From positions 1 through 64,000 of the forward strand of contig NZ_MWIO01000020.1 in assembly GCF_004799035.1 (NCBI RefSeq): 64,000 nt of DNA, given 5' to 3'. Source of the stretch: Rhodanobacter lindaniclasticus (lineage in GTDB: Bacteria > Pseudomonadota > Gammaproteobacteria > Xanthomonadales > Rhodanobacteraceae). The notes beneath the pieces are model-generated. The model ran no database searches, was not told where the DNA came from, and saw only the letters and a list, made by a program, of their open reading frames with translations. A program made the translations under genes and the position numbers. This document shows, one piece after another, positions 1 to 64,000 of this stretch. Numbering within the stretch: the first letter of the stretch is position 1; each line of letters begins with the position of its first letter.

Positions 1-29
1 CGCCCATGGGCGGCCTTTTTCGTGGCGTT

Positions 30-48
30 GACCCGGCGCAGCCGGGTC
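30..48 (-). terminator. Stem-loop after the autotransporter gene
   Basis: An 8-bp perfect stem (GACCCGGC/GCCGGGTC) with a 3-base loop lies just after the minus-strand stop codon of the esterase gene. No T run follows directly on that strand, so it is a weak or Rho-assisted terminator at best. At positions 1-20 a palindrome followed by five T on the plus strand looks like the tail of a terminator for a gene left of the window. Confidence 0.35.
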
Positions 49-62
49 GTGGATGCACCGGA

Positions 63-1910
63 TCAGAGGTCGATCCGCACGCCCATGTTGACGCTGTTGT
101 ACTTCTGGCTGTTGTCGCCGAAACGCCCGCTGTAGCCGATCCAGCTCTGCACGCTGGGCGTGAGCCGGGCGGACAGGCCCAGCGTGGCGGTGGCCCAGCT
201 CTGGTCCGGGCTGAAGCCGGTCAGGGCGAAGCTGCCGTTCATGCTGTTGAGGCCGGCGGTGACCAGGCGCGCGTCAGCCTTGCTGTCGTGATTCCAGCCC
301 AGCTCGGCGTACGGCGACATCACCAGGTTGTTGACCTGCCACTGGCCGCGCAGGCGCCAGCCCAGCGTGGCCAGCAGCGAATCGCGCTGCTGGCGGCCGA
401 ACCACATCGCGCTGCTGTCGCTGCCGTTCTCGCTGTAGCCGCTGACCTTCACGGTCTGCCAGTCGACGGTGGCGAACGGCCCGGTCTGCAGTTTGTCGGC
501 AAGGTCGAACCACCAGCCGCCGGTGACGCCGCCGCCGAGGTGCGAGCCGTCGGTCTTGCCGGTTTCGGTACGCTGCATCGCGCCGATGTTCATGCGACGC
601 TCGATGTCCTTGAAGTTGGACTGGCCGAAGTTGACGTAGCCGCCCACGTAGCCGCCGCCGTTGTGGTAACCGACATAACCCAGGCCGCTGATGTCCTGCA
701 GCTTGTAGCCGCCACCGCCGGAGAAGTCGGCGTTGTGCTGGCCGACGCCGAGCGCCACGCCGGCGGTGACGTGCTCGCCGGCGAAGTAGTTCGCGCCCAG
801 GGTGAAGTTGAGGTTGTCGCTGTTGGTGCGCGGCGAGTTGTTGCTGGCGTCGAAGCGCTGCCGGGCGTAATCGATGTTGACGAAGGTGCGCACGTCACCA
901 TCCTTGCCGGTGGTCAGCATCTGGTCGCGCATGACGCGGTTCTGCACGGCGCTGGCTGCCAGCGGCGCCTCGCCCAGCAGCGAGATCTGCTCCGGCGCGT
1001 GGATCACCGACAGCACGTACTGGCCGAGCATGGCGTGCGCCGCGGCGGTCGGGTGCACGCCGTCGGCGAACAGATAGGTCTGGTCGGTGCCGGCCGCATA
1101 GCTGTACGGCAGGCCCGAGCCTTGCGGACCGCACTGCACCGAGCTGGAACCGACGCCGCAGGCCGGATCGGTGACGTTGCTGAAGCCGTAGGCGCCCGGG
1201 TTCGCGATCACCTCGTTGAGCAAGGCATAGGTGTTCGCCGGGATCACGTTCAGGCCGTTGTTGCTCAGTTGCGCCAGGCCGCTGTTGAGCACGCCGTTGT
1301 AGAGCACGGCGAGCTGGCTGGCGCCGGCCTGTGCGGCCGCACCACCGAGAGCGGCCTGCGGTGTCTTGCCGAGGTCAGGCAGGTTGTAGACCAGCACGTA
1401 CTTCGCGCCGGCGGCCTGCAGGCCAGCGAGCACGCCGAGCTCGGTCTGTGCCGCGTTGACCGCGCCGGCGGAAATGGCGTTCGGATCGGTCAGCGTGCCG
1501 CTCAGGTAGAAGATGTCGTTGGCGCCGCCCCAGACCTGATACAGCGCGCGGGAGTCGGCTTGGCCGCCGGTCGCGCCGAGGTACATCTGCAACTGCTGGG
1601 TGATGGTCGGTACTGCGGCGACGTTGTTGACGAAGCCGGCGCCGCCCCAGGCGTAATCGGTGCCGCCGGCCGCCGATGGCGCCAGCGTGAAACCGAGGCC
1701 CGCCGCCACGTTCTCCGCCGCGGTGGTGCCCGGGTTGGTGGTGAAGCGCAGCGGCGGCTGGATCGTCGGCGCAGTGGCCAACGAAATGTTGCCGTTGTCG
1801 CTCAGGCTGTCGCCGAAGACGATGACGTTGCTGAAATCGGCGGCTGCGGCAGCCGTGCTGAACAGCATGGCGGCCGCGATGGCGCCGGCCAGATGGCGGG
1901 TACGAAGCAT
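63..1910 (-). CDS. Autotransporter GDSL esterase/lipase (EstA type)
   Basis: This 615-residue protein is a surface esterase of the EstA type V secretion family. Residues 1-24 form a signal peptide. The GDSL block starts at about residue 31 (VFGDSLSDNGN), with Ser35 the expected nucleophile, and the catalytic Asp/His pair is in ADGVHPT near residue 285. From about residue 340 to the end the sequence alternates as in a 12-strand autotransporter beta-barrel and closes with VNMGVRIDL. The start was chosen because an AGGAG ribosome binding site lies 8 bases upstream and the signal peptide follows at once; the open frame further upstream is only a shadow of tex. The gene appears to stand alone. Family members hydrolyse short-chain esters or lipids at the outer membrane; the substrate here is unknown. 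Confidence 0.93.
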   Translation of the reverse strand: MLRTRHLAGAIAAAMLFSTAAAAADFSNVIVFGDSLSDNGNISLATAPTIQPPLRFTTNPGTTAAENVAAGLGFTLAPSAAGGTDYAWGGAGFVNNVAAVPTITQQLQMYLGATGGQADSRALYQVWGGANDIFYLSGTLTDPNAISAGAVNAAQTELGVLAGLQAAGAKYVLVYNLPDLGKTPQAALGGAAAQAGASQLAVLYNGVLNSGLAQLSNNGLNVIPANTYALLNEVIANPGAYGFSNVTDPACGVGSSSVQCGPQGSGLPYSYAAGTDQTYLFADGVHPTAAAHAMLGQYVLSVIHAPEQISLLGEAPLAASAVQNRVMRDQMLTTGKDGDVRTFVNIDYARQRFDASNNSPRTNSDNLNFTLGANYFAGEHVTAGVALGVGQHNADFSGGGGYKLQDISGLGYVGYHNGGGYVGGYVNFGQSNFKDIERRMNIGAMQRTETGKTDGSHLGGGVTGGWWFDLADKLQTGPFATVDWQTVKVSGYSENGSDSSAMWFGRQQRDSLLATLGWRLRGQWQVNNLVMSPYAELGWNHDSKADARLVTAGLNSMNGSFALTGFSPDQSWATATLGLSARLTPSVQSWIGYSGRFGDNSQKYNSVNMGVRIDL

Positions 1911-1955
1911 GGAAGTACTCCTGGGCCGGGATGGCCTTGTTAGCTGCGGGTTACG

Positions 1956-1976
1956 GTACGGTATTCCATACGGAAC
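1956..1976. promoter_or_regulatory. Imperfect palindrome upstream of the esterase gene
   Basis: Nine-base arms around a 3-base centre match at 7 of 9 positions (GTACGGTAT and ATACGGAAC). It lies about 46 bases upstream of the esterase start codon, in the gap between the esterase gene and the end of tex, where a repressor operator would be expected. No regulator is encoded next to it, so the assignment is tentative. Confidence 0.25.
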
Positions 1977-2023
1977 CGCATGCTGCAGCGCATCGCCGCC
2001 GCAGGCGGGACGCGAGCAGCCAT

Positions 2024-4351
2024 TCAGCGCTTGCCGGCGCGCGCAAACGCGTCGGCGAACGCGTTGTTGGCGGGCGCGGGGGCTGGCTTGGGCGTACCGC
2101 CGCCCGGACGCGGGCCGCGGCCGTCGCGTGACCCGCCACGGGCATCGCCGCCGGCGCCCGGACGGCTGCCGCGCGCCTGTCCCGGCTCGTCGTCCAGGCG
2201 CATGCTGAGGCCGATGCGCTGGCGCGGGATGTCCACCTCCATCACCTTGACCTTGACGATGTCGCCGGCCTTCACCGCGTCGCGCGGGTCCTTGACGAAG
2301 GTGTGCGACAGCGCCGAGACGTGGACCAGGCCGTCCTGGTGCACGCCGATGTCGACGAAGGCGCCGAACGCAGCGACGTTGGTGACGCGACCTTCCAGGA
2401 TCATGCCGGGGCGCAGGTCCTTCACGTCCTCCACGCCCTCGGCGAAGCTGGGCGCGACGAACTCGGGACGCGGATCGCGGCCGGGCTTTTCCAGTTCCCT
2501 GAGGATGTCGCGCACGGTCGGCACGCCGAACTTGTCGTCGGTGTACTGCTCGGCCCTGAGGCCACGCAGGAAGCCGGTGTCGCCGATGATGTTGCGCACC
2601 TCGCGGCCGCATTGCGCGATGATCCGCTCGACCACCGGATAGGCTTCCGGGTGCACCGCGCTGGCGTCCAGCGGATTGTCGCCGTGGGGCACGCGCAGGA
2701 AGCCGGCACACTGCTCGAACGCCTTGTCGCCGAGGCGTGGCACTTTCAGCAGCGCCTTGCGATTGGGGAACGGGCCATGCGCGTCGCGATGCTTCACCAC
2801 GTTCTCGGCCACCGATGAGGACAACCCGGCCACGCGCGCGAGCAGCGCGGCGGAGGCGGTGTTCACGTCCACGCCGACCGCGTTGACGCAGTCCTCCACT
2901 TTCGCATCCAGCGCGCGCGCCAGCTTGATCTGGTTGACGTCGTGCTGGTACTGGCCCACGCCGATCGCCTTCGGCTCGATCTTCACCAACTCGGCCAGCG
3001 GGTCCTGCAGGCGGCGCGCGATCGAGACAGCGCCGCGCAGGCTCACGTCGAGATCGGGAAACTCCTTCGCTGCGAGCTCGGACGCCGAATACACCGAAGC
3101 GCCGGCCTCGCTCACCACGATCTTCGCCAGCTTCGTCTCGGGCAGCTTCCTGATCAGTTCGCCGGCCAGCTTGTCGGTCTCGCGCGAGCCGGTGCCGTTG
3201 CCGATCGCGATCAGGTCCACATTGTGCTGTTTGCACAGCCTGGCCAGCGACACCAGCGATTCGTTCCACTGCCGCCGCGGTTCCAGCGGATAGATCGTGT
3301 CAGTCGCCAGCAGCTTGCCGGTGGCGTCGACCACCGCGACCTTGCAGCCGGTGCGGATGCCGGGATCCAGACCCATCACCGTTTTCGCCCCGGCCGGCGC
3401 GGCCAGCATCAGGTCCTTGAGGTTGTCGCCGAACACGCGGATCGCCTCGTCCTCGGCGCCTTCGCGCACACGGCCGAACAGGTCGAGGGTGAGGTGCAGG
3501 TGCAGCTTCACGCGCCAGGTCAGGCGCACGGTTTCGCGCAGCCACGCATCGGCGGCACGGCCGCGATCGTGGATGTTCGCGCGTGCCGCGACGCGGCCCT
3601 CGCCTTCGGCGTGACCCTGCTCGCTGTCCGCGGCGGGGGCGAGCTCGAGTTCGATCACGCCCTCGTTGCGCGCGCGCATCAGTGCCAGCAGGCGGTGCGA
3701 GGGAATCTTGGCGATCGGCTCGACATGGTCGAAGTAGTCGCGAAACTTCGCGCCCTCGTTCTCCTTGCCCGCGACCACTTTCGCGCGGATCTGCCCCTGC
3801 GCCCACAGCCAGTCGCGCAGCTCGCCGACCAGGTGCGCGTCTTCGGCGATCGACTCCATCAGGATCGCGCGGGCGCCGTCGAGCGCGGCGCGCACGTCGG
3901 CGACGCCTTTCTCTGCATCGACGAACGACTCGGCGAACGTCTCCGGCGTCAGCGTGGGGTCCTCGCGCAATCCCGTCGCCAGTGGCTCCAGCCCCGCTTC
4001 GCGGGCGATCTGCGCCTTGGTGCGGCGCTTCGGCTTGAACGGCAGGTACAGATCCTCCAGTCGCGCCTTGGTGTCGGCGGCGAGCAGGTCGGCCTTCAAC
4101 GCATCGTCGAGCTTGCCCTGTTCCTCGACGCTGGCCAGGATTGCCGCGCGGCGCTCCTCCAGCTCGCGCAGGTAGCGCAGGCGTTCTTCCAGCAGGCGCA
4201 GCTGGGTGTCGTCGAGACCGCCGGTGACTTCCTTGCGGTAGCGTGCGATGAACGGCACGGTGGCGCCGCCGTCGAGAAGATCCACTGCCGCGCGCACCTG
4301 TTCGGTCTTCGCGGCAATGTCGTTGGCAAGGCGTTGTTCGATGCTGAGCAT
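2024..4351 (-). CDS. tex: Tex, RNA-binding transcription accessory protein
   Basis: This is a 775-residue Tex protein of full family length. The N-terminal helical region begins with the typical [13 protein letters not shown] and contains [17 protein letters not shown] YqgF/RNase H-like domain follows ([18 protein letters not shown]), then helix-hairpin-helix repeats ([17 protein letters not shown]), then an S1 RNA-binding domain near residues 645-718 ([17 protein letters not shown]). The tail is rich in Gly, Arg and Pro. Tex is a cytoplasmic nucleic-acid-binding protein linked to transcription and to toxin expression in Bordetella; its exact role is not settled. It ends 113 bases before the esterase start. 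Confidence 0.97.
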
Positions 4352-4445
4352 GGGTGGGGGGCGTTCCTGGCGGCGGCACGATGCCGCCGAATGAAAAGGT
4401 CAAGCCGTCGATGATAACAAGCGCCCGAACATCGTCGACGCGCGA

Positions 4446-4479
4446 ATGAAAACGGCGCCGCGGTCGGGCCGCGGCGCCG
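4446..4479 (-). terminator. Rho-independent terminator of the RDD gene
   Basis: A perfect 11-bp GC stem (arms 4453-4463 and 4469-4479, loop of 5) is followed on the minus strand by TTTTC. It lies 15 bases after the stop codon of the GYF/RDD gene and separates it from tex. Confidence 0.8.
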
Positions 4480-4494
4480 TGGGGGCGAAGCCGA

Positions 4495-5277
4495 TCAGGC
4501 GCTGAAGGAGTTGCTCTTGTCCGCCGGGGTCGCGTCCGGCCTGAACTCGCTGGCACGGCCGTTCAGCACCAGGGTGTTGCAGAGCATGTCGTGCAGGCCC
4601 TGCTTGCGGCGCGTCCAGCCGGCCATCATGAAGCCGATGCAGATGATGAAGGCGCTGAGGAACTTGGCCAGGTAACGCAGCAGGGCCCGCCCGATGCCGA
4701 TCCGCCGGCCCTCGAGGTCGGTGACCCGGATGCCCAGCGCCAGCTTGCCCAGCGTGGCCTGCCAGGGCGAGCTTTCGCACACGGCGAAATACAGCCAGGT
4801 GAGCACGGCGGTGATGATGAGCGGTGTACTCATCGTCGCGTAGTACTGGCTGTAGGCCGCCATCATCACGTGCGCGTCGCCGGGGGCCGTCAGCATCGTC
4901 TGCTTCATCGCCTCCTGCGCGGCACCATCGCCCATCGACCTCATGATCAGCAGGTTGTTGGGGATGTACAGCACGATCGCGTCAAGGATGTAGGCCGCCA
5001 CCCGCTTCCAGAAGCCGGCATGGTCTTCCAGTACGGCAGCGGTGGTTTGCGGCAGCGCCTGCAGCGGGGTGGCCGGCGCCGCGTAGGGATTGTCGGCTGG
5101 CGGGCTTGCCGCCGGCACGGCGTCGCGGAACAGCACCGACAGCGGCTGCCAGTCGGCCAGGCCTTCGTACCAGGCGAGATCGTCGGGGCTGACCTTGCCG
5201 CTGCGCAACCATTCGCGCACGTCACTTTCCTTGTACGGGCCATGCCGTTCGCCGTCGCGGCCGATCCAGATTTCCAT
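4495..5277 (-). CDS. GYF-domain and RDD-family membrane protein
   Basis: The 260-residue product starts with a GYF_2-type domain at about residues 1-50 (IWIGRDGERHGPY, then WYEGLADWQPLSVLF). A short Pro/Ala linker leads to an RDD membrane domain from about residue 90, with three hydrophobic segments (for example YILDAIVLYIPNNLLI and LIITAVLTWLYFAVCES) and the Arg and Asp residues that name the family. GYF domains bind proline-rich peptides; RDD proteins are small integral membrane proteins, some proposed as transporters. The combination is common in proteobacteria but has no established function. The start codon is the first in-frame ATG and opens the GYF domain. It lies 89 bases downstream of mnmG and ends in its own terminator. 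Confidence 0.88.
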   Translation of the reverse strand: MEIWIGRDGERHGPYKESDVREWLRSGKVSPDDLAWYEGLADWQPLSVLFRDAVPAASPPADNPYAAPATPLQALPQTTAAVLEDHAGFWKRVAAYILDAIVLYIPNNLLIMRSMGDGAAQEAMKQTMLTAPGDAHVMMAAYSQYYATMSTPLIITAVLTWLYFAVCESSPWQATLGKLALGIRVTDLEGRRIGIGRALLRYLAKFLSAFIICIGFMMAGWTRRKQGLHDMLCNTLVLNGRASEFRPDATPADKSNSFSA

Positions 5278-5366
5278 CGCGCACTCCCCGGGCTGTGTGA
5301 AGTGCGCATGATGCCACGAGTGCGCGCGCCGGCGCTTTGCCGGGAGTCGGGGGCGGGGAGGCGACC

Positions 5367-7244
<1,878 letters not shown>

Positions 7245-7440
7245 GTCGTTGCCCGGAGCGCGCAAAAAGTGACAAAAGAGGGCGTGATGGTAACGCGATC
7301 GGCCGATTGTCGAAGATCGCCAGGCTATGGCATGAATCATGCTGCACCCGGCATGCACTTTCATGGGCAGACGCTGCGCCAGGATCGCGCGCCGAGGTCG
7401 AGCGGACAGGGGTTCGATCGCGTACCGTGAGAGGAAGCAA

Positions 7441-7469
7441 GACGGCACCTTCGGGTGCCGTCGTCTTTT
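7441..7469 (+). terminator. Terminator with UUCG tetraloop
   Basis: A perfect 9-bp stem, GACGGCACC/GGTGCCGTC, closes a TTCG tetraloop and is followed by GTCTTTT on the plus strand. This is a textbook intrinsic terminator, yet no plus-strand gene is recognised upstream of it within the gap. It may end an unannotated small RNA arising in 7262-7440. Confidence 0.7.
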
Positions 7470-7512
7470 GTGGCGCCGGGCAGCCGCGACGCCGTGCCGA
7501 TCCGGCCCCCGG

Positions 7513-7620
7513 AAACACGAAGCCCCGCGGGGTGCGCGGGGCTTCGTGGGGTATAGATCTGGCGCCAGGCGGTCTCAGGAACAGGGGGAATCCAGGATGA
7601 CCGTATTGCCGGGCGCCAGA
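7513..7620 (-). ncRNA. Candidate structured RNA, unknown class
   Basis: Two structures lie together. The first is a nested stem: TCTGGCGCC (7558-7566) pairs with GGCGCCAGA (7612-7620), and inside it CGGTC (7570-7574) pairs with GACCG (7599-7603) around a 24-base loop. The second is a 13-bp stem (7516-7528 with 7536-7548). On the minus strand the order would be structured body, then strong hairpin, then TTTCC, which looks like a small RNA with a terminator. I do not recognise it as 6S, SRP, tmRNA, RNase P or a known riboswitch. The strand is uncertain. Confidence 0.3.
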
Positions 7621-7756
7621 AAGCGAATGGGGGAAGCTTGGACTCGATCTTCGCCGGAAGCGCGTGAACGAGGGGTGACTGAAAAGGGACTTTATGCCGG
7701 GTGACGGCAACAGCTGACGCGGGACGTCAGTGTCGCGACTGGCAGGGTGGGCCGGC

Positions 7757-7772
7757 TGTGATAGTGATCACA
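7757..7772. promoter_or_regulatory. CRP/Clp-type binding site
   Basis: TGTGATAGTGATCACA matches the CRP/Clp consensus TGTGA-N6-TCACA exactly. Its right end is 61 bases before the start codon of the small acidic protein, a spacing that would suit activation of that gene. In Xanthomonads the CRP-like protein Clp recognises this consensus. Confidence 0.6.
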
Positions 7773-7833
7773 CATTGGCATGGGTGATGCTTGTTCATCA
7801 CTACCTACCCACCGACCCCTTCAGGAATTCGCC

Positions 7834-8019
7834 ATGGACATGAGCTTCGATTTCCAACCCGTCTACCCGCATCACGATCTGCTGGTCGAAATCGGCGAGG
7901 TCGAGATGGCGATGGATCACCTGAGCGAGTTTGACTGCGACGAGCGCGACGACCTGCAGCCGGACCTCGAGTCGCGCATGCAGAGCCTGCTCGAAGCGCT
8001 GGACCACCTGGCCATCTGA
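7834..8019 (+). CDS. Small acidic protein of unknown function (61 aa)
   Basis: I do not recognise this gene. It encodes 61 residues rich in Asp and Glu (EFDCDERDDLQPDLES) with predicted helices and no signal peptide or membrane segment. It is taken as real because third codon positions are strongly GC-biased as in neighbouring genes, and because AGGAA lies 6 bases before the chosen ATG. The same frame is open to 7780, but a start there would sit close to the CRP-type site and lacks a ribosome binding site. A CRP/Clp-type site lies upstream and a stem-loop lies downstream, so it forms its own transcription unit. Confidence 0.65.
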   Translation: MDMSFDFQPVYPHHDLLVEIGEVEMAMDHLSEFDCDERDDLQPDLESRMQSLLEALDHLAI

Positions 8020-8065
8020 ACGGTCCACCCGCGCGACGCATGGCCTCGATGCCTGCGCGGGAATG

Positions 8066-8099
8066 ATCCGCCGCCATCCGCGTGCGTCGCGGCGGATTT
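8066..8099. terminator. Stem-loop between convergent genes
   Basis: ATCCGCCGC (8066-8074) pairs perfectly with GCGGCGGAT (8089-8097), followed by TTC on the plus strand. It lies between the stop of the small acidic protein and the stop of pepN and may act on both transcripts. The T run is short. Confidence 0.5.
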
Positions 8100-10750
8100 C
8101 AGTGGTTCAGCACGTTGCCGATGATTTCGCCCAGATTGCGTGACAAGCCCGCACGCCCGGCCAGCTCCGCGATTGCCGCCTGCGCCAGAGCGCGGCGTCC
8201 CGGCTCCAGCCGCTGCCAGCCGTTGAAGGCGGTCGCCAGGCGCGCGGCCACCTGCGGATTGAGCGCATCCAGTTCACCCAGCCGCTCGGTCAGGAAGCGG
8301 TAGGCGGCTCCATCGGCACGATGGAAGCCGCTGGGGTTGGCGCGCACGAAGGTGCCCAGCAGCGACTGCACGCGGTTGGGGTTGTGCAGGGTGAACGCCG
8401 CATCCTTTTCCAGTCGCATGACGCGCGGCAGCGCCGCCAGGCCGGGCAGCTGGGCCTGCACGGCAAACCACTTGTCCAGCGCCAGCGCATTGCCGGCGTA
8501 GCGCTGGCGATAATCCGCCAGCGCGCGTTCGCCCTCGTCGGCTTGCCCGCGCGCCAGCACCGCGAGGGCGGCGAGTCGATCGGTCATGCCGGGCGCGTCG
8601 CGATATTGCGCCGCGGCCAACGGCAGCGCCCGTTCGCTGGCGCAGGCCTCCAGCAATTCCAGCAGGCGGCGGCTGAGGCGGCGGCTGGCCTGGCTGGCGG
8701 CATCCAGCGCGATCGAGCGGCGCGCGGCCAGCGTGCGATAGCGCTGCTCCAGCGCATCGGCGCCGAGCCGTTCGGCCAGCGTGCGTTGCAAGGCCTGGCG
8801 CAGCTGGTGGATGCGCCCGGGGTCGACCGCGCCTTCGCGTTCGGCCAGTTCGATCTCGCCCGGCGGGGTAAGCAGATCAGCCAGCAAGGCGTCATCCATG
8901 CCGTCGTCGGCGAACAGCCGCGCCAGCGCGCCGCACCACGCCTGCAATGAAGTGTCGGTGCTGCCGTCGCGCAGGTTCTCGTAGGCGCGCGCGGCCAGCA
9001 GCTGGCCAGCTTCCCAGCGGTTGAAGCCGTCGGGATCATGCGCCAGCAGCAGCGCCAGTTCGGCTGGCGTGTAGTCGCACTCCAGGATCACCGGGGCGGA
9101 GAAGCCACGCAGCAGGGAAGGCACCGGTGGCGCTTCCACGCCGGTGAAAACCAGCGCCTGCTCGGCCTGCTCCAGCACCACCACGCGCTCGCTGCCGGCG
9201 TCGGTCGCCTCGCCGGCCAGCTGCAGCGGCAGCATGCGGCCATCGCTCGCAAACAGGGCCAGCTTCACCGGGATCGGAAGTGGCGTGCGCGCAGACGGGC
9301 CGGCGTTGCCGGGCGCGTGCTGGCCGAGTTTGAGCGTGTACTCGCGGCGTGCCGCGTCATGGTGGCCCTGCGCGCGCAACCGCGGTGTGCCGCTCTGGCC
9401 GTACCAGGCGAGGTAAGGCAGCAGGTCGGTGCCGTTGGCTTCCCCCAGTGCGCCGAGGAAATCCTCCAGCGTGGCGGCACGGCCGTCGTTGCGTTCGAAG
9501 TACAGGTCCATGCCGCGGCGGAAACCGTCCGCGCCCAGCCGGCCGGCCAGCATGCGCACCAGCTCGGCGCCCTTCTCGTACACGGTGGCGGTGTAGAAAT
9601 TGTTGATCTCGCTGTACTGCGCCGGGCGCACCGGATGCGCCAGCGGGCCGGCGTCCTCCGGAAACTGTGCGCGGCGCAGCAGGGCGACGTCCTCGATGCG
9701 CTTGAGCGGCGCGGAGTTCATGTCGGCCGAGAAGCTCTGCTCGCGGAACACCGTGAGGCCTTCCTTCAGGCTGAGCTGGAACCAGTCGCGGCAGGTGACG
9801 CGGTTGCCGCTCCAGTTGTGGAAGTACTCGTGCGCCACGACCGCTTCGACGTGGCGGTACTCGTCGTCGGTGGTGGAGTCCGGATCGGCCAGCAGGTATT
9901 TCGCATTGAAGATGTTGAGGCCCTTGTTCTCCATCGCGCCCATGTTGAAATCGTGGGTGGCCACCACGTGGAACACGTCGAGGTCGTAGTTGCGCCCGTA
10001 GCGCTGCTCGTCCCAGCGCATCGCGCGTTCCAGCGCGTCCAGCGCGTAGCCGCAACGGCCGATCGCGTCGGCCTCCGCCCAGATCTTCAGCTGCACGGCG
10101 CGGCCGTCGGCGGTGCGGTAGTCGCGCGCGAGGTGCTCCAGGCGGCCGGCGACCAGGGCAAACAGGTAGCTCGGTTTCGGATGCGGATCGACGAAGCGTG
10201 CCCAGTGCCGGCCGCCCTCCAGTTCGCCGGCGCCGGTGGGGTTGCCGCCGGCCAGCAGCACGGGGAAGCGGGCGCGGTCGGCGCGCAGGGTCACCGTGTA
10301 GGTCGACAGCACGTCGGGGCGGTCGGGGAAGAAGGTGATGTGGCGAAAGCCCTCGGCCTCGCACTGCGTGAGCAGGAAGCCGCTCTCGCGCGGGCCTGAC
10401 AGGTACAGCCCTTCCAGCGCCGTGTTGGCGGCCGGGCGCACGCGGACGCGGGTTTCCAGCATGCTGCCGTCGCGCGCGCCGTCGATCTCCAGCACGCAGC
10501 CGTCGTAGCGGTACGCCTCGGCGTCCAGCGCGCGGCCATCGAGCGCGATCGACAGCAGCTGCAGGTTCTCGCCATCCAGCCGCAGCGGCAGGGACTGCGC
10601 CGGATCGCGACGCAGCTGCAGGCGCGCGACGATTTCGCTGGCGTCGATGTCGAGCTCGACCTCCAGTTCGATCGACTCGACCCGCCAGGCGGGCGGCTGG
10701 TAATCGCGCAGCCGGATCACCGGACTGGCTTGCTGGGGAAGTGCGTGCAT
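8099..10750 (-). CDS. pepN: Aminopeptidase N (M1 family)
   Basis: PepN is a cytoplasmic zinc aminopeptidase with broad specificity that degrades peptides produced by ATP-dependent proteases. The 883 residues match the gammaproteobacterial form. The substrate-binding GAMEN motif is at about residue 268 (HDFNMGAMENKGLNIF). The zinc site HEYFHNWSGNR is near residue 307, and the third ligand is the Glu of LSLKEGLTVF. The beta-sandwich and the long helical C-terminal domain are intact. There is no signal peptide. It is transcribed away from the aldose 1-epimerase gene, with 67 bases between the two starts. Confidence 0.97.
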   Translation of the reverse strand: MHALPQQASPVIRLRDYQPPAWRVESIELEVELDIDASEIVARLQLRRDPAQSLPLRLDGENLQLLSIALDGRALDAEAYRYDGCVLEIDGARDGSMLETRVRVRPAANTALEGLYLSGPRESGFLLTQCEAEGFRHITFFPDRPDVLSTYTVTLRADRARFPVLLAGGNPTGAGELEGGRHWARFVDPHPKPSYLFALVAGRLEHLARDYRTADGRAVQLKIWAEADAIGRCGYALDALERAMRWDEQRYGRNYDLDVFHVVATHDFNMGAMENKGLNIFNAKYLLADPDSTTDDEYRHVEAVVAHEYFHNWSGNRVTCRDWFQLSLKEGLTVFREQSFSADMNSAPLKRIEDVALLRRAQFPEDAGPLAHPVRPAQYSEINNFYTATVYEKGAELVRMLAGRLGADGFRRGMDLYFERNDGRAATLEDFLGALGEANGTDLLPYLAWYGQSGTPRLRAQGHHDAARREYTLKLGQHAPGNAGPSARTPLPIPVKLALFASDGRMLPLQLAGEATDAGSERVVVLEQAEQALVFTGVEAPPVPSLLRGFSAPVILECDYTPAELALLLAHDPDGFNRWEAGQLLAARAYENLRDGSTDTSLQAWCGALARLFADDGMDDALLADLLTPPGEIELAEREGAVDPGRIHQLRQALQRTLAERLGADALEQRYRTLAARRSIALDAASQASRRLSRRLLELLEACASERALPLAAAQYRDAPGMTDRLAALAVLARGQADEGERALADYRQRYAGNALALDKWFAVQAQLPGLAALPRVMRLEKDAAFTLHNPNRVQSLLGTFVRANPSGFHRADGAAYRFLTERLGELDALNPQVAARLATAFNGWQRLEPGRRALAQAAIAELAGRAGLSRNLGEIIGNVLNH

Positions 10751-10817
10751 GAGCGGAACAACGTGGGAAGGGGATGGATCAGGCTAACATGGGCAGGTTC
10801 AACCGCAGGAGAATCCG

Positions 10818-11834
10818 GTGACTGCTTCCGGCTTGACCCGCTACGGCGTGGAGCGTTCCCGGCTGGGTGCGCAGCCCGTCGTGACGCTGCACGACCGCGC
10901 GGGAAACCGCCACGTGCGCGTGGCCTTGCACGGCGCTGCCCTGCTCGGTTTCGAGGTGCCCTTCGGCGACGGCCTGCACGACCTGGCCGACGGCTACCGC
11001 GATGCCGACGAGGTGCAGCGCCGCCCCGGCTCGCGCTTCGCCATCATGGTGCCGTTCGCCGGCCGCGTCGCCGATGCACACTACTGGTTCGACGGCGTGG
11101 CGCAGGATCTCGACCCGGGCGCGAGCGGCAGCGAACGGGCCAGCCGCCACGGCTTCGTGCGCGACACGCTGTTCGACCTCGACCGGCTGGCTGCCGACGA
11201 TGCGGCCGCCAGCGTGCGGCTGACCACCGCGGCGATTCGTCCGCGCCCGGGCTACCCGCATGCGATCGACCTGGCGGTCGAGTTCACCCTGGATGATGCG
11301 GGCTTGTGCCTGGATGCGTGCATGGAGAACGTCGGCGACAGCCTCGCGCCGTGCTTCTTCGGCTGGCATCCGTATTTCCGCCTGCCCGGTGGCGGCCTGG
11401 TCGACGACTGGCCGTTGCAGATTCCCGCGCAGACGCTGATCCGCACCGGTGCCGACCTGATCGCGCTGCCCGGTGACGCCGCCTACGTCGCGCTCGACGA
11501 TGCGCCGGCGCTGGATTTCCGCGAACCGCGGCGAATCGGCGACAGCATCCTCGACCAGGGCTACACCGACCTCGAGGCCGACGCCGATGGGCGCATCCGC
11601 ACCCGCCTGGGCGATCCGTCGCGCGGCTTCGCCCTAGCGCTGTGGCAGGAGCGCGGCGTGATGCACGCGTTCACTGCCGATACGGTCGCGCGCGATGCGC
11701 GCCGCGCGGTCGCGCTGGAGCCGATGGAATGCATGGCCGATGCATTCAACCGGCCCGAGTGGGCCGACGCGATCGCGCTCCCACCCGGCGCCACGCGCCA
11801 CTTCCGTTGCGGGATCGAGGTAACCGGCACATGA
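10818..11834 (+). CDS. Aldose 1-epimerase family protein (copy 1)
   Basis: The 338-residue protein belongs to the GalM-like mutarotase superfamily, which interconverts alpha and beta anomers of sugars. The conserved FFGWHPYFRL carries the active-site His, and ALEPMECMADAFN carries the catalytic Glu. Translation starts at GTG with AGGAG 7 bases upstream. Its stop overlaps the start of the next gene (ATGA), so the two are translationally coupled. A clear paralog with the same motifs and similar length lies at 23668-24675. The exact sugar is not evident; the neighbours here are not sugar genes. Confidence 0.85.
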   Translation: MTASGLTRYGVERSRLGAQPVVTLHDRAGNRHVRVALHGAALLGFEVPFGDGLHDLADGYRDADEVQRRPGSRFAIMVPFAGRVADAHYWFDGVAQDLDPGASGSERASRHGFVRDTLFDLDRLAADDAAASVRLTTAAIRPRPGYPHAIDLAVEFTLDDAGLCLDACMENVGDSLAPCFFGWHPYFRLPGGGLVDDWPLQIPAQTLIRTGADLIALPGDAAYVALDDAPALDFREPRRIGDSILDQGYTDLEADADGRIRTRLGDPSRGFALALWQERGVMHAFTADTVARDARRAVALEPMECMADAFNRPEWADAIALPPGATRHFRCGIEVTGT

Positions 11835-12793
11835 GCCAGCTCAACGAAGTCTTGCCCGACCTGTCACAGATCCGCGCCGCCGCCACGCGCATCGCGCCGC
11901 ACGCACGGGTGACGCCGGTGATGTGCAGCCCGGCGCTGGATGCGCTGAGCGGCGCCAAGCTCTATTTCAAGTGCGAACACCTGCAGCGCGGCGGCGCGTT
12001 CAAGTTCCGCGGCGCCTGCAATGCGGTGTGGTCGCTGGACGAGGCGCGGGCTGCGCGCGGCGTGGTGACCCATTCCTCCGGCAACCACGGCAACGCACTG
12101 GCGCTGGCCGCGGCCACCCGCGGCATCGCCGCCCACGTGGTGGTGCCCGAGGGCGCGGTGCGCGCCAAGCTGGCGGCGATCGAACGCGCCGGCGCCACCC
12201 TGCACCGCTGCGCGCCGACCCAGGCCGCGCGCGAGGCGATGTGCGAGGAGGTGCGCCGCGCCACCGGTGCGGAGCTGGTGCATCCGTACGCCGACCGCCG
12301 GGTCATCGCCGGGCAGGGCACGGTGGCACTGGAGTTGTTGCAGCAGATTCCCGAGCTGGATGCGCTGATCACCCCGGTCGGCGGCGGCGGGCTGGCCAGC
12401 GGCGTGGCGATCGCCGCGCACGGCATCGACCCGGCACTGGCGCTGTTCGGTGCCGAGCCGCTCGGCGCCGACGACGCGGCACAGTCGATGGCGCACGGCG
12501 AACGCGTCACCACGGTGGTGCCCGACACGGTCTGCGACGGCCTGCGCGCCCTGATCGGCGAACGCAACCTCGATGCGCTGCGCACGCACCATGTCGAGAT
12601 CATCACCGTCAGCGACGCCGAGACGATCGCGGCGATGCAACTGCTGTGGTCGGAATTGAAGCAGGTGGTGGAAGTCTCCAGCGCCACCGTGCTGGCGGCG
12701 ATCCTGCAGCAGCCGGCGCGTTTCGCCGGTCGCCGGGTCGGCGTGGTCATCACGGGCGGCAACGTCGACCTGCAAGCCTTGCCCTGGTCGTAG
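11831..12793 (+). CDS. Serine racemase / threonine dehydratase-like PLP enzyme
   Basis: This 320-residue fold-type II pyridoxal-phosphate enzyme resembles serine racemase and catabolic threonine/serine dehydratases. The PLP lysine is in GGAFKFRGACNA, the Asn loop is SSGNHGNALALA, and the phosphate-binding glycine loop is TPVGGGGLASG. It lacks the C-terminal ACT domain of biosynthetic IlvA, so a racemase or catabolic role is more likely. It overlaps the epimerase gene by 4 bases. Its TAG stop codon is the outer end of a palindromic repeat shared with the convergent EamA gene. Confidence 0.87.
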   Translation: MSQLNEVLPDLSQIRAAATRIAPHARVTPVMCSPALDALSGAKLYFKCEHLQRGGAFKFRGACNAVWSLDEARAARGVVTHSSGNHGNALALAAATRGIAAHVVVPEGAVRAKLAAIERAGATLHRCAPTQAAREAMCEEVRRATGAELVHPYADRRVIAGQGTVALELLQQIPELDALITPVGGGGLASGVAIAAHGIDPALALFGAEPLGADDAAQSMAHGERVTTVVPDTVCDGLRALIGERNLDALRTHHVEIITVSDAETIAAMQLLWSELKQVVEVSSATVLAAILQQPARFAGRRVGVVITGGNVDLQALPWS

Positions 12794-12874
12794 GAGTCCG
12801 CTCGCGGGCGATGCTCTTGTGCTTGCGAATCCCGAATCCCTGCTCCAACAGCATCGCCCGCGAGCGGGCTCCTA
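12791..12874. repeat. REP-like inverted repeat spanning two convergent stop codons
   Basis: Two 25-base arms (12791-12815 and 12850-12874) are inverted copies with a single mismatch, separated by 34 bases that include CCCGAATCCC. The core, a GC palindrome beginning TAGGAG, resembles REP elements of Pseudomonas and Xanthomonadales. The left arm begins with the TAG stop of the racemase-like gene and the right arm ends with the stop of the EamA gene. It can fold into a long hairpin acting as a bidirectional terminator. Confidence 0.85.
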
Positions 12875-13762
12875 CCGGCGGGGCAAACGCACGCCGCTGA
12901 CCGCGAGCAGGCCCAGCAGCACGAACACGATGCCGGTCGCCTCCAGCGGCGACGGCTGCTCCTGCAGCAGCCACCAGGCCAGCAGCACGCCGAGCACCGG
13001 CACGCCGAGGCTGGATACGCTGGCCACGGTGGTGGGCAACCGCTGCAGCACGATCGACCACAGCCACCAGGCCGCCGCTGACGCCAGCACCGCGCTGTAG
13101 GCGAGGCCACCGACGAAGGCCCAGTTCCACACCAGCGGCCGCTGCGGCATCGCCAGCGCGAACAGGCCCAGCGCAACGCCGCCGGCCAGCATCTGCCACG
13201 CCGTGAGGCCGAGCACGTCTGGTGCGTGGCGCTGGAACAGGCGCTTGCTGAGCACGGTGCCGGCGGCCCAGGCCAGTCCGCCGAGAATGGCCAGCAAGGT
13301 ACTCATGATGCTGCCCATCGGCCGCCAGGGCTCGATGATGCACAGCAGGCCGATGGCTGCCAGCGCCAGGCCCAGCCAGTGCCGTGGCGTCGGCTTGTCG
13401 CGGAGCAGCAGCCACGCCAGCAGCACGGCCCAGAACGGCATGGTGTAGGCGAGCAGGGCCACGTGGCCGGCGCCGCCATCGAGCAGCGCCCATTGCTCCA
13501 GGCCCTGGAACGCGGCGGTCTGGCACAGGCCGATCAGGATCGTCGGGCCCAGCGGTGGCGGCCGCAGCGAGCGCCGCGACAACAGCAAGACCGCAAACAG
13601 CACCGCCGCGCCGATCAGGTAGCGCAGCGCAGCGAAATCGAACGGGCCGGCCCAGGCCAGCACCTGTTTCATCACGATCCAGCTGTAGGCCCACAACACG
13701 ATGGTGACGAGCATGGCCAGCACGGCGCCGCGCTGGGGTGACGGGGAAGGCGGCATCGACAT
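12872..13762 (-). CDS. EamA-family (DMT) metabolite transporter
   Basis: The protein of about 296 residues has ten hydrophobic segments in two EamA repeats, typical of the drug/metabolite transporter superfamily. Typical pieces are LWAYSWIVMKQVLAW in the first helix, and ALLAYTMPFWAVLLAWLLL and VSSLGVPVLGVLLAWWLL at the ends of the repeats. Members export amino acids or other metabolites across the inner membrane; the substrate cannot be read from sequence. The start is uncertain: a TTG at 13783 and ATGs at 13762 and 13756 are possible, none with a strong ribosome binding site. It faces the racemase-like gene and shares a REP-like repeat at its stop. Confidence 0.85.
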   Translation of the reverse strand: MSMPPSPSPQRGAVLAMLVTIVLWAYSWIVMKQVLAWAGPFDFAALRYLIGAAVLFAVLLLSRRSLRPPPLGPTILIGLCQTAAFQGLEQWALLDGGAGHVALLAYTMPFWAVLLAWLLLRDKPTPRHWLGLALAAIGLLCIIEPWRPMGSIMSTLLAILGGLAWAAGTVLSKRLFQRHAPDVLGLTAWQMLAGGVALGLFALAMPQRPLVWNWAFVGGLAYSAVLASAAAWWLWSIVLQRLPTTVASVSSLGVPVLGVLLAWWLLQEQPSPLEATGIVFVLLGLLAVSGVRLPRR

Positions 13763-13834
13763 GGGCCAGAAGAGGGGCGACAAGTGTAATGGCGTCCGTT
13801 ACGGTTCGCGGATCGACAACCACGTGAAGTCGCC

Positions 13835-14419
13835 ATGGGCAAACGCGCCGAACCGATTCGTTGCAGCTGGGCCACCGCCGGTGACGCCTTGATGTGCGCC
13901 TACCACGACACCGAATGGGGCGTGCCGCTGCACGACGATCGCGGCCTGTTCGAGTTCCTCTGCCTGGAAGGGGCCCAGGCGGGGCTTTCCTGGCGCACCG
14001 TGCTGGCCAAGCGCGCGCATTACCGCAAGCTGTTCCACGATTTCGAGATTGCCCGCGTCGCCGCGATGAGCGACCGCGAACTGGAGAAGGTGCTGCTCGA
14101 CCCGGGCATCATCCGCAACCGGCTGAAGGTGTACTCGGCGCGCGACAACGCGCGTGCCGCGCAGGAGGCGATCGCGGAGTTCGGCAGTCTGGACGGCTAT
14201 TTGTGGTCCTTCGTCGAGGGCCGCACCGTGGTCAATCGCTGGCGCGTACCCGCCGAGGTGCCGGCCAGCACCGCCTTGTCCGACCGCATGAGCAAGACGC
14301 TGAAGAAACGCGGCTTCCGTTTCGTCGGCAGCACCATCTGCTATTCGCTGATGCAGGCCACCGGGATGATCGACGATCACCTGACGGCCTGTTTTCGGCA
14401 TCAGGCCACGGCGCGCTGA
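13835..14419 (+). CDS. tag: DNA-3-methyladenine glycosylase I
   Basis: Tag removes 3-methyladenine from alkylated DNA as the first step of base excision repair. The 194 residues match the family. The zinc-snap ligands are visible at the two ends: Cys in RCSWA and His in YHDTEWG near the N-terminus, and His and Cys in HLTACFRH at the C-terminus. The base-recognition Glu is in CLEGAQAGLSW. The gene ends one base before the stop of the convergent ACT/V4R-like gene, with no room for a terminator. Confidence 0.95.
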   Translation: MGKRAEPIRCSWATAGDALMCAYHDTEWGVPLHDDRGLFEFLCLEGAQAGLSWRTVLAKRAHYRKLFHDFEIARVAAMSDRELEKVLLDPGIIRNRLKVYSARDNARAAQEAIAEFGSLDGYLWSFVEGRTVVNRWRVPAEVPASTALSDRMSKTLKKRGFRFVGSTICYSLMQATGMIDDHLTACFRHQATAR

Positions 14420-15433
14420 TCAGTCCGACAGCGCCAGCACGCAGTCGTCCGCGCCATAGCTGCGGCAGCACACCGCGAAGATCGACAACTCGCGGCCGCC
14501 CAGCACCGGCGCCAGCAGGCCCTCCAGAAAGCCGCTGAAGAAGATGCAGCCGGAGTGGCCGGGTTCGCCGCACAGCGGGCTGTGGCGAATGTGCAGCTGG
14601 CTGCCGTCCTGTTCCACCTCCACCAGCGCGCGCAGCGCCGGCGCGCCCAGCTGCGCAATCGCCTGCTCCAGGTTGAGCTGCCCGCCCGCCGCCGGTTCGC
14701 GCTGGGCGAGCCACGCGCCGATGCGCCGGCCCGCCAGCGCCAGCGTGGGTTCGCGCGCCGCCTCGGCGACCGCGTGATCCAGCTGCTGCAGCCGCGGCAT
14801 GATCTGCGGGTACTCGGTGGCCAGTGTCGCCAGCAGCTTGTCGATGGCCGGCTGGTCAGGTTCGAGCGGGACCAACTCCACGAACGGAGCCTCCGCCACC
14901 ACGACGGGCGCAGGCGCCACCGGAGCCGGCGCTGGTGGTGGCAGGATGAATTCGAGATCCGGCTCGGGCGCCGGCCGCGCGGCGACCGCAGGCGGAGGCG
15001 CGGGTGCCGCCGTCGGCGTGACCAGCCTGACCGGCGCGACCTGGTCGAACGCGGAGGCGGCCGGCGCCGTCGCGGCCGCGGGCGTTGTCGGCGCCGTCGC
15101 CGGGGGCGCCTCCGGCACGGGTGGTGCAACCGGAAGGACGGGCGGCACGTAGGCCGACGGCGCGCGCGAGGCAGCGAAGTGCGCGCGTTCCTCGCCCTCG
15201 GTGACCGGCTCCAGTTCGAAACTGATGATGCGCTCGTAGGCGTCCAGCGCCGCCGCCAGCGCGCGCTTTTTTCGCGGCGGCCCGCGCACCACCATGGTCA
15301 GCAGGATGCCGTGCGGATCCTGGACCAGTCGTTGCCGCTGCAGGCTGAAACCGCTGGCCAGCACCAGCCGACCCACTTCCATCAGCAGGCCCTCGCGTCG
15401 CTCCGACAAGGCCTGGATTTCCAGCTCGATCAT
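14420..15433 (-). CDS. ACT-like plus V4R-like protein with Pro/Ala linker, function unknown
   Basis: I cannot name this 337-residue protein. Residues 1-70 (IELEIQALSERREGLL onward) look like an ACT-type ligand-binding domain. Residues of about 90-195 are a linker almost entirely Pro, Ala and Val. The C-terminal part ends in GCIFFSGFLEGLL and VCCRSYGADDCVLAL, which resembles the 4-vinyl-reductase (V4R) small-ligand domain with its Cys pattern. It may be a cytoplasmic sensor or adaptor. The start at 15433 is preferred over 15463 because AGGGGG precedes it at good spacing. It abuts tag tail to tail. Confidence 0.72.
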   Translation of the reverse strand: MIELEIQALSERREGLLMEVGRLVLASGFSLQRQRLVQDPHGILLTMVVRGPPRKKRALAAALDAYERIISFELEPVTEGEERAHFAASRAPSAYVPPVLPVAPPVPEAPPATAPTTPAAATAPAASAFDQVAPVRLVTPTAAPAPPPAVAARPAPEPDLEFILPPPAPAPVAPAPVVVAEAPFVELVPLEPDQPAIDKLLATLATEYPQIMPRLQQLDHAVAEAAREPTLALAGRRIGAWLAQREPAAGGQLNLEQAIAQLGAPALRALVEVEQDGSQLHIRHSPLCGEPGHSGCIFFSGFLEGLLAPVLGGRELSIFAVCCRSYGADDCVLALSD

Positions 15434-15578
15434 CAGGCCCCCCTGTATGCGCTGCTGGTCCATCGAGTTGTGGCCGATACCATGATCGCATCCGGCGCGA
15501 AAAAACGTGCGCCCGTTCCTGAATCCGCAAAGTCACTGACGCATCGGCGTCCACGGGGCATGTTTCATGCTTGGTCTT

Positions 15579-16454
15579 CTAGCGCCGCGAGCCGCGCAGC
15601 TTGTCGATCGAGAAGCTGGCGATCTCCATGCCACCCACGCGTCGCGGTTGTCCCACCGGCGGACCCCAGGCGTGCGCGCTGACCACTTCCCAGGTGGCCG
15701 GGATGCGGCCGTCCACGCGCATCGTTTCGTAGGCGGCGAGCATGCGCCGGTAACGCGACTTGCCGGTCAGTCCGCGTTCGCGCTGGCGGTCGGCATTGGT
15801 GGCGCCCAGGCCTTGCAGCTCTTCCAGCAGCTTGCGCGGCTCGCTGTAGGTCAGGGTGTAGCGGAACACGTCCAGCACCGGGTCGCGCAGGCCGGCGGCG
15901 AGCATCGCATCGCCCACGTCGTGCATGTCCAGGAAGCGGCTCACGTGGGCGCGCTCGTCTGCCGCGGCCCAGGCGGCGCGCAGCTCCATCAGGGTGTCGG
16001 GGCCGAAGCTGGAAAACGCCATCAGCCCGCCGGGCTTGAGCACGCGCATGCATTCGCCGAACAGCGCGGGCAGGTCGTCGATCCACTGGAAGCAAAGATT
16101 GGAATGCAGCACGTCCACGCTGTGGTCGGCCAGCGGCAGCGCGCGCGCCTCGGCGCAGACGCGGTCGAACGGCTTGCGCCAGCTGCTGTGCTGCTTCGCC
16201 GCGCGCAGCATCGGCAGCGCCAGGTCGAACGCGATCACCTCGGCCTTGGGATAGCGTCGCTTGAGCAGGGCGGTGCCGCGGCCGGTGCCGGCGCCGATGT
16301 CGACCACCCGCTGCGGGGTGTCGAGATAGAACGAGAGTCGCTCCAGCAGGTGCGTCTGCACTTCGCGTTGCAGCGCATCGTGCCTTTCGTAGGTGGCGGC
16401 CGCCGCGGCGAAGTTGCGGCGCACCTGGCGCTGGTCGAGTTGGAAATCACTCAT
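15579..16454 (-). CDS. bioC: Malonyl-ACP O-methyltransferase BioC
   Basis: BioC methylates malonyl-ACP with S-adenosylmethionine to start pimeloyl chain synthesis for biotin. The 291-residue protein opens with DQRQVRRNFAAAAATYERH, typical of BioC. SAM motif I is VVDIGAGTGRGT at about residue 50, and motif II/III follows in VDVLHSNLCFQWIDD. It is the last gene of the minus-strand biotin cluster. Its start overlaps the bioH stop by 8 bases, which fixes the start choice. BioH removes the methyl group that BioC adds. Confidence 0.93.
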   Translation of the reverse strand: MSDFQLDQRQVRRNFAAAAATYERHDALQREVQTHLLERLSFYLDTPQRVVDIGAGTGRGTALLKRRYPKAEVIAFDLALPMLRAAKQHSSWRKPFDRVCAEARALPLADHSVDVLHSNLCFQWIDDLPALFGECMRVLKPGGLMAFSSFGPDTLMELRAAWAAADERAHVSRFLDMHDVGDAMLAAGLRDPVLDVFRYTLTYSEPRKLLEELQGLGATNADRQRERGLTGKSRYRRMLAAYETMRVDGRIPATWEVVSAHAWGPPVGQPRRVGGMEIASFSIDKLRGSRR

Positions 16455-17247
16455 GGAGGGGGCTCGTGATGGCCCGGCCTTGGTGCCGGGTGAACAAGGG
16501 TTGCAGTGCCTCGACCACCGCGCCGGCGTGGCCGAAGAACGGCGCGTGACCGGCCTGTGCGATCTCGTGGCCGTCGCCGCCGCACTGGCTGGCCGACCAG
16601 GCCATCGCCCGCGGTGGCACCAGCCGGTCGCGACGCCCGGCGATCCACGTGCTGGGCACCGCGAGGTCGGGCAGCGCGGCGCGGCGGTCGCTGTGGTGCA
16701 GGATGCGGATGCCTTCCTGCAGCACGCGCGCGTCCGGTTCGCCACGGGCGAATACCAGCTCGCGCAGATGACGCAGCTCGCCGCGCGGGTCGGTGCTGCC
16801 CATCGCCTCCAGCGCCAGGAAGCGCTCGATGGTGGCGTGGTAGTCGGTTTCCAGATCGCTGGCCAGTTGCTGCACCAGCGCCGGGTCGCTGCCGTGTGGC
16901 CAGCTGGCGTCGCGCACGAATTTCGGCGTGGCGCACAGCATCGCCAGCCCGCGCACCTGCCGCGGCAGCTCCAGCGCCGCGGTCAGCGCGATCAGTCCGC
17001 CCAGCGACCAGCCCAGCCAGAGCGCCGGCGGCGTGGCGGCGGCGATCGCCGCGGCGCAGGCGTGCGGTTCCAGCGGCAGGCCGCAGTCGCGCGAATGGCC
17101 GTGGCCGGGCAGGTCGACCACGTACATCGTGCACTGCGCCTGCAGTGCCTCGACCAGCGGCGCCAGCACGCCGCCGTGCATCGCCCAGCCGTGCAGCAGT
17201 ACCAGCGGCAGCGGGCCATGGCCGGCCTTTTCGATGAAAAGACTCAT
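16447..17247 (-). CDS. bioH: Pimeloyl-ACP methyl ester esterase BioH
   Basis: BioH hydrolyses pimeloyl-ACP methyl ester, ending the pimelate stage of biotin synthesis. The 266-residue alpha/beta hydrolase has the oxyanion segment [10 protein letters not shown], the nucleophile elbow GWSLGG, the catalytic Asp region [10 protein letters not shown] and the His in [10 protein letters not shown]. It overlaps trhO by 4 bases (ATGA) and bioC by 8, so translation of all three is coupled. Confidence 0.94.
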
Positions 17248-18146
17248 GCGTGGCCCCTGTCAGACATTGCGCTTGTTGCCTTCGCCCCTTCTCCCCCTTG
17301 GGGAGAAGGCCGGGATGGGGGGTGGGTGCTCGCCAGGAAGTCCATCGAAGCAGGCTGCGAATCAGCTTCGTCGCCCGCGTGCCCCCTCACCCCAACCCTC
17401 TCCCCGCGGGGGAGAGGCGGCAAAGGCAGGAGCTGTTTGTCTACGGCACCGCGGTCGTCGAACACGAAGCAGCCGCCCTGCCAGTGCGCGCCGTCGGTGA
17501 GCTCCAGGTATTTCAGGATGCCGCCTTCGAGCTGGTGCACGTGTTCGATGCCCAGTTCCTGCATGTAGATCGCCGCCTTCTCGCAGCGGATGCCGCCGGT
17601 GCAGTAGGGCACCACGGTCTTGCCGGCGTAGCGCGCACGATCGGCGGCAAGCGCGGCAGGGAAGTCGGTGAAGCGGGCGATGCGATAGTCCACCGCTTGC
17701 GCGAAAGCGCCCGCGTCGGTTTCGTAGTCGTTGCGGGTGTCCAGCATCACCACCTCGCGACCGGCGTCGTCACGACCCTGGTCCAGCCAGCGCTTGAGCG
17801 TTCCCGCATCCACGCCGGGCGCGCGGCCCTCGGCGGGGCGCAACGCGGGCATGCGCAGGGTGATGATTTCGCGCTTGAGCCGCACGCGCAGGCGGCCGAA
17901 GGGCACGGTGTCGGACAACGACTGCTTCGCTTCCATGCCGGCAAGACGGGCGTCCTCGCCCAGCCATGCCATGAAGGCGTCGGTGGCCGCGCGGGTGCCG
18001 GCGAGGAACAGGTTGATGCCCTCGGGTGCCAGCAGCACGGTGCCCTTGAGCGCCAGCGCCTCGGCGTGTTCGCGCACGCGCTCGCGCAGCGCGGGCAGAT
18101 CGTCCAGCGCGACGAAGCGGTAGGCGGCGATATTGACGACGTTCAT
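17244..18146 (-). CDS. trhO: tRNA uridine 5-oxyacetic-acid pathway hydroxylase TrhO (YceA), rhodanese fold
   Basis: TrhO carries out oxygen-dependent 5-hydroxylation of U34 in tRNA; the older name is rhodanese-related sulfurtransferase YceA. The N-terminal domain begins [19 protein letters not shown]. The rhodanese domain has LDTRNDYE and the active-site loop [13 protein letters not shown]. After [14 protein letters not shown], where the family normally ends soon, the frame continues for about 50 residues through a palindromic intergenic repeat ([12 protein letters not shown], later [11 protein letters not shown]) to a stop overlapping bioH. The extension therefore appears to be translated repeat DNA. 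The gene sits inside the biotin cluster, an unexpected partner. Confidence 0.9.
17283..17430. repeat. Palindromic intergenic-type repeat inside the trhO 3' end
   Basis: Two hairpins lie about 90 bases apart: CCTTCTCCCC/GGGGAGAAGG (17287-17309) and CCTCTCCCC/GGGGAGAGG (17397-17417). The flanking words CCCTCACCCCAACC and GGGATGGGGGG are typical of a repeat dispersed between genes in many proteobacteria. A related copy is at 19395-19500. Here it is read through by trhO. Confidence 0.75.
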
Positions 18147-18177
18147 GCCGGGGATAAGGACGCAAGACAACGGGCCA

Positions 18178-19371
18178 TTATACGTGGCCGGCCACGCGCG
18201 ACCCCTGCGCCAGATCAGCCAGCGCGTCGAGCAGAGCATCCACGTGCGCCTCCTCGTGCGCCGCGGACAAGGTGATGCGCAGCCGCGCCTGGCCGACGGG
18301 CACGGTCGGCGGGCGGATGGCGACGACCAGCAGGCCGCGGTGCTCCAGCGCCTGCGCTGCGGCCAGCGCGGCGTCGGCACTGCGCAGCAGCAGGGGCTGG
18401 ATCGCGCTCGCCGAGTCCATCAGCGGCAGGCCGAGCTGCGCGGCGCCGGCGCGGAAACGGGCGACCAGCGCGGCAAGCTTGTCGCGCCGCCAGGTTTCGG
18501 TCTGCGCCAGCCGCACCGATTCCAGTGCGGCGGCGGCCAGCGCCGGCGGTATCGCGGTGGTGTAGATGTACGGCCGCGCGAACTGGATCAGTCCTTCGAT
18601 CAGCGCCGCCGGCCCGGCCACGAAGGCTCCACTGCAACCGAGCGCCTTGCCCAGCGTGCCCATCAGCAACGGCACCTCGTGCTGGCCCAGCTTCGCCGCG
18701 CTGAGGCTGCCGGCGCCGTCGTCGCCGAGCACGCCGAGGCCGTGGGCATCGTCGACCATCAGCGTGGCGCGCTCGCGCGCGCACAGCTGCGCCAGCGCGC
18801 GCAGCGGTGCGATATCGCCGTCCATGCTGAACACGCCGTCGGTGGCCAGCAGCGCCGCCGCCTCGGGGTGCGCGGCCAATTGGCGTGCGGCGGCGGCCAC
18901 GTCGGCGTGCGGATAGCGCTTCAGCTCGGCGCCGCTGAGCCGGGCCCCGTCGAGCAGGCAGGCGTGGTCGAGCTTGTCCTGCACGCAGACGTCGCCGCGT
19001 GCCAGCAGCGCCTGCAGCACGCCGAGGTTGGCCATGTAGCCGGTGGAGAACAGCAGCGCGCGCTCGCGTCCGGTCCACGCGGCCAGCGCTTCTTCCAGTT
19101 GTGCGTGCACGGCGCGGTGGCCGCAGATCAGGTGCGCCGAAGTGCTGCCGACGCCTTGCTCGCCCGCAGCGCGAGTGAGCGCGGCGACCAGCGTCGGGTG
19201 CTGCGCCAGGCCGAGGTAGTCGTTGCTGCAGAACGAGAGCAGGCGCCGGCTGCCGCTCTCCAGCCATGGGCCGTCGGCGTGCTCGATCGTGCGCAGGCGG
19301 CGGTGCAGGCGGGCATGTTCGCGTTCGGCCGTCTGGACGTCCAATCGTTGCAGTAGATCGGGGCGGGGCAT
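18178..19371 (-). CDS. bioF: 8-amino-7-oxononanoate synthase BioF
   Basis: BioF condenses pimeloyl-ACP with alanine, the first ring-forming step of biotin synthesis. The 397 residues are a complete alpha-oxoamine synthase. Characteristic segments are [13 protein letters not shown] near the N-terminus, [11 protein letters not shown], the Asp-His pair [11 protein letters not shown] and the PLP-lysine motif [11 protein letters not shown]. It lies between bioB, from which it is separated by 133 bases carrying a palindromic repeat, and trhO, 31 bases downstream. Confidence 0.96.
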
Positions 19372-19394
19372 GGGTCAGTGTTCGGCACGGGGTG

Positions 19395-19500
19395 AAGAGC
19401 ACCCCCTCCCAGCCTCCCCCTGCGATGCAGGGGGAGGAGCCAAGCCGGTGTCGTGCGCTCTACTCCCTCCCCTGCTCGCAGGGGAGGGTTGGGGTGGGGT
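19395..19500. repeat. Palindromic repeat between bioB and bioF
   Basis: Two hairpins lie in tandem: CTCCCCCTGCG/TGCAGGGGGAG, and CCTCCCCTGC/GCAGGGGAGG followed by GTTGGGGTGGGG. The word pattern matches the repeat inside trhO, so this is a second copy of the same element class, here in the gap between two biotin genes. It may attenuate transcription between bioB and bioF. Confidence 0.7.
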
Positions 19501-19504
19501 GCTC

Positions 19505-20545
19505 TTACGCCGCGGCACTGCAACCGCAGCCATGGCCGCAGCTGTTGGTTTCGCTGTCGACGATGTCCGCATGCAAGGTGCCTGCGTTCTCGACCACCTC
19601 CATCGGATGCAGGTCGAGCCGACGGAACAGCGCGCGGTCGGCCTCCACGTCGGGGTTGCCGGTGGTCAGCAATTTCTCGCCATGGAAGATCGAGCCGGCG
19701 CCGGCGAAGAAGCACAGCGCCTGCACCGCGTCGTCCATCTGCTGGCGGCCGGCGGACAGGCGCACGATCGACAGCGGCATCAGGATGCGCGCCACCGCGA
19801 TCGCGCGCACGAACTCGAACGGGTCCAGCGGTTCGGCGTTGGCCAGCGGCGTACCCGGTACCGGCACCAGCTGGTTGATCGGCACTGACTGCGGATGCTC
19901 GGGCAGGTTGGCCAGCGCCTGCAGCAGGCCGGCGCGCTGCTCGCGCGTCTCGCCCATGCCGACGATGCCGCCGCAGCAGGTCTTCAGGCCGGCTGCGCGC
20001 ACCTGTTCCAGCGTGGCCAGGCGATCCTGGTATTCGCGGGTGTGGATGATCTCGCCGTAGAACTCCGGCGCGGTGTCGAGGTTGTGGTTGTAGTAGTCCA
20101 GCCCCGCGTCCTTGAGTTGCTGCGCGTGGCCGTCGCCGAGCAGGCCCAGGGTGGCGCAGGTTTCCAGGCCCAGATCCTTCACCGCGCGCACGATCGCGGC
20201 GACCCTGGGGATGTCGCGGTCCTTCGGTCCGCGCCACGCCGCGCCCATGCAGAAGCGGCTGGCGCCGGCGTCACGGGCGGCCCTGGCGCGTGCCAGCACC
20301 TCGTCGACCTCAAGCAGTTTCTGCGGCAGCACGCCGGTGTCGTAGCGCTGCGCCTGCGGGCAGTACGCGCAATCCTCGGGGCAGCCGCCGGTCTTGATCG
20401 ACAGCAGGGTCGACACCTGCACCGCATTGGGATCGTGGTGTTCGCGATGCACGCCGTGCGCGCGATGCAGCAGCTCGTTGAACGGCAGCGCGAACAGCGC
20501 GGCAACCTCGTCGCGGCTCCAGTCGTGGCGGATGGCAGCGGGCAT
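19505..20545 (-). CDS. bioB: Biotin synthase BioB
   Basis: BioB is the radical SAM enzyme that inserts sulfur into dethiobiotin. The 346 residues include the SAM cluster motif [12 protein letters not shown], with three cysteines, and the downstream Cys and Arg residues that hold the sacrificial 2Fe-2S cluster ([26 protein letters not shown]). The C-terminus ends with a Cys-rich tail ([11 protein letters not shown]) common in this group. It is the first gene of the biotin cluster. AGGAG lies 7 bases before the ATG. Confidence 0.97.
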
Positions 20546-20572
20546 GGCGGACTCCTGGGTCAGAGGCCGCGC

Positions 20573-20601
20573 AGTGTGGGCGGCGTCCGCCGCTTCGTCA
20601 A
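20573..20601 (-). promoter_or_regulatory. Putative bioB promoter
   Basis: On the minus strand TTGACG (20596-20601) and CACACT (20573-20578) are separated by 17 bases and lie 28 bases upstream of the bioB start codon. The -35 element is inside one arm of a 13-bp inverted repeat, so a repressor bound there would block the promoter. The -10 match is weak. Confidence 0.4.
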
Positions 20602-20633
20602 CCTTGGTGCCGATGTTTCAGGTTGACGAAGCG
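20591..20633. promoter_or_regulatory. BirA-operator-like inverted repeat upstream of bioB
   Basis: CGCTTCGTCAACC (20591-20603) and GGTTGACGAAGCG (20621-20633) are a perfect 13-bp inverted repeat with a 17-base centre. The AACC...GGTT core and the position before bioB recall BirA operators (TTGTAAACC-N14/15-GGTTTACAA), although the spacing is longer and the outer bases differ. Being after nirK, it could instead be a nirK stem-loop, but no T run follows. Confidence 0.45.
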
Positions 20634-20648
20634 CGGATGCCCGCGTTG

Positions 20649-22631
20649 CTACTTGTTGCCGTCGCGCACCGCCTTCACCTGTTCGGCGGTCACCTGCTTG
20701 GCCTGGTTGTCCCACGACGTGCGCTCGTGGTTGGCGATGTCGGCGATGTCCGCGTCATTGAGGGTGGTGGCGAACGGCGGCATCACGCTGGGGTAGCTGA
20801 CGCCGTCGATAGCCACGCCCTGCAGCCCGTGCAGGATCACGTCCAGATGCTTGGTCGGGTCCGCGTCCAGCACGGCGGGGTTGCCCTTGAGCGGCGGGAA
20901 CGCACCGGGCAGGCCCAGCCCGGTGGGCTGGTGGCAGGCGGCGCAGTAGGTGGCGTAGAGCTGCGCGCCGTGGGCCGGATCGAACTTGTACGGGCCGGTG
21001 GCGGCCGGCGGCGGCACGGCGGACACATCCACCGGTGCCTTGGTGATCTGCGGCTTGGCCAGCGCCTCGCCCGGCGTGGCGATCTCCAGGATGCCCTGCG
21101 CGCCGAGCACGGCGTGCGCCATCGAGTGATCCACGAACGGGTAATGGCCCGCCTCGTCCAGGGTGAGGTCGAACACGGCGCCCTCGCCCGGACCCACCGA
21201 GTAGGTGGAGACGCCGTCGATGGCCTGCGCCGGGTTGCCGCCGGGGTACACCTTGTCGAAGATCGCGCCGATCACGTGAAACGCGCTCCACAGGTTGGGC
21301 CCGGCGTTGACCACGTACAGGCGCACGAGGTCGCCGGGCTTCGCGGTCAAGGGATGCTGCGCGTACTGGAAGGCGGTGCCGTTGAATACCACCTCGTCCG
21401 GACGGATCTGCTGCATCTTCTCGTAACTGCCGGCCATCAGCGTGCCGGAGACCTGCTGGGTGTACCACTCCCCCTGCACCAGCACGTAGCTCTCGGCGGC
21501 AGGCGGCAGCGGCTCGGCCGGGTCGACGATGATCGCGCCGTACATGCCGTTGCCGATGTGCAGCAGTACCGGCGGCGTGCCGCAGTGGTAGAGGAACGCG
21601 CCGGGCACCTTGGCCACGAACGAGAACTTGATCGACTCGCCCGGCATGATGTCCACGTAATGCAGGCTCGGCGGCGTGATCGCCGAGTGGAAGTCGACCG
21701 AGTGCTGCATGGTGCCGCGGTTGGTGAACGTGACATTCACCGTCTGCCCCTGACGCACGTGGATCACCGGGCCGGGCACGGTCTTGCCGAAGGTCCAGGC
21801 CTGGTACTGCACGCCACTGGCGATCTCCACGGTGTCGTTGCTGGAGGTGATCTGTACATCCACGCTGTCGCCCGGCTGCAGCGGCGGCAGGCGCGCGTCG
21901 CGGGCCTGCTTGATCGGCTGGGTGGAGGCCAGCGACAGCGGCGTCACCGCGGCGGCTGCGGCGGCCGGGCTGGCGCTGCGCACGTTCAGTGCGCTGTGCA
22001 ACCCGGCCAGCAGCAGCGCCACCAGCAGCAGCACGCCGGCCAGCGCCGGTCCCTGCACGCGCCACGACAGGGGCCGCACCTGTTCCAGCGGCACCCGCGT
22101 GTTCCACTCCGAGAACCGCCGCCAGCGCGGCCAGCGGCTCTCGATCAGGTAATCCAGGCTGTACGGGCTGGGACCGGCGCGCAGGTTGATCACGATCAAC
22201 GCGGCGAAGATCAGCACGAAGCTGATCGCCGCGCCGATGTTGTTGGCGCCGACCGAATACGGCCCGCCGAAACCTTCGGCCGTGCTCCAGATCAGCAGGC
22301 TGAACAGGATGCCGACGACGTAGGTGATCTTGCGCGCGAAGCCCAGCAGCAGGGCCAGTGCCAGCAGCGTCTCGGCGATCCGCGTCGCCCACACGAACAG
22401 GCCCACGTGCGGCGTGACCACCGCGATCCACATGTCGAACCACCACGCCGACCACGCTGGCTGGCCGGTGGCGGCGTTGTGCAGGTAGCCGACGTAGTGG
22501 TCGGCGAAGCCGTCGGTCCAGGTCAGCGCGGCGCTCACCGCCCAGATCACGCCGAAGGCCACCCGCAGCGCGGTGCCCGCGATCGCGGGCCAGGTCGATG
22601 GGGCAGCGGTGTCGTCGTGGATCGAACTCAT
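20649..22631 (-). CDS. nirK: Copper nitrite reductase NirK with N-terminal DoxX-like and C-terminal cytochrome c domains
   Basis: NirK reduces nitrite to nitric oxide in denitrification. This 660-residue form has three parts. Residues of about 15-210 are a DoxX-like multi-helix membrane module. Residues of about 240-530 are the two cupredoxin domains with all copper ligands: MQHSVDFHS (type 1 and type 2 His), YHCGTPPVLLHIGNGM (type 2 His; type 1 Cys, His, Met) and SAFHVIG (type 2 His). Residues of about 550-650 are a cytochrome c domain with CAACH. The membrane module would anchor the enzyme facing the periplasm and the haem could deliver electrons to the type 1 copper. The start has GGAG 7 bases upstream. 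It is separated from the biotin genes by an inverted repeat. Confidence 0.92.
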   Translation of the reverse strand: MSSIHDDTAAPSTWPAIAGTALRVAFGVIWAVSAALTWTDGFADHYVGYLHNAATGQPAWSAWWFDMWIAVVTPHVGLFVWATRIAETLLALALLLGFARKITYVVGILFSLLIWSTAEGFGGPYSVGANNIGAAISFVLIFAALIVINLRAGPSPYSLDYLIESRWPRWRRFSEWNTRVPLEQVRPLSWRVQGPALAGVLLLVALLLAGLHSALNVRSASPAAAAAAVTPLSLASTQPIKQARDARLPPLQPGDSVDVQITSSNDTVEIASGVQYQAWTFGKTVPGPVIHVRQGQTVNVTFTNRGTMQHSVDFHSAITPPSLHYVDIMPGESIKFSFVAKVPGAFLYHCGTPPVLLHIGNGMYGAIIVDPAEPLPPAAESYVLVQGEWYTQQVSGTLMAGSYEKMQQIRPDEVVFNGTAFQYAQHPLTAKPGDLVRLYVVNAGPNLWSAFHVIGAIFDKVYPGGNPAQAIDGVSTYSVGPGEGAVFDLTLDEAGHYPFVDHSMAHAVLGAQGILEIATPGEALAKPQITKAPVDVSAVPPPAATGPYKFDPAHGAQLYATYCAACHQPTGLGLPGAFPPLKGNPAVLDADPTKHLDVILHGLQGVAIDGVSYPSVMPPFATTLNDADIADIANHERTSWDNQAKQVTAEQVKAVRDGNK

Positions 22632-22769
22632 GCGAATCTCCAGGGCAGGATGGGCGAAGCGCAAACGCGGCGTGCACGCCACGGTTGATGAACGAGTGTA
22701 GACCGCGGGTGCACTCCGCGCGACCCGCGGTTGCCGCTACCATCGGTCGACGCGGGGACGGGGGAGACC

Positions 22770-23492
22770 ATGCACAAGACCAGCCTGCTGCGATCCTGGC
22801 CTGCGCTGCAGCGATGGCTGCTGCCGCTGCGCTGCCTGTTGTGCGACGCACCGGGCGACGGCATGGATCTGTGCGCCGATTGCGCCGCAGAGATGCCGCG
22901 CAACCGCAACTGCTGCGCACGCTGCGCGTTGCCGCTGGCGACCGCGGCTGTGTTGTGCGGCGAGTGTCAGCAGCATGCGCCGCCGTGGGACGCGGCATGG
23001 GCTCCGTTCCGCTACGGCTGGCCGCTGGATCGGCTGGAATCGCGCTTCAAGTTCGGCCGCGACCTCGCTGCCGGTCGCGTATTGTCTGGCCTGTGGCAGA
23101 ACGAGCCACGCCCGATCGAGCGGCCTTCGCTGCTGATCACCGTGCCGCTGCATCGAAGCCGGCTGCGCCAGCGCGGCTACAACCAGGCGCTGGAACTGGC
23201 CCGGCCGCTGGCGCGTGCGCTGGGTGTGCCGCTGCGCCACGATGTGCTGCAGCGCTCGCGGCGCACCGACGCGCAAACCGAACTGGACGCGGTCGACCGT
23301 CGCCGCAACGTGCGCGACGCGTTCGCGCTGTGTCCCGGGCTGGCGCCGCCTGCGCACGTGGCGATCCTCGACGACGTGATGACCACCGGCGCCACGCTGG
23401 CCGAATGCGCCAGCGTGCTCAAGCGCGTCGGCGTGCCGCGCGTGGATGTCTGGGCGCTGGCGCGTGCGCCATCGCCGTCGACGCGCCTGTAG
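22770..23492 (+). CDS. comF: ComF-family protein
   Basis: The 240-residue product is a ComF/GntX-type phosphoribosyltransferase-like protein involved in DNA uptake or use of DNA as nutrient. An N-terminal zinc-ribbon with Cys pairs (CLLCDAPG, LCADCAAE, CCARCALP, LCGECQQ) precedes a PRT domain with VPLHRSRLRQRGYNQ and the PRPP loop AILDDVMTTGATLAE. The start has GGGGGAG just upstream. It is divergent from nirK. In related genomes comF stands next to the biotin genes; here nirK lies between them. Confidence 0.93.
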   Translation: MHKTSLLRSWPALQRWLLPLRCLLCDAPGDGMDLCADCAAEMPRNRNCCARCALPLATAAVLCGECQQHAPPWDAAWAPFRYGWPLDRLESRFKFGRDLAAGRVLSGLWQNEPRPIERPSLLITVPLHRSRLRQRGYNQALELARPLARALGVPLRHDVLQRSRRTDAQTELDAVDRRRNVRDAFALCPGLAPPAHVAILDDVMTTGATLAECASVLKRVGVPRVDVWALARAPSPSTRL

Positions 23493-23667
23493 GAACGCAT
23501 ACCTCACTCGTTGCCAGCGCCGGCACGATTCCTATCCGTCGGTCGTCGTGCGCGGAGGCGGACGTGACGGCGTGGTCGGCGTGCCGGACGTCGATGGGCA
23601 GGACGCCGGTTGAAAACGAGTCGGGCTACCATGGTCAGGTCATCGTCGCGTCGGCAGGAATCGTCCC

Positions 23668-24675
23668 ATGACCCGTTATGCCATCCGCCATGAACACCTG
23701 GGTCGCTGGCCGGTCGTGGCGCTGACCGATTCCGAAAGCGGCATGTCGGTGCGCCTGGCGCGGCGCGGCGCCACGCTGCTGGACTTCCACGTGCCGCTTG
23801 GCGAGCGGCTGCACGACATTGCCGACGGTTACGCCGATGCCGACGCACTGGAGGCGCAGGAAGGCGCGCGCTTCGCCGTCATGCTGCCGTTCGCCAACCG
23901 CATCGCGGACGCACGATACCGCTTCGACGGCAAGGCATGCGACCTGCAGCCCGGCATCAGCGGCGACGCGCGCGGCATCATGCACGGTTTCGTGTGCGAG
24001 GCCGATTTCGAGCTGCTGTCGGCGGATGCCGACGATGACGGCGCCCGCGTACGCTTCGGCCATGACGGACTGCGCCCCGGCGTGCATCCGGGCTACCCGT
24101 TCGCGCTGGACCTGGAAGTGCTGTTCACCCTGCATGCCGGCGGCCTGGACGTGGAGGCGCGCATGCGCAACGTGGGCGAGCAGGCGGCACCGTGCTTTTT
24201 CGGCTGGCATCCGTATCTGCGCCTGCGCGAGGACGGCATCGCCGATTGCGAACTGCAACTGCCCGCGCACCAGGCGGTCCGCACCGACGACAGGCTGATC
24301 CCGTTGCCGGGGGCCTCGGCGCTGCAACCGCTGGATGCGGTGCCGCCGCTGGATTTCCGCCAGCCGCGCCGCATCGGCGGCTGTGTCATGGACACCGGTT
24401 TTGCCGATCCGCAGGTCGATGCCGATGGCCGTGTGCGCACCCGCCTGCGCGATCCCGACAGTGGCCTGGCCGTGGTCGTGTGGCAACAGTCCGGCGTCAC
24501 CCTGGCGTTCACGGGCGACACCCTGGCGGGGGCGGCCGCGCGCCGCTCCATCGCGCTGGAGCCGATGGAGGCGATGACCGATGCCTTCAATCGCGACGAC
24601 TGCATCGACGCCATCACCCTGGCGGCCGGTGCGGAGCGCCGCTTCCACTGCGGCCTGGAGATCCATCTGCCATGA
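23668..24675 (+). CDS. Aldose 1-epimerase family protein (copy 2)
   Basis: This 335-residue GalM-like protein is a paralog of the one at 10818-11834. It shares the His motif CFFGWHPYLRL, the Glu motif ALEPMEAMTDAFN, and the paired segments RFAVMLPFANRIADA and HDIADGY. Unlike copy 1 it lies just upstream of the GH3-transporter-GH43 operon, where anomer interconversion of released sugars would make sense. The operator and promoter of that operon lie between them, so they need not be co-transcribed. AGGAA lies 8 bases upstream of the ATG. Confidence 0.86.
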   Translation: MTRYAIRHEHLGRWPVVALTDSESGMSVRLARRGATLLDFHVPLGERLHDIADGYADADALEAQEGARFAVMLPFANRIADARYRFDGKACDLQPGISGDARGIMHGFVCEADFELLSADADDDGARVRFGHDGLRPGVHPGYPFALDLEVLFTLHAGGLDVEARMRNVGEQAAPCFFGWHPYLRLREDGIADCELQLPAHQAVRTDDRLIPLPGASALQPLDAVPPLDFRQPRRIGGCVMDTGFADPQVDADGRVRTRLRDPDSGLAVVVWQQSGVTLAFTGDTLAGAAARRSIALEPMEAMTDAFNRDDCIDAITLAAGAERRFHCGLEIHLP

Positions 24676-24858
24676 CCGGCCGGGTCATGGCCTGATCGCC
24701 TGCCGGAGCGACCGAAGCCGCGGCCCCGGGTCCGCGTGGTCGGGCGACGCGGTGAGCGCGCGTCTGCGTGATGCCTGCGTGCGGGGGCACCCCGACAGGC
24801 GCTGGAAGCCGTGGCGCAGACGCCTGCACAAGCGATCGCGGAACACTTTCGTCCGTGG

Positions 24859-24887
24859 TTGTGGAACGAAAGTGATAGCGCTATCAT
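24859..24887 (+). promoter_or_regulatory. Putative promoter of the GH3 operon
   Basis: TTGTGG (24859-24864) and TATCAT (24882-24887) are separated by 17 bases. The -10 element lies within the right half of the palindromic operator. The predicted transcript would begin near 24895, about 75 bases before the GH3 start codon. A 9-bp inverted repeat, CACTTTCGT/ACGAAAGTG, overlaps the -35 region. Confidence 0.5.
24873..24886. promoter_or_regulatory. LacI-type operator TGATAGCGCTATCA
   Basis: This is a perfect 14-base palindrome with the central CG typical of LacI-family operators. It differs from the other operators of the window (TGTTAGCGCTAACA) at two symmetrical positions in each half. It lies on the -10 of the putative promoter, as expected for a repressor. 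It may be read by another LacI protein or with lower affinity by the local one. Confidence 0.7.
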
Positions 24888-24970
24888 TTTTTCCGTTGCC
24901 TGGCACGACCATCCGGGGGGAGGGTTCGGGCTGCGCCGTCCGTTTCGTGCAAAGAGCGGGGGAGATCGCC

Positions 24971-27535
24971 ATGCGATGGATCTTGTGCAGGAAGTGCGCG
25001 TTGCGTTGTGCATGCGTGTTGCTCGCGGGCCTGTCCTTCGCCGCGCTCGGCCTGGCGCAGACGGGGGCCGCGCAGGTTCCGTCGCATCCCGAGGTCCATC
25101 CCGCGCTGTGGCCGCAAGGGCATTGGCCCTTGCCGCCCGATGCGGAACTGGAGCAGCGCGTGCGCGCGCTGATGGCGAAGATGTCGCTGCGTGACAAGGT
25201 GGGCCAGGTGATCCAGGCCGACATCGGCAGCGTCACCCCCGAGGACGTGCGCAAGTACCGGCTCGGTTCGATCCTCGCCGGCGGCAATTCCAAGCCGGGT
25301 GGCGGCCGGGTGGCCGGACCGGCAAAGTGGCTGGCATTGTCCGATGCGTTTCATCGCGCGGCGATGGACACCCGCGACGGCGGCGTGGCGATCCCGCTGC
25401 TGTTCGGTGCGGACGCGGTGCACGGCAACAACGACGTGTCCGGTTCCACGGTGTTTCCGCACAACATCGCGCTGGGCGCCACCCGCGATCCCGCCCTGAT
25501 CCAGGCGATCGGCCGGGCTACCGCGGAAGAGGCGCGCGCGGCGGGCATCAACTGGGCTTTCGCGCCCACGCTCACCGTGCCGCAGGATGATCGCTGGGGC
25601 CGTACCTACGAAGGCTATTCGGAGAATCCCGCCCTGGTGGCGCAGTACGCGGCGGCGGCGGTCGAGGGACTGCAGGGCAAGCCCGGCACGCCGCAGTTCC
25701 TGGACGGCGCGCACGTCATCGCCAGCGCCAAGCATTTCGTGGGTGACGGTTTCACCAGGAACGGCCTGGACCAGGGCGATGCCGAGGTCAGCGAGGAGCA
25801 GTTGCGCGACATTGCCGCTGCCGGTTACTTGCCCGCGATCGATGCCGGCGTGCAGTCGGTGATGGTTTCGTACTCCAGCTGGAACGGCGTGAAGATGAGC
25901 GGCAACAAGGGCCTGCTCACTGACGTGCTGAAGCAGCGCATGGACTTCCGGGGTTTCGCGGTCGGCGACTGGAACAGCCACGGCCAGATCCCGGGGTGCA
26001 GCAACGAGGACTGCCCGCAGGCGATCGTCGCCGGCCTGGACATGTACATGGCGCCGGACAGCTGGCGCGGGCTGTACCGGCACACGCTGGCCGAGGTGAA
26101 GTCGGGCGTCATTCCCATGGTGCGACTGGATGACGCGGTGTCCCGCATCTTGCGCGTGAAGCTGCGGCTCGGCCTGTTCGATGCAGTCCGGCCGTCCAGG
26201 CAGCCGTTGGGCGGACATTTCGACGTGATCGGCAGCCCGGCGCATCGCGCGCTGGCGCGGCGTGCGGTGCGCGAATCGCTGGTGCTGCTGAAGAACCAGG
26301 ATCATCTGCTGCCGCTCGATCCGCGGCGGCACATCCTGGTGGCCGGCGCTGGTGCCGACAGCATTCCGCAGCAGAGTGGCGGCTGGACGCTGACCTGGCA
26401 GGGCACCGGCACCACCAATGCCGACTTTCCGCATGCCACGTCGATCGGCCATGGCATCCGCGCGCAGGTGGAAGCCGCCGGCGGCACGGTCGAGCTGTCG
26501 GCGGACGGCCACTACACGCACAAGCCGGACGTGGCGATCGTGGTCTACGGCGAGCATCCCTATGCCGAGTTCCAGGGCGACGTGCCCACGCTGGCGTTCG
26601 CGCCGGGCGATCCCGCCGACCTCGAGTTGATCAGGCGCCTGCGCGCGCAGGGCATTGCGGTGGTGTCGGTGTTCCTGAGCGGGCGGCCGTTGTGGGTCAA
26701 CCCCGAGATCAATGCCTCGAACGCCTTCGTCGCCGCGTGGTTGCCCGGCACCGAGGGCGAGGGTGTCGCCGACGTGTTGCTGCGCGATGCCGCCGGCAAG
26801 GTACAGCACGACTTCCACGGCAAGCTGTCCTACTCGTGGCCGCGCAGCGCGATGCAGACGCCGTTGAACGTGGGCCAGGAGGATTACCACCCGCAGTTTG
26901 CCTACGGCTACGGGCTGACCTACGAAGAGGATGGCGACCTGGGGCCTTTGTCCGAGGTGTCCGGCTTGCCGGCGAACGTGGCGGCACCGGGCGTCTACCT
27001 GCAACGGGGCGAACCGGCCGCTGGACTCGCCGCGGCCCTGGCCGGCGTCGACGGCAGCATCGCGATCAAGGCGGCACCATCGGCCACGCGCGACGGCAGC
27101 CTGCGCATCAGTGCGCTGGACTACCAGCGCCAGGAGGACGCGCGTCGCCTCGCGTGGTCGGGCCAGGGCGAGGCCGCGTTCGTCCTGCGCGCCGACACGC
27201 CGCTGGATCTCACGCGCCAGACCAATGGCGACGTGCAACTGATCGTCGAACTGCGCATCGAGGCGCTCGCGCCGGGCAAGCTCACCCTGGGCATGGCCTG
27301 CGGCGGCACGAACTGCACGGGTCTGGTGCCGGTGGATGCCGCGCTCAAGGCGCTGCCGAAGGGACAATGGCTGCAGGTGGGCATGCCGCTGAAGTGCTTC
27401 GAGGCAGCCGGTGCCGACATGCGGCACATTGAGGTGCCGTTCCGGCTGGAGACGGCGGCCGCTTACACGATCGACATCTCCCGCGTCGCGCTGGGCACGG
27501 ATCCGGATCACGTCCTGCCCTGTACCGGGCCATGA
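24971..27535 (+). CDS. Exported GH3 beta-glucosidase / exo-beta-glucanase (ExoP/CelD type)
   Basis: The 854-residue enzyme belongs to glycoside hydrolase family 3 and probably releases glucose from beta-1,3- or beta-1,4-glucans or their oligosaccharides. A signal peptide covers about residues 1-36. The GH3 N-domain includes LLFGADAVHGNNDV and AKHFVGDG, and the nucleophile Asp is in GFAVGDWNSHG. The second domain includes ESLVLLKNQDHLLPL. A C-terminal extension of about 180 residues matches the galactose-binding-like domain of ExoP-type enzymes. The start was chosen for GGGGGAG upstream and the signal peptide; the frame is open far upstream. It is the first gene of a three-gene operon behind a LacI-type operator. 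Confidence 0.9.
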   Translation: MRWILCRKCALRCACVLLAGLSFAALGLAQTGAAQVPSHPEVHPALWPQGHWPLPPDAELEQRVRALMAKMSLRDKVGQVIQADIGSVTPEDVRKYRLGSILAGGNSKPGGGRVAGPAKWLALSDAFHRAAMDTRDGGVAIPLLFGADAVHGNNDVSGSTVFPHNIALGATRDPALIQAIGRATAEEARAAGINWAFAPTLTVPQDDRWGRTYEGYSENPALVAQYAAAAVEGLQGKPGTPQFLDGAHVIASAKHFVGDGFTRNGLDQGDAEVSEEQLRDIAAAGYLPAIDAGVQSVMVSYSSWNGVKMSGNKGLLTDVLKQRMDFRGFAVGDWNSHGQIPGCSNEDCPQAIVAGLDMYMAPDSWRGLYRHTLAEVKSGVIPMVRLDDAVSRILRVKLRLGLFDAVRPSRQPLGGHFDVIGSPAHRALARRAVRESLVLLKNQDHLLPLDPRRHILVAGAGADSIPQQSGGWTLTWQGTGTTNADFPHATSIGHGIRAQVEAAGGTVELSADGHYTHKPDVAIVVYGEHPYAEFQGDVPTLAFAPGDPADLELIRRLRAQGIAVVSVFLSGRPLWVNPEINASNAFVAAWLPGTEGEGVADVLLRDAAGKVQHDFHGKLSYSWPRSAMQTPLNVGQEDYHPQFAYGYGLTYEEDGDLGPLSEVSGLPANVAAPGVYLQRGEPAAGLAAALAGVDGSIAIKAAPSATRDGSLRISALDYQRQEDARRLAWSGQGEAAFVLRADTPLDLTRQTNGDVQLIVELRIEALAPGKLTLGMACGGTNCTGLVPVDAALKALPKGQWLQVGMPLKCFEAAGADMRHIEVPFRLETAAAYTIDISRVALGTDPDHVLPCTGP

Positions 27536-27584
27536 TGCGCTCCCACGCCGGCCATCGGGAAACCGTCCGCCATTCGAGGTCTCC

Positions 27585-29069
27585 ATGAGCAGCACGTCGG
27601 AAAAACTCTCGGTCACGGAAAAGATCGGCTACAGCCTGGGTGACCTGGCCGCCAATCTGATCTTCCAGACCCTGGTCACTTTCCTCGCCTTCTTCTACAC
27701 CAATGTCTATCGCATTCCCGCCGGCACCGCCGCCACCATCATCTTCGTGGTCGGCCTGCTCGGCGCCTTCGTGTTCACGCCGGTCACGGGCTTCATTGCC
27801 GACCGCACCCGCACGCGCTGGGGCAAGTTCCGGCCGTGGGTGTTGTGGAGTGCGATTCCGTTCGGCGTGGTCTCGCTGCTGACCTTCACCACCCCGCAAC
27901 TGGGCGCGGGTGGCAAGGTGATCTACGCGCTGGCGACCTATACGCTGCTGGTGCTGGTCTACGTGGCCAACAACCTGCCGTACTCGGCACTGAGCGGCGT
28001 GATCACCGGCAACATGGACCAGCGCAACAGCCTGTCGGCCTACCGCTTCGTGGCGGTGATGATCGCCCAGTTCACCATCCAGGTGCTGCTGCTGCCGCTG
28101 GTGCTGATCCTGGGTGGTGGCGACAAGGCCGAGGGTTTCCGCAACACCATGGCCTTGTTCGCGGTCGTCGGCACGGTGTTCTTCCTGATCACCTTCTTCA
28201 CCACGCGCGAACGCGTCGTGCCGGTGGCGGAACAGCAGACCAGCATCCGCCAGGACCTGGCCGACCTGACGCACAACCGGCCCTGGCTGATCGTGCTGGC
28301 GGTGACGGTGCTGGTGTTCATCAACCTGGCGCTGAAGGGCGGGATGTATGTCTACTACTTCAAGTACTACCTGGATCCGGCGCCGTTGGCGCGCTTTCTC
28401 GACGGCATCGGTTTCAACGGCATGATCGACGGCCTGAACAGCTCGCTGACCGGTATCGGCCTGGCCGGGTTCCAGTGGCCGCAGGATGCGCCCACGTCCG
28501 CCTTCAGCCTGTTCAATGCCGGCGGCATCGTGTTCATGGTCATCGGCATCGGCTTCTCGCGAAGACTGGCCGAGCGCTTCGGCAAGCGCGACGTGTTCGG
28601 CGGCGCGCTGCTGGTATCGACCCTGTTCCTGCTGGCGTTCTGGTTCTATCCGCCCGACGCGATCGGCCTGGTGCTGGTCTCCTACATCCTGCACGGCTTT
28701 TTCTACGGCATCACCATTCCGTTGCTGTGGGCGATGGCCGCGGATGTTGCCGACTACTCGGAATGGATGAACCACCGCCGTGCCACCGCCACCGTGTTCT
28801 CGGCCATGCTGGTGGGCCTGAAGCTCGGCCTGAGCCTGGGCGGCGCGCTGGTGGCGGGAATTCTGGCCATCTACGGCTACGACGCGTCCCTGCCGGCGCA
28901 GTCGCTGCAGGTGATGCACGGCATCAAGCTGGCGATCAGCGTGTACTGCGCGATCCCGTTCCTGGCGGGTGTCGGCCTGCTGTTCTGGTACGGGATCGAC
29001 AAGCCGATGGAATCCCGCATCGAGCAGGAACTGCGCGCGCGCCGCCTCCATGCAGGAGCTCTGCCATGA
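27585..29069 (+). CDS. GPH-family sugar:cation symporter (MFS)
   Basis: The 494-residue protein has twelve membrane segments and the marks of the glycoside-pentoside-hexuronide symporters: EKIGYSLGDLAANLIFQ at the start, then GFIADRTRTRWGKFRPW between helices 2 and 3. Such proteins bring disaccharides or oligosaccharides across the inner membrane with protons or sodium. An insertion of about 60 residues in the middle loop (DGIGFNGMIDGLNSSLTG) is longer than in typical members. It sits between GH3 and GH43 and overlaps GH43 by 4 bases, so it likely imports the products of periplasmic GH3 action for GH43. Confidence 0.9.
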   Translation: MSSTSEKLSVTEKIGYSLGDLAANLIFQTLVTFLAFFYTNVYRIPAGTAATIIFVVGLLGAFVFTPVTGFIADRTRTRWGKFRPWVLWSAIPFGVVSLLTFTTPQLGAGGKVIYALATYTLLVLVYVANNLPYSALSGVITGNMDQRNSLSAYRFVAVMIAQFTIQVLLLPLVLILGGGDKAEGFRNTMALFAVVGTVFFLITFFTTRERVVPVAEQQTSIRQDLADLTHNRPWLIVLAVTVLVFINLALKGGMYVYYFKYYLDPAPLARFLDGIGFNGMIDGLNSSLTGIGLAGFQWPQDAPTSAFSLFNAGGIVFMVIGIGFSRRLAERFGKRDVFGGALLVSTLFLLAFWFYPPDAIGLVLVSYILHGFFYGITIPLLWAMAADVADYSEWMNHRRATATVFSAMLVGLKLGLSLGGALVAGILAIYGYDASLPAQSLQVMHGIKLAISVYCAIPFLAGVGLLFWYGIDKPMESRIEQELRARRLHAGALP

Positions 29070-30088
29070 CCTCGTTCGACGACCTCGGCGCGACGCCGCT
29101 GGCGGAACTGGCCGCCCGGGCGATCTCCCCGCCGCTGGTCACGCACATCTACACGGCCGACCCTTCCGCGCGCGTGTTCGAGGGCAAGATCTACGTCTAC
29201 CCGTCGCACGACATCGATGCCGGCATTGCGTTCAACGACAACGGCGACCACTTCGGCATGCAGGACTACCACGTGTTGCGCATGGACTCGCCGCAGGCCG
29301 GGGCGGTGGACTGCGGGGTGGCCCTGCATGTCAGGGACGTGCCGTGGGCCGAGCGGCAGATGTGGGCGCCGGACGCCGCCACCCGCGACGGCCGGTACTA
29401 CCTCTATTTCCCGGCCAAACGCGCCGACGGCATCTTCCAGATCGGCGTGGCGATCGCCGACCGGCCCGAAGGGCCGTTCAAGGCCGAGCCGCGGCCGATC
29501 GAGGGCAGCTACTCGATCGACCCGGCGCTGCTGGCCGACGAGGACGGCAGCCACTACCTGTACTTCGGCGGGCTCTGGGGAGGCCAGCTGCAGAAATACC
29601 GCGACAACACCTACGCCGCGGACAACGACGAGCCGGCCCCGGACGAACCCGCGCTGGGGCCGCGGGTGGCGCGCCTGGGCGCGGACATGACGCAGTTCGC
29701 CGAGCCCCCGCGCGAGGTCGTCATCCTTGACCAGGACGGTCGGCCGCTGCGTGCCGGCGACCATGACCGACGCTACTTCGAAGGGCCATGGATGCATCGT
29801 TACCGTGGCCGGTACTACCTGTCGTACTCCACCGGAAACACCCATTGCATCTGCTATGCCGTCGGCGACAACCCGTACGGCCCGTTCACCTGGCAGGGCG
29901 TGGTGCTGACGCCGGTGCTCGGTTGGACCTCGCACCACTCCATCGTCGAATTCGGCGGCCGCTGGTGGCTGTACTACCACGACGCCGTCCTTTCCGGCGG
30001 CGTCACCCACCTGCGTTCGATCAAGGTGACGGAACTGCACCATGACGCGCAGGGCCGGATCGCGACGGTGCATCCCTACGGAGCATGA
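29066..30088 (+). CDS. Cytoplasmic GH43 beta-xylosidase / alpha-L-arabinofuranosidase
   Basis: This 340-residue five-bladed propeller enzyme has no signal peptide and should act in the cytoplasm on imported oligosaccharides. The catalytic base region is YTADPSARVFEGKIYVYPSH, the pKa-modulating Asp is in YSIDPALLADEDGSHYLYFG, and the acid Glu is in YFEGPWMHRYRG. Family 43 members remove xylose or arabinose; the specificity is not clear. Its start overlaps the transporter stop (ATGA). Confidence 0.9.
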   Translation: MTSFDDLGATPLAELAARAISPPLVTHIYTADPSARVFEGKIYVYPSHDIDAGIAFNDNGDHFGMQDYHVLRMDSPQAGAVDCGVALHVRDVPWAERQMWAPDAATRDGRYYLYFPAKRADGIFQIGVAIADRPEGPFKAEPRPIEGSYSIDPALLADEDGSHYLYFGGLWGGQLQKYRDNTYAADNDEPAPDEPALGPRVARLGADMTQFAEPPREVVILDQDGRPLRAGDHDRRYFEGPWMHRYRGRYYLSYSTGNTHCICYAVGDNPYGPFTWQGVVLTPVLGWTSHHSIVEFGGRWWLYYHDAVLSGGVTHLRSIKVTELHHDAQGRIATVHPYGA

Positions 30089-30666
30089 GCGTCCGGGATG
30101 CGCTCCCGGCAGGCGGTTCGATACGAAAAAGGAGAGGGGCCGGATCGGGCGGGCGACGCGGCCACCATGAGCTTGCGGACGCGCCCGGTCCGGCCCTGAA
30201 TGGCAGGCCGCAGCTGCCTTTCGGGCGGTTCGCGGCGCACTCGCCCACGGGGCTGGACAAGCCCACGGCAGTGTGATAAAAAACGAAATGTTAGCGCTAA
30301 CAACAAAAGCGCGATCATGTTCCTGAAACGGCATGGCACGCCATGCAGACGCAAGCGCAAACGGGCCGCGCCGGGTTGTTCGGTGCGGCGTGGCGACATC
30401 CGGCGCCTCATGGCGTCCGGCTCAGAGTTGGTCAGGCGAGGCAGGGCGGCAGGCGTGGCCTGCAGGCGTTTCCGGGGGGCGGAAACGTCGACTTCTTCAA
30501 CCGGCCAGCGAAGTGGGGAGGAACCCGATAAAGAAATCACGGAGATCTGTACTGGCCCGCATCCGTTGAGGTCCGCGACGGAGGCGACTACCGCGGTGCG
30601 CGCAAGAAAACTTCACGCGCACGACGTCCAGCTATCGTTCAGCAGCCAGGAGGGGAGTGCCCGCGT
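30089..30666. other. 578-base gap: end of GH43 operon and leader of the receptor operon
   Basis: No protein gene is supported here. An inverted repeat with 15-base arms (30137-30151 and 30182-30196, one mismatch, 30-base loop) may end the GH43 transcript. A xyl-box operator is at 30289-30302. From there to the receptor start codon is about 360 bases, which would be a long untranslated leader, ending in the strong ribosome binding site AGGAGGGGAG at 30648. Confidence 0.6.
30289..30302. promoter_or_regulatory. xyl-box operator TGTTAGCGCTAACA (receptor operon)
   Basis: This perfect 14-base palindrome is one base away from the xyl-box TGGTAGCGCTAACA recognised by the LacI-family XylR of Xanthomonas. 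The identical sequence stands before xylB, and a one-mismatch copy stands before the local LacI-type gene. TAACAA at its right end could be a -10 element. It should control the receptor-to-GH9 genes. Confidence 0.8.
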
Positions 30667-33600
30667 ATGAATTACTTCAAGTTGAAGCACCTCAGGTCGA
30701 AGGTCATGTTCACGATTGTCGGTGGCGTGGTCATCATCAATCCGCTCTACGCGCAAGACACGCAACCGGCGACTCCGACGACGAGTTCGACCTCGCAGTC
30801 GCCGAACAAGCCGCAGAAGCCATCGGCGACCAACCTGCAGACCGTCACGGTCACCGGCGTGCGCAACAGTCTCGAACAGTCGATGAACATCAAGCGCTAC
30901 GCGATCGGCGTCGTCGATGCGGTCAGCGCCGAAGACATCGGCAAGTTCCCGGATACCAACATCGCCGAGTCGCTGCAGCGCATCACCGGCGTCTCGATCG
31001 ACCGTCGCGACGGTGAAGGCTCGCAGGTCACCGTCCGTGGCTTCGGTCCGGATTTCAACATGATCACCGTCGATGGGCGCACCATCCCCGGCGCGGACGC
31101 CTTCGGTGCGCCGGGCCAGGTGCCGCTCGGCAACGTCGACGGCGGCACGCGCTCGTTCAACTTTGCCCAGTTGTCGCCCAACGGGGTCAGCTCCCTGGAG
31201 GTCTACAAGACCGGCCGCGCCAACGTGGCCAGTGGCGGGCTGGGCGCCACCATCGACATCAGGACCAACCGCCCGCTCGATCACGACGGCGGCAAGATCA
31301 TCGGCTCGGTCGGTACCAAGGGCATCCTCGACAAGTCCCAGCCGTTCGATACCAGCATCACGCCGGAAGTTTCCGGCAACTTCAGCTACGCCAACCCGGA
31401 CAAGACCTGGGGTATCGGCCTCGACGCCAGCTACACCAAGCGCCACGGCGGCTCGGTCCAGGCGACGGAGAACACCTGGGCGGTGCAGCCCTGGACCGGT
31501 ACCGCGAATGGCTTCAACGCCAACACCAACATCGTCAACGAGCCGGCCATCGGCCAGCTGTATGCGATTCCCAACGACGTCCGCTACGCGTACTACGACT
31601 TCGAGACCAAGCGCAAGAACGCCCACGCGGTGTTCCAGCTTCGGCCTCTCGATGGCCTGACCATGACGCTGGACTACCTGTACTCCCGGTACAACATCAA
31701 TGCCAACCGCGGCGAACAGAGCATGTGGTTGCAGCAACAGAACTTCACCGACGTGACGTTCGACACCGACAATGCCGTGGCCACGCCGACGTACATGCGC
31801 GATGTGGTGCAGACCAAGGATTTCGGCATGGAACAACAGCGTTACATGCAGAAATACAAGCTGGATGACGTCGGTTTCAATACCGAGTGGGCCGTCACGG
31901 ACGACCTCACGCTGACCCTGGATCTGCACGACGCCAAGAGCCAGAGCCTGCCCAACGACCCGCTGACGGGTGGTGGCGCCACCCAGATCAGCATCGCCGG
32001 CACCAACAATTGCGCAACCGGTCCGCAGTGCGGTGGCTCGTGGGCGCAGGAGTTCTTCTTCAACAACGGCCTGCCGATTGCAACGCGTACCTGGTACCCG
32101 ACGACGGATTCCACCGGTGCCGGCCAGGTCAACGTGCCCTTCGCGGCCAACAACCTCGGCGCGCAACCCCTGCGCATCGATGCGCAGGGGCAGACCACCG
32201 AAGTCAAGGAAGCGCAGTTCGGTGGCGACCTGGAGTTCGACAACGGCCGCTTCCAGTTCGGCGCAGATCTTTCGAAAACCAAACTGCACCGTACCCAGGC
32301 GGCCCAGAACTACCAGAACCTGGGCGGCTGGGGCGTGGACGATGCAGGCCTGTACCCCGACCTGATGGACCACCTGAAGGCGGTCAACACGGTGGGCCTG
32401 TTCTCCGGCTACAACACCGATGGCATCGCACAGAGCACGTGGATCGGCAATGCCGACGAACTCGCCAAATGGGCGGTTTCCCATTATCCCGAAGCCAACC
32501 TCAGGGTCAGCCCGACGCTGCAGGCCGACAATGTCGTCGTCGAAAACACCAAGGCCATTTATGCGCAGATCGTGCTGGACGGCCAGTTGGGCAGCCTGCC
32601 CACCAACACCCGCTTCGGCCTGCGCTACGAGCAGACCGACGTCAGTTCCACCTCGCAAGTCGGGGTTCCGAGCGGAATCATCTGGCAGTCGAACAATGAC
32701 TTCCAGACCCCGGTCGGCACGACGGTCCAGCCGGTCAGCGCGAGCGGCAGCTACAGCAATTTGCTTCCCAACGTCGACTTCAGCGTCGACTTCACCGACT
32801 CGCTGAAGGGACGTGCCTCCTACAGCAAGACGATTGCGCGGGCGCCTTACAGCAACCTTTACGCGGGTGCCACCGCGAACAGTCCGACCGGATCGATCCT
32901 CATCAATCCATCATCCCGTGCCGGTGGCAGCGACAACGACCCGGGCTTGAAGCCACTGTCGTCCGACAACCTCGATCTCGGCCTGGGCTGGTATTTCGCG
33001 CCGTCCAGCTATGTGTCGGTGACGTTCTGGGACAAGCGTGTCGACAACTTCATCGGTACCTCGGTGACGACCGGCAACCTGTACGGCCTGCGTGACCCCA
33101 CCTCCGGTCCCCGGGCACAGCAGGCCAAGGCATTCCTCGAAAGCGCCGCGTGCACGGCCCAGACGGGAGCGCCATGCGAGGTGAACGACACGACGCTGTT
33201 CGCCACGGTGGCGATGTTGTCGAACCCGGAGACCGGCGGGCTGGCCGCCTACGACGGTACCGATGCCCAGTCGCTGGCCCTGGAAAGCAAGTACGACATC
33301 ACCGCCAATCCGGATGACCCGCTGTACGACTACTCGATAAGCAAGCCCGCCAACGTCCACAAGGCGATGCTGCACGGCTGGGAGCTGGGTGGTCAGTACT
33401 TCCTGGGCGATACCGGCTTCGGCATCCTGGCGAACTACACCAAGGTCGATGGTGACGTGCACTACGACGATGCCGGTGACCCGGGCGTCGATCAGTTCGC
33501 ATTGACCGGCCTCAGTGACAGCGCCAATGTCGTGCTGATGTACGAGAAGTACGACTTCTCGGTGCGTCTGGCCTGGAACTGGCGCGGCGAGTTCCTGACC

Positions 33601-33825
33601 GCGACCAACCAGAACAACCAGAACCGCAACCCGTACTATGTCGACGCGTATCACCAGTACGATCTGAGCATCAACTACAACTGGAACGATCATCTGTCGT
33701 TCCAGCTGGAAGGCATCAACCTGACGGGCGAAGATGTCCGTTGGCGCGCACGCTCGGAGAAGGAGTTCGTCAGACTGGTAGACAACAAGCCGCGCTATGC
33801 GCTCGGCGTACGCTACAAGTTCTGA
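30667..33825 (+). CDS. TonB-dependent receptor, polysaccharide-uptake (CUT) type
   Basis: The 1052-residue outer membrane receptor belongs to the large Xanthomonas/Caulobacter group of TonB-dependent receptors for oligosaccharides. A signal peptide covers about residues 1-29. A TonB-box-like LQTVTVTGVR is near residue 57. The plug domain includes IGKFPDTNIAESLQRITGVS and RGFGPDFNMITVDGR, and the beta-barrel ends with RYALGVRYKF. No SusD-like gene is present, which fits this proteobacterial group. Its operator and neighbours point to xylo- or xyloglucan oligosaccharides as cargo, but the ligand is inferred. Confidence 0.95.
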   Translation: MNYFKLKHLRSKVMFTIVGGVVIINPLYAQDTQPATPTTSSTSQSPNKPQKPSATNLQTVTVTGVRNSLEQSMNIKRYAIGVVDAVSAEDIGKFPDTNIAESLQRITGVSIDRRDGEGSQVTVRGFGPDFNMITVDGRTIPGADAFGAPGQVPLGNVDGGTRSFNFAQLSPNGVSSLEVYKTGRANVASGGLGATIDIRTNRPLDHDGGKIIGSVGTKGILDKSQPFDTSITPEVSGNFSYANPDKTWGIGLDASYTKRHGGSVQATENTWAVQPWTGTANGFNANTNIVNEPAIGQLYAIPNDVRYAYYDFETKRKNAHAVFQLRPLDGLTMTLDYLYSRYNINANRGEQSMWLQQQNFTDVTFDTDNAVATPTYMRDVVQTKDFGMEQQRYMQKYKLDDVGFNTEWAVTDDLTLTLDLHDAKSQSLPNDPLTGGGATQISIAGTNNCATGPQCGGSWAQEFFFNNGLPIATRTWYPTTDSTGAGQVNVPFAANNLGAQPLRIDAQGQTTEVKEAQFGGDLEFDNGRFQFGADLSKTKLHRTQAAQNYQNLGGWGVDDAGLYPDLMDHLKAVNTVGLFSGYNTDGIAQSTWIGNADELAKWAVSHYPEANLRVSPTLQADNVVVENTKAIYAQIVLDGQLGSLPTNTRFGLRYEQTDVSSTSQVGVPSGIIWQSNNDFQTPVGTTVQPVSASGSYSNLLPNVDFSVDFTDSLKGRASYSKTIARAPYSNLYAGATANSPTGSILINPSSRAGGSDNDPGLKPLSSDNLDLGLGWYFAPSSYVSVTFWDKRVDNFIGTSVTTGNLYGLRDPTSGPRAQQAKAFLESAACTAQTGAPCEVNDTTLFATVAMLSNPETGGLAAYDGTDAQSLALESKYDITANPDDPLYDYSISKPANVHKAMLHGWELGGQYFLGDTGFGILANYTKVDGDVHYDDAGDPGVDQFALTGLSDSANVVLMYEKYDFSVRLAWNWRGEFLTATNQNNQNRNPYYVDAYHQYDLSINYNWNDHLSFQLEGINLTGEDVRWRARSEKEFVRLVDNKPRYALGVRYKF

Positions 33826-33845
33826 CCCGTCGGCAGGAAAGGAGC

Positions 33846-33870
33846 GGGGCCACGGCGTGTCCGTGGCCCC
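33846..33870 (+). other. Stem-loop between the receptor and sapC genes
   Basis: A perfect 10-bp stem, GGGGCCACGG/CCGTGGCCCC, with a 5-base loop lies 20 bases after the receptor stop codon. There is no T run, so it more likely protects the receptor mRNA 3' end or reduces read-through into the downstream genes than terminates fully. Confidence 0.5.
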
Positions 33871-33942
33871 GGCATGCGGGGCATGCGGGTAACATCGCCT
33901 TGCAGGTGCAACGGCGTGAAAGGCGATTCCCCGGGGAGCCGA

Positions 33943-34695
33943 ATGGCACGTTACGAATTGCTCAACAACGTGGCGCACAAGGATTTGCGCATCGCCGCCC
34001 GCTTCGGTCGGGCCTTTGGCGACGATGTGGGCATGGTGCCGGCCTACCCCACCGAATACGCCGAATTGCAGCGCGAATATCCGATCTTCTTCCAGAAGGA
34101 CAGCGAGACCGGCGAGTACCGCTCCGTGGCCCTGCTGGGTTTTGCCCGCGACGAAAACCTGTATCTCCAGGGTGAACGCTGGAACGCCGGCTATCTGCCC
34201 GGCCACATCGCCCGCGGACCGTTCCTGATCGGTTTCCAGGAGCAGGATGTCGACGGCGAACGGCGTTGCGAGGCGGTCATCCACGTCGACCTCGACCATC
34301 CCCGCGTCAGCTTCGACGAGGGTGAGCCGGTATTTCTTCCGCAGGGCGGCAACAGCCCGTATCTGGAGCAGGTCGCCACCGTGCTGCGCGGCATCCGCGA
34401 TGGCGTGGATGGCGGCAAGGCGATGTACGAGATCTTCGATTCCATGGGCTTGATCCAGCCGATCACGCTCGACATCAAGTTCGACGACACGCATGGCGCC
34501 AATGTCACCGGCCTGCTCGGCATCGACCGTGAACGGTTGGCCGCACTGGATGCCGAATCGCTGCACGTGCTGCACCGCTCGGGATATCTCGAAGGCGCCT
34601 ACCTGGTACTGGCGTCCATGCACAACCTGCGCCGGCTGATGGCCGAAAAGCAGCGCCGCCTGAGCCGCGAGGAAATCGCCGCGAACGCGGGCTGA
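33943..34695 (+). CDS. SapC-family protein
   Basis: The 250-residue cytoplasmic protein matches the family named after the Campylobacter S-layer protein SapC (for example NLYLQGERWNAGYLPGHIAR, RGPFLIGFQEQ and LGIDRERLAALDAE). In Xanthomonadales and Caulobacterales it occurs repeatedly next to TonB-dependent receptors and halogenase-like genes; no S-layer role is likely here and its function is unknown. GGGGAG lies just before the ATG. It begins a closely spaced run with the cupin gene, 5 bases downstream. Confidence 0.85.
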   Translation: MARYELLNNVAHKDLRIAARFGRAFGDDVGMVPAYPTEYAELQREYPIFFQKDSETGEYRSVALLGFARDENLYLQGERWNAGYLPGHIARGPFLIGFQEQDVDGERRCEAVIHVDLDHPRVSFDEGEPVFLPQGGNSPYLEQVATVLRGIRDGVDGGKAMYEIFDSMGLIQPITLDIKFDDTHGANVTGLLGIDRERLAALDAESLHVLHRSGYLEGAYLVLASMHNLRRLMAEKQRRLSREEIAANAG

Positions 34696-34700
34696 TCGCC

Positions 34701-35723
34701 ATGACGGAATCCGTTGCCAGAATCCGCGAACGATCGGATGTCCAGGCCGACGCACTGCCCCTGGACGAGCTGCTTGCCGCAGGAGAGCCCGTCGTCCTGC
34801 GTGGCCTGGCACGTGACTGGAAGCTGACGCAGGCGGGGCGGCGTTCGGTGGCGGACGCCATGGCCTGCCTGCGTGGTTTCGACGGCCATCGCCCGATCCA
34901 GTATTCGTATGGTGCGCCCGACATCGCCGGGCGGGTGTTCTACACCGACGACTTCAGCGCGATCAATTGCGAGGTCCGGCGCGGCAGCCTGGACGAACTG
35001 CTCGATGCCATAGCCGCGCACCTCGACGATCCGCACCCGCCGACCTGGTACATGGCTTCGGCACCGGTCGACAACCTGCTGCCCGGGTTCCGCGATGTCG
35101 ATGACCTGGACTTCGCCGCCCGCGGCATCGATGCGCCACCGCGTGCGTGGATCGGCAACCGTACCATCGCCTCGGCGCATTACGACGCGATGAACAACAT
35201 CGCCTGCTGCGCCGTGGGCCGGCGGCGGTTCACGCTGTTTCCGCCCGAGCAGATCGCCAACCTCTATCCGGGCCCGCTGGAGCCGACGCCGGGAGGACAG
35301 GCGGTCAGCGTGGTCGATTTTACCTCCCCCGATTTCGCGCGCCACCCGCGCTTTCGCGACGCGCTGGCGGCGGCGCAGGGCGCGGTGCTGGAACCGGGGG
35401 ATGCGGTGTTCATTCCCAGCCTGTGGTGGCACCACGTGGAGGGGCTGGATGCGTTCAACGTGCTGGTCAACTACTGGTGGAGCAGTGCGCCGGCGTACGT
35501 GCCAACGCCGATGCATGCGCTGTATCACGCGCTGTGGAGCATCCGCGACCGCCCCGAGCGGGAAAAGCGCGCATGGCGCGCGATCTTCGACTACTACGTT
35601 TTCGGCCCCGCCGGGCATGCGGGCGAGCACCTGCCCGAGGCGGCGCGCGATGTGCTGGGGCCGCTCGACGAAACCAAGACGCGGCAACTGCGGGCGATGC
35701 TGATCAACCGGCTGAACCGATAA
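34701..35723 (+). CDS. Cupin-like JmjC-type Fe(II)/2-oxoglutarate oxygenase
   Basis: The 340-residue protein resembles the cupin_8/JmjC group of non-haem iron oxygenases. The facial triad is visible as HYD in ASAHYDAMNNIACC and a distal His in SLWWHHVEGLDAFN, set in a fold with FTLFPPEQIANLYPGP and VLEPGDAVFIPS. Members hydroxylate proteins, RNA or small molecules. The gene is fixed between SapC and the halogenase-like gene in receptor loci of this kind, but no substrate is known. There is no signal peptide. Confidence 0.86.
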   Translation: MTESVARIRERSDVQADALPLDELLAAGEPVVLRGLARDWKLTQAGRRSVADAMACLRGFDGHRPIQYSYGAPDIAGRVFYTDDFSAINCEVRRGSLDELLDAIAAHLDDPHPPTWYMASAPVDNLLPGFRDVDDLDFAARGIDAPPRAWIGNRTIASAHYDAMNNIACCAVGRRRFTLFPPEQIANLYPGPLEPTPGGQAVSVVDFTSPDFARHPRFRDALAAAQGAVLEPGDAVFIPSLWWHHVEGLDAFNVLVNYWWSSAPAYVPTPMHALYHALWSIRDRPEREKRAWRAIFDYYVFGPAGHAGEHLPEAARDVLGPLDETKTRQLRAMLINRLNR

Positions 35724-35848
35724 ACGGCGGCGAGGCCTGGATCCGGTTCATGCGCCGGCCATCACGCGGGAGGCGGCAAGGTTCCAGCTGGCACGGAACC
35801 CTGCCATGCGCAGGAACGATGCGGCACGACCAACGGGGAGAATTCGAC

Positions 35849-37372
35849 GTGGGTACTCACAGGATACGCAAGGTGGTGGTGGCCGGCGGCGGCACGGCGG
35901 GCTGGATCGCAGCGAGCGCGCTGGCGTACCAGCTCAAGGACCAGCTCGAGGTCACCCTGGTCGAGTCCTCGGCGATCGCCACTGTCGGCGTCGGTGAAGC
36001 CACGGTGCCCCCCATCCGCAATTTCCACCGGTTCATGAACATCGACGAGCAGGAATTCCTGCGCGCGGTGGCCGGCACCTTCAAGCTGTCGATCTCGTTC
36101 GAGAACTTCGTGCGACCCGGCCACCGCTACATCCATCCCTTCGGCATCACCGGCAAGGGCACGCTGGTCGCCGGCTTCGAGCACTTCTGGCTGGACAGCC
36201 TGCGCCGGGGCATGAAGTCGGAGCTGCACAACTACAGCCTGGAAGCGATGGCCTCGCTCGGCAACCAGTTTGCGCTGACCGACGAGCCGGAGATCAATTA
36301 CGCGTACCACATGGACGCCGCGCTCTACGTCAAGTTCCTGCGCGAGAAATTCCAGCCTTGCGGGATCAGGCAGATCGACGGAAAGATCAAGGAGGTACGG
36401 CAGCATCCGGAGAGCGGCTACGTGGAAGCGCTGGTGCTGGAAGGCGGCCAGGTGATCGAAGGCGATCTGTTCATCGACTGCACCGGTTTCCGCGGCCTGC
36501 TGATCGAACAGACGCTGGAAACCGGTTACGAGGACTGGCACAACTGGCTGCCCTGCGACCGCGCGATTGCGCTGCAGACCAAATCCGTCGACCCGTCGCC
36601 GGTGCCGTACACGCGTGCGATCGCCCATGAAGCCGGCTGGCGCTGGCACATCCCGGTACAGCACCGCGTCGGCTGCGGACTGGTGTACGACAGCCGGCAC
36701 ATGTCGGACGACGAGGCGCAGGCCAAGTTGCTGCGTGATGTCGGTGCCGAGCCGGTCAGGGATCCCTGGCCGGTACGCTTCCGCACCGGGCGCCGCTTGA
36801 AGGCCTGGAACAAGAACGTGGTCGCGCTGGGTCTGGCCAGCGGCTTCATCGAACCGCTGGAATCGACCAGCATCCACCTGGCCATGAGTGCGGTGATGCA
36901 GCTGGTCGAGCTGTTTCCGTCCGAAGGCATCCCCGATTCGCTGGTCCGGATCTACAACGACAACTGCCGTCGCGAGCTGGAGCACGTGCGGGATTTCATC
37001 ATCCTGCATTACCACGCCAACCAGCGTGACGAGCCGATGTGGAAGGGCTGCCGCGAGATGTCGCTGCCCGATTCGCTGCAGATCCGCATCGATGCCTGGC
37101 GCGACCGCGCGCACGTGTGGAGGGACCAGTCCGAACTCTTCGCGACCACCTCGTGGATACACGTGCTGCTGGGCCAGGGCGTGATGCCGAAACAGCACCA
37201 CCCGCTGCCGCGCGAACTGTCCGATGCCGACCTGCGCCGCCTGCTCGACAGCATCCGCGGGCCGATCGATCGCGCGGTCCCGCGGATGCCGCTGCAGCAG
37301 GTCTTCATCGATCGCTACTGCAAGGCAGCGCCGGAAGTGTGGAACATGAAGCGCCCGACCGCGACGGCGTGA
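35849..37372 (+). CDS. Flavin-dependent tryptophan halogenase-like protein
   Basis: The 507-residue protein has all the marks of flavin-dependent halogenases. The FAD motif is VVVAGGGTAGWIAAS, followed by VGVGEATVPPI. A Lys equivalent to the catalytic Lys of tryptophan halogenases is in TFKLSISFENF, the WxWxIP motif is WRWHIP, and the active-site Glu is in GFIEPLESTSIH. The start is GTG with GGGGAG 8 bases upstream; an ATG at 35819 is the alternative. Homologs in carbohydrate receptor loci have no demonstrated halogenation substrate. Its position suggests modification of a sugar-linked aromatic or of a protein. Confidence 0.88.
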   Translation: MGTHRIRKVVVAGGGTAGWIAASALAYQLKDQLEVTLVESSAIATVGVGEATVPPIRNFHRFMNIDEQEFLRAVAGTFKLSISFENFVRPGHRYIHPFGITGKGTLVAGFEHFWLDSLRRGMKSELHNYSLEAMASLGNQFALTDEPEINYAYHMDAALYVKFLREKFQPCGIRQIDGKIKEVRQHPESGYVEALVLEGGQVIEGDLFIDCTGFRGLLIEQTLETGYEDWHNWLPCDRAIALQTKSVDPSPVPYTRAIAHEAGWRWHIPVQHRVGCGLVYDSRHMSDDEAQAKLLRDVGAEPVRDPWPVRFRTGRRLKAWNKNVVALGLASGFIEPLESTSIHLAMSAVMQLVELFPSEGIPDSLVRIYNDNCRRELEHVRDFIILHYHANQRDEPMWKGCREMSLPDSLQIRIDAWRDRAHVWRDQSELFATTSWIHVLLGQGVMPKQHHPLPRELSDADLRRLLDSIRGPIDRAVPRMPLQQVFIDRYCKAAPEVWNMKRPTATA

Positions 37373-37389
37373 CCGGAACGGCTCGCGCC

Positions 37390-38085
37390 ATGCTGATCGA
37401 ACGCCATCACGACATCCGCATCGAGAAGCGCAGCATCGGCGACGAGGGGGCGCCGTTGCTGGTCATCGACCAGCTTGTCGCCGATCCCGAGCGGCTGGTA
37501 CGCCGGGCCGTGCGCCGGGCCTTCGGTCCCATGGGCGAGCACTTTCCGGGGGCGCGTACCGGCGCTCCGGCCATGTACGGGCCTTTGCTCGAATCAGTAC
37601 TGAACCCGTTGTTGCCGGAGCACTTCGGGATCCGGCCCGGCCGTTTCCGGTTCTCGATGTGCCATTACTCCCTGGTCGCCACGCCGCCGGCGGAATTGCG
37701 CTTCCTGCAACGGGTGCCGCACATCGATTCGGACGACGGCAACGGACTGGCGACCGTGCACTACCTGTTCCACGGCGACTGGGGTGGCACCGCGTTCTAT
37801 CGGCACCGCCAGACCGGCTTCGCGTATGTCGACAAGTCGCGACGGGAGGCCTACTTCCGCCGGCTCGAAGCCGAAAGCCATGGCAGCGATGTGCCCGCTC
37901 CCGGCTACATCAACGGCAGCACGGCGCTGTTCGAGCAGATCGCCAGGGTGGAGGCCGTGTTCAACCGCATGATCGTGTATCGGCGCAATTCGCTGCACTC
38001 GGCCTGCGTCGACGACCGGCATGTTCCGCCAGCCGATCCGCTCGACGGGCGGCTGTCGATCAACACCTTCATCGACGTGGCGTAA
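37390..38085 (+). CDS. DUF6445-like putative Fe(II)/2-oxoglutarate oxygenase
   Basis: I recognise this 231-residue protein only as a DUF6445-like family found next to halogenase-like genes. It contains VPHIDSDDG (HxD), then GGTAFYRH, then NSLHSACV and GRLSINTF. The order HxD, distal His, Arg is what a 2-oxoglutarate oxygenase (prolyl-hydroxylase-like) active site would show. It follows the halogenase-like gene after 17 bases and precedes GH9 by 21 bases, so it is part of the same operon. Confidence 0.75.
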   Translation: MLIERHHDIRIEKRSIGDEGAPLLVIDQLVADPERLVRRAVRRAFGPMGEHFPGARTGAPAMYGPLLESVLNPLLPEHFGIRPGRFRFSMCHYSLVATPPAELRFLQRVPHIDSDDGNGLATVHYLFHGDWGGTAFYRHRQTGFAYVDKSRREAYFRRLEAESHGSDVPAPGYINGSTALFEQIARVEAVFNRMIVYRRNSLHSACVDDRHVPPADPLDGRLSINTFIDVA

Positions 38086-38106
38086 GCGCGCACGGGCGAG
38101 GTCCGG

Positions 38107-40722
38107 ATGGCAAACATGCATGGTCGTTCGCATCGAGGCGGGTTGGTGTCGCGCAGGGGGTGGCTGGGCTGCCTGTCACTGGTGCTTGCGGTCGCCTCGT
38201 TGGCGAACGCGTGGGCTTCCGGCGAGGCGCCGGGTCTGGCGCTGACCGATACGGGATATCTCCGGGGCAACGGGGCGAGCGTCATGCTCTACGCCGACAG
38301 CTACAGCCCGATCTTCTTCGACCAGAAGAACGCAGCCCTGCAGATCATCCTGCACGGTCGCCGCATCGCGACCAACGGCAGCCTGCGTTTCTCGCCCACG
38401 CCGGAACAATGGAGTCGCATTCCGCATCTGGTGCGACGGTGGACCGACCGTGCCCACGGTCGGCTCGTCGCGCAGCTGTCGTATCCCGCGTATCACCTCG
38501 ACTACCACATCAACGTCACGCCGGAGCCAGGCGGATTCCGTGTCAGCCTGGATCTCGACCAACCGCTGCCGGAGGCGGCGGTGGGCCGGGTCGGCTACAA
38601 CCTGGAGTTTCTCCCGTCCATCTACGCGGACCAGGCCTACGAGGTCGACGGGGTCGTCCGGGGCATGTTGCCGCGTGATCCGCAGGGGCGGATGGTCGCC
38701 GATCCGCCGGCGCGCGGAGCGCCTCCCTTGCCGTGGTATGTCGAACAGTGGCGCGCGACCCGGCAGCACATGGTTCCGCGTGCCTTCGCCGCGGGACACC
38801 GCGTGACGCTGGTACCCGAGGACCGGTTGCATCGCGTCAGCATAAGCTCCGAGGACGCGGAGGTGCGGCTCTACGACGGGCGCAACCAGGCCCAGAACGG
38901 CTGGTTCGTGGCGCGTTCGCTGGTGCCGCCGGGAAAGACCACGGACGCGATCGTGTGGCATGTCCAGCTGGCCTCCGTGCCGGGCTGGACCCGGGCGCCG
39001 GTGATCGCGCACAGCCAGGTGGGTTATGCGCCGCGATTCCCCAAGGTGGCGGTGATCGAACTGGACCCGGCCGGCGATGCCCCGAAGACGGCATCGCTGC
39101 TGCGGCTGTCCGCCGAGGGCACGTTCGAGAAGGTCTACCAGGCGCAGGTCTCCACGCCGCAACCGTGGTTGCGCTACGCGTACGCGACCTTCGATTTTTC
39201 CTCGACGCGCCAGCCGGGCCTGTACAAGATCGAATACGCCGACCAGCAAACGGCGCCGTTCCGCATTGCCGACGACGTCTACGACCACACCTGGCAAACC
39301 AGCCTGGACGGATTCATGGCGGTGCAGATGGATCACGTCGCCGTGCGTGACGCCTACCGTGTCTGGCATGGCGTCGCGCACGGGGACGATGCGCGCCAAG
39401 CGCCGCCCGAGGTGCGTTCGTTCGACGGCTACTGGATGGGCGCGCAGACCTACTCCCCGTTCGAGCCCGGCGAGCACGTCCCGGGCCTGGATGTCGGTGG
39501 CTGGTTCGACGCCGGGGATTTCGACAACGACGTGTTCGACCAGTTGCAGACCATCCGCAACCTGGCCCTGAGCTGGAGCACGTTCCGGCCGACATGGGAT
39601 GAACTCACGGTCGACGAGCAGGCGCGCAGCGTGGTGATGCACCAGCCCGACGGCATCCCCGATGTCGTCCAGCAGGTCGAGCATGGCGTGCTGCAGACGA
39701 TGGCGCAGATCCGTGCGTTCGGCCATCCCATCATGGGCATCCACGCCTCCACCCTGGCGCAGTACACGTTCATCGGGGATGCCGCCTCGCAGACGGACGG
39801 GCGCATCCACGATTCGCGGGCCGATGGCAGCGGAGTGGATGGAAGCCATGCCGGTGCGCCGGACGATCGCTGGGCGTGGACCAACTACAACGCGTCGATG
39901 GACTACTCCGCCATCGCCTCGCTGGCCGCCGCCTCGGCCGCGTTGAAGGGTTGGAATGACGGGCTTGCGCAGGAGTGTCTGCAGTCCGCCATCGCGCTCT
40001 GGCAACGCGAGCAGGCGCACCCCGGACCCGAGGTGGCGGGGCGGTTCGATCAACCGAGCCCGTCGTACCAGTGGGCGGCGGCGCTGGAACTGATGATCGC
40101 CACGCGAGGCGCCGAGCCGTACCGGCAGCGTGTCGAGGCGTTGTTCCCGTCCGTCGTGCAGGACATGACGGACCGGGGATGGACCGCGGTGCGGGCGCTT
40201 CCCTACCTCGCCCCGGCCGAGGCCGCCCGCTTCAGGAAAGCGCTGGAGGCCTGGCTGCCGGAGATGCACAAGCGGATGGCCAGTACTCCGTTCGGCGTGC
40301 CGCCGTCCGCGGGCGGCTGGGGCAATGCCGCGCAGGTGGCGCGCTTTGGCGTCGCCATGTATTTCCTGCACCACGCCTTCCCCGACGTGGTCAGCCCGGA
40401 GCCCACCCTGCGTGCCGTCAACTACCTGCTGGGCACGCACCCGGTTTCCGGCACTTCCTGGATTGCCGGCGTCGGCACCGTCTCGACGCTGCATACGTAC
40501 TCGAACAATCGTGGCGACCAGGGCTACATCCCCGGCGGGATGGTTCCCGGCTACATCGTGGTCAAGCCGGATTTTCCCGAATCCGTCGACGACTTCGGCA
40601 TGCTTTGGTTCGAGCACGAGACGACCATCGGCGCGGCCACCGACTGGATTCTCGCCGCCCAGGCCGCAGCGGCGATCGCCAAAGAGACGGACGCCGGCGC
40701 CTCACTCAACGCCGCACACTGA
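38107..40722 (+). CDS. GH9 endoglucanase-type enzyme with N-terminal extension and Ig-like domain
   Basis: The 871-residue exported protein is a family 9 glycoside hydrolase. After a signal peptide (about residues 1-38) comes an unassigned beta-rich region of about 250 residues, then a cellulase Ig-like domain (VIAHSQVGYAPRFPKVAVIE onward, about residues 298-390), then the (alpha/alpha)6 catalytic domain. The base motif is GGWFDAGDFDND near residue 464, and the acid Glu is in WFEHETTIGAATDW near residue 836. GH9 members cut cellulose, mixed-linkage glucan or xyloglucan. It is the last gene of the receptor operon, and its 3' end overlaps the convergent GH3 gene by 17 bases. Confidence 0.88.
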   Translation: MANMHGRSHRGGLVSRRGWLGCLSLVLAVASLANAWASGEAPGLALTDTGYLRGNGASVMLYADSYSPIFFDQKNAALQIILHGRRIATNGSLRFSPTPEQWSRIPHLVRRWTDRAHGRLVAQLSYPAYHLDYHINVTPEPGGFRVSLDLDQPLPEAAVGRVGYNLEFLPSIYADQAYEVDGVVRGMLPRDPQGRMVADPPARGAPPLPWYVEQWRATRQHMVPRAFAAGHRVTLVPEDRLHRVSISSEDAEVRLYDGRNQAQNGWFVARSLVPPGKTTDAIVWHVQLASVPGWTRAPVIAHSQVGYAPRFPKVAVIELDPAGDAPKTASLLRLSAEGTFEKVYQAQVSTPQPWLRYAYATFDFSSTRQPGLYKIEYADQQTAPFRIADDVYDHTWQTSLDGFMAVQMDHVAVRDAYRVWHGVAHGDDARQAPPEVRSFDGYWMGAQTYSPFEPGEHVPGLDVGGWFDAGDFDNDVFDQLQTIRNLALSWSTFRPTWDELTVDEQARSVVMHQPDGIPDVVQQVEHGVLQTMAQIRAFGHPIMGIHASTLAQYTFIGDAASQTDGRIHDSRADGSGVDGSHAGAPDDRWAWTNYNASMDYSAIASLAAASAALKGWNDGLAQECLQSAIALWQREQAHPGPEVAGRFDQPSPSYQWAAALELMIATRGAEPYRQRVEALFPSVVQDMTDRGWTAVRALPYLAPAEAARFRKALEAWLPEMHKRMASTPFGVPPSAGGWGNAAQVARFGVAMYFLHHAFPDVVSPEPTLRAVNYLLGTHPVSGTSWIAGVGTVSTLHTYSNNRGDQGYIPGGMVPGYIVVKPDFPESVDDFGMLWFEHETTIGAATDWILAAQAAAAIAKETDAGASLNAAH

Positions 40723-42931
40723 AATCCCCGGCCACGCGGATGTCGGCGCTGGAGGCGCCCACCTGCACCTGGTAGCGGCCCGGGTCGACCGCATACGCAT
40801 GCTGCGCGGCGTCGTAATACCTGAGGTCGGCTTGCGGCGTGATGTCAAAGGATACGACGCGTTGTTCGCCGGGATTGAGGGAGATGCGTCGGACGCCGCG
40901 CAGGGACTTGATCGCATGTGCATGCGGCGCGTCCAGCGCGCGCAGGTACAACTGCACGACTTCATCGCCGGCGCGCTGGCCGGTGTTCTTCACCGTCAGC
41001 GTGATCCGCATGGACTCGCCGGCATCCAGCGCGGTGCGATCCAGGTGCAGGTCGGCGTAGTCGAAATGCGTGTACGACAGGCCGTAGCCGAACGGGAAAA
41101 GCGGATGGCCGTCGAAGTAGCGATAGGTACGGCCCTTCATCGCGTAATCGTCGAACGGCGGCAATTGCTGCACGCCGGTGTAGAAGGTCACCGGCAAGCG
41201 GCCCGCGGGGTCGGCATCGCCGAACAGCACGTCGGCAACCGCATGACCGCCCGCCTGCCCCGGATACCAGGCCAGCAGGATCGCCGGCAACTTCTGGGCC
41301 GCCCAGTTGACGGCCAGCGCCGAGCCGGTGGTCAGCACCAGCACCACCGGCTTGCCGGTGGCCTGCAGGGCCTTCAGCAGTTTCAGCTGGGGCGCCGGCA
41401 GGCGCAGGCTGGTGCGGTCGCCGCCATCGAAGCCCGGGGCGTGGACCGGCATTTCCTCGCCCTCGATGTCGGCGGTCAAGCCGCCGACGAAGATCACCAC
41501 CTCGGCCCGGTGCGCCGCGTCCAGCGCCGCCTCGAACTGTCCTGAGTCGATGGGCTGCTTCACGCCCTCGACCAGGTCCGCGCCCTGCACGTATTCCACC
41601 CGTGCGCGGGGCAGGGCCTCGCGGATGCCGGCCAGCACGGTCACCGGGCCCAGCGGCGTGCCGTGGTAATTGCCGAGCAGGGCGGCCACGCTGTCGGCCG
41701 TGGGGCCGACCACCGCAACGCGCTTCAGCGTCCGGGGAAGGGGCAGCAGGCCGTCGTTCTTCAGCAGCACCATGGATTCGCGCGCCGCCGTGCGCGCCAG
41801 TGCGCCATGCGCGGGCAGTTGCGCGGACAGCTCCGGCAGGTGCGACCACGGCAGCTTCGCCGACGGGTCGAACATGCCCAGGCGGAACCGGGCCAGCATC
41901 AGCCGCTGCACGGCCGTGTCGATGACCGATGCATCGACCAGGCCGTCGTGCACCGCCTTGGCCAGGCTGGCGTAGGTCGTACCGCAGTTGAGGTCGACGC
42001 CGCCAGAGACGGCCAGGGCAGCGGCCTGCTCGGCGGTACCGACGAGCTTGTGGTGCTGGAAGATGTCCGCCACCGCGCCGCAGTCGGACACGACGTAACC
42101 CTTGAACCCCCAGCCCGAGCGCAGGATGTCGCCGAGCAAGCGCTTGCTGCCGGTGGCGGGGGCGCCGTCCACGCGGTTGTAGGCGCTCATGACGGCATCG
42201 ACGTGGGCCTCCTGCACCAGCGCCTGGAACGCCGGCAGGTAGGTTTCGTACAGGTCGCGCTCGGACGGCCGCGCGTCGAAGTGGTGGCGCTCCGATTCCG
42301 GCCCGCTGTGGACCGCGAAGTGCTTGGCCGTGGCATCGAGCTTGCGATACGTCGGGTCGTCGCCCTGCAGACCGTCGACGAAGGCCACCCCCATGCGCGC
42401 GGTGAGGTAGGGATCCTCGCCATAGGTTTCCTGGCCACGGCCCCAGCGCGGATCGCGGAAGATGTTGATGTTCGGCGACCAGAAGGTCAGGCCCTGGTAG
42501 CGCTCGCGCTTGCCCTCGCGCACGAACGCATCGTGCTTGGCACGCGCCTCGTCGCTGATCGCGGTGGCCACCCGGTGCATCAGCGGCACGTCGAAGGTTG
42601 CCGCCAGGCCGATCGCCTGCGGGAACACCGTGGCCGTGCCGGCGCGCGCTACGCCATGCAGCGCCTCGTTCCACCAGTCATAGGCGGGTACCCCCAGGCG
42701 CGGGATCGCCGTCGCGGCGTTCTGCATCTGGGCGATCTTTTCCTCCAGCGTCATGCGCGATACCAGGTCGGCGGCACGCCGGTCGAAGTCGAGCGACGTA
42801 TCGCGCCAGGCGGGTGTCGCATCCGCAGCTCGCGTGGCGTCGGTGGCATGGCCGGGGCAGGCGGCGGCCAGCAGCATGGCGATCGTGGCGCAGACGGTCA
42901 CCGGTCCGGACGCGCGTTGGATGGTTTGCAT
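40706..42931 (-). CDS. Exported GH3 beta-xylosidase
   Basis: The 741-residue GH3 enzyme most resembles bacterial beta-xylosidases: WWNEALHGVARAG, SPNINIFRDPRWGRGQETYG, the nucleophile Asp in GYVVSDCGAVADI, and ESMVLLKNDGLLPLP in the second domain. A fibronectin III-like domain closes the protein (GDEVVQLYLRAL). A signal peptide spans about residues 1-29. GAGG lies 8 bases before the ATG. It is the last gene of the GH67-esterase-GH43-GH3 operon and would release xylose from short xylo-oligosaccharides in the periplasm. Confidence 0.92.
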   Translation of the reverse strand: MQTIQRASGPVTVCATIAMLLAAACPGHATDATRAADATPAWRDTSLDFDRRAADLVSRMTLEEKIAQMQNAATAIPRLGVPAYDWWNEALHGVARAGTATVFPQAIGLAATFDVPLMHRVATAISDEARAKHDAFVREGKRERYQGLTFWSPNINIFRDPRWGRGQETYGEDPYLTARMGVAFVDGLQGDDPTYRKLDATAKHFAVHSGPESERHHFDARPSERDLYETYLPAFQALVQEAHVDAVMSAYNRVDGAPATGSKRLLGDILRSGWGFKGYVVSDCGAVADIFQHHKLVGTAEQAAALAVSGGVDLNCGTTYASLAKAVHDGLVDASVIDTAVQRLMLARFRLGMFDPSAKLPWSHLPELSAQLPAHGALARTAARESMVLLKNDGLLPLPRTLKRVAVVGPTADSVAALLGNYHGTPLGPVTVLAGIREALPRARVEYVQGADLVEGVKQPIDSGQFEAALDAAHRAEVVIFVGGLTADIEGEEMPVHAPGFDGGDRTSLRLPAPQLKLLKALQATGKPVVLVLTTGSALAVNWAAQKLPAILLAWYPGQAGGHAVADVLFGDADPAGRLPVTFYTGVQQLPPFDDYAMKGRTYRYFDGHPLFPFGYGLSYTHFDYADLHLDRTALDAGESMRITLTVKNTGQRAGDEVVQLYLRALDAPHAHAIKSLRGVRRISLNPGEQRVVSFDITPQADLRYYDAAQHAYAVDPGRYQVQVGASSADIRVAGDFSVRR

Positions 42932-42949
42932 GTCGCTTTCCTCGCTTGA

Positions 42950-44677
42950 TCAGTGGTTGCCGGCGGGTTTCGCCACCCGCGCATACGGCCCCAGCACCAC
43001 GCCGACGAAGCCGCCGGCAACGTCGGTGCTGAGAATGGTGGCGTCGTCGCCGCGCTGCAGCCAGCGCCAGCCCTTGCCGTCCGCGTCGTAGGCGAATGCG
43101 TAGCGGCCGCGGTCGCCGGAAACCTGCAGCTTCAGTTCGCCGCGCGGGGCGACGCGGGCGCGCGCGATCACCTGCGGCTGCTTGCCGCCGTCCTTTTCCA
43201 GGAACACCTCCCACGCCTCGCCGACGCGGCGCACGCCGAGGAAGTACCAGTGCGTGCTGCCCTGGAAGACGGCGATGCCGGCGTCGACGCCAGCTTGCGC
43301 CGGCGGCCGGAGCGCGGTGCTGGCGTCGAACGAGAGATGCTGCTGGCGACGTGCCAGGAACGAGGGGTTGTGCAGCGAGTCCAGGCCCTCGGGCAGCGGC
43401 TGGATCGCCAGCCAGCCGGGCGTCGTTTTCAGGTCGACCCAGGGACGCGTGGGCGTGCGCAGGTACATCCACGCGCGGCCCGGCGTCGTCTCGCTGAAAT
43501 CGTCGCGCCAGGTGAAGTTGCCGCTGAGCGGCGCCTGCGGGGTGCTGCGCGGCATGAAGGCGGGTCCGGTCGCGACTCGCGGGATCACCTCGCCATGCGG
43601 AAGAATGGACGGCCAGCCGTCCGTCCAGCGCACCGGCAACAGGAAGGTCTCGCGGCCGGTGTTGAAGCGCACCTCGTCATAGGCGCGGCTGGCCAGGAAG
43701 ATCGACCACCAGCTGCCATCTGGGGCTTCGACCAGGCTGGCGTGCCCGGCATTGATGATCGGCGCGGCGCGTCCGGCGGGCAGGTCGCGCTGGGTCAGGA
43801 TCGGGTTGTGCGGGTTCGGTCGATACGGCCCCCACGGCGAGCGGCTGCGCAGCACGATCTGCGAATGCTGCACGCTGGTGCCGCCTTCGGCGCAGGACAG
43901 GTAGTACCAGCCGTCGCGCCGGTACACGTGCGGGCCCTCGTACCATATCGGGTGATCGATGCCCTCGACCGGACCGTGCAGCACGATCCGGCGCGGGCCG
44001 GTCGGCTTCATCGTCGCGGTGTCGAAATGCTGCATCCAGATCGCGCGATCGCCGTTGTAGCGCGAACCTCCTGGCGGCTCGCCGCTGTAGAGCAGGTAGG
44101 CCGTGCCGTCGTGGTCGAAGAACAGCGACGGATCGATGCCGTCGACGCCGGGCAGCCAGGCCGGGTCGGACCACGGTCCGGCCGGGTTGCTGGCCGTGAC
44201 CAGGAAGTTCTCGCCGCCGTCGACGAAGGTGTTGAGCACGTAGAACACCCCGTCGTGCCAGGCGATGTCCGGCGCGAACACGCCGCGCGACACACCCAGC
44301 CCGTCGTAGTGCAGTTGCGAAGGCCGGTCGATGGCGTTGCCGATCTGCTTCCAGTGCACCAGGTCGCGGCTTTCGAACACCGGGATGCCGGGGAAATAGG
44401 CGAAGCTGGAGTTGACCAGGTAGAAGCGGTCGCCGACGCGCACGACCGACGGGTCCGGGTGAAAGCCCGCCAGCACCGGGTTGCGGTAGCCGTCGGGCGG
44501 CAGAGGTTGCGCGAAGCCCGCGTCGTGGCCGGTGTAGGAGAACCAGTCGTACCGCACCGGCTGTTGCGCCTGCGCGGGCAGCGCCTGCAGCACGAGGGCC
44601 GCCACCAGCAGGCCGAGCCGGACACGCGTGCGCCGTCCCCGCACGAATAGACCGGAGCTTGCGCGATGCTCATTCAT
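42950..44677 (-). CDS. Exported GH43 beta-xylosidase/arabinofuranosidase with C-terminal sandwich domain
   Basis: This 575-residue protein has a signal peptide (to about residue 38) and a family 43 propeller: the base Asp in AGFHPDPSVVRVGDRFYLV, the central Asp in GIDPSLFFDHDGTAYLLYSG and the acid Glu in IWYEGPHVYRRDGWYYL. From about residue 375 a concanavalin A-like beta-sandwich follows (FTWRDDFSE..., ending VLGPYARV), as in XynB-type GH43 enzymes. Its start overlaps the acetylesterase stop by 8 bases, and GH3 follows 18 bases after it. Confidence 0.91.
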   Translation of the reverse strand: MNEHRASSGLFVRGRRTRVRLGLLVAALVLQALPAQAQQPVRYDWFSYTGHDAGFAQPLPPDGYRNPVLAGFHPDPSVVRVGDRFYLVNSSFAYFPGIPVFESRDLVHWKQIGNAIDRPSQLHYDGLGVSRGVFAPDIAWHDGVFYVLNTFVDGGENFLVTASNPAGPWSDPAWLPGVDGIDPSLFFDHDGTAYLLYSGEPPGGSRYNGDRAIWMQHFDTATMKPTGPRRIVLHGPVEGIDHPIWYEGPHVYRRDGWYYLSCAEGGTSVQHSQIVLRSRSPWGPYRPNPHNPILTQRDLPAGRAAPIINAGHASLVEAPDGSWWSIFLASRAYDEVRFNTGRETFLLPVRWTDGWPSILPHGEVIPRVATGPAFMPRSTPQAPLSGNFTWRDDFSETTPGRAWMYLRTPTRPWVDLKTTPGWLAIQPLPEGLDSLHNPSFLARRQQHLSFDASTALRPPAQAGVDAGIAVFQGSTHWYFLGVRRVGEAWEVFLEKDGGKQPQVIARARVAPRGELKLQVSGDRGRYAFAYDADGKGWRWLQRGDDATILSTDVAGGFVGVVLGPYARVAKPAGNH

Positions 44678-46673
44678 GGCTGGCTCCCGGCGAGGGGATC
44701 GGCAACTGGAACGGTCCGGCCGGCAGGCCGTTGCCGTCGAACAGGGTGACCACGGGATTGTCGGCCCAGCCATAGCGCACGCGCGTGGCCGATGCTGCGT
44801 CGGGCGCGTGCAAGATCACCGTGTCGCCATGGATCGTCGCCCGCGCGTAGCGGCACGACCCGGCATCGGCACCACACAACTCGAAGCCGATCGCGTCATC
44901 GGCGCCGTGCGCCACCAGCCCATTTTCGAGCTGACCGAAGCGAACCACCACCGCGTCGCCTGCGTGCCGCACCGACAGCGGTACCGGCCCCGATGGCGAC
45001 GGTACGTGCTCGCCGTAGACCACCTGCCGCGCCACGCGCGCCAGACGGCGGCCAAGCTCCTGCTTGTTGGCCGGATGAATGTCGTAGGCGTTGCCGATAT
45101 CGATGGTCACCGCCAGCGCGCTGCGCGCGTCGTCGGCAGCCACCTGGCGCTGCGCCTCGCGCAACTGCGCCCAGCCGCTTTCGGCCGGCTGCGTGGGCGC
45201 CGGCCCGTAGTTGGCCAACTGCACGATCAGCAGCGGCATGTCGTTCCCGAACTGCGCCCGCATCTGCCGGCGGTAGGCGCGCAACAACCCGGCGTAGGCG
45301 CCGGCATCGCCGGTGTTGGAGGCGCCTTGGTACCAGATCGTGCCGCGCACGGCGTAGTTGCCCAGCGGTGCGACCATGCCGTTGTGCAGCGTGGTGAGGC
45401 CGGCCGCCGACAGCCACGGCGCGAGCGGCGGCTGGCCGAGGGGATTCGCCACGACGCGATACATCCAGGGGCCGTCCAGCGGCGCCGAACTGCCGTCGTC
45501 GAAATGCAACGCGCGGGCGGACGCCGGCCCGAGCATGCCGCCGTCGCCATAGGTGTTGAGCACGTTGACCACGATCGTGTTGACGCCCGCGTGCAGCAGA
45601 CCCGGCGGCAGGCGGTACTCGCGCGCCGCATCCAGGTAGGCGCTGCCCACGGCGCGGCCGTTGACCCAGGTCTCGTCGACTTCATCGACCAGGCCCATGG
45701 CCAGCGTCGCGCCGCGCGCCGCCTGCGCGGCGCTGAGCGTCACCGTGCTGCGGAACCAGACCATGCCGGTGAAGCCGGTCAGCGCCGGCACATTCGATGT
45801 GCTCCAGGCGCCGAGGCCGGGCGGGGCCTGATGCCAGTCGGCGGCGGTGGCAAGCTGCGGGCGCCACGGCTCGTCGCCCGGCCTTGCCTGCGGGCGTTTG
45901 CGCCACCAGGTTTCCCACTGCCGGCCCCAGCCCGCGTTTGCCGCCACCGGATCGTGCGCGTACTGGTCCAGCAGGTCGAGCGCGATGTCGTAACCACCTG
46001 CCGTGCGCAGCGCCGCGGCGCTCATCCAGGCCTGGATCTGCGCGCCACCCCAGGCGTCGTCGATCAGCCCCATCGGTACGTCGATCCGCTTCCTGAGCTC
46101 GCGCGCGAAGTAGTAGCACGTAGCCGAGAACTCCGCGGTCGCCTCGGGCGTGGGCTTCTGCCAGGCCACCGGCGTGCCGAAGTCCGCGCGCGGCGTGACG
46201 CTTGCCTGCTTGCCCACGATGAGCATGCGGATGGCGTCGTCGTTCGCGCCGGAGACTTCGGCGGGCCAGTTGAGCGTGCGCTTCACCGGCAGCTCCATGT
46301 TCGACTGCCCCGAACACAGCCAGACGTCGCCAACCAGCACGTCGTGCACGGTCTGGATCGAGCCGTCGGCCGTCTTCGCCGTCAGCGTGTACGGGCCACC
46401 GGCGTGCAGCGCCGGCAACCTCGCCTGCCAGCGGCCCCGGGCGTCGGCCTGCGTCCGCGCCTGGCCGCCGCCGAGCGAGACGGTTACCGTCTGGCCCGCT
46501 GCGGCGTGGCCCCAGACCGGGATCGGGCGGTCACGCTGCAAGACCGCGTGATCCTGGAACAACGCGCTCAGCAACGGCACGCTGTTGTCGCTGGCCCGGG
46601 CCACGGATGCGGTGGCCAGTGACATCACCGTGGCCAGCACGGCAAATAACGCACGCGAACGATGGACAGGCAT
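44670..46673 (-). CDS. GQSNM-type (sialate O-acetylesterase-like) carbohydrate acetylesterase
   Basis: The protein of 667-671 residues is an exported SGNH esterase formerly annotated as sialate O-acetylesterase. The nucleophile block is VWLCSGQSNMELPV, and the His/Asp block is AYDIHPANKQELGRR; a jelly-roll insert (TWVNGRAVG) lies between them. In Xanthomonas related CE20-type enzymes remove acetyl groups from xyloglucan, and the xylan context here would equally fit acetylated xylan. Two starts are possible, ATG at 46685 (directly after AGAGG) and at 46673 (12 bases after it); the second is used. It follows GH67 by a few bases. Confidence 0.87.
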   Translation of the reverse strand: MPVHRSRALFAVLATVMSLATASVARASDNSVPLLSALFQDHAVLQRDRPIPVWGHAAAGQTVTVSLGGGQARTQADARGRWQARLPALHAGGPYTLTAKTADGSIQTVHDVLVGDVWLCSGQSNMELPVKRTLNWPAEVSGANDDAIRMLIVGKQASVTPRADFGTPVAWQKPTPEATAEFSATCYYFARELRKRIDVPMGLIDDAWGGAQIQAWMSAAALRTAGGYDIALDLLDQYAHDPVAANAGWGRQWETWWRKRPQARPGDEPWRPQLATAADWHQAPPGLGAWSTSNVPALTGFTGMVWFRSTVTLSAAQAARGATLAMGLVDEVDETWVNGRAVGSAYLDAAREYRLPPGLLHAGVNTIVVNVLNTYGDGGMLGPASARALHFDDGSSAPLDGPWMYRVVANPLGQPPLAPWLSAAGLTTLHNGMVAPLGNYAVRGTIWYQGASNTGDAGAYAGLLRAYRRQMRAQFGNDMPLLIVQLANYGPAPTQPAESGWAQLREAQRQVAADDARSALAVTIDIGNAYDIHPANKQELGRRLARVARQVVYGEHVPSPSGPVPLSVRHAGDAVVVRFGQLENGLVAHGADDAIGFELCGADAGSCRYARATIHGDTVILHAPDAASATRVRYGWADNPVVTLFDGNGLPAGPFQLPIPSPGASHE

Positions 46674-46688
46674 GGCGGATTTCATCCT

Positions 46689-48932
46689 CTATCGGCTCTG
46701 GCCCGGGGCGTCGGGAAACGTCAGCGATTCGTAGTACCGCAGCGGATGCGCCGGCGGCGCGTAGCCGGGCGGCAGCGGCAGGCTGTTGAGGCTCTGCCAG
46801 TAGGCGATGCTGGCGTCGCGCCACCATTGCGCCTCGCGCTGCTGGATGGCCAGGAATGCGGCGGCCTTGAGCTGGCGTTCGGCATCGACGTGGCCCTGCA
46901 GGCCGCGCCAGCTCGCACGCATCGTCTGCACCGCATCGAGGCCTCGCGTGTAGTGCTCCACCAGGGCCTGCCACAGCGTGGCGCCGGAGCGCATGCGGTA
47001 CGTCCAGGGCACGTGGTGGAACCAGAGCAGATACGCGTCCGGCACGCAGGCGAGGTCGGCAAGACAGCGCGCCAGCGGCGGCGCGTACTGCGCCACCGCG
47101 TCGCTGCCGGTGGCGGTACGATCGAAGCCGATGCCGCGCGCGTCGGCGCGGTTGTAGTACGTCGGGTTCCAGTCCGCACGCGGCAGGCTGTGGTCCCACG
47201 GCGCCGGCCCATAGTGGCTGCCGGCCCCCATCTGGTGGGCCAGGCCCAGCGGCGTCATGTAGTCGACCGCCGCCTCGCGCGAGGCCATCATCATGTCCAC
47301 CACCGGACCGACGAAGCCCGGGTCGTTCGAGAAGGTCATGCGCACCCAGTCGTCCGCGATCGCGCGCGCGGACTGTTGCGGATCCCACGCCAGACGGCCG
47401 AAGGCGTACCAGTTGGCCTGGTTGAAGTCCGAGCCGCACCAGTCACGCTCGCTGCCGGTGTTGGCGACGCCGGCGATGCCGCTCGGCGCATGGCCGTCCC
47501 TTCGTCCCTCGATCACCCTGGCCACGGTCGATCCCTTGCCGTGCGCCATGGTGTCGGCCGCGAGCGCCTCCTTGAACAGCGGCCCCAGATAGACCAGGTT
47601 CGTGGCGAAGCCCAGGTACTCCTTGGTGATCTGCAGCTCCATCATCAGCGGCGTCTTCGGCATCGCGCCGAACAGCGGGTTGAAGGGCTCGCGCGGCTGG
47701 AAATCGAGCGGGCCGTTCTTCACCTGCAGCAGCACGTTGGCGGCGAACTTGCCATCCAGCGGCTTGAACTCGTCCCAGGCCTGCTTGACCCGATCCTCGC
47801 CGGGGCGGTTCGCGTAGACGAAGGCGCGCCACATCACCACGCCGCCGTGTGGCGCGAGTGCGGCGGCGAGCATGTTGGCGCCATCGGCGTGAGTGCGACC
47901 GTAGTCCTGCGGGCCGGACTGGCCTTCCGAATGGGCCTTGACCAGGAAGCCGCCGAAATCCGGGATGAGCCGGTAGATCTCGTCCGCCTTGTCGCGCCAC
48001 CAGCCGCGCACCGCGGGGTCGAGCGGATCGGCGGTTTTCAATCCGCCCAGCCTGACAGGTGCGTCGAACGGCACGCTGAGGTAGGCGCGGATGCCCCAGG
48101 CGCGAAATACGCCGGCCAGTGCCGCCACCTTCAGCAGATACCGGTGCGTCAGGATCAGCGGGTCGGCATTGACGTTGTTGAGCACGCTGCCGTTGATGCC
48201 GATCGAGGCGTTGGCGCGGGCATAGTCGGTGTAGCGCGGATCCAGATCATCCGGCAGCGTCCACCAGTTCCAGAGGGACTGGCCGGCGTAGCCGCGCTCG
48301 ACGTGGCGGTCGAGATCGTCCCAGTGATCGAGCACGCGCAGCTGCATGCGCGGCGTGTCGCGCAGGTCGAGCGTTCCGGCGGGACGCCCGATCTGCAGCA
48401 GACGCAGGAATCGGAACGCGCCGTACAGGACGCCGATGTCGGTGTTGCCGGCAATCACCGTGGCGGCGTGGCCGTTCACGCGCATGCTCCTGACCAGGTA
48501 GCCCTCGCTGCCCAGATCCCGGGTGTCCAGGTGCAGGCTCGCGATCAGCGCCGACGATGACGGCGTGCCGGCGACGATGGCGCCGTCGCGGGTTACCTCG
48601 GCGGACAGCGGCGGTGGCGTGCCCAGCAGGCCGCCCAGGCCGCGCAGCAATTCACTGCGGGTCGCGGCCTGGGTCGACGTCGCCTTGCCCACGATCAGTT
48701 GCCCGGCCTGGTTGCGGTAGGCAGCGGCCGCCGCGGCAGGGAGCGGGTGGTAACGCAGCCACAGCTCGTAGCCGTCTTCGGCGCGGGCATGCCCCGCGCA
48801 CAGGCAGGCGGCCAGCGCCAGCAGGCCTGCGGCGAACGGGCGCCGGACGTGCTTCCGGAGTACGTTTCCCGCGCGCGATGTCGCCCCGCGGCGACGGCCG
48901 TGGTCGCCGGCGCGGACTGTTACCGCTAACAT
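46689..48932 (-). CDS. Exported GH67 alpha-glucuronidase
   Basis: The enzyme removes 4-O-methylglucuronic acid from the non-reducing end of glucuronoxylo-oligosaccharides. The 747 residues match bacterial GH67. Typical segments are LRVLDHWDDLDRHVERGYAG, the acid-bearing FLVKAHSEGQSGPQDYGR, VKNGPLDFQPREPFNPLF and MMELQITKEYLGF, which carry the catalytic carboxylates. A signal peptide follows a long basic start (RRPFAAGLLALAACLCAGHA). The start is doubtful: the only nearby in-frame ATG lies within the xyl-box and has no ribosome binding site; another ATG is at 48956. First gene of the xylan debranching operon. Confidence 0.88.
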   Translation of the reverse strand: MLAVTVRAGDHGRRRGATSRAGNVLRKHVRRPFAAGLLALAACLCAGHARAEDGYELWLRYHPLPAAAAAAYRNQAGQLIVGKATSTQAATRSELLRGLGGLLGTPPPLSAEVTRDGAIVAGTPSSSALIASLHLDTRDLGSEGYLVRSMRVNGHAATVIAGNTDIGVLYGAFRFLRLLQIGRPAGTLDLRDTPRMQLRVLDHWDDLDRHVERGYAGQSLWNWWTLPDDLDPRYTDYARANASIGINGSVLNNVNADPLILTHRYLLKVAALAGVFRAWGIRAYLSVPFDAPVRLGGLKTADPLDPAVRGWWRDKADEIYRLIPDFGGFLVKAHSEGQSGPQDYGRTHADGANMLAAALAPHGGVVMWRAFVYANRPGEDRVKQAWDEFKPLDGKFAANVLLQVKNGPLDFQPREPFNPLFGAMPKTPLMMELQITKEYLGFATNLVYLGPLFKEALAADTMAHGKGSTVARVIEGRRDGHAPSGIAGVANTGSERDWCGSDFNQANWYAFGRLAWDPQQSARAIADDWVRMTFSNDPGFVGPVVDMMMASREAAVDYMTPLGLAHQMGAGSHYGPAPWDHSLPRADWNPTYYNRADARGIGFDRTATGSDAVAQYAPPLARCLADLACVPDAYLLWFHHVPWTYRMRSGATLWQALVEHYTRGLDAVQTMRASWRGLQGHVDAERQLKAAAFLAIQQREAQWWRDASIAYWQSLNSLPLPPGYAPPAHPLRYYESLTFPDAPGQSR
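48918..48931. promoter_or_regulatory. xyl-box-like operator TGTTACCGCTAACA (GH67 / lacI)
   Basis: This copy has one mismatch from the perfect palindrome seen at 30289 and 54764. It sits between the divergent GH67 and LacI-type genes and overlaps the apparent GH67 start codon. It could serve both transcription units and give autoregulation of the regulator. Confidence 0.7.
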
Positions 48933-49044
48933 GCAGCCATGTCGAAATGTCGCCATGTTCGACTTACCATCGGAAGGGTTGCCGGTGCTTGGGGTCATCG
49001 CGTCGCGGCTTCCGGGCCACGAGTCCGCAGAAGGAAAAACGGCA

Positions 49045-50124
49045 TTGAACAAGACAGTCAGGAAATCGGTCCGCCGCAGGGGAATGGCCGTCACCATCGA
49101 CGAGGTGGCCGCGCTTGCCCAGGTATCGCCGATGACGGTGTCGCGTGTCGTCAACGGCCAGAGCAAGGTGCGCGAGTCGACACGCGAACGCGTGATGCAG
49201 GCGGTGGGCAAACTGGGCTACGTGCCGAACCGGGCGGCCAGTTCCCTTGCCGCCGCGCAGGATGCGCGAATCGCGCTCATCTACACCAATCCCAGCTCCG
49301 CCTATTTGCGCGAGCTCCTGCTGGGCGTGTTGCACGTGACGGCGCGTACCACGTTCCAGCTGATCATCGATGACTGGGAGGGCTTCGATGCCGCCGCTGA
49401 ACGCAAGGCCGCACGTACCCTGGGCGGGAGCGTGGGGGGCGTCATCCTGCCGCCGCCCCTGTGCGAATCGAAGGTGGTCATCGGGGAGCTGGGTCGTGCG
49501 GGCGTGCCGATGGTCGCGATCGCTTCGGGCAGTTTCAATCCCGATATCTCCAGCGTGCGCATCGACGATTTCCTGGCCGGCAAGGAAATCACCGAGTACC
49601 TGATCAAGGCCGGCCACACACGCATCGCCTGCGTCAAGGGCCACCCCAACCAGATGGCCAGCCAGCGTCGCTTCGAGGGCTACAAGGCTGCACTCAAGGA
49701 AGCGGGCATTGCGCCGGATGCGCAGCTGGTACAGCAAGGCTATTTCACCTACCGCTCGGGGCTGGACGCGACGGAGAAGCTGCTGTCGCTGCGCAAGCCG
49801 CCCACCGCGATCTTCGCCAGCAACGACGACATGGCCGTCGCCGCGGTTTCGGTGGCGCATCGACGCGGCCTGCAGGTGCCCCGGGATCTGTCCATTGTGG
49901 GCTTCGACGACACCTCGGCGGCGACCACCATCTGGCCCGAGCTCACCACCGTGCGCCAGCCGATCGGCAACATGGCCGACGCGGCGATCGACATCCTGCT
50001 GCGCGCGATCCGTCGCAAACCCGAAGACCACCGCGTGGTGGTCGACCATGTGATGGCGCATCAGCTGGTGGTGCGTGATTCGGTGGCACCTCCGCCGGTG
50101 CTCGCGCGCAAATCGGGTACCTGA
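49045..50124 (+). CDS. LacI-family regulator, XylR-like
   Basis: The 359-residue regulator has an N-terminal LacI helix-turn-helix (VTIDEVAALAQVSPMTVSRV, then KVRESTRERVMQAVGKLGY) and a periplasmic-binding-protein-like sugar-binding domain (GAGHT-type segment IKAGHTRIACVKG, then FASNDDMAVAAVS and DLSIVGFDDTSAA). The start is taken as TTG at 49045, with AAGGA upstream; an ATG at 49084 just before the HTH and upstream ATGs are alternatives. It is divergent from the xylan debranching operon, with an operator in between, and very probably represses the xyl-box genes until a xylose-containing ligand binds. Confidence 0.88.
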   Translation: MNKTVRKSVRRRGMAVTIDEVAALAQVSPMTVSRVVNGQSKVRESTRERVMQAVGKLGYVPNRAASSLAAAQDARIALIYTNPSSAYLRELLLGVLHVTARTTFQLIIDDWEGFDAAAERKAARTLGGSVGGVILPPPLCESKVVIGELGRAGVPMVAIASGSFNPDISSVRIDDFLAGKEITEYLIKAGHTRIACVKGHPNQMASQRRFEGYKAALKEAGIAPDAQLVQQGYFTYRSGLDATEKLLSLRKPPTAIFASNDDMAVAAVSVAHRRGLQVPRDLSIVGFDDTSAATTIWPELTTVRQPIGNMADAAIDILLRAIRRKPEDHRVVVDHVMAHQLVVRDSVAPPPVLARKSGT

Positions 50125-50320
50125 GGAACCACGCCGACCAGCGGGGCGGCTGCGCACGGGTTCGCGGGCCCCGGCGGTGGAAACCCGGGCAGCGGGGCAA
50201 AGCCGTTTTGGGTCAGGTTTGTCGATCATGTCGGGCAAACAGCCGTGGCCACTGACGGGAATGCGCGCAAGAGCTGGCCGGATGGAGGTGCCGTCACCGG
50301 CGTTCCCGCCACCCGGGCTC

Positions 50321-51775
50321 CTAACCTTCCATCTGCTCCAGCTCCTTGCCGCGCGTCTCGCGCACGCAGAACACCACGAAGATCACCGAGAGTGCGGCAG
50401 CGGCCGCGTACAGGCCGTAGGTGCCGGCCAGACCGATGCCGACCAGCAGCACCGGGAAACTCACCGTGATGACGAAGTTCGACATCCACTGCACGGCGCC
50501 GGCCACGGCCAGAGCCGAACCGCGGATCTGGTTGGGGAACATCTCGCCGAGCATCACCCACATCGCCGGCCCCCACGACGCGTTGAAGAACACCACGTAG
50601 ACGTTGGCGACGACCAGCGCCAGCGTGCCCCATGCGCGCGGCAGCGCCAGTTGTCCGCCGGCGTCGAGGGTGGCGTGGGTGAAGGCCACGGCGACCAGCG
50701 CCAGGGCGATGGTCATGCCCACGGAGCCGACCCACAGCAGCGGCTTGCGGCCGACGCGGTCGATCAGCGCGATGGCGACCAGGCAGGCACCGATGCTCAG
50801 CGCACCGGACAGCACGTTGATCAGCAGCGCGTCGCTTTCGGAGAAGCCCACCGCCTGCCACAGCACCGCGCCGTAATAGAACACCACGTTGATGCCGACC
50901 AACTGCTGGAACGCGGCCAGGCCGACGCCCACCCACACGATCGGGCGCACGCGGCCTTTGGCCCTGTCGATCAGATCCGACAGGCGCGGACGATGCCGGT
51001 CGTGCGCCAGTGATGCGTCGATCTCCTGGAGCTTCTCGCGCGCCGTGGATTCGCCGTAGAGCCGGCCCAGGATGGTCAGCGCCTCGGCGTCGCGCCGCTT
51101 CAGCGCCAGGAAACGCGGACTTTCGGGAATGAACAGCAGCGAGCCCAGGAACAGCGCCGAGGGCAAGGCCTGCACCCAGAACATCCAGCGCCAGGCCGCC
51201 TGCTGCAGCCACAGCGTGCCGGTGGATGCGCCGGCTGCCTGGGCCAGCAGGTAATTGCTGAGAAAGGCGCAGAACAGGCCGCCGATGATGGCGATCTGCT
51301 GCATCGTGGCCAGCCGCCCGCGATAGCGCGCCGGCGCCACCTCGGCAATGTAGGCCGGGGCGATGATGCTGGCGGCGCCCACGGCGAAGCCGCCGGTCAC
51401 GCGCGCGGCGATGAACCACCAGGCGGTGGCCGACGCACCGGCACCCAGCGCCGACAGCAGGAACAGCACCGCGGTGACCAGCAATACCGAGCGGCGTCCC
51501 CAGCGATCGGCCACGCGCCCGGCGAAGAACGCGCCGACCACGCAGCCGAGCAGCATCGAGCCGACTTCGAAGCCGGTGGCGGCCGCCCCGGTGCCGAAGG
51601 CCGCCTTCAGGCCGTCGATGCTGCCATTGATGACGCCGCTGTCGAAGCCGAACAGGAAGCCGCCAAGGGTGGCCACGCAACTGATCCGCACGACCAGCCG
51701 CAGGTTCTCCTCCCGTGGCGCGGGAGCGGCGGGTTCACGCGCAAGACTTTGCACACTGGATGTGTTCGCTGCCAT
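50321..51775 (-). CDS. xylE: Sugar porter (MFS), probable D-xylose:H+ symporter
   Basis: The 484-residue protein has twelve membrane helices and the sugar-porter signatures GGFLFGFDSGVINGSI, GRVADRWGRRSVLL, PAYIAEVAPARYRGRL, LFIPESPRFLAL, LVGINVVFYYG and ALIDRVGRKPLL. The QQLVGIN region contributes to hexose/pentose binding in XylE and GLUT proteins. It follows xylA by 87 bases in the xylB-xylA direction, so xylose uptake is the likely role; glucose is possible. AGGAGGGG lies just upstream of the ATG. Confidence 0.88.
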   Translation of the reverse strand: MAANTSSVQSLAREPAAPAPREENLRLVVRISCVATLGGFLFGFDSGVINGSIDGLKAAFGTGAAATGFEVGSMLLGCVVGAFFAGRVADRWGRRSVLLVTAVLFLLSALGAGASATAWWFIAARVTGGFAVGAASIIAPAYIAEVAPARYRGRLATMQQIAIIGGLFCAFLSNYLLAQAAGASTGTLWLQQAAWRWMFWVQALPSALFLGSLLFIPESPRFLALKRRDAEALTILGRLYGESTAREKLQEIDASLAHDRHRPRLSDLIDRAKGRVRPIVWVGVGLAAFQQLVGINVVFYYGAVLWQAVGFSESDALLINVLSGALSIGACLVAIALIDRVGRKPLLWVGSVGMTIALALVAVAFTHATLDAGGQLALPRAWGTLALVVANVYVVFFNASWGPAMWVMLGEMFPNQIRGSALAVAGAVQWMSNFVITVSFPVLLVGIGLAGTYGLYAAAAALSVIFVVFCVRETRGKELEQMEG

Positions 51776-51862
51776 TTCCGGTTCCCCTCCTGCGTCGATG
51801 CCGGCCCCGGCCGGTGCGCGGCCCTCCCCGCCACGACCGGTGCGACTGGCGATGCGCCGGTG

Positions 51863-53203
51863 TCAGCGCGCCAGGTACTGATTGATGAGGTTCTCGTAGC
51901 GTTCCTGCTTGCCGCTGGTCTGGATCGGCTCGCCATGGCCGGCGGCCAGGTCGCGCAGCGCGGCCAGATCCGTCTTGCCCTGCGCAAAATCGCGTCCCGG
52001 GCCTTCATCGAAACTGGCGTAACGTTCGGCGCGCCAGCGTTCCCACGGTGACTGCGTCTGCAGCGCATAGGCCACTTCCAGGCCTCGCGCAAAGCTGTCC
52101 ATGCCGCCGATGTGGGCGAGGAACAGGTCTTCGCCGTCGGTGGACTCGCGACGCAGCTTGGCGTCGAAGTTCACGCCGCCCGGCGCCAGTCCGCCCTGGC
52201 GCAGCACCACCATCATCGCGCCCACGGTGTCGTACAGGTCGCTGGGGAACTGGTCGGTGTCCCAGCCGTTCTGCGGGTTGCCGCGGTTGCCGTCGATGCT
52301 GCCCAGCAGGCCGTGGTCGGAGGCCATCTGCAGGTCGTGCTCGAAGGTGTGCCCGGCGAGCGTGGCGTGGTTGGCCTCGACGTTGAGCTTGAAATCCCTG
52401 TCCAGGCCGTGCTGCTTGAGGAAGCCGACCACGGTCGAGGCGTCGAAGTCGTACTGGTGTTTCATCGGCTCCATCGGCTTGGGTTCGATCAGGAAATTGC
52501 CCTTGAAGCCGATGCTGCGGCCGTAGTCGCGCGCGGTGGCGAGGAAGCGTGCGAAATGTTCGAGCTCGCGCCGGGTGTCGGTGTTGTGCAGCGTGGCGTA
52601 GCCCTCGCGGCCGCCCCAGAACACGTAGTTGGCACCCCCCAGCTCGACGGTGGCCTCCAAGGCGGCCTTGACCTGCACCGCGGCGCGCGCCACCACGGCG
52701 AAATCGGGATTGGTCGCCGCGCCGTTCATGTAGCGCGGGTGGGTGAACAGGTTGGCGGTGCCCCACAGCAGCTTGAGGCCGGTGGCCTGCTGGCGCTCCC
52801 CGGCCAGGGCCACCATGTGCTTGAGGTTCTTCTCGTAGGCGACGACGTCCTCGGCATCCGGTGCGATGTCGTTGTCATGGAAGCAGTAGTACGGCACGCC
52901 CAGCTTGGTGAAGAATTCGAACGCGGCGTCGAGCTTGTCTTCGGCGCGCGCCAGCGGCGTGTCCGCGGACCGGTTCCAGAGGTAATCGCGGGTGCCGGGT
53001 CCGAACGGATCGTTGCCGGTGTTGCAGAAGGTATGCCAGTAGCACACCGCGAAGCGCAGGTGCTCGGCCATGGTCTTGTCGCCGAGCTTCTTGCCGGCGT
53101 CATAGTGCTTGAACGACAGCGGGTTGTCCGACTCGCGGCCTTCGTAGGGAATGCGACCGATGCCGGGGAAGTATTCGCGTTTGCCGATGAAGGGCGTGCT
53201 CAT
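51863..53203 (-). CDS. xylA: Xylose isomerase
   Basis: XylA converts D-xylose to D-xylulose. The 446-residue, group II-length protein opens with [18 protein letters not shown]. It has the catalytic His in [12 protein letters not shown], the metal ligands in [15 protein letters not shown] and [17 protein letters not shown], and [20 protein letters not shown]. The start overlaps the xylB stop (ATGA), confirming the operon order xylB-xylA. Confidence 0.98.
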
Positions 53204-54744
53204 GGGATGGGATGCCTCGTTGTCGATGCGTGAGGGGATCCGGGCGTGGCAGCGTCCGGGGTGTCGGCCGCGATGGCTTCCAGCTGATGCAGGAAGCGGT
53301 CGTAGTGCCGTCGATAGGCCGTGGCGGCATCCACGTCGGGTCGGGTGGAAAGTTCGGGCGCCAGGCGGACGTGCTCGTCCGTGACGGCGGCGATGGCGGC
53401 GCGCCCGCCATCGGCATGGTCCAGCGCCCACAGCGCCTGCAGGGCGGCGCCGAATGCCGCGCCTTCGGTCTGCGCGGGCACGTCCACCGGCAGTTCGAAG
53501 ATGTCGGCGATCATCTGTCGCCAGGCGGGGCTGTGGCTGCCCCCGCCGGTAAGGCGGATCGCGTCGAAGTGCAGCCCGGCGGCCAGCAGGAAGTCGTAGC
53601 CGCGGCGCAGCGTGTAGCTGGCACCTTCCATGGCGGCACGGTAGAGGTTGCCGCGGGTGAGGTTGGCCGCGTCCATGCCATGCAGGCTGGCGCGTGCGTG
53701 CGGCAGGTTGGGCGTGCGCTCGCCGTGGAAGAACGGCAGCAGCACCAGTCCATCCGCGCCCGGCGTGGTGCCGGCCATCACCGCGTCGCCGTCGCGGCGG
53801 TCGAAACCGAAAGCACGCGCCACGTTGTCCGTGGCCACGGTGCAGTTCATGGTGCAGATCAGCGGCAGCCAACCGCCGGTCGAGGAGCAGAACGCGGCCC
53901 ACCGACCGGCGTCGTCGACTACCGGACGGTCGGCGTGCGCGAACAGCGTGCCGGAGGTGCCCAGGCTCATGCTCAGCACGCCGGGGACCACGTTGCCGGT
54001 ACCGATCGCCGCCATCATGTTGTCGCCGCCGCCGGCTGACACGCGTAGTGTCCGCGGCAGCCCGAGTTCGTCGGCGGCTGCCGGGGAGATGCGGAAACTC
54101 GCATCGGCCTCGACCAGCGGCGGCAGGCAGGCGGCGAGGTCGCGCTCGCCGTCGGTTGCGGCCAGCATGGGGGCCGACCAGCGTCGCGTGCGCACGTCCA
54201 GCCAGCCCGTGCCGGAGGCATCGCCGTGTTCCATCCAGCGCTCGCCGGTCAGCCAGAAATTCACGTAGTCGTGGGGCAGCGCGATGATGGCCAGTTGCCG
54301 GTACACCTCGGGCCGATGCCGGCGCGTCCACGGCAGCTTCGACGCCGTGTAGCCGGCCAGGACGGGATTGCCGGCCAGTTCGATGCAGCGTGCCGCGCCA
54401 CCCGCCGAAGCCATGATGTCGTCGCACTCGCGCTGCGTGCTGGTGTCGCACCACAGTTTCGCCGGAGCCAGCACGCGGCCGGAAACATCCAGCGGCACCA
54501 AGCCATGCTGCTGCCCCGACACGCCCAGGGCAACCACCTGAGCGCGCTGCATCGCCGTCAGCTTCGCAAGACAGACGCGGATCGCGTCGATCCACCACTC
54601 GGGCATCTGCTCGCAGCTGCCGTCACCACCCACGATCATCTCGAGCGGATGGCTGTGCGTGGCAACGACACGATGCGTTGCAAAATCGTAGGCAACGAGC
54701 TTGACGCTCTGGCTGCCCACGTCGAGTCCGACGACCAAGCCCAT
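53200..54744 (-). CDS. xylB: Xylulokinase
   Basis: XylB phosphorylates D-xylulose to xylulose-5-phosphate for the pentose phosphate pathway. The 514-residue FGGY kinase has the ATP-binding start [30 protein letters not shown], the catalytic Asp region [13 protein letters not shown] and the C-terminal signature [24 protein letters not shown] lies before the ATG. A perfect xyl-box lies 19 bases upstream of the start, with a TAACAT -10-like element inside it, so repression should be tight. First gene of xylB-xylA-xylE. Confidence 0.96.
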
Positions 54745-54763
54745 GCGCAGTGGCTTCCGAGAA

Positions 54764-54777
54764 TGTTAGCGCTAACA
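54764..54777. promoter_or_regulatory. xyl-box operator TGTTAGCGCTAACA (xylBA operon)
   Basis: A perfect palindrome identical to the one before the receptor operon. On the minus strand TAACAT overlaps its end as a -10, and TTGCGC lies 18 bases upstream as a -35, so the operator covers the promoter. The word GCTAGCGC just outside may be a half site. Confidence 0.82.
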
Positions 54778-54977
54778 CAAAAGCTAGCGCAAAAAAGCCC
54801 GGCTGGCAAGAACGAGACTCTGGTGGCCGTCGAGGCCGCTCGTCGGCGTGGCTGCAGGCAGGTGCTGGTGCGAACCCGCGCACCGGCCCTGCCGTGGTGG
54901 CATGAGCTGTTGCAGCGCCCGCGGCGCGCGTGGATGGATGGGCGCTGGCGTGCGCCGGGAGCGCGTGGCGGCTGGCG

Positions 54978-56021
54978 CTATTTCACTGCCAGCGCCAACA
55001 CGATGCCGATCCACAGCGTCAGGCCCAGCCAGTTGTTGTGGCGGAAGGCAGCCAGGCAGGCGTCGCGCTCGCGCCTGCGGATCAGCCACAGCTGATAGGC
55101 GAACAGACCGGCGGCAACGAGCAGGCCCAGCCAGTACGGCCAGCCCAGGCCGGCGCGCTGGCCGACGAACAGCAGGGCCAGCAGCAGGGTGCCCATCAGC
55201 ATGCCGAGGATCGGCAGATCGGCGTCGCCGAACAGGATCGCGGTGGATTTCACGCCGACCTTGAGGTCGTCGTCGCGGTCGACCATGGCGTACTCGGTGT
55301 CGTAGATCACCGACCACAGGATGTTGCCGAGGAACAACAGCCAGCCCAGCGGCGGCACGGTGTGCGTCACCGCGGCGAACGCCATCGGGATCGACCAGCC
55401 GAACGCCGCGCCCAGCACCACCTGCGGCAGGTAGGTCCAGCGCTTGGTGAACGGATAGATCGCCGCCAGCGCGGCGCCGGCGAAGGCCAGCTTGATCGTC
55501 AGCGCATTGGTGAACAGCACCAGCACGAAGGCGACCGCCAGCAACGCGGCGAACACCAGCAGAGCCTCGTTGGGCGTCACCCGCCCGGCGGCGATCGGTC
55601 GCCCGGCGGTACGCGCCACCTGCGGGTCGAGCTTGCGGTCGGCGTAGTCGTTGATCGCGCAGCCGGCCGCGCGCATCGCGAACACGCCGAGGGTGAAGAT
55701 GATCAGCGGCTTCCACGGCGGGAAATCGCCGGCGGCCAGCCACAGCGCCCACCAGGTCGGCCACAGCAGCAGCAGCGCGCCGATCGGCCGGTCCATGCGG
55801 GTCAGCACCAGGTAGTCGCGGGCTTTCTCGCGGTGGCGTGCCGGCAACTTCTGCAGCAACCAGTCGAGCACGCGGGTGGCGCGGGTGGAGCTGTCCGCGG
55901 GACGCGCAACGGCGGGCTTGGCGACGGTTTTCGTCGTCGCGGCCGGTCGTGATCGCGGCCGCACGGCCGGCGCGGGTGCGCCGGGCTTGCGGGGTTTGCG
56001 TTTGCGCGGAGGCGTGGCCAT
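54978..56021 (-). CDS. ubiA: 4-hydroxybenzoate polyprenyltransferase UbiA with basic N-terminal extension
   Basis: UbiA attaches the polyprenyl chain to 4-hydroxybenzoate in ubiquinone synthesis, in the inner membrane. The 347-residue protein has the two Asp motifs NDYADRKLD and DTEYAMVDRDDDLK and about eight membrane helices. It carries an unusual N-terminal stretch of about 50 residues rich in Lys, Arg, Pro and Ala (PPRKRKPRKPGAPAPA), beyond the usual 290 residues. A later Met near residue 76 falls inside the conserved RMDRPIGALLLLWP, so the extension is probably translated. ubiC is not adjacent. Confidence 0.93.
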   Translation of the reverse strand: MATPPRKRKPRKPGAPAPAVRPRSRPAATTKTVAKPAVARPADSSTRATRVLDWLLQKLPARHREKARDYLVLTRMDRPIGALLLLWPTWWALWLAAGDFPPWKPLIIFTLGVFAMRAAGCAINDYADRKLDPQVARTAGRPIAAGRVTPNEALLVFAALLAVAFVLVLFTNALTIKLAFAGAALAAIYPFTKRWTYLPQVVLGAAFGWSIPMAFAAVTHTVPPLGWLLFLGNILWSVIYDTEYAMVDRDDDLKVGVKSTAILFGDADLPILGMLMGTLLLALLFVGQRAGLGWPYWLGLLVAAGLFAYQLWLIRRRERDACLAAFRHNNWLGLTLWIGIVLALAVK

Positions 56022-56066
56022 CGCCGGGAGTTTAGCGTGCGTCGCGCGGGCGCAGCGCCAAGCCCG

Positions 56067-57461
56067 TCACTTGGCGGACGACTCCGCCATCGGCGCGGGC
56101 GAGCGCTCGAAGCTGCCCGCGAAGCCGGGGAACACCACCGGGCTTTCGTAGCCGTCGGCCGAGACCGCCGACACGCCGAAGAACCAGTCGTCGATCACCA
56201 CGTCGGTCAGCACCGCCTGGTCAACATCGCCGACCGCGCGCGCGTACTGCCATTGCGGCGCGGTAGTGTCGCGCCAGTGCACGCGGTAGCCGGCGGCGCC
56301 GGGCACCTTGCGCCAGCTCACCGTGGTGTCGGTGGCCAGCGCGCCCTTGGTCTCGACCTGCGTCGGCGGCGCCGGTGCGCGGCTCAGGCTGGCCATGGTG
56401 ATCGCGTTGAGCGCGGTGACCCGCGCCAGGTAGCGGAAGTCGATGCCGTCGATGGTGTCGCCGTAGTCGATGCCGCCTTCCTTGCGCAGGTCCTGGTGCT
56501 GGCGGGTGTAGTTCTCGTGCGCCTCGCTGACCCGCACGGCCGGATAGCCGGCCTGCAGGAACGGCACCTGGTCGCCGCCGCGGCCGAAGCGGTCGGTGCG
56601 GTAGATCATGCGCACGTCGAGGTCGGGCAGGTACTGCCCGGCGAGGCGGTCGATGTAGCGCGCCAGGTTGCGCGAGGGCGAATCGACCTCGCCGCCGTGG
56701 TAGCGGCGGTAGTCCGCCTGGGCCTGGCTTTCGTTGGTCTTGGTGCCTTCGGAGAACACGCGCACGGTGGTGTTGTCGATCACGCCGTTCTGGCCGTGGC
56801 TGTTGCCGACGATGTCGTTGTTGAGCTCGGCCTCCACCTTCCAGCCGTGCGCCACCGCGTAGTCGGCCAGCACCTTGCCGCCGTACAGGCCCTGCTCCTC
56901 GCCGGACAGCGCGGCGAACACCAGGGTGGCGCGGTTGTCGTACTTCGACAGCAGCCGCGCGGCCTCGATCAGCGCCGCCACGCCGGAGGCGTCGTCGTTG
57001 GCGCCGGGGGCATCGCTGGTGGTGTTCATCACGTCGCTGACGCGCGAGTCCAGGTGGCCGGTGATCACGATGACGCGCTCCGGGTCAGTGCTGCCGCGCT
57101 TGATCGCCACCACGTCCATCACCTCGGTGGGCCTGGGTGCGCGCTTGCCGCTGAACATCTGCGAGGGCGTGACGACTTCGATGCAGCCGCCGCAGTCCTT
57201 GGCGATCGCCTCGAAGCGCGACTTCACCCAGCGTCGGGCGGCGCCGATGCCGCGGGTGTCGGACTTGGTGTCGGACAGCGTGTGGCGGGTGCCGAAGCCG
57301 ACCAGGCGGGTGATCGTCATGCGCAGTTCGACCTGGCTCGGGGCGTCGGCCAGCGCGTGCAGCGACGGTTGTTCGCGCGGTACCGCCGGAAAATCCGTCG
57401 CGGCGGCAGCCGGCATGCAGGCAAGCAGGAGCAGGGCGGACGGCAGCGTCAAGCGGAGCAT
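56067..57461 (-). CDS. Secreted M28 family aminopeptidase with fibronectin III-like domain
   Basis: The 464-residue exported zinc peptidase has a signal peptide (about residues 1-21) and all five metal-ligand motifs of family M28: TGHLDSR, PGANDDASG, SGEEQGLYG, NNDIVGNS and SEAHENYT. A C-terminal domain (PAPPTQVETKGALATD...WRKVPGAAGYRVHW) resembles fibronectin III. Family members remove N-terminal residues from peptides outside the cell. It lies downstream of the S53 protease gene, past that gene's terminator, so the two are separate units that would cooperate in protein digestion. Confidence 0.92.
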   Translation of the reverse strand: MLRLTLPSALLLLACMPAAAATDFPAVPREQPSLHALADAPSQVELRMTITRLVGFGTRHTLSDTKSDTRGIGAARRWVKSRFEAIAKDCGGCIEVVTPSQMFSGKRAPRPTEVMDVVAIKRGSTDPERVIVITGHLDSRVSDVMNTTSDAPGANDDASGVAALIEAARLLSKYDNRATLVFAALSGEEQGLYGGKVLADYAVAHGWKVEAELNNDIVGNSHGQNGVIDNTTVRVFSEGTKTNESQAQADYRRYHGGEVDSPSRNLARYIDRLAGQYLPDLDVRMIYRTDRFGRGGDQVPFLQAGYPAVRVSEAHENYTRQHQDLRKEGGIDYGDTIDGIDFRYLARVTALNAITMASLSRAPAPPTQVETKGALATDTTVSWRKVPGAAGYRVHWRDTTAPQWQYARAVGDVDQAVLTDVVIDDWFFGVSAVSADGYESPVVFPGFAGSFERSPAPMAESSAK

Positions 57462-57517
57462 CGTGAGTCCTCGGCGGCGAAAAACCGACCATACAACCTG
57501 GCGTGCCCGCGTGGCGC

Positions 57518-57546
57518 AAAAAAAAGCCTGCCCGGGCGGGGCAGGC
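57518..57546 (-). terminator. Intrinsic terminator of the S53 protease gene
   Basis: An 8-bp perfect stem (GCCTGCCC/GGGCAGGC, 5-base loop) is followed on the minus strand by eight T. It lies about 60 bases after the stop codon of the S53 protease gene. Confidence 0.9.
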
Positions 57547-57607
57547 CGAAGCCTTCCGTGGCTTCCATGAAAAGCTGCGCTTCCCTGCGCAGTACGGGGC
57601 TTGCAGG

Positions 57608-60136
57608 TTACGGGTTGTAGCTGCCTTCCAGCGTTACGCCGCTGTAGGTCCGATACGCGCGCACCATGATGTAGTAGGTGCCCGGGGTCGGTGCCGAGGC
57701 GGTGCAGCTCTCGCTGTTGCCCGACACGTAGGGGCGGCAGTCGTAGCTGCTGGTGGTCGGCTGCGAGCCCAACTTCACGTACAGGTCGGCATCACCCGAG
57801 CCGCCGGCGATGTTGATGTTGAGGTTGCTGGCCCCCGACGGCACCACCATCGTGTAGTACACGGCGTTGTTGCGAGTCGCGGCCAGGCCGGTCACCGGCA
57901 CGCCGTTCTGCAGCACGTTGCCGCCACCGCCACCACCGCTGCCGGTGCTCCAGGTCGCCTTGACGCTGACGCCGGAGAACGCGGTGTAGCCGTTCAACAT
58001 CACGTAGTAGGTGCCGGCCTGCGGCGAGGCCACGGTGCAGCTCTCGTTGTTGCCGCTGATGTACGGCCGGCAGTCGTAGCTGGACAGGGTCGGGGCGGAG
58101 CCGAACCTGGTGTACAGGTCCGCGTCGCCGGTGCCGCCGGACTCGGAGATCACCAGGTTGCTGGCGCCGGCCGGAATCACCACGGTGTAGAACAACTGCG
58201 CGCCCTGGGCGCCGGACTGGCCGGTGAGCGCCACGCCGTTCTGCAACTGGTTGCCGCCACCGCCGCTGGAGCTGACCGTCACCGATTGCGTCTTGGTGTT
58301 GGTCGCGCCGTCGTTGTCGGTCACCGTCAGCGACACGCTGTAGGTACCGGCCGCCGCATAGGTGTGGCTGGGGTTGGTCGCGGTGGAGGTGGCGCCGTCG
58401 CCGAAGTTCCACGAGCGCGAGGCGATCGAGCCGTCGCTGTCGCTGGAGCTGTCGGTGAAGCTCACGCTCAGGCCGTTGATCGAATCGCTGAAGTTGGCGA
58501 CCGGCGGCACGTTGCTGCCGCCGCCGCCGATATCGCTGGCCGCGCCGCTGATGATCAGTTCGCCGCGACCGGTGGCCAGGTCATAGCCGGCGCTCGCCGT
58601 CTCGCCGCCGTTGTTGCCCGAAGTGATGTCGTGGAAGTCGGACGCGGGCAGCTGGTACAGCAGCGGTGCGGCAAAGCCGACGCCGGAACCCTTGATCGCG
58701 ATGATCCGAGCCCACGCGCCGGCAAACAGCGGTGCCGACAGGCTGGTGCCGCCGTACTGCTGGGTGGCGCCGCTGACGATGATCTTCGCGCCCGAGTTCG
58801 GGTCGGCATCGTAGGCGATGTCCGGCAGACCGCGCGTGCTGCCCGGGGCCACGCCGTTCTGCCAGCTCGGCTGCGGCTCGAAGGTGCTGGAGCTGCCGCC
58901 GCCGCTGGTCCACACGGTGGCGCTGTTCCAGGTGGTGGTCGACGCATTCAGCGTGGTGCCGCCCACCGCCACCACGTACTGCGACGCGGCCGGCCAGCTC
59001 GGCGTGACGCCGCCGTCGCCGCACTCGTCGGCGCCGGAATCGCCGGTGGAGATCGAGAAGGTCTGCCCCTGCGCCACGGCCTGCTGGAAGATCTGGTCCT
59101 GCGCCGCGGCCGAGCCGTCGCCCTGCGCACTGGTTTCGCATTCACCCAGCGAGACGTTGATGATCTTGGTCGCGTTGGCGTTGACGATGGTGTTGAAGTC
59201 CGCCGTCAGGTCGCTGTTGGACAGCGTGGGGATGTTGTAGAAGATCAGGCTGCCGACATGGCCGCCGGCCATGCCGACGATGTCCTGGCTGTCCAGGCTC
59301 CACTCGCCCAGGCCGCTGGTGTCGCTGCTGGTGCCGTTGGTGTTGACCGTCTGCGTGGTTACCGTCGGCAGGCCGTTCTGCGAGGTGAACGTGTTGAGGT
59401 CGGTAATCGTCTGGGTGATCTTGCCCTGGGTGACGATGCCCACCGGCACGCCGGCCGCCGTGGTCACGCCGCTGCCGCCGTAGATCGAGGCGAACTCGAC
59501 CGGGTTGTGGCCGGTCACTGCCTGCGTGGTGTAACCCGATTGCATAGGCTTGGCGAAGGTGTGCGCCTGGTGCACGCTCTGCAGGCCGATCACCGACAGC
59601 ACCACGTCCTGCAGCGAGGCAGGGATGTGCACGTCGTCGTTGTGCATGTACGCCATGCGGCCATCCTTGGTGCGCACCTGGGCAAACGTGGTCTTGAACG
59701 CGGCGCCGGCGGTATCGGCGCGGCCATCGGCCGACACCAGCATCCGGTTTGGCGAGATCTGCACGTTGGTGAAGCCGGCTGCGCGCAGCCAGGCCGCCAC
59801 CCTGTTCGCCTGCGTGGCGGTGGGCGAATAGCTGGTGACGAACTGCGGCGTCGTCATCGAGCGCTGCACCATCGACAGCGGCGAGCTCTTGGCGGTGGCG
59901 ATGAAGCTGTGCAGCTGGGCCGGGTTGCGCAATTTCAGCGCCACCTCGATGTGCATCGGCTGTGCGCTGGACAGCGCGCCGCTGACCACGTCGCCCTGAC
60001 GCAGCACGGTGGCGTGCTGGTTCAGCGCGACGAAAGTGGTGCCGCTGGTGATGCTGGCTGGCGTGGCGCCCAGCGCACCGGCTGCCGCGAAACTGATCGC
60101 GGCGGCCAGCAACTTGAGACGATGATGACTTGGCAT
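57608..60136 (-). CDS. Secreted S53 (sedolisin/pseudomonalisin) protease with PKD and two PPC domains
   Basis: The 842-residue acid-active serine-carboxyl protease has a signal peptide (about 1-24), a S53 pro-domain (about 25-190) and a catalytic domain (about 200-520). Glu and Asp of the triad are in GLGEWSLDSQDIVGMAGG, and the Ser is in YGGTSLSAPLFAGAW. A PKD domain (SWNFGDGATSTATNPSHTY) follows, then two pre-peptidase C-terminal domains of about 110 residues each with matching ends (YDCRPYISGNNESC and YDCRPYVSGNSESC). Such tails are often removed after secretion. GGGAG precedes the chosen ATG. Confidence 0.94.
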   Translation of the reverse strand: MPSHHRLKLLAAAISFAAAGALGATPASITSGTTFVALNQHATVLRQGDVVSGALSSAQPMHIEVALKLRNPAQLHSFIATAKSSPLSMVQRSMTTPQFVTSYSPTATQANRVAAWLRAAGFTNVQISPNRMLVSADGRADTAGAAFKTTFAQVRTKDGRMAYMHNDDVHIPASLQDVVLSVIGLQSVHQAHTFAKPMQSGYTTQAVTGHNPVEFASIYGGSGVTTAAGVPVGIVTQGKITQTITDLNTFTSQNGLPTVTTQTVNTNGTSSDTSGLGEWSLDSQDIVGMAGGHVGSLIFYNIPTLSNSDLTADFNTIVNANATKIINVSLGECETSAQGDGSAAAQDQIFQQAVAQGQTFSISTGDSGADECGDGGVTPSWPAASQYVVAVGGTTLNASTTTWNSATVWTSGGGSSSTFEPQPSWQNGVAPGSTRGLPDIAYDADPNSGAKIIVSGATQQYGGTSLSAPLFAGAWARIIAIKGSGVGFAAPLLYQLPASDFHDITSGNNGGETASAGYDLATGRGELIISGAASDIGGGGSNVPPVANFSDSINGLSVSFTDSSSDSDGSIASRSWNFGDGATSTATNPSHTYAAAGTYSVSLTVTDNDGATNTKTQSVTVSSSGGGGNQLQNGVALTGQSGAQGAQLFYTVVIPAGASNLVISESGGTGDADLYTRFGSAPTLSSYDCRPYISGNNESCTVASPQAGTYYVMLNGYTAFSGVSVKATWSTGSGGGGGGNVLQNGVPVTGLAATRNNAVYYTMVVPSGASNLNINIAGGSGDADLYVKLGSQPTTSSYDCRPYVSGNSESCTASAPTPGTYYIMVRAYRTYSGVTLEGSYNP

Positions 60137-60835
60137 GGTGACTCCCGAAGTTTTTTGAGGCAAAGCGCTGCCCTGAGACTGCCCGCGCCTCATTGGTTGA
60201 TTTGCCGCGCGTGCACGGCATCCGTGATTTTTTGAAGCGGACCGACGATCCCGTACCCGCTTCGGTCGGCCCTCCCCTGGTGAGTCCTTGAGGGCCAGCT
60301 GCGGGCATGTCGCATGCCATTGACTGCAGGCCATGCGTCATTGCATGGCTGCTTGACAGGATCATTCGCCAAACTCCCCGTTGGCGAACCGCACGACGGT
60401 ATGGCGCTGCGATTAATCCGGTCAATAGGACTTTTTCCGGCTCGCAGTGATTTTCGTCACAACGGTTCGAGCGTCATCGGGCGGTCCCGGATGGCGTAAT
60501 TATTTGCGGTATGTTGCGCTGCGTCCGCTTGCTCGGTAGCCCGGCTGAAACGGCGCCATGGAGGGCATGGGCGGCATCGCGGGTGATGAAGTATTCCATC
60601 AGGCAAGGTCTCCCTTCCTGGATTATTCAGCGATTTCACGTGGCCCGCGAACATAATCGCATTGTCGAATGAAATTGCGTTTTCCGCAGCGCCGCGCGGC
60701 GAAAGAACTTGCCGAATGGAGTGTTGCCGGGAAGTGCGCCCTGCGCCCCCGAACAGCATGCCGCGGTCAGTTTCGATTCAGACTGCACCGACGCGCCGGC
60801 ATGCGTCGTTTGGTGACGCGTGCGACCATGGCCGG
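60137..60835. other. 699-base gap of lower GC between divergent genes
   Basis: The gap separates the S53 protease and the flavoprotein gene. Its GC content is visibly lower than the surroundings, with words such as GGATTAATCG, GTAATTATTTGC and CATAATCGCATTG. One 41-codon frame with a ribosome binding site is listed separately. No tRNA, repeat or known RNA was recognised; it probably holds the promoters of both flanking genes. Confidence 0.6.
60474..60599 (-). CDS. Possible 41-residue peptide
   Basis: A short frame starts MEYFITRDAAHALHG and ends IITPSGTAR. AGGGAG lies 9 bases before the ATG. It is in the lower-GC gap, and codon use is not clearly biased, so it may be chance. No family is recognised. 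Confidence 0.25.
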   Translation of the reverse strand: MEYFITRDAAHALHGAVSAGLPSKRTQRNIPQIITPSGTAR

Positions 60836-62071
60836 ATGTCTATCCGCGCAACGCCCCGACTTGCCGTCATCGGCGGTGGCCCCGCCGGCCTGATGGCGGC
60901 GGAGACCGCGCGCGCCGCGGGCGTCGAGGTGGACCTGTACGACGCGATGGGCTCGGTCGGACGCAAGTTTCTCCTGGCCGGCAAGGGCGGCCTCAACCTC
61001 ACCCACGGCGAGGCGCCGGATCGGTTCGTGGCCCGCTATGGCGCGCGCCAGGCGGAGGTGGGTCGCTGGCTGGCCGCGTTCGATGCGCCGGCATTGCGCG
61101 CGTGGGCGGCCGAGCTTGGCGTGGAGACCTTCGTTGGCAGTTCCGGCCGCGTGTTTCCGCGGGATCTGAAGGCGGCGCCGCTGCTGCGTCGCTGGGTGCG
61201 CCGCGTGCGCGACGCGGGCGTGGGTTTCCACATGCATCATCGCTGGCTCGGCTGGCAGGCGGATGGCTCGCTGCGTTTCGCCACGCCGCAGGGCGAACGG
61301 ATGATCCACGCCGGTGCGGCGATCCTCGCGCTCGGCGGCGCCAGCTGGCCGCAACTGGGCTCCGACGGTGGCTGGGTGGCGGCTCTGCAACGCGCCGGCA
61401 TCGACATCGCGCCGCTGCAGAGCGCGAACTGCGGTTTCGAGCTCGACTGGAGCGACCACCTGCGCAGCCGCTTCGCCGGTGCACCGCTGAAACCGGTGGT
61501 GGCGCACTGGGTGGACCGCGACGGCACGGCCCGTTCGCGTCAGGGCGAATTCGTGCTCAGCGAATACGGCATCGAGGGCAGCCTGGTCTACGCGATCGGC
61601 GCCGAGCTGCGCGAGCAGATCGCCGCGCGCGGCGAGGCCGGCTTGATGCTGGACCTGGTGCCGGGCTACGCGCAGGCGGTGCTGGCCGAACGGCTCGCCG
61701 CACCGCGCGGCAAGCACAGCATCGGCGACTGGCTGCGCCGCCGCGCCGGGCTGGATGCGGCGAAGTGCGCGCTGGTGTTCGAGCTCACCGACAAAGCCAC
61801 CCTGGCCGATCCGCTGGCGCTCGCCGCGCAGCTGAAGGCCTTGCCGTTGCGCCTGCGCGCGCCGCGCCCGATCGCCGAGTCGATCAGCACCGCCGGCGGC
61901 GTGCGGCTCGAAGCGCTCGATGTCGACCTGATGCTGCGCGCTCGCCCAGGCACGTTCTGCGCCGGCGAAATGCTGGACTGGGAAGCACCCACCGGCGGCT
62001 ACCTGCTCACCGCCTGCTTCGCCAGCGGCCTGCTCGCCGGCCGCGCTGTCGCGCGCTGGCTGGGCCGCTGA
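60836..62071 (+). CDS. HI0933-family (BaiN/RdsA-like) FAD-dependent oxidoreductase
   Basis: The 411-residue flavoprotein has the FAD motif LAVIGGGPAGLMAAETARA, then GSVGRKFLLAGKGGLNLTHG, the hallmark of the HI0933/TIGR03862-like group, and ends with GTFCAGEMLDWEAPTGGYLL. The flavin fold is sure; the reaction is not known for this subgroup. The open frame begins earlier, but the ATG that precedes the FAD motif by 8 residues is used. It converges on the glutamine cyclotransferase gene with 12 bases between stops. Confidence 0.88.
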   Translation: MSIRATPRLAVIGGGPAGLMAAETARAAGVEVDLYDAMGSVGRKFLLAGKGGLNLTHGEAPDRFVARYGARQAEVGRWLAAFDAPALRAWAAELGVETFVGSSGRVFPRDLKAAPLLRRWVRRVRDAGVGFHMHHRWLGWQADGSLRFATPQGERMIHAGAAILALGGASWPQLGSDGGWVAALQRAGIDIAPLQSANCGFELDWSDHLRSRFAGAPLKPVVAHWVDRDGTARSRQGEFVLSEYGIEGSLVYAIGAELREQIAARGEAGLMLDLVPGYAQAVLAERLAAPRGKHSIGDWLRRRAGLDAAKCALVFELTDKATLADPLALAAQLKALPLRLRAPRPIAESISTAGGVRLEALDVDLMLRARPGTFCAGEMLDWEAPTGGYLLTACFASGLLAGRAVARWLGR

Positions 62072-62083
62072 GATCCTGCCGGC

Positions 62084-62863
62084 TCAACGTGCGGGCTGTT
62101 TCACCAGCTCGATCTCGAACAGCTTCGGCCAGTGCTTGCCGGTGACGAACAGGCGCTTGCCGCGTGCGTCCCAGGCGATGCCGTTGAGCACGTCGTTCAT
62201 CGGCACCGGCAGGGTGCTCACGTCGAACAGCCCGGTGAGGTCGATCCAGCCCACGACGTGGCCGCTGGCCGGGTCGATGCGCGCGATGCGGTTGGTCAGC
62301 CAGACGTTGGCGTAGATCTCGCCGTCCACCCATTCCAGCTCGTTGAGGTTGGTCACCGGCGCGCCGTCGGCAGTGACGGTGATGCTGCCCACGCGGGCCA
62401 GGGTGGCGGGGTCGAGGATGCGCAGCACGGACGAGCCGTCGCTCATGTAGATGCGGTGCTCGTCCCGGGTCAGCGCCCACCCTTCGCCGGGATAGCTGAA
62501 CGTGCGGCGCAGTTTGAAGTCGTCCAGGCCGTAGACGAAGCCGGTCCGGGCTTGCCAGGTGAGCTGGATCAGCTCGCCGTTCCACGCGACGATGCCTTCG
62601 CCGAAATACTGTGCCGGCACGTCATGCCGCTGCAGCACCTTGCCGCTTTCCAGTTGCACCTTGCGGACGGTCGAGGCGCCCTTTTCTCCGGTGCTTTCGT
62701 AGAGGAAGCCGTCCTTGTAGAACAGCCCCTCGGTGTAGGCCGAGGTGTCGTGCGGGTAGACATGCACGATGCGGTAGCCGTAGACCGGGATCGCCGCATG
62801 GCAGGCGGTGGTGGCAAGCAGCAGGACGAGGAGGATGAGCAGGCGTCGCATGCGGGTTTCCAT
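62084..62863 (-). CDS. Glutaminyl-peptide (glutamine) cyclotransferase, exported
   Basis: The 259-residue protein is a plant-type five-bladed beta-propeller glutamine cyclotransferase, which converts N-terminal Gln to pyroglutamate. Characteristic segments are PHDTSAYTEGLFYKDGFLYE, GEGIVAWNGELIQLTW, GEGWALTRDEHRIYMSDG, and LNELEWVDGEIYANVW. A signal peptide (MRRLLILLVLLLATTACHA) directs it to the periplasm. The start may be at 62863 or 62851; the second has GGAAA at good distance. It lies 5 bases after dbpA and is probably co-transcribed. Confidence 0.92.
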   Translation of the reverse strand: METRMRRLLILLVLLLATTACHAAIPVYGYRIVHVYPHDTSAYTEGLFYKDGFLYESTGEKGASTVRKVQLESGKVLQRHDVPAQYFGEGIVAWNGELIQLTWQARTGFVYGLDDFKLRRTFSYPGEGWALTRDEHRIYMSDGSSVLRILDPATLARVGSITVTADGAPVTNLNELEWVDGEIYANVWLTNRIARIDPASGHVVGWIDLTGLFDVSTLPVPMNDVLNGIAWDARGKRLFVTGKHWPKLFEIELVKQPAR

Positions 62864-62868
62864 GAGGG

Positions 62869-64000
62869 TCAGGCCAGCGCGCGCACGCGGAAGTTGCGGC
62901 CCTTGATGCGGCCGGCGCGCAGGCGTTCCAGTGCCTTGTTGGCCAGCGCACGACTGATCGCCACGTAGGCGCGGGTAGCGAACACGTCGATCTTGCCGAT
63001 GTCATTCGCGGCCAGCCCGGCGTCGCCGGTGAGCGCACCGAGGATATCGCCGGGACGCAGCTTGTCCTGCCGGCCGGCGTCGATCACCAGGGTTTTCATC
63101 GGTGCCAGGTGCAGGGTCTTGCCGCGTGGCGGCGCAATCTTCAGCGGGCGCCACGGCAGCGGCGTGCCGTTCGACTCCTCGATGTTCGCCGCCTTCGGCC
63201 GCTCGCGTGGGGTGCACAGCGTGATCGCCAGGCCCGCCTCGCCGGCGCGGCCGGTGCGGCCGATGCGGTGGGTGTGGGTTTCCGGGTCGTGCGCGATGTC
63301 GTAGCTGACCACCAGCGGCAGTGCGGCGATGTCCAGCCCGCGCGCGGCCACGTCGGTGGCCACCAGCACCGCGCAGCTGTGGTTGGCGAAGCGCACCAGC
63401 ACCTCGTCGCGGTCGCGCTGCTCCATGTCGCCGTGCAGCGCCAGCGCGGAGAAGCCGCGGCGGTCGAGTTCGTGCGCCACCGCGTCCACTTCGCGGCGCA
63501 TGTTGCAGAACACCAGGGCCTGCTCGCCCCGCTCGCCTGCCAGCAACTGCGCCAGCGCGTCGAGTTTCTGCGCCGGTTCCACCTCGTGGAAGCGCTGCTC
63601 GATCGCCGGCTTCTCGTCGGCCGGCGCGGCCACCGTCACTTCGACCGGATCCTTCTGCACGCGCTGGCTCACCGCGCGGATCTCGTCCGGGTAGGTGGCC
63701 GAGAACAGCAGGGTCTGATGATGTTTCGCGATGCGTCCGATGATGTCGTCGATCGCCTCCGAAAAACCCATGTCGAGCATGCGGTCGGCCTCGTCCAGCA
63801 CCAGCACCTTGATGCCGCCGCCATGCAGGCTTTGCCGCTTCAGGTGCTCCTGCACGCGGCCGGGCGTGCCCACGACGATGTGCGGGTCGTGGGTGAGCGA
63901 GGCCAGCTGCGGACCCAGTGGCATGCCGCCGCACAGCGTCAGCAGCTTCACGTTGGGAATGTTCGCCGCCAGCTTGCGGATCGCCTTGCTGACCTGGTCG
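62869..64000 (-). CDS. dbpA: ATP-dependent RNA helicase DbpA (5' end outside the window)
   Basis: DbpA is a DEAD-box helicase that acts on 23S rRNA hairpin 92 in 50S ribosome assembly. The visible 377 residues begin just before motif Ib and include VGTPGR, the DEAD box in VLDEADRMLDMGF, SAT, CNMRREVDAVA, ATDVAARGLDIA and the motif VI HRIGRTGRAG. The last 75 or so residues, after MKTLVIDAGRQDKLRPGDIL, form the DbpA RNA-binding domain that distinguishes it from RhlE/RhlB. The Q motif and Walker A lie beyond position 64000. Confidence 0.94.
   Translation of the reverse strand, partial: DQVSKAIRKLAANIPNVKLLTLCGGMPLGPQLASLTHDPHIVVGTPGRVQEHLKRQSLHGGGIKVLVLDEADRMLDMGFSEAIDDIIGRIAKHHQTLLFSATYPDEIRAVSQRVQKDPVEVTVAAPADEKPAIEQRFHEVEPAQKLDALAQLLAGERGEQALVFCNMRREVDAVAHELDRRGFSALALHGDMEQRDRDEVLVRFANHSCAVLVATDVAARGLDIAALPLVVSYDIAHDPETHTHRIGRTGRAGEAGLAITLCTPRERPKAANIEESNGTPLPWRPLKIAPPRGKTLHLAPMKTLVIDAGRQDKLRPGDILGALTGDAGLAANDIGKIDVFATRAYVAISRALANKALERLRAGRIKGRNFRVRALA

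Follow-up and report, generated by a model that had tools for sequence, protein, structure and literature searches.

The window, a 64,000-nucleotide stretch of the Rhodanobacter lindaniclasticus genome, was found to encode a SapC family protein, a Cupin_8 (JmjC-type) hydroxylase, a flavin-dependent halogenase (FDH) and a DUF6445 protein downstream of a TonB-dependent receptor (TBDR). A survey of other genomes showed that this gene set is not confined to the window locus and that the genes form a genuine block linked to a TBDR, the cassette being passed down together with a single clade of these receptors. Overall, the results suggest that the cassette enzymes chemically modify the receptor or something the receptor handles. 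The leading reading, to which we give a probability of roughly 0.38, is that the cassette acts in the cytoplasm, with SapC as an adaptor, and oxidatively modifies the receptor polypeptide, or else a peptide linked to the receptor, ahead of export.

Gene content of the window locus

The coordinates confirmed a preliminary description of this DNA in which the SapC, Cupin_8/JmjC, FDH and DUF6445 genes lie between a TBDR and a GH9 gene on one strand, all being on the plus strand (Table 1). Gaps that had been described as mostly 5-21 bases were of that size in three of five cases (SapC-Cupin_8, 5; FDH-DUF6445, 17; DUF6445-GH9, 21 bases) and were longer in the other two (TBDR-SapC, 117; Cupin_8-FDH, 125 bases). 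The start of the FDH gene is a GTG codon chosen in this analysis. The block also stands, as described, behind a palindrome upstream of the TBDR, TGTTAGCGCTAACA, which we take to be a xyl-box. The exact pattern TGKTAGCGCTAMCA occurred at two sites in the 4.06 Mb genome, both within the window, and TGTTAGCGCTAACA is one copy of it.

Table 1. Position of the receptor, the cassette genes and neighbouring elements in the window
Feature	Position	Strand	Remark
Palindrome TGTTAGCGCTAACA, presumed xyl-box type operator	30289-30302	.	Upstream of TBDR
TBDR, TIGR01782, Xanthomonas/Caulobacter type	30667-33825	+	Cassette-bearing receptor clade
SapC family protein (PF07277)	33943-34695	+	Proposed adaptor
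Cupin_8 / JmjC-type Fe(II)/2OG hydroxylase (PF13621)	34701-35723	+	H160-D162-H244 triad
FDH, BrvH/Xcc4156 type (PF04820)	35849-37372	+	Catalytic Lys, WxWxIP, Glu
DUF6445 (PF20043), predicted 2OG-Fe(II) oxygenase	37390-38085	+	H111-D113-H203, R221
GH9 enzyme with CelD_N, gene after DUF6445	38107-40722	+	Outside conserved cassette
LacI-family regulator of xylan locus	48931-50124	+	Candidate reader of the palindrome

Profile searches assigned the TBDR to TIGR01782 with 714 bits (cut-off 310) and identified its Plug and TonB barrel domains. SapC matched PF07277 with 219 bits (curated cut-off 28.9), the Cupin_8 protein matched PF13621 with 232 bits and the FDH PF04820 with 600 bits, both over the cut-off, and DUF6445 matched PF20043 with 262 bits. 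A search of the abstracts and passages of open-licence PMC papers located neither an assigned role for the four genes, which had been listed as without one, nor a description of the cassette. The Xanthomonas/Caulobacter CUT loci likewise combine a TBDR with sugar genes; a xylose-induced TBDR pair, XCC2828/CC0999, was described from them and the main text of that paper holds no occurrence of 'halogenase' (PMC1790865).

Conservation of the block with one receptor clade

The SapC survey used the best 80 of 114 relatives by similarity to the window SapC, which gave 79 distinct loci spanning alpha-, beta- and gammaproteobacteria and including many Xanthomonas and Luteimonas near relatives. A same-strand TBDR was present upstream of SapC in 76 of the 79 loci (directly in 56 loci and with a single intervening FDH gene in 20), Cupin_8 in 76 and FDH in 74, and Cupin_8 followed by FDH was found downstream of SapC in 74. 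The genes flanking the cassette varied between loci, with TBDR, SapC and Cupin_8 as the constant partners of FDH; a GH9 relative was found in only two of the 79 loci, on the opposite strand. Reduced loci kept the SapC-receptor pair as TBDR and SapC (L107), TBDR, SapC and Cupin_8 (L126) or, in Sphingomonas sp. R1, TBDR, SapC and FDH. Matches to SapC, TIGR01782 and PF04820 were also obtained in a Caulobacter vibrioides control genome, the cassette of this species being presumably CC0999-CC1002. When all SapC genes of 61 genomes were considered, at least 16 of 30 had a same-strand TIGR01782 receptor within 3 kb among the matches listed. Of the remaining 14, one adjoins an FDH at the end of a contig, and 13 lack both a listed receptor and an FDH within 3 kb.

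The survey did not bear out a random association of FDHs with receptors, which had been set beforehand as a refuting condition. Within 6 kb of 58 of the 80 FDH matches in the 61 genomes there was a TBDR or TBDR-like barrel, compared to two of 30 control sites (30 fetched of 41 possible), and the same held for 39 of the 60 FDH matches outside SapC loci; one of the receptors counted (L257) was recognised only through Pfam, an aid not given to the controls, and excluding it the counts are 57/80 and 38/60. The term TBDR-like refers to OMP_b-brl_4 barrels as in L186, which have a weak TonB-receptor match and are included in the FDH counts. For the other 22 of the 80 FDHs, several of them cut by contig ends, the 6 kb range yielded no receptor. 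One FDH (G164 C379), located next to a fragment of SapC at the end of a contig where no receptor was visible, is not among the 58. In the window genome, all four FDHs with E ≤ 1e-60 have a TBDR or a TBDR-like barrel next to them, and the set of sugar genes differs at each of the four. A fifth, weak PF04820 match in this genome (C67) lies outside the count of four.

Genes beside the cassette or its FDH type included those for starch (amylase, GH31, pullulanase, GH97) and beta-glucan (GH16, GH3, GH94, GH1), while other contexts held GH2 or GH39 genes or had no evident sugar link. Since the sugar neighbours range over xylan, starch and beta-glucan, the common link is the receptor and not xylan or lignin aromatics. 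The gene contexts seen already point toward intact cassettes in the starch or laminarin loci of species without xylan use.

In a tree of 99 receptors, the 35 cassette receptors formed one clade and the 49 receptors drawn as FDH-free fell outside it (109 eligible, 56 drawn and 49 fetched, picked without regard to the far contig end). Pairwise distances among 85 complete cassettes, some of them near-identical, were correlated between TBDR and SapC (r = 0.92), TBDR and Cupin_8 (r = 0.86) and TBDR and FDH (r = 0.76), with none of 999 permutations as high. The highest partial correlation was that of TBDR with SapC (0.62). Co-divergence of this kind is expected of any operon passed on as a block.

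Catalytic residues and relatives of the encoded proteins

The halogenase-like protein keeps the FAD, WxWxIP, Lys and Glu residues ascribed to it, in the form of GGGTAGW, an FK lysine, WRWHIP and FIEPLES. By its sequence features (PF04820, GxGxxG, catalytic Lys, WxWxIP and catalytic Glu) it is a predicted BrvH/Xcc-type FDH. The Gly, Lys, WxW and Glu residues were invariant in 92/92 window-type cassette FDHs, and the final P of WxWxIP was present in 75/92. Lys, WxW and Glu were also invariant in 25/25 first-position-type FDHs and in 20/20 FDHs counted as SapC-free, one of which (L184) belongs to a cassette truncated where its contig ends. The closest solved relatives were 9luq, 6y1w and 6frl (E 5e-154 to 2e-131), of which 6y1w is presumably the Xcc4156 entry and 6frl BrvH. 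The FDH was weakly similar to the QhpG and LodB NCBIfam models (E 3e-7 and 2e-7) and belongs to neither family because its scores, 30 bits for each, are far below the cut-offs of 240 and 400 bits. The flavoproteins QhpG and LodB each modify a protein as it matures.

The BrvH and Xcc4156/1333/4345 'indole' FDHs have the FAD, Lys and WxWxIP motifs in common with the window FDH (passages of PMC5945002). BrvH and the Xanthomonas FDHs have been studied as biocatalysts and passages of their papers state the native substrates as unknown, whereas the window-type FDH has a conserved genomic partner; TonB does not occur in the main texts of these papers (PMC5945002, PMC7336383). The active site of Xcc4156 is described as open, with 'possibly even peptides' mentioned (PMC7336383). 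A near-fixed genomic partner narrows the search for the FDH substrate to the receptor, a receptor peptide or the ligand. A precedent is MibH, an FDH whose substrate is a peptide-bound Trp instead of the free amino acid (PMC8269204). However, MibH is 26% identical to Xcc4156 (PMC7336383) and its target is a lanthipeptide, not an outer-membrane receptor.

The two HxD...H iron motifs of the preliminary description were found in the Cupin_8 protein (H160-x-D162...H244) and in DUF6445 (H111-x-D113...H203). The Cupin_8 triad was invariant in 88/88 aligned relatives. PDB relatives by sequence were FIH, JMJD5, JMJD7, the GH14974p entry and C2orf60, with FIH and JMJD5 nearest; the triad is common to FIH, JMJD5, JMJD7 and the Cupin_8 protein, although the best match (E 6e-21) covers only about 110 residues. 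Most of these five relatives act on proteins, and we know of no substrate for the bacterial Cupin_8 protein described here. For DUF6445, H111, D113, H203 and R221 were invariant in 17/17 proteins and no sequence match was found in the PDB. Its structural model (pLDDT 93.5) had a moderate best PDB match to HygX (E 1.2e-4, TM 0.47), and fold matches included the small-molecule enzymes HygX (hygromycin B) and OkaE (okaramine A). The modelled double-stranded beta-helix fold, the HxD...H motif and the 2OG-binding Arg predict a 2OG-Fe(II) oxygenase.

The name SapC suggests an S-layer protein role. The fold of SapC was predicted confidently and no solved relative was found in the PDB, where a sequence search gave two chance matches only (E 0.16 and 0.87) and the best Foldseek match (E 0.043, TM 0.12) was discarded as chance. 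No signal peptide was apparent when the sequences of SapC, Cupin_8, FDH and DUF6445 were read by eye.

Proposed receptor modification and alternative substrates

In the leading reading, SapC, Cupin_8, FDH and DUF6445 would work in the cytoplasm, where SapC would bind the receptor polypeptide, or a peptide linked to the receptor, prior to export by Sec. The bound chain or peptide would be hydroxylated by the JmjC-type enzyme and, in cassettes that have it, by the DUF6445 oxygenase, and the open-site FDH would brominate or chlorinate an exposed indole side chain, halogenation being the proposed native reaction. Such a modification would adjust how receptors for many sugars fold or bind their ligands. 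The receptor itself, one option of the preliminary description, stays a live target. If this reading is true, halogenated or hydroxylated residues would be present in one class of nutrient receptors, and with the receptor as substrate the two reactions would form a new control layer over nutrient uptake. A broader proposal is doubtful, namely that the SapC adaptor, a brominating flavoenzyme and one or two iron hydroxylases form a dedicated system for receptor modification, and that all halogenases of the BrvH/Xcc branch natively serve in it.

The leading reading is weakened because covariation over cassette and other receptors found no receptor residue that tracks FDH presence. W673 was present in 98% of 92 cassette receptors vs 2% of 63 others. 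Among the matches listed, it was kept in the FDH-less receptors L107, L126 and L090 and was Met in L127, a receptor with FDHs. W673 and the other conserved receptor Trp residues examined do not follow FDH loss, and residue covariation with the FDH was rejected. Trp content was slightly higher in FDH-partnered receptors (raw p 0.007 for cassette and 0.04 for FDH only, vs 49 others), but this enrichment had no significance in independent pairs. Motif mining in the six groups of FDH-partnered receptors found no Trp/Tyr/His pattern that all of them share and that is rare elsewhere; the best shared motif, WxG, was dropped as it occurs in 53% of other receptors and does not separate close sisters.

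The genetic linkage fits action on the ligand too. A small molecule as substrate, whether a receptor import, an endogenous aromatic signal or a scavenged metabolite, is unlikely, although operon linkage to an importer and the HygX and OkaE fold matches of DUF6445 agree with it and BrvH and the Xcc halogenases act in vitro on free indole or indole derivatives (passages of PMC5945002, PMC7336383). The indole activity of BrvH is low, however, and its discoverers doubt indole as the natural substrate (PMC5945002). In addition, no aromatic is evidently common to the xylan, starch, beta-glucan and GH2/GH39 loci, and no aromatic-catabolism family was found in the 30 flank representatives scanned. The same scan gave no NRPS or PKS family and, judged by these families and the gene context, a natural-product halogenase cluster is disfavoured.

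Modification of a protein other than the receptor, namely SapC itself, a co-regulated secreted enzyme or TonB, is quite unlikely. SapC stays beside the receptor when other cassette members are lost and its W80 was invariant in 42/42 cassette SapC proteins, but a set of 14 SapC proteins with non-cassette members had the same invariant W80, no SapC was found beside FDHs in starch and other loci, and the sugar enzymes change from locus to locus. Oxygen or redox sensing, with flavin and iron proteins gating receptor production and catalysis secondary, would suit the tight operon linkage with the receptor. Non-catalytic FDH copies do exist, since the middle copies in arrays have lost Lys in 3/3 and mostly Glu, but the invariance of Lys, WxW and Glu in the other three FDH sets makes sensing improbable. 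Finally, modification of lignin-linked aromatics released from xylan, the leading idea of the preliminary description, accords with the xylan locus of the window (GH67, carbohydrate kinase, LacI, xyl-box), but it is hardly tenable, as no feruloyl-esterase family was reported among 16 window proteins scanned, and it was rejected on the breadth of sugar contexts in which the same cassette or FDH type occurs.

Gene block and surrounding locus in the window

The gene block was found to be real, with all genes from the TonB-dependent receptor (TBDR, TIGR01782) to GH9 on the forward strand. The intergenic gaps, in gene order, were 117, 5, 125, 17 and 21 bases; the close spacing given in the preliminary description therefore holds for three of the five gaps (5, 17 and 21) but not for those of 117 and 125 bases. 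The exact palindrome pattern upstream of the receptor had only one further copy in the 4.06 Mb genome, at 54764-54777, likewise inside the window and 20 bases upstream of an FGGY carbohydrate kinase gene (53200-54744, minus strand). Imperfect copies were seen at 48918 and 24873. Around the block, GH67, GH3, a LacI regulator, a sugar transporter and the FGGY carbohydrate kinase make up a locus of xylan type. Multicopper-oxidase and cytochrome c domains occur together in a 677-residue protein (20649-22682) that adjoins a radical-SAM/BATS protein (19505-20545).

Features of the gene block in the window (FDH, flavin-dependent halogenase, PF04820)
Feature	Coordinates	Strand	Remark
Palindrome TGTTAGCGCTAACA	30289-30302		upstream of TBDR
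TBDR	30667-33825	+	TIGR01782
SapC	33943-34695	+	PF07277
Cupin_8	34701-35723	+	PF13621
FDH	35849-37372	+	GTG start
DUF6445	37390-38085	+	PF20043
GH9	38107-40722	+	following gene

Conservation of the cassette and its flanks

A search with a five-sequence SapC alignment, one genome per species, produced 79 distinct loci from the best 80 of 114 relatives, in which profiles made from the proteins of the window identified the cassette members. A same-strand TBDR lay within 2.2 kb upstream of SapC in 76 of the 79 loci, as its direct neighbour in 56 and with one FDH gene between in 20. Cupin_8 was present in 76/79, Cupin_8 followed by FDH in 74/79 and DUF6445 in 22/79. Two loci (L066, L077) had SapC without TBDR, Cupin_8 or FDH, and in L077 SapC starts 0.6 kb from the contig end. 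In L066 (Pseudoxanthomonas koreensis) SapC stands alone where relatives with similar flanks have the full cassette, and it looks like a remnant left after the rest was lost. Another locus (L087) was truncated upstream by the contig end, L107 kept only TBDR and SapC, and L126 had the cassette without FDH. In Caulobacter vibrioides DSM 9893 (L090) the receptor, SapC and a Cupin_8 fragment were found and FDH was not, which is a natural partial loss.

Conservation is confined to the cassette and does not extend to its flanks. Among 30 flank representatives, some lineages carried GH3, GH1, GH16, GH94, GH2, LacI and MFS genes, and others UvrD, ABC protein, PurL-type and secretin genes. SapC matches were found in 39 plasmid records, and the public annotation of five of these showed the same picture. 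A Sphingobium plasmid carried TBDR, SapC, cupin-like and tryptophan halogenase genes, then GH16, LacI, MFS, GH3 and GH43, and on a Sphingomonas parapaucimobilis plasmid the full set adjoins arsenic and type VI genes. Sphingomonas sp. R1 had TBDR-SapC-halogenase without the cupin, Catenovulum had TBDR, a hypothetical gene, halogenase and SapC, and the Pseudomonas SapC had no TBDR, cupin or halogenase partner in the stretch shown. A second SapC of the window's genome, of another subgroup (contig C93, 4571-5251), lies near DXP synthase and X-Pro peptidase genes; a neighbouring receptor or FDH was looked for and none was found, so SapC has roles outside the cassette.

Every cassette family is already known and the gene order is already visible in public annotation; no description of the cassette was found in the available portions of the open-licence literature. 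It can be viewed as a form of the TBDR carbohydrate loci already described that carries an oxidative module of unassigned role.

Linkage of the halogenase to receptors

A survey of 61 genomes of the order produced 80 FDH matches (E ≤ 1e-60). A TIGR01782 receptor, among the matches listed, lay within 6 kb of 42 of them, and one further FDH sits at the end of a contig next to a SapC fragment. Among 30 additional regions with 35 FDHs, phmmer found a receptor in 12 (13 FDHs) and Pfam in one more. In total, 58/80 FDHs had a receptor or TBDR-like barrel within 6 kb, and 39/60 outside SapC loci. The random association with receptors that the preliminary description gave as a refuting outcome was not seen: at control sites 50 kb away, phmmer run in the same way found a receptor at 2/30 (Fisher p 3e-10 for 58/80 and 7e-8 for 39/60, kinship ignored). 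Per genome, among the matches listed, 25 had FDH and TIGR01782, 3 FDH only, 16 receptor only and 17 neither (Fisher p 0.0009). This FDH type is receptor-linked beyond the SapC cassette. Several FDHs for which no receptor was found adjoin pullulanase (five regions), GH97 with amylase, or GH9; for others, no sugar gene was seen alongside in the set of proteins scanned. In the window's genome, one of two FDHs outside the 42 neighbours an OMP_b-brl_4 barrel, a glucoamylase-type gene and LacI, the other a plug-and-barrel TBDR and GH39, and a third, within the 42, alpha-amylase and GH31. A fifth, weak PF04820 match there (contig C67, 28119-29162; L030, L031) covers two stretches at 69 and 34 bits, and a TIGR01782 match, also weak, lies about 7 kb from it.

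Distant DUF6445 relatives (80-96 bits) were seen beside or near FDH in L242 (257-964), L243 (3491-4228) and L245 (5162-6076), where SapC was not found, so the pairing of halogenase with oxygenase extends beyond the SapC cassette. Pullulanase genes occur in L242 and L245. Gene order departs from that of the window in L168 and L174, where the receptor and the first FDH have a DUF6445 relative (about 230 bits) between them.

In a tree of 99 receptors (35 cassette, 15 FDH-only, 49 with neither), a single clade held all 35 cassette receptors; its one remaining row was L184, whose contig ends in a SapC fragment. The FDH-only receptors were scattered (9 changes), which indicates FDHs linked to several other receptor clades. 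Pairwise-distance correlations over 85 complete cassettes, some near-identical, were 0.92 for TBDR-SapC, 0.86 for TBDR-Cupin_8 and 0.76 for TBDR-FDH, with 0/999 permutations as high, and TBDR-SapC had the top partial correlation (0.62). In five two-cassette genomes all four genes were widely diverged between copies. Overall, this shows that cassette and receptor are inherited as a unit; physical contact does not follow.

Enzyme integrity and candidate substrates

The FDH Gly, Lys, WxW and Glu were invariant in 92/92 window-type cassette FDHs, and were kept in 25/25 of the first-position type (with WxWxIG) and in all 20 FDHs counted as SapC-free. In FDH triplets beside a receptor (L164, L175, L176), the central copy (280-332 bits to PF04820) has no catalytic Lys left and has also lost further motif residues, all of which the outer two retain. 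Solved relatives of FDH were 9luq, 6y1w (Xcc4156) and 6frl (BrvH). Cupin_8 H160, D162 and H244 were invariant in 88/88, with FIH and JMJD5 as top PDB relatives. The DUF6445 model (pLDDT 93.5) had a 2OG oxygenase fold, best matched by HygX (E 1.2e-4, TM 0.47), and the SapC model (pLDDT 96.5) found nothing in the PDB better than E 0.043. Judged by these residues, the cassette enzymes look active. With N-termini read by eye, a signal peptide was apparent in the receptor and GH9, and none was seen in SapC, Cupin_8, FDH or DUF6445.

The constant element across loci is the receptor, and the sugar varies. PMC7336383 describes the Xcc4156 active site as open and possibly peptide-accepting, and both it and PMC5945002 give the native substrates of BrvH/Xcc FDHs as unknown. 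Together these points make a protein the best-supported substrate, most simply the receptor chain, which the enzymes would modify ahead of export, with SapC as a putative go-between joining enzyme and receptor. A direct comparison of residues tracking FDH failed to support the receptor as substrate. W673 was present in 98% of 92 cassette receptors vs 2% of 63 others, but the conserved Trp residues, W673 included, persist in the FDH-less receptors listed, and one FDH-bearing receptor has Met at position 673. Receptor Trp content and motifs did not discriminate FDH partnership once relatedness was considered. The enzymes may instead act on the ligand or on another protein, or the flavin and iron proteins may have a sensing role. 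The xylan-linked aromatics named as a possible target in the preliminary description are unlikely, given a sugar that varies between loci beside a constant receptor.
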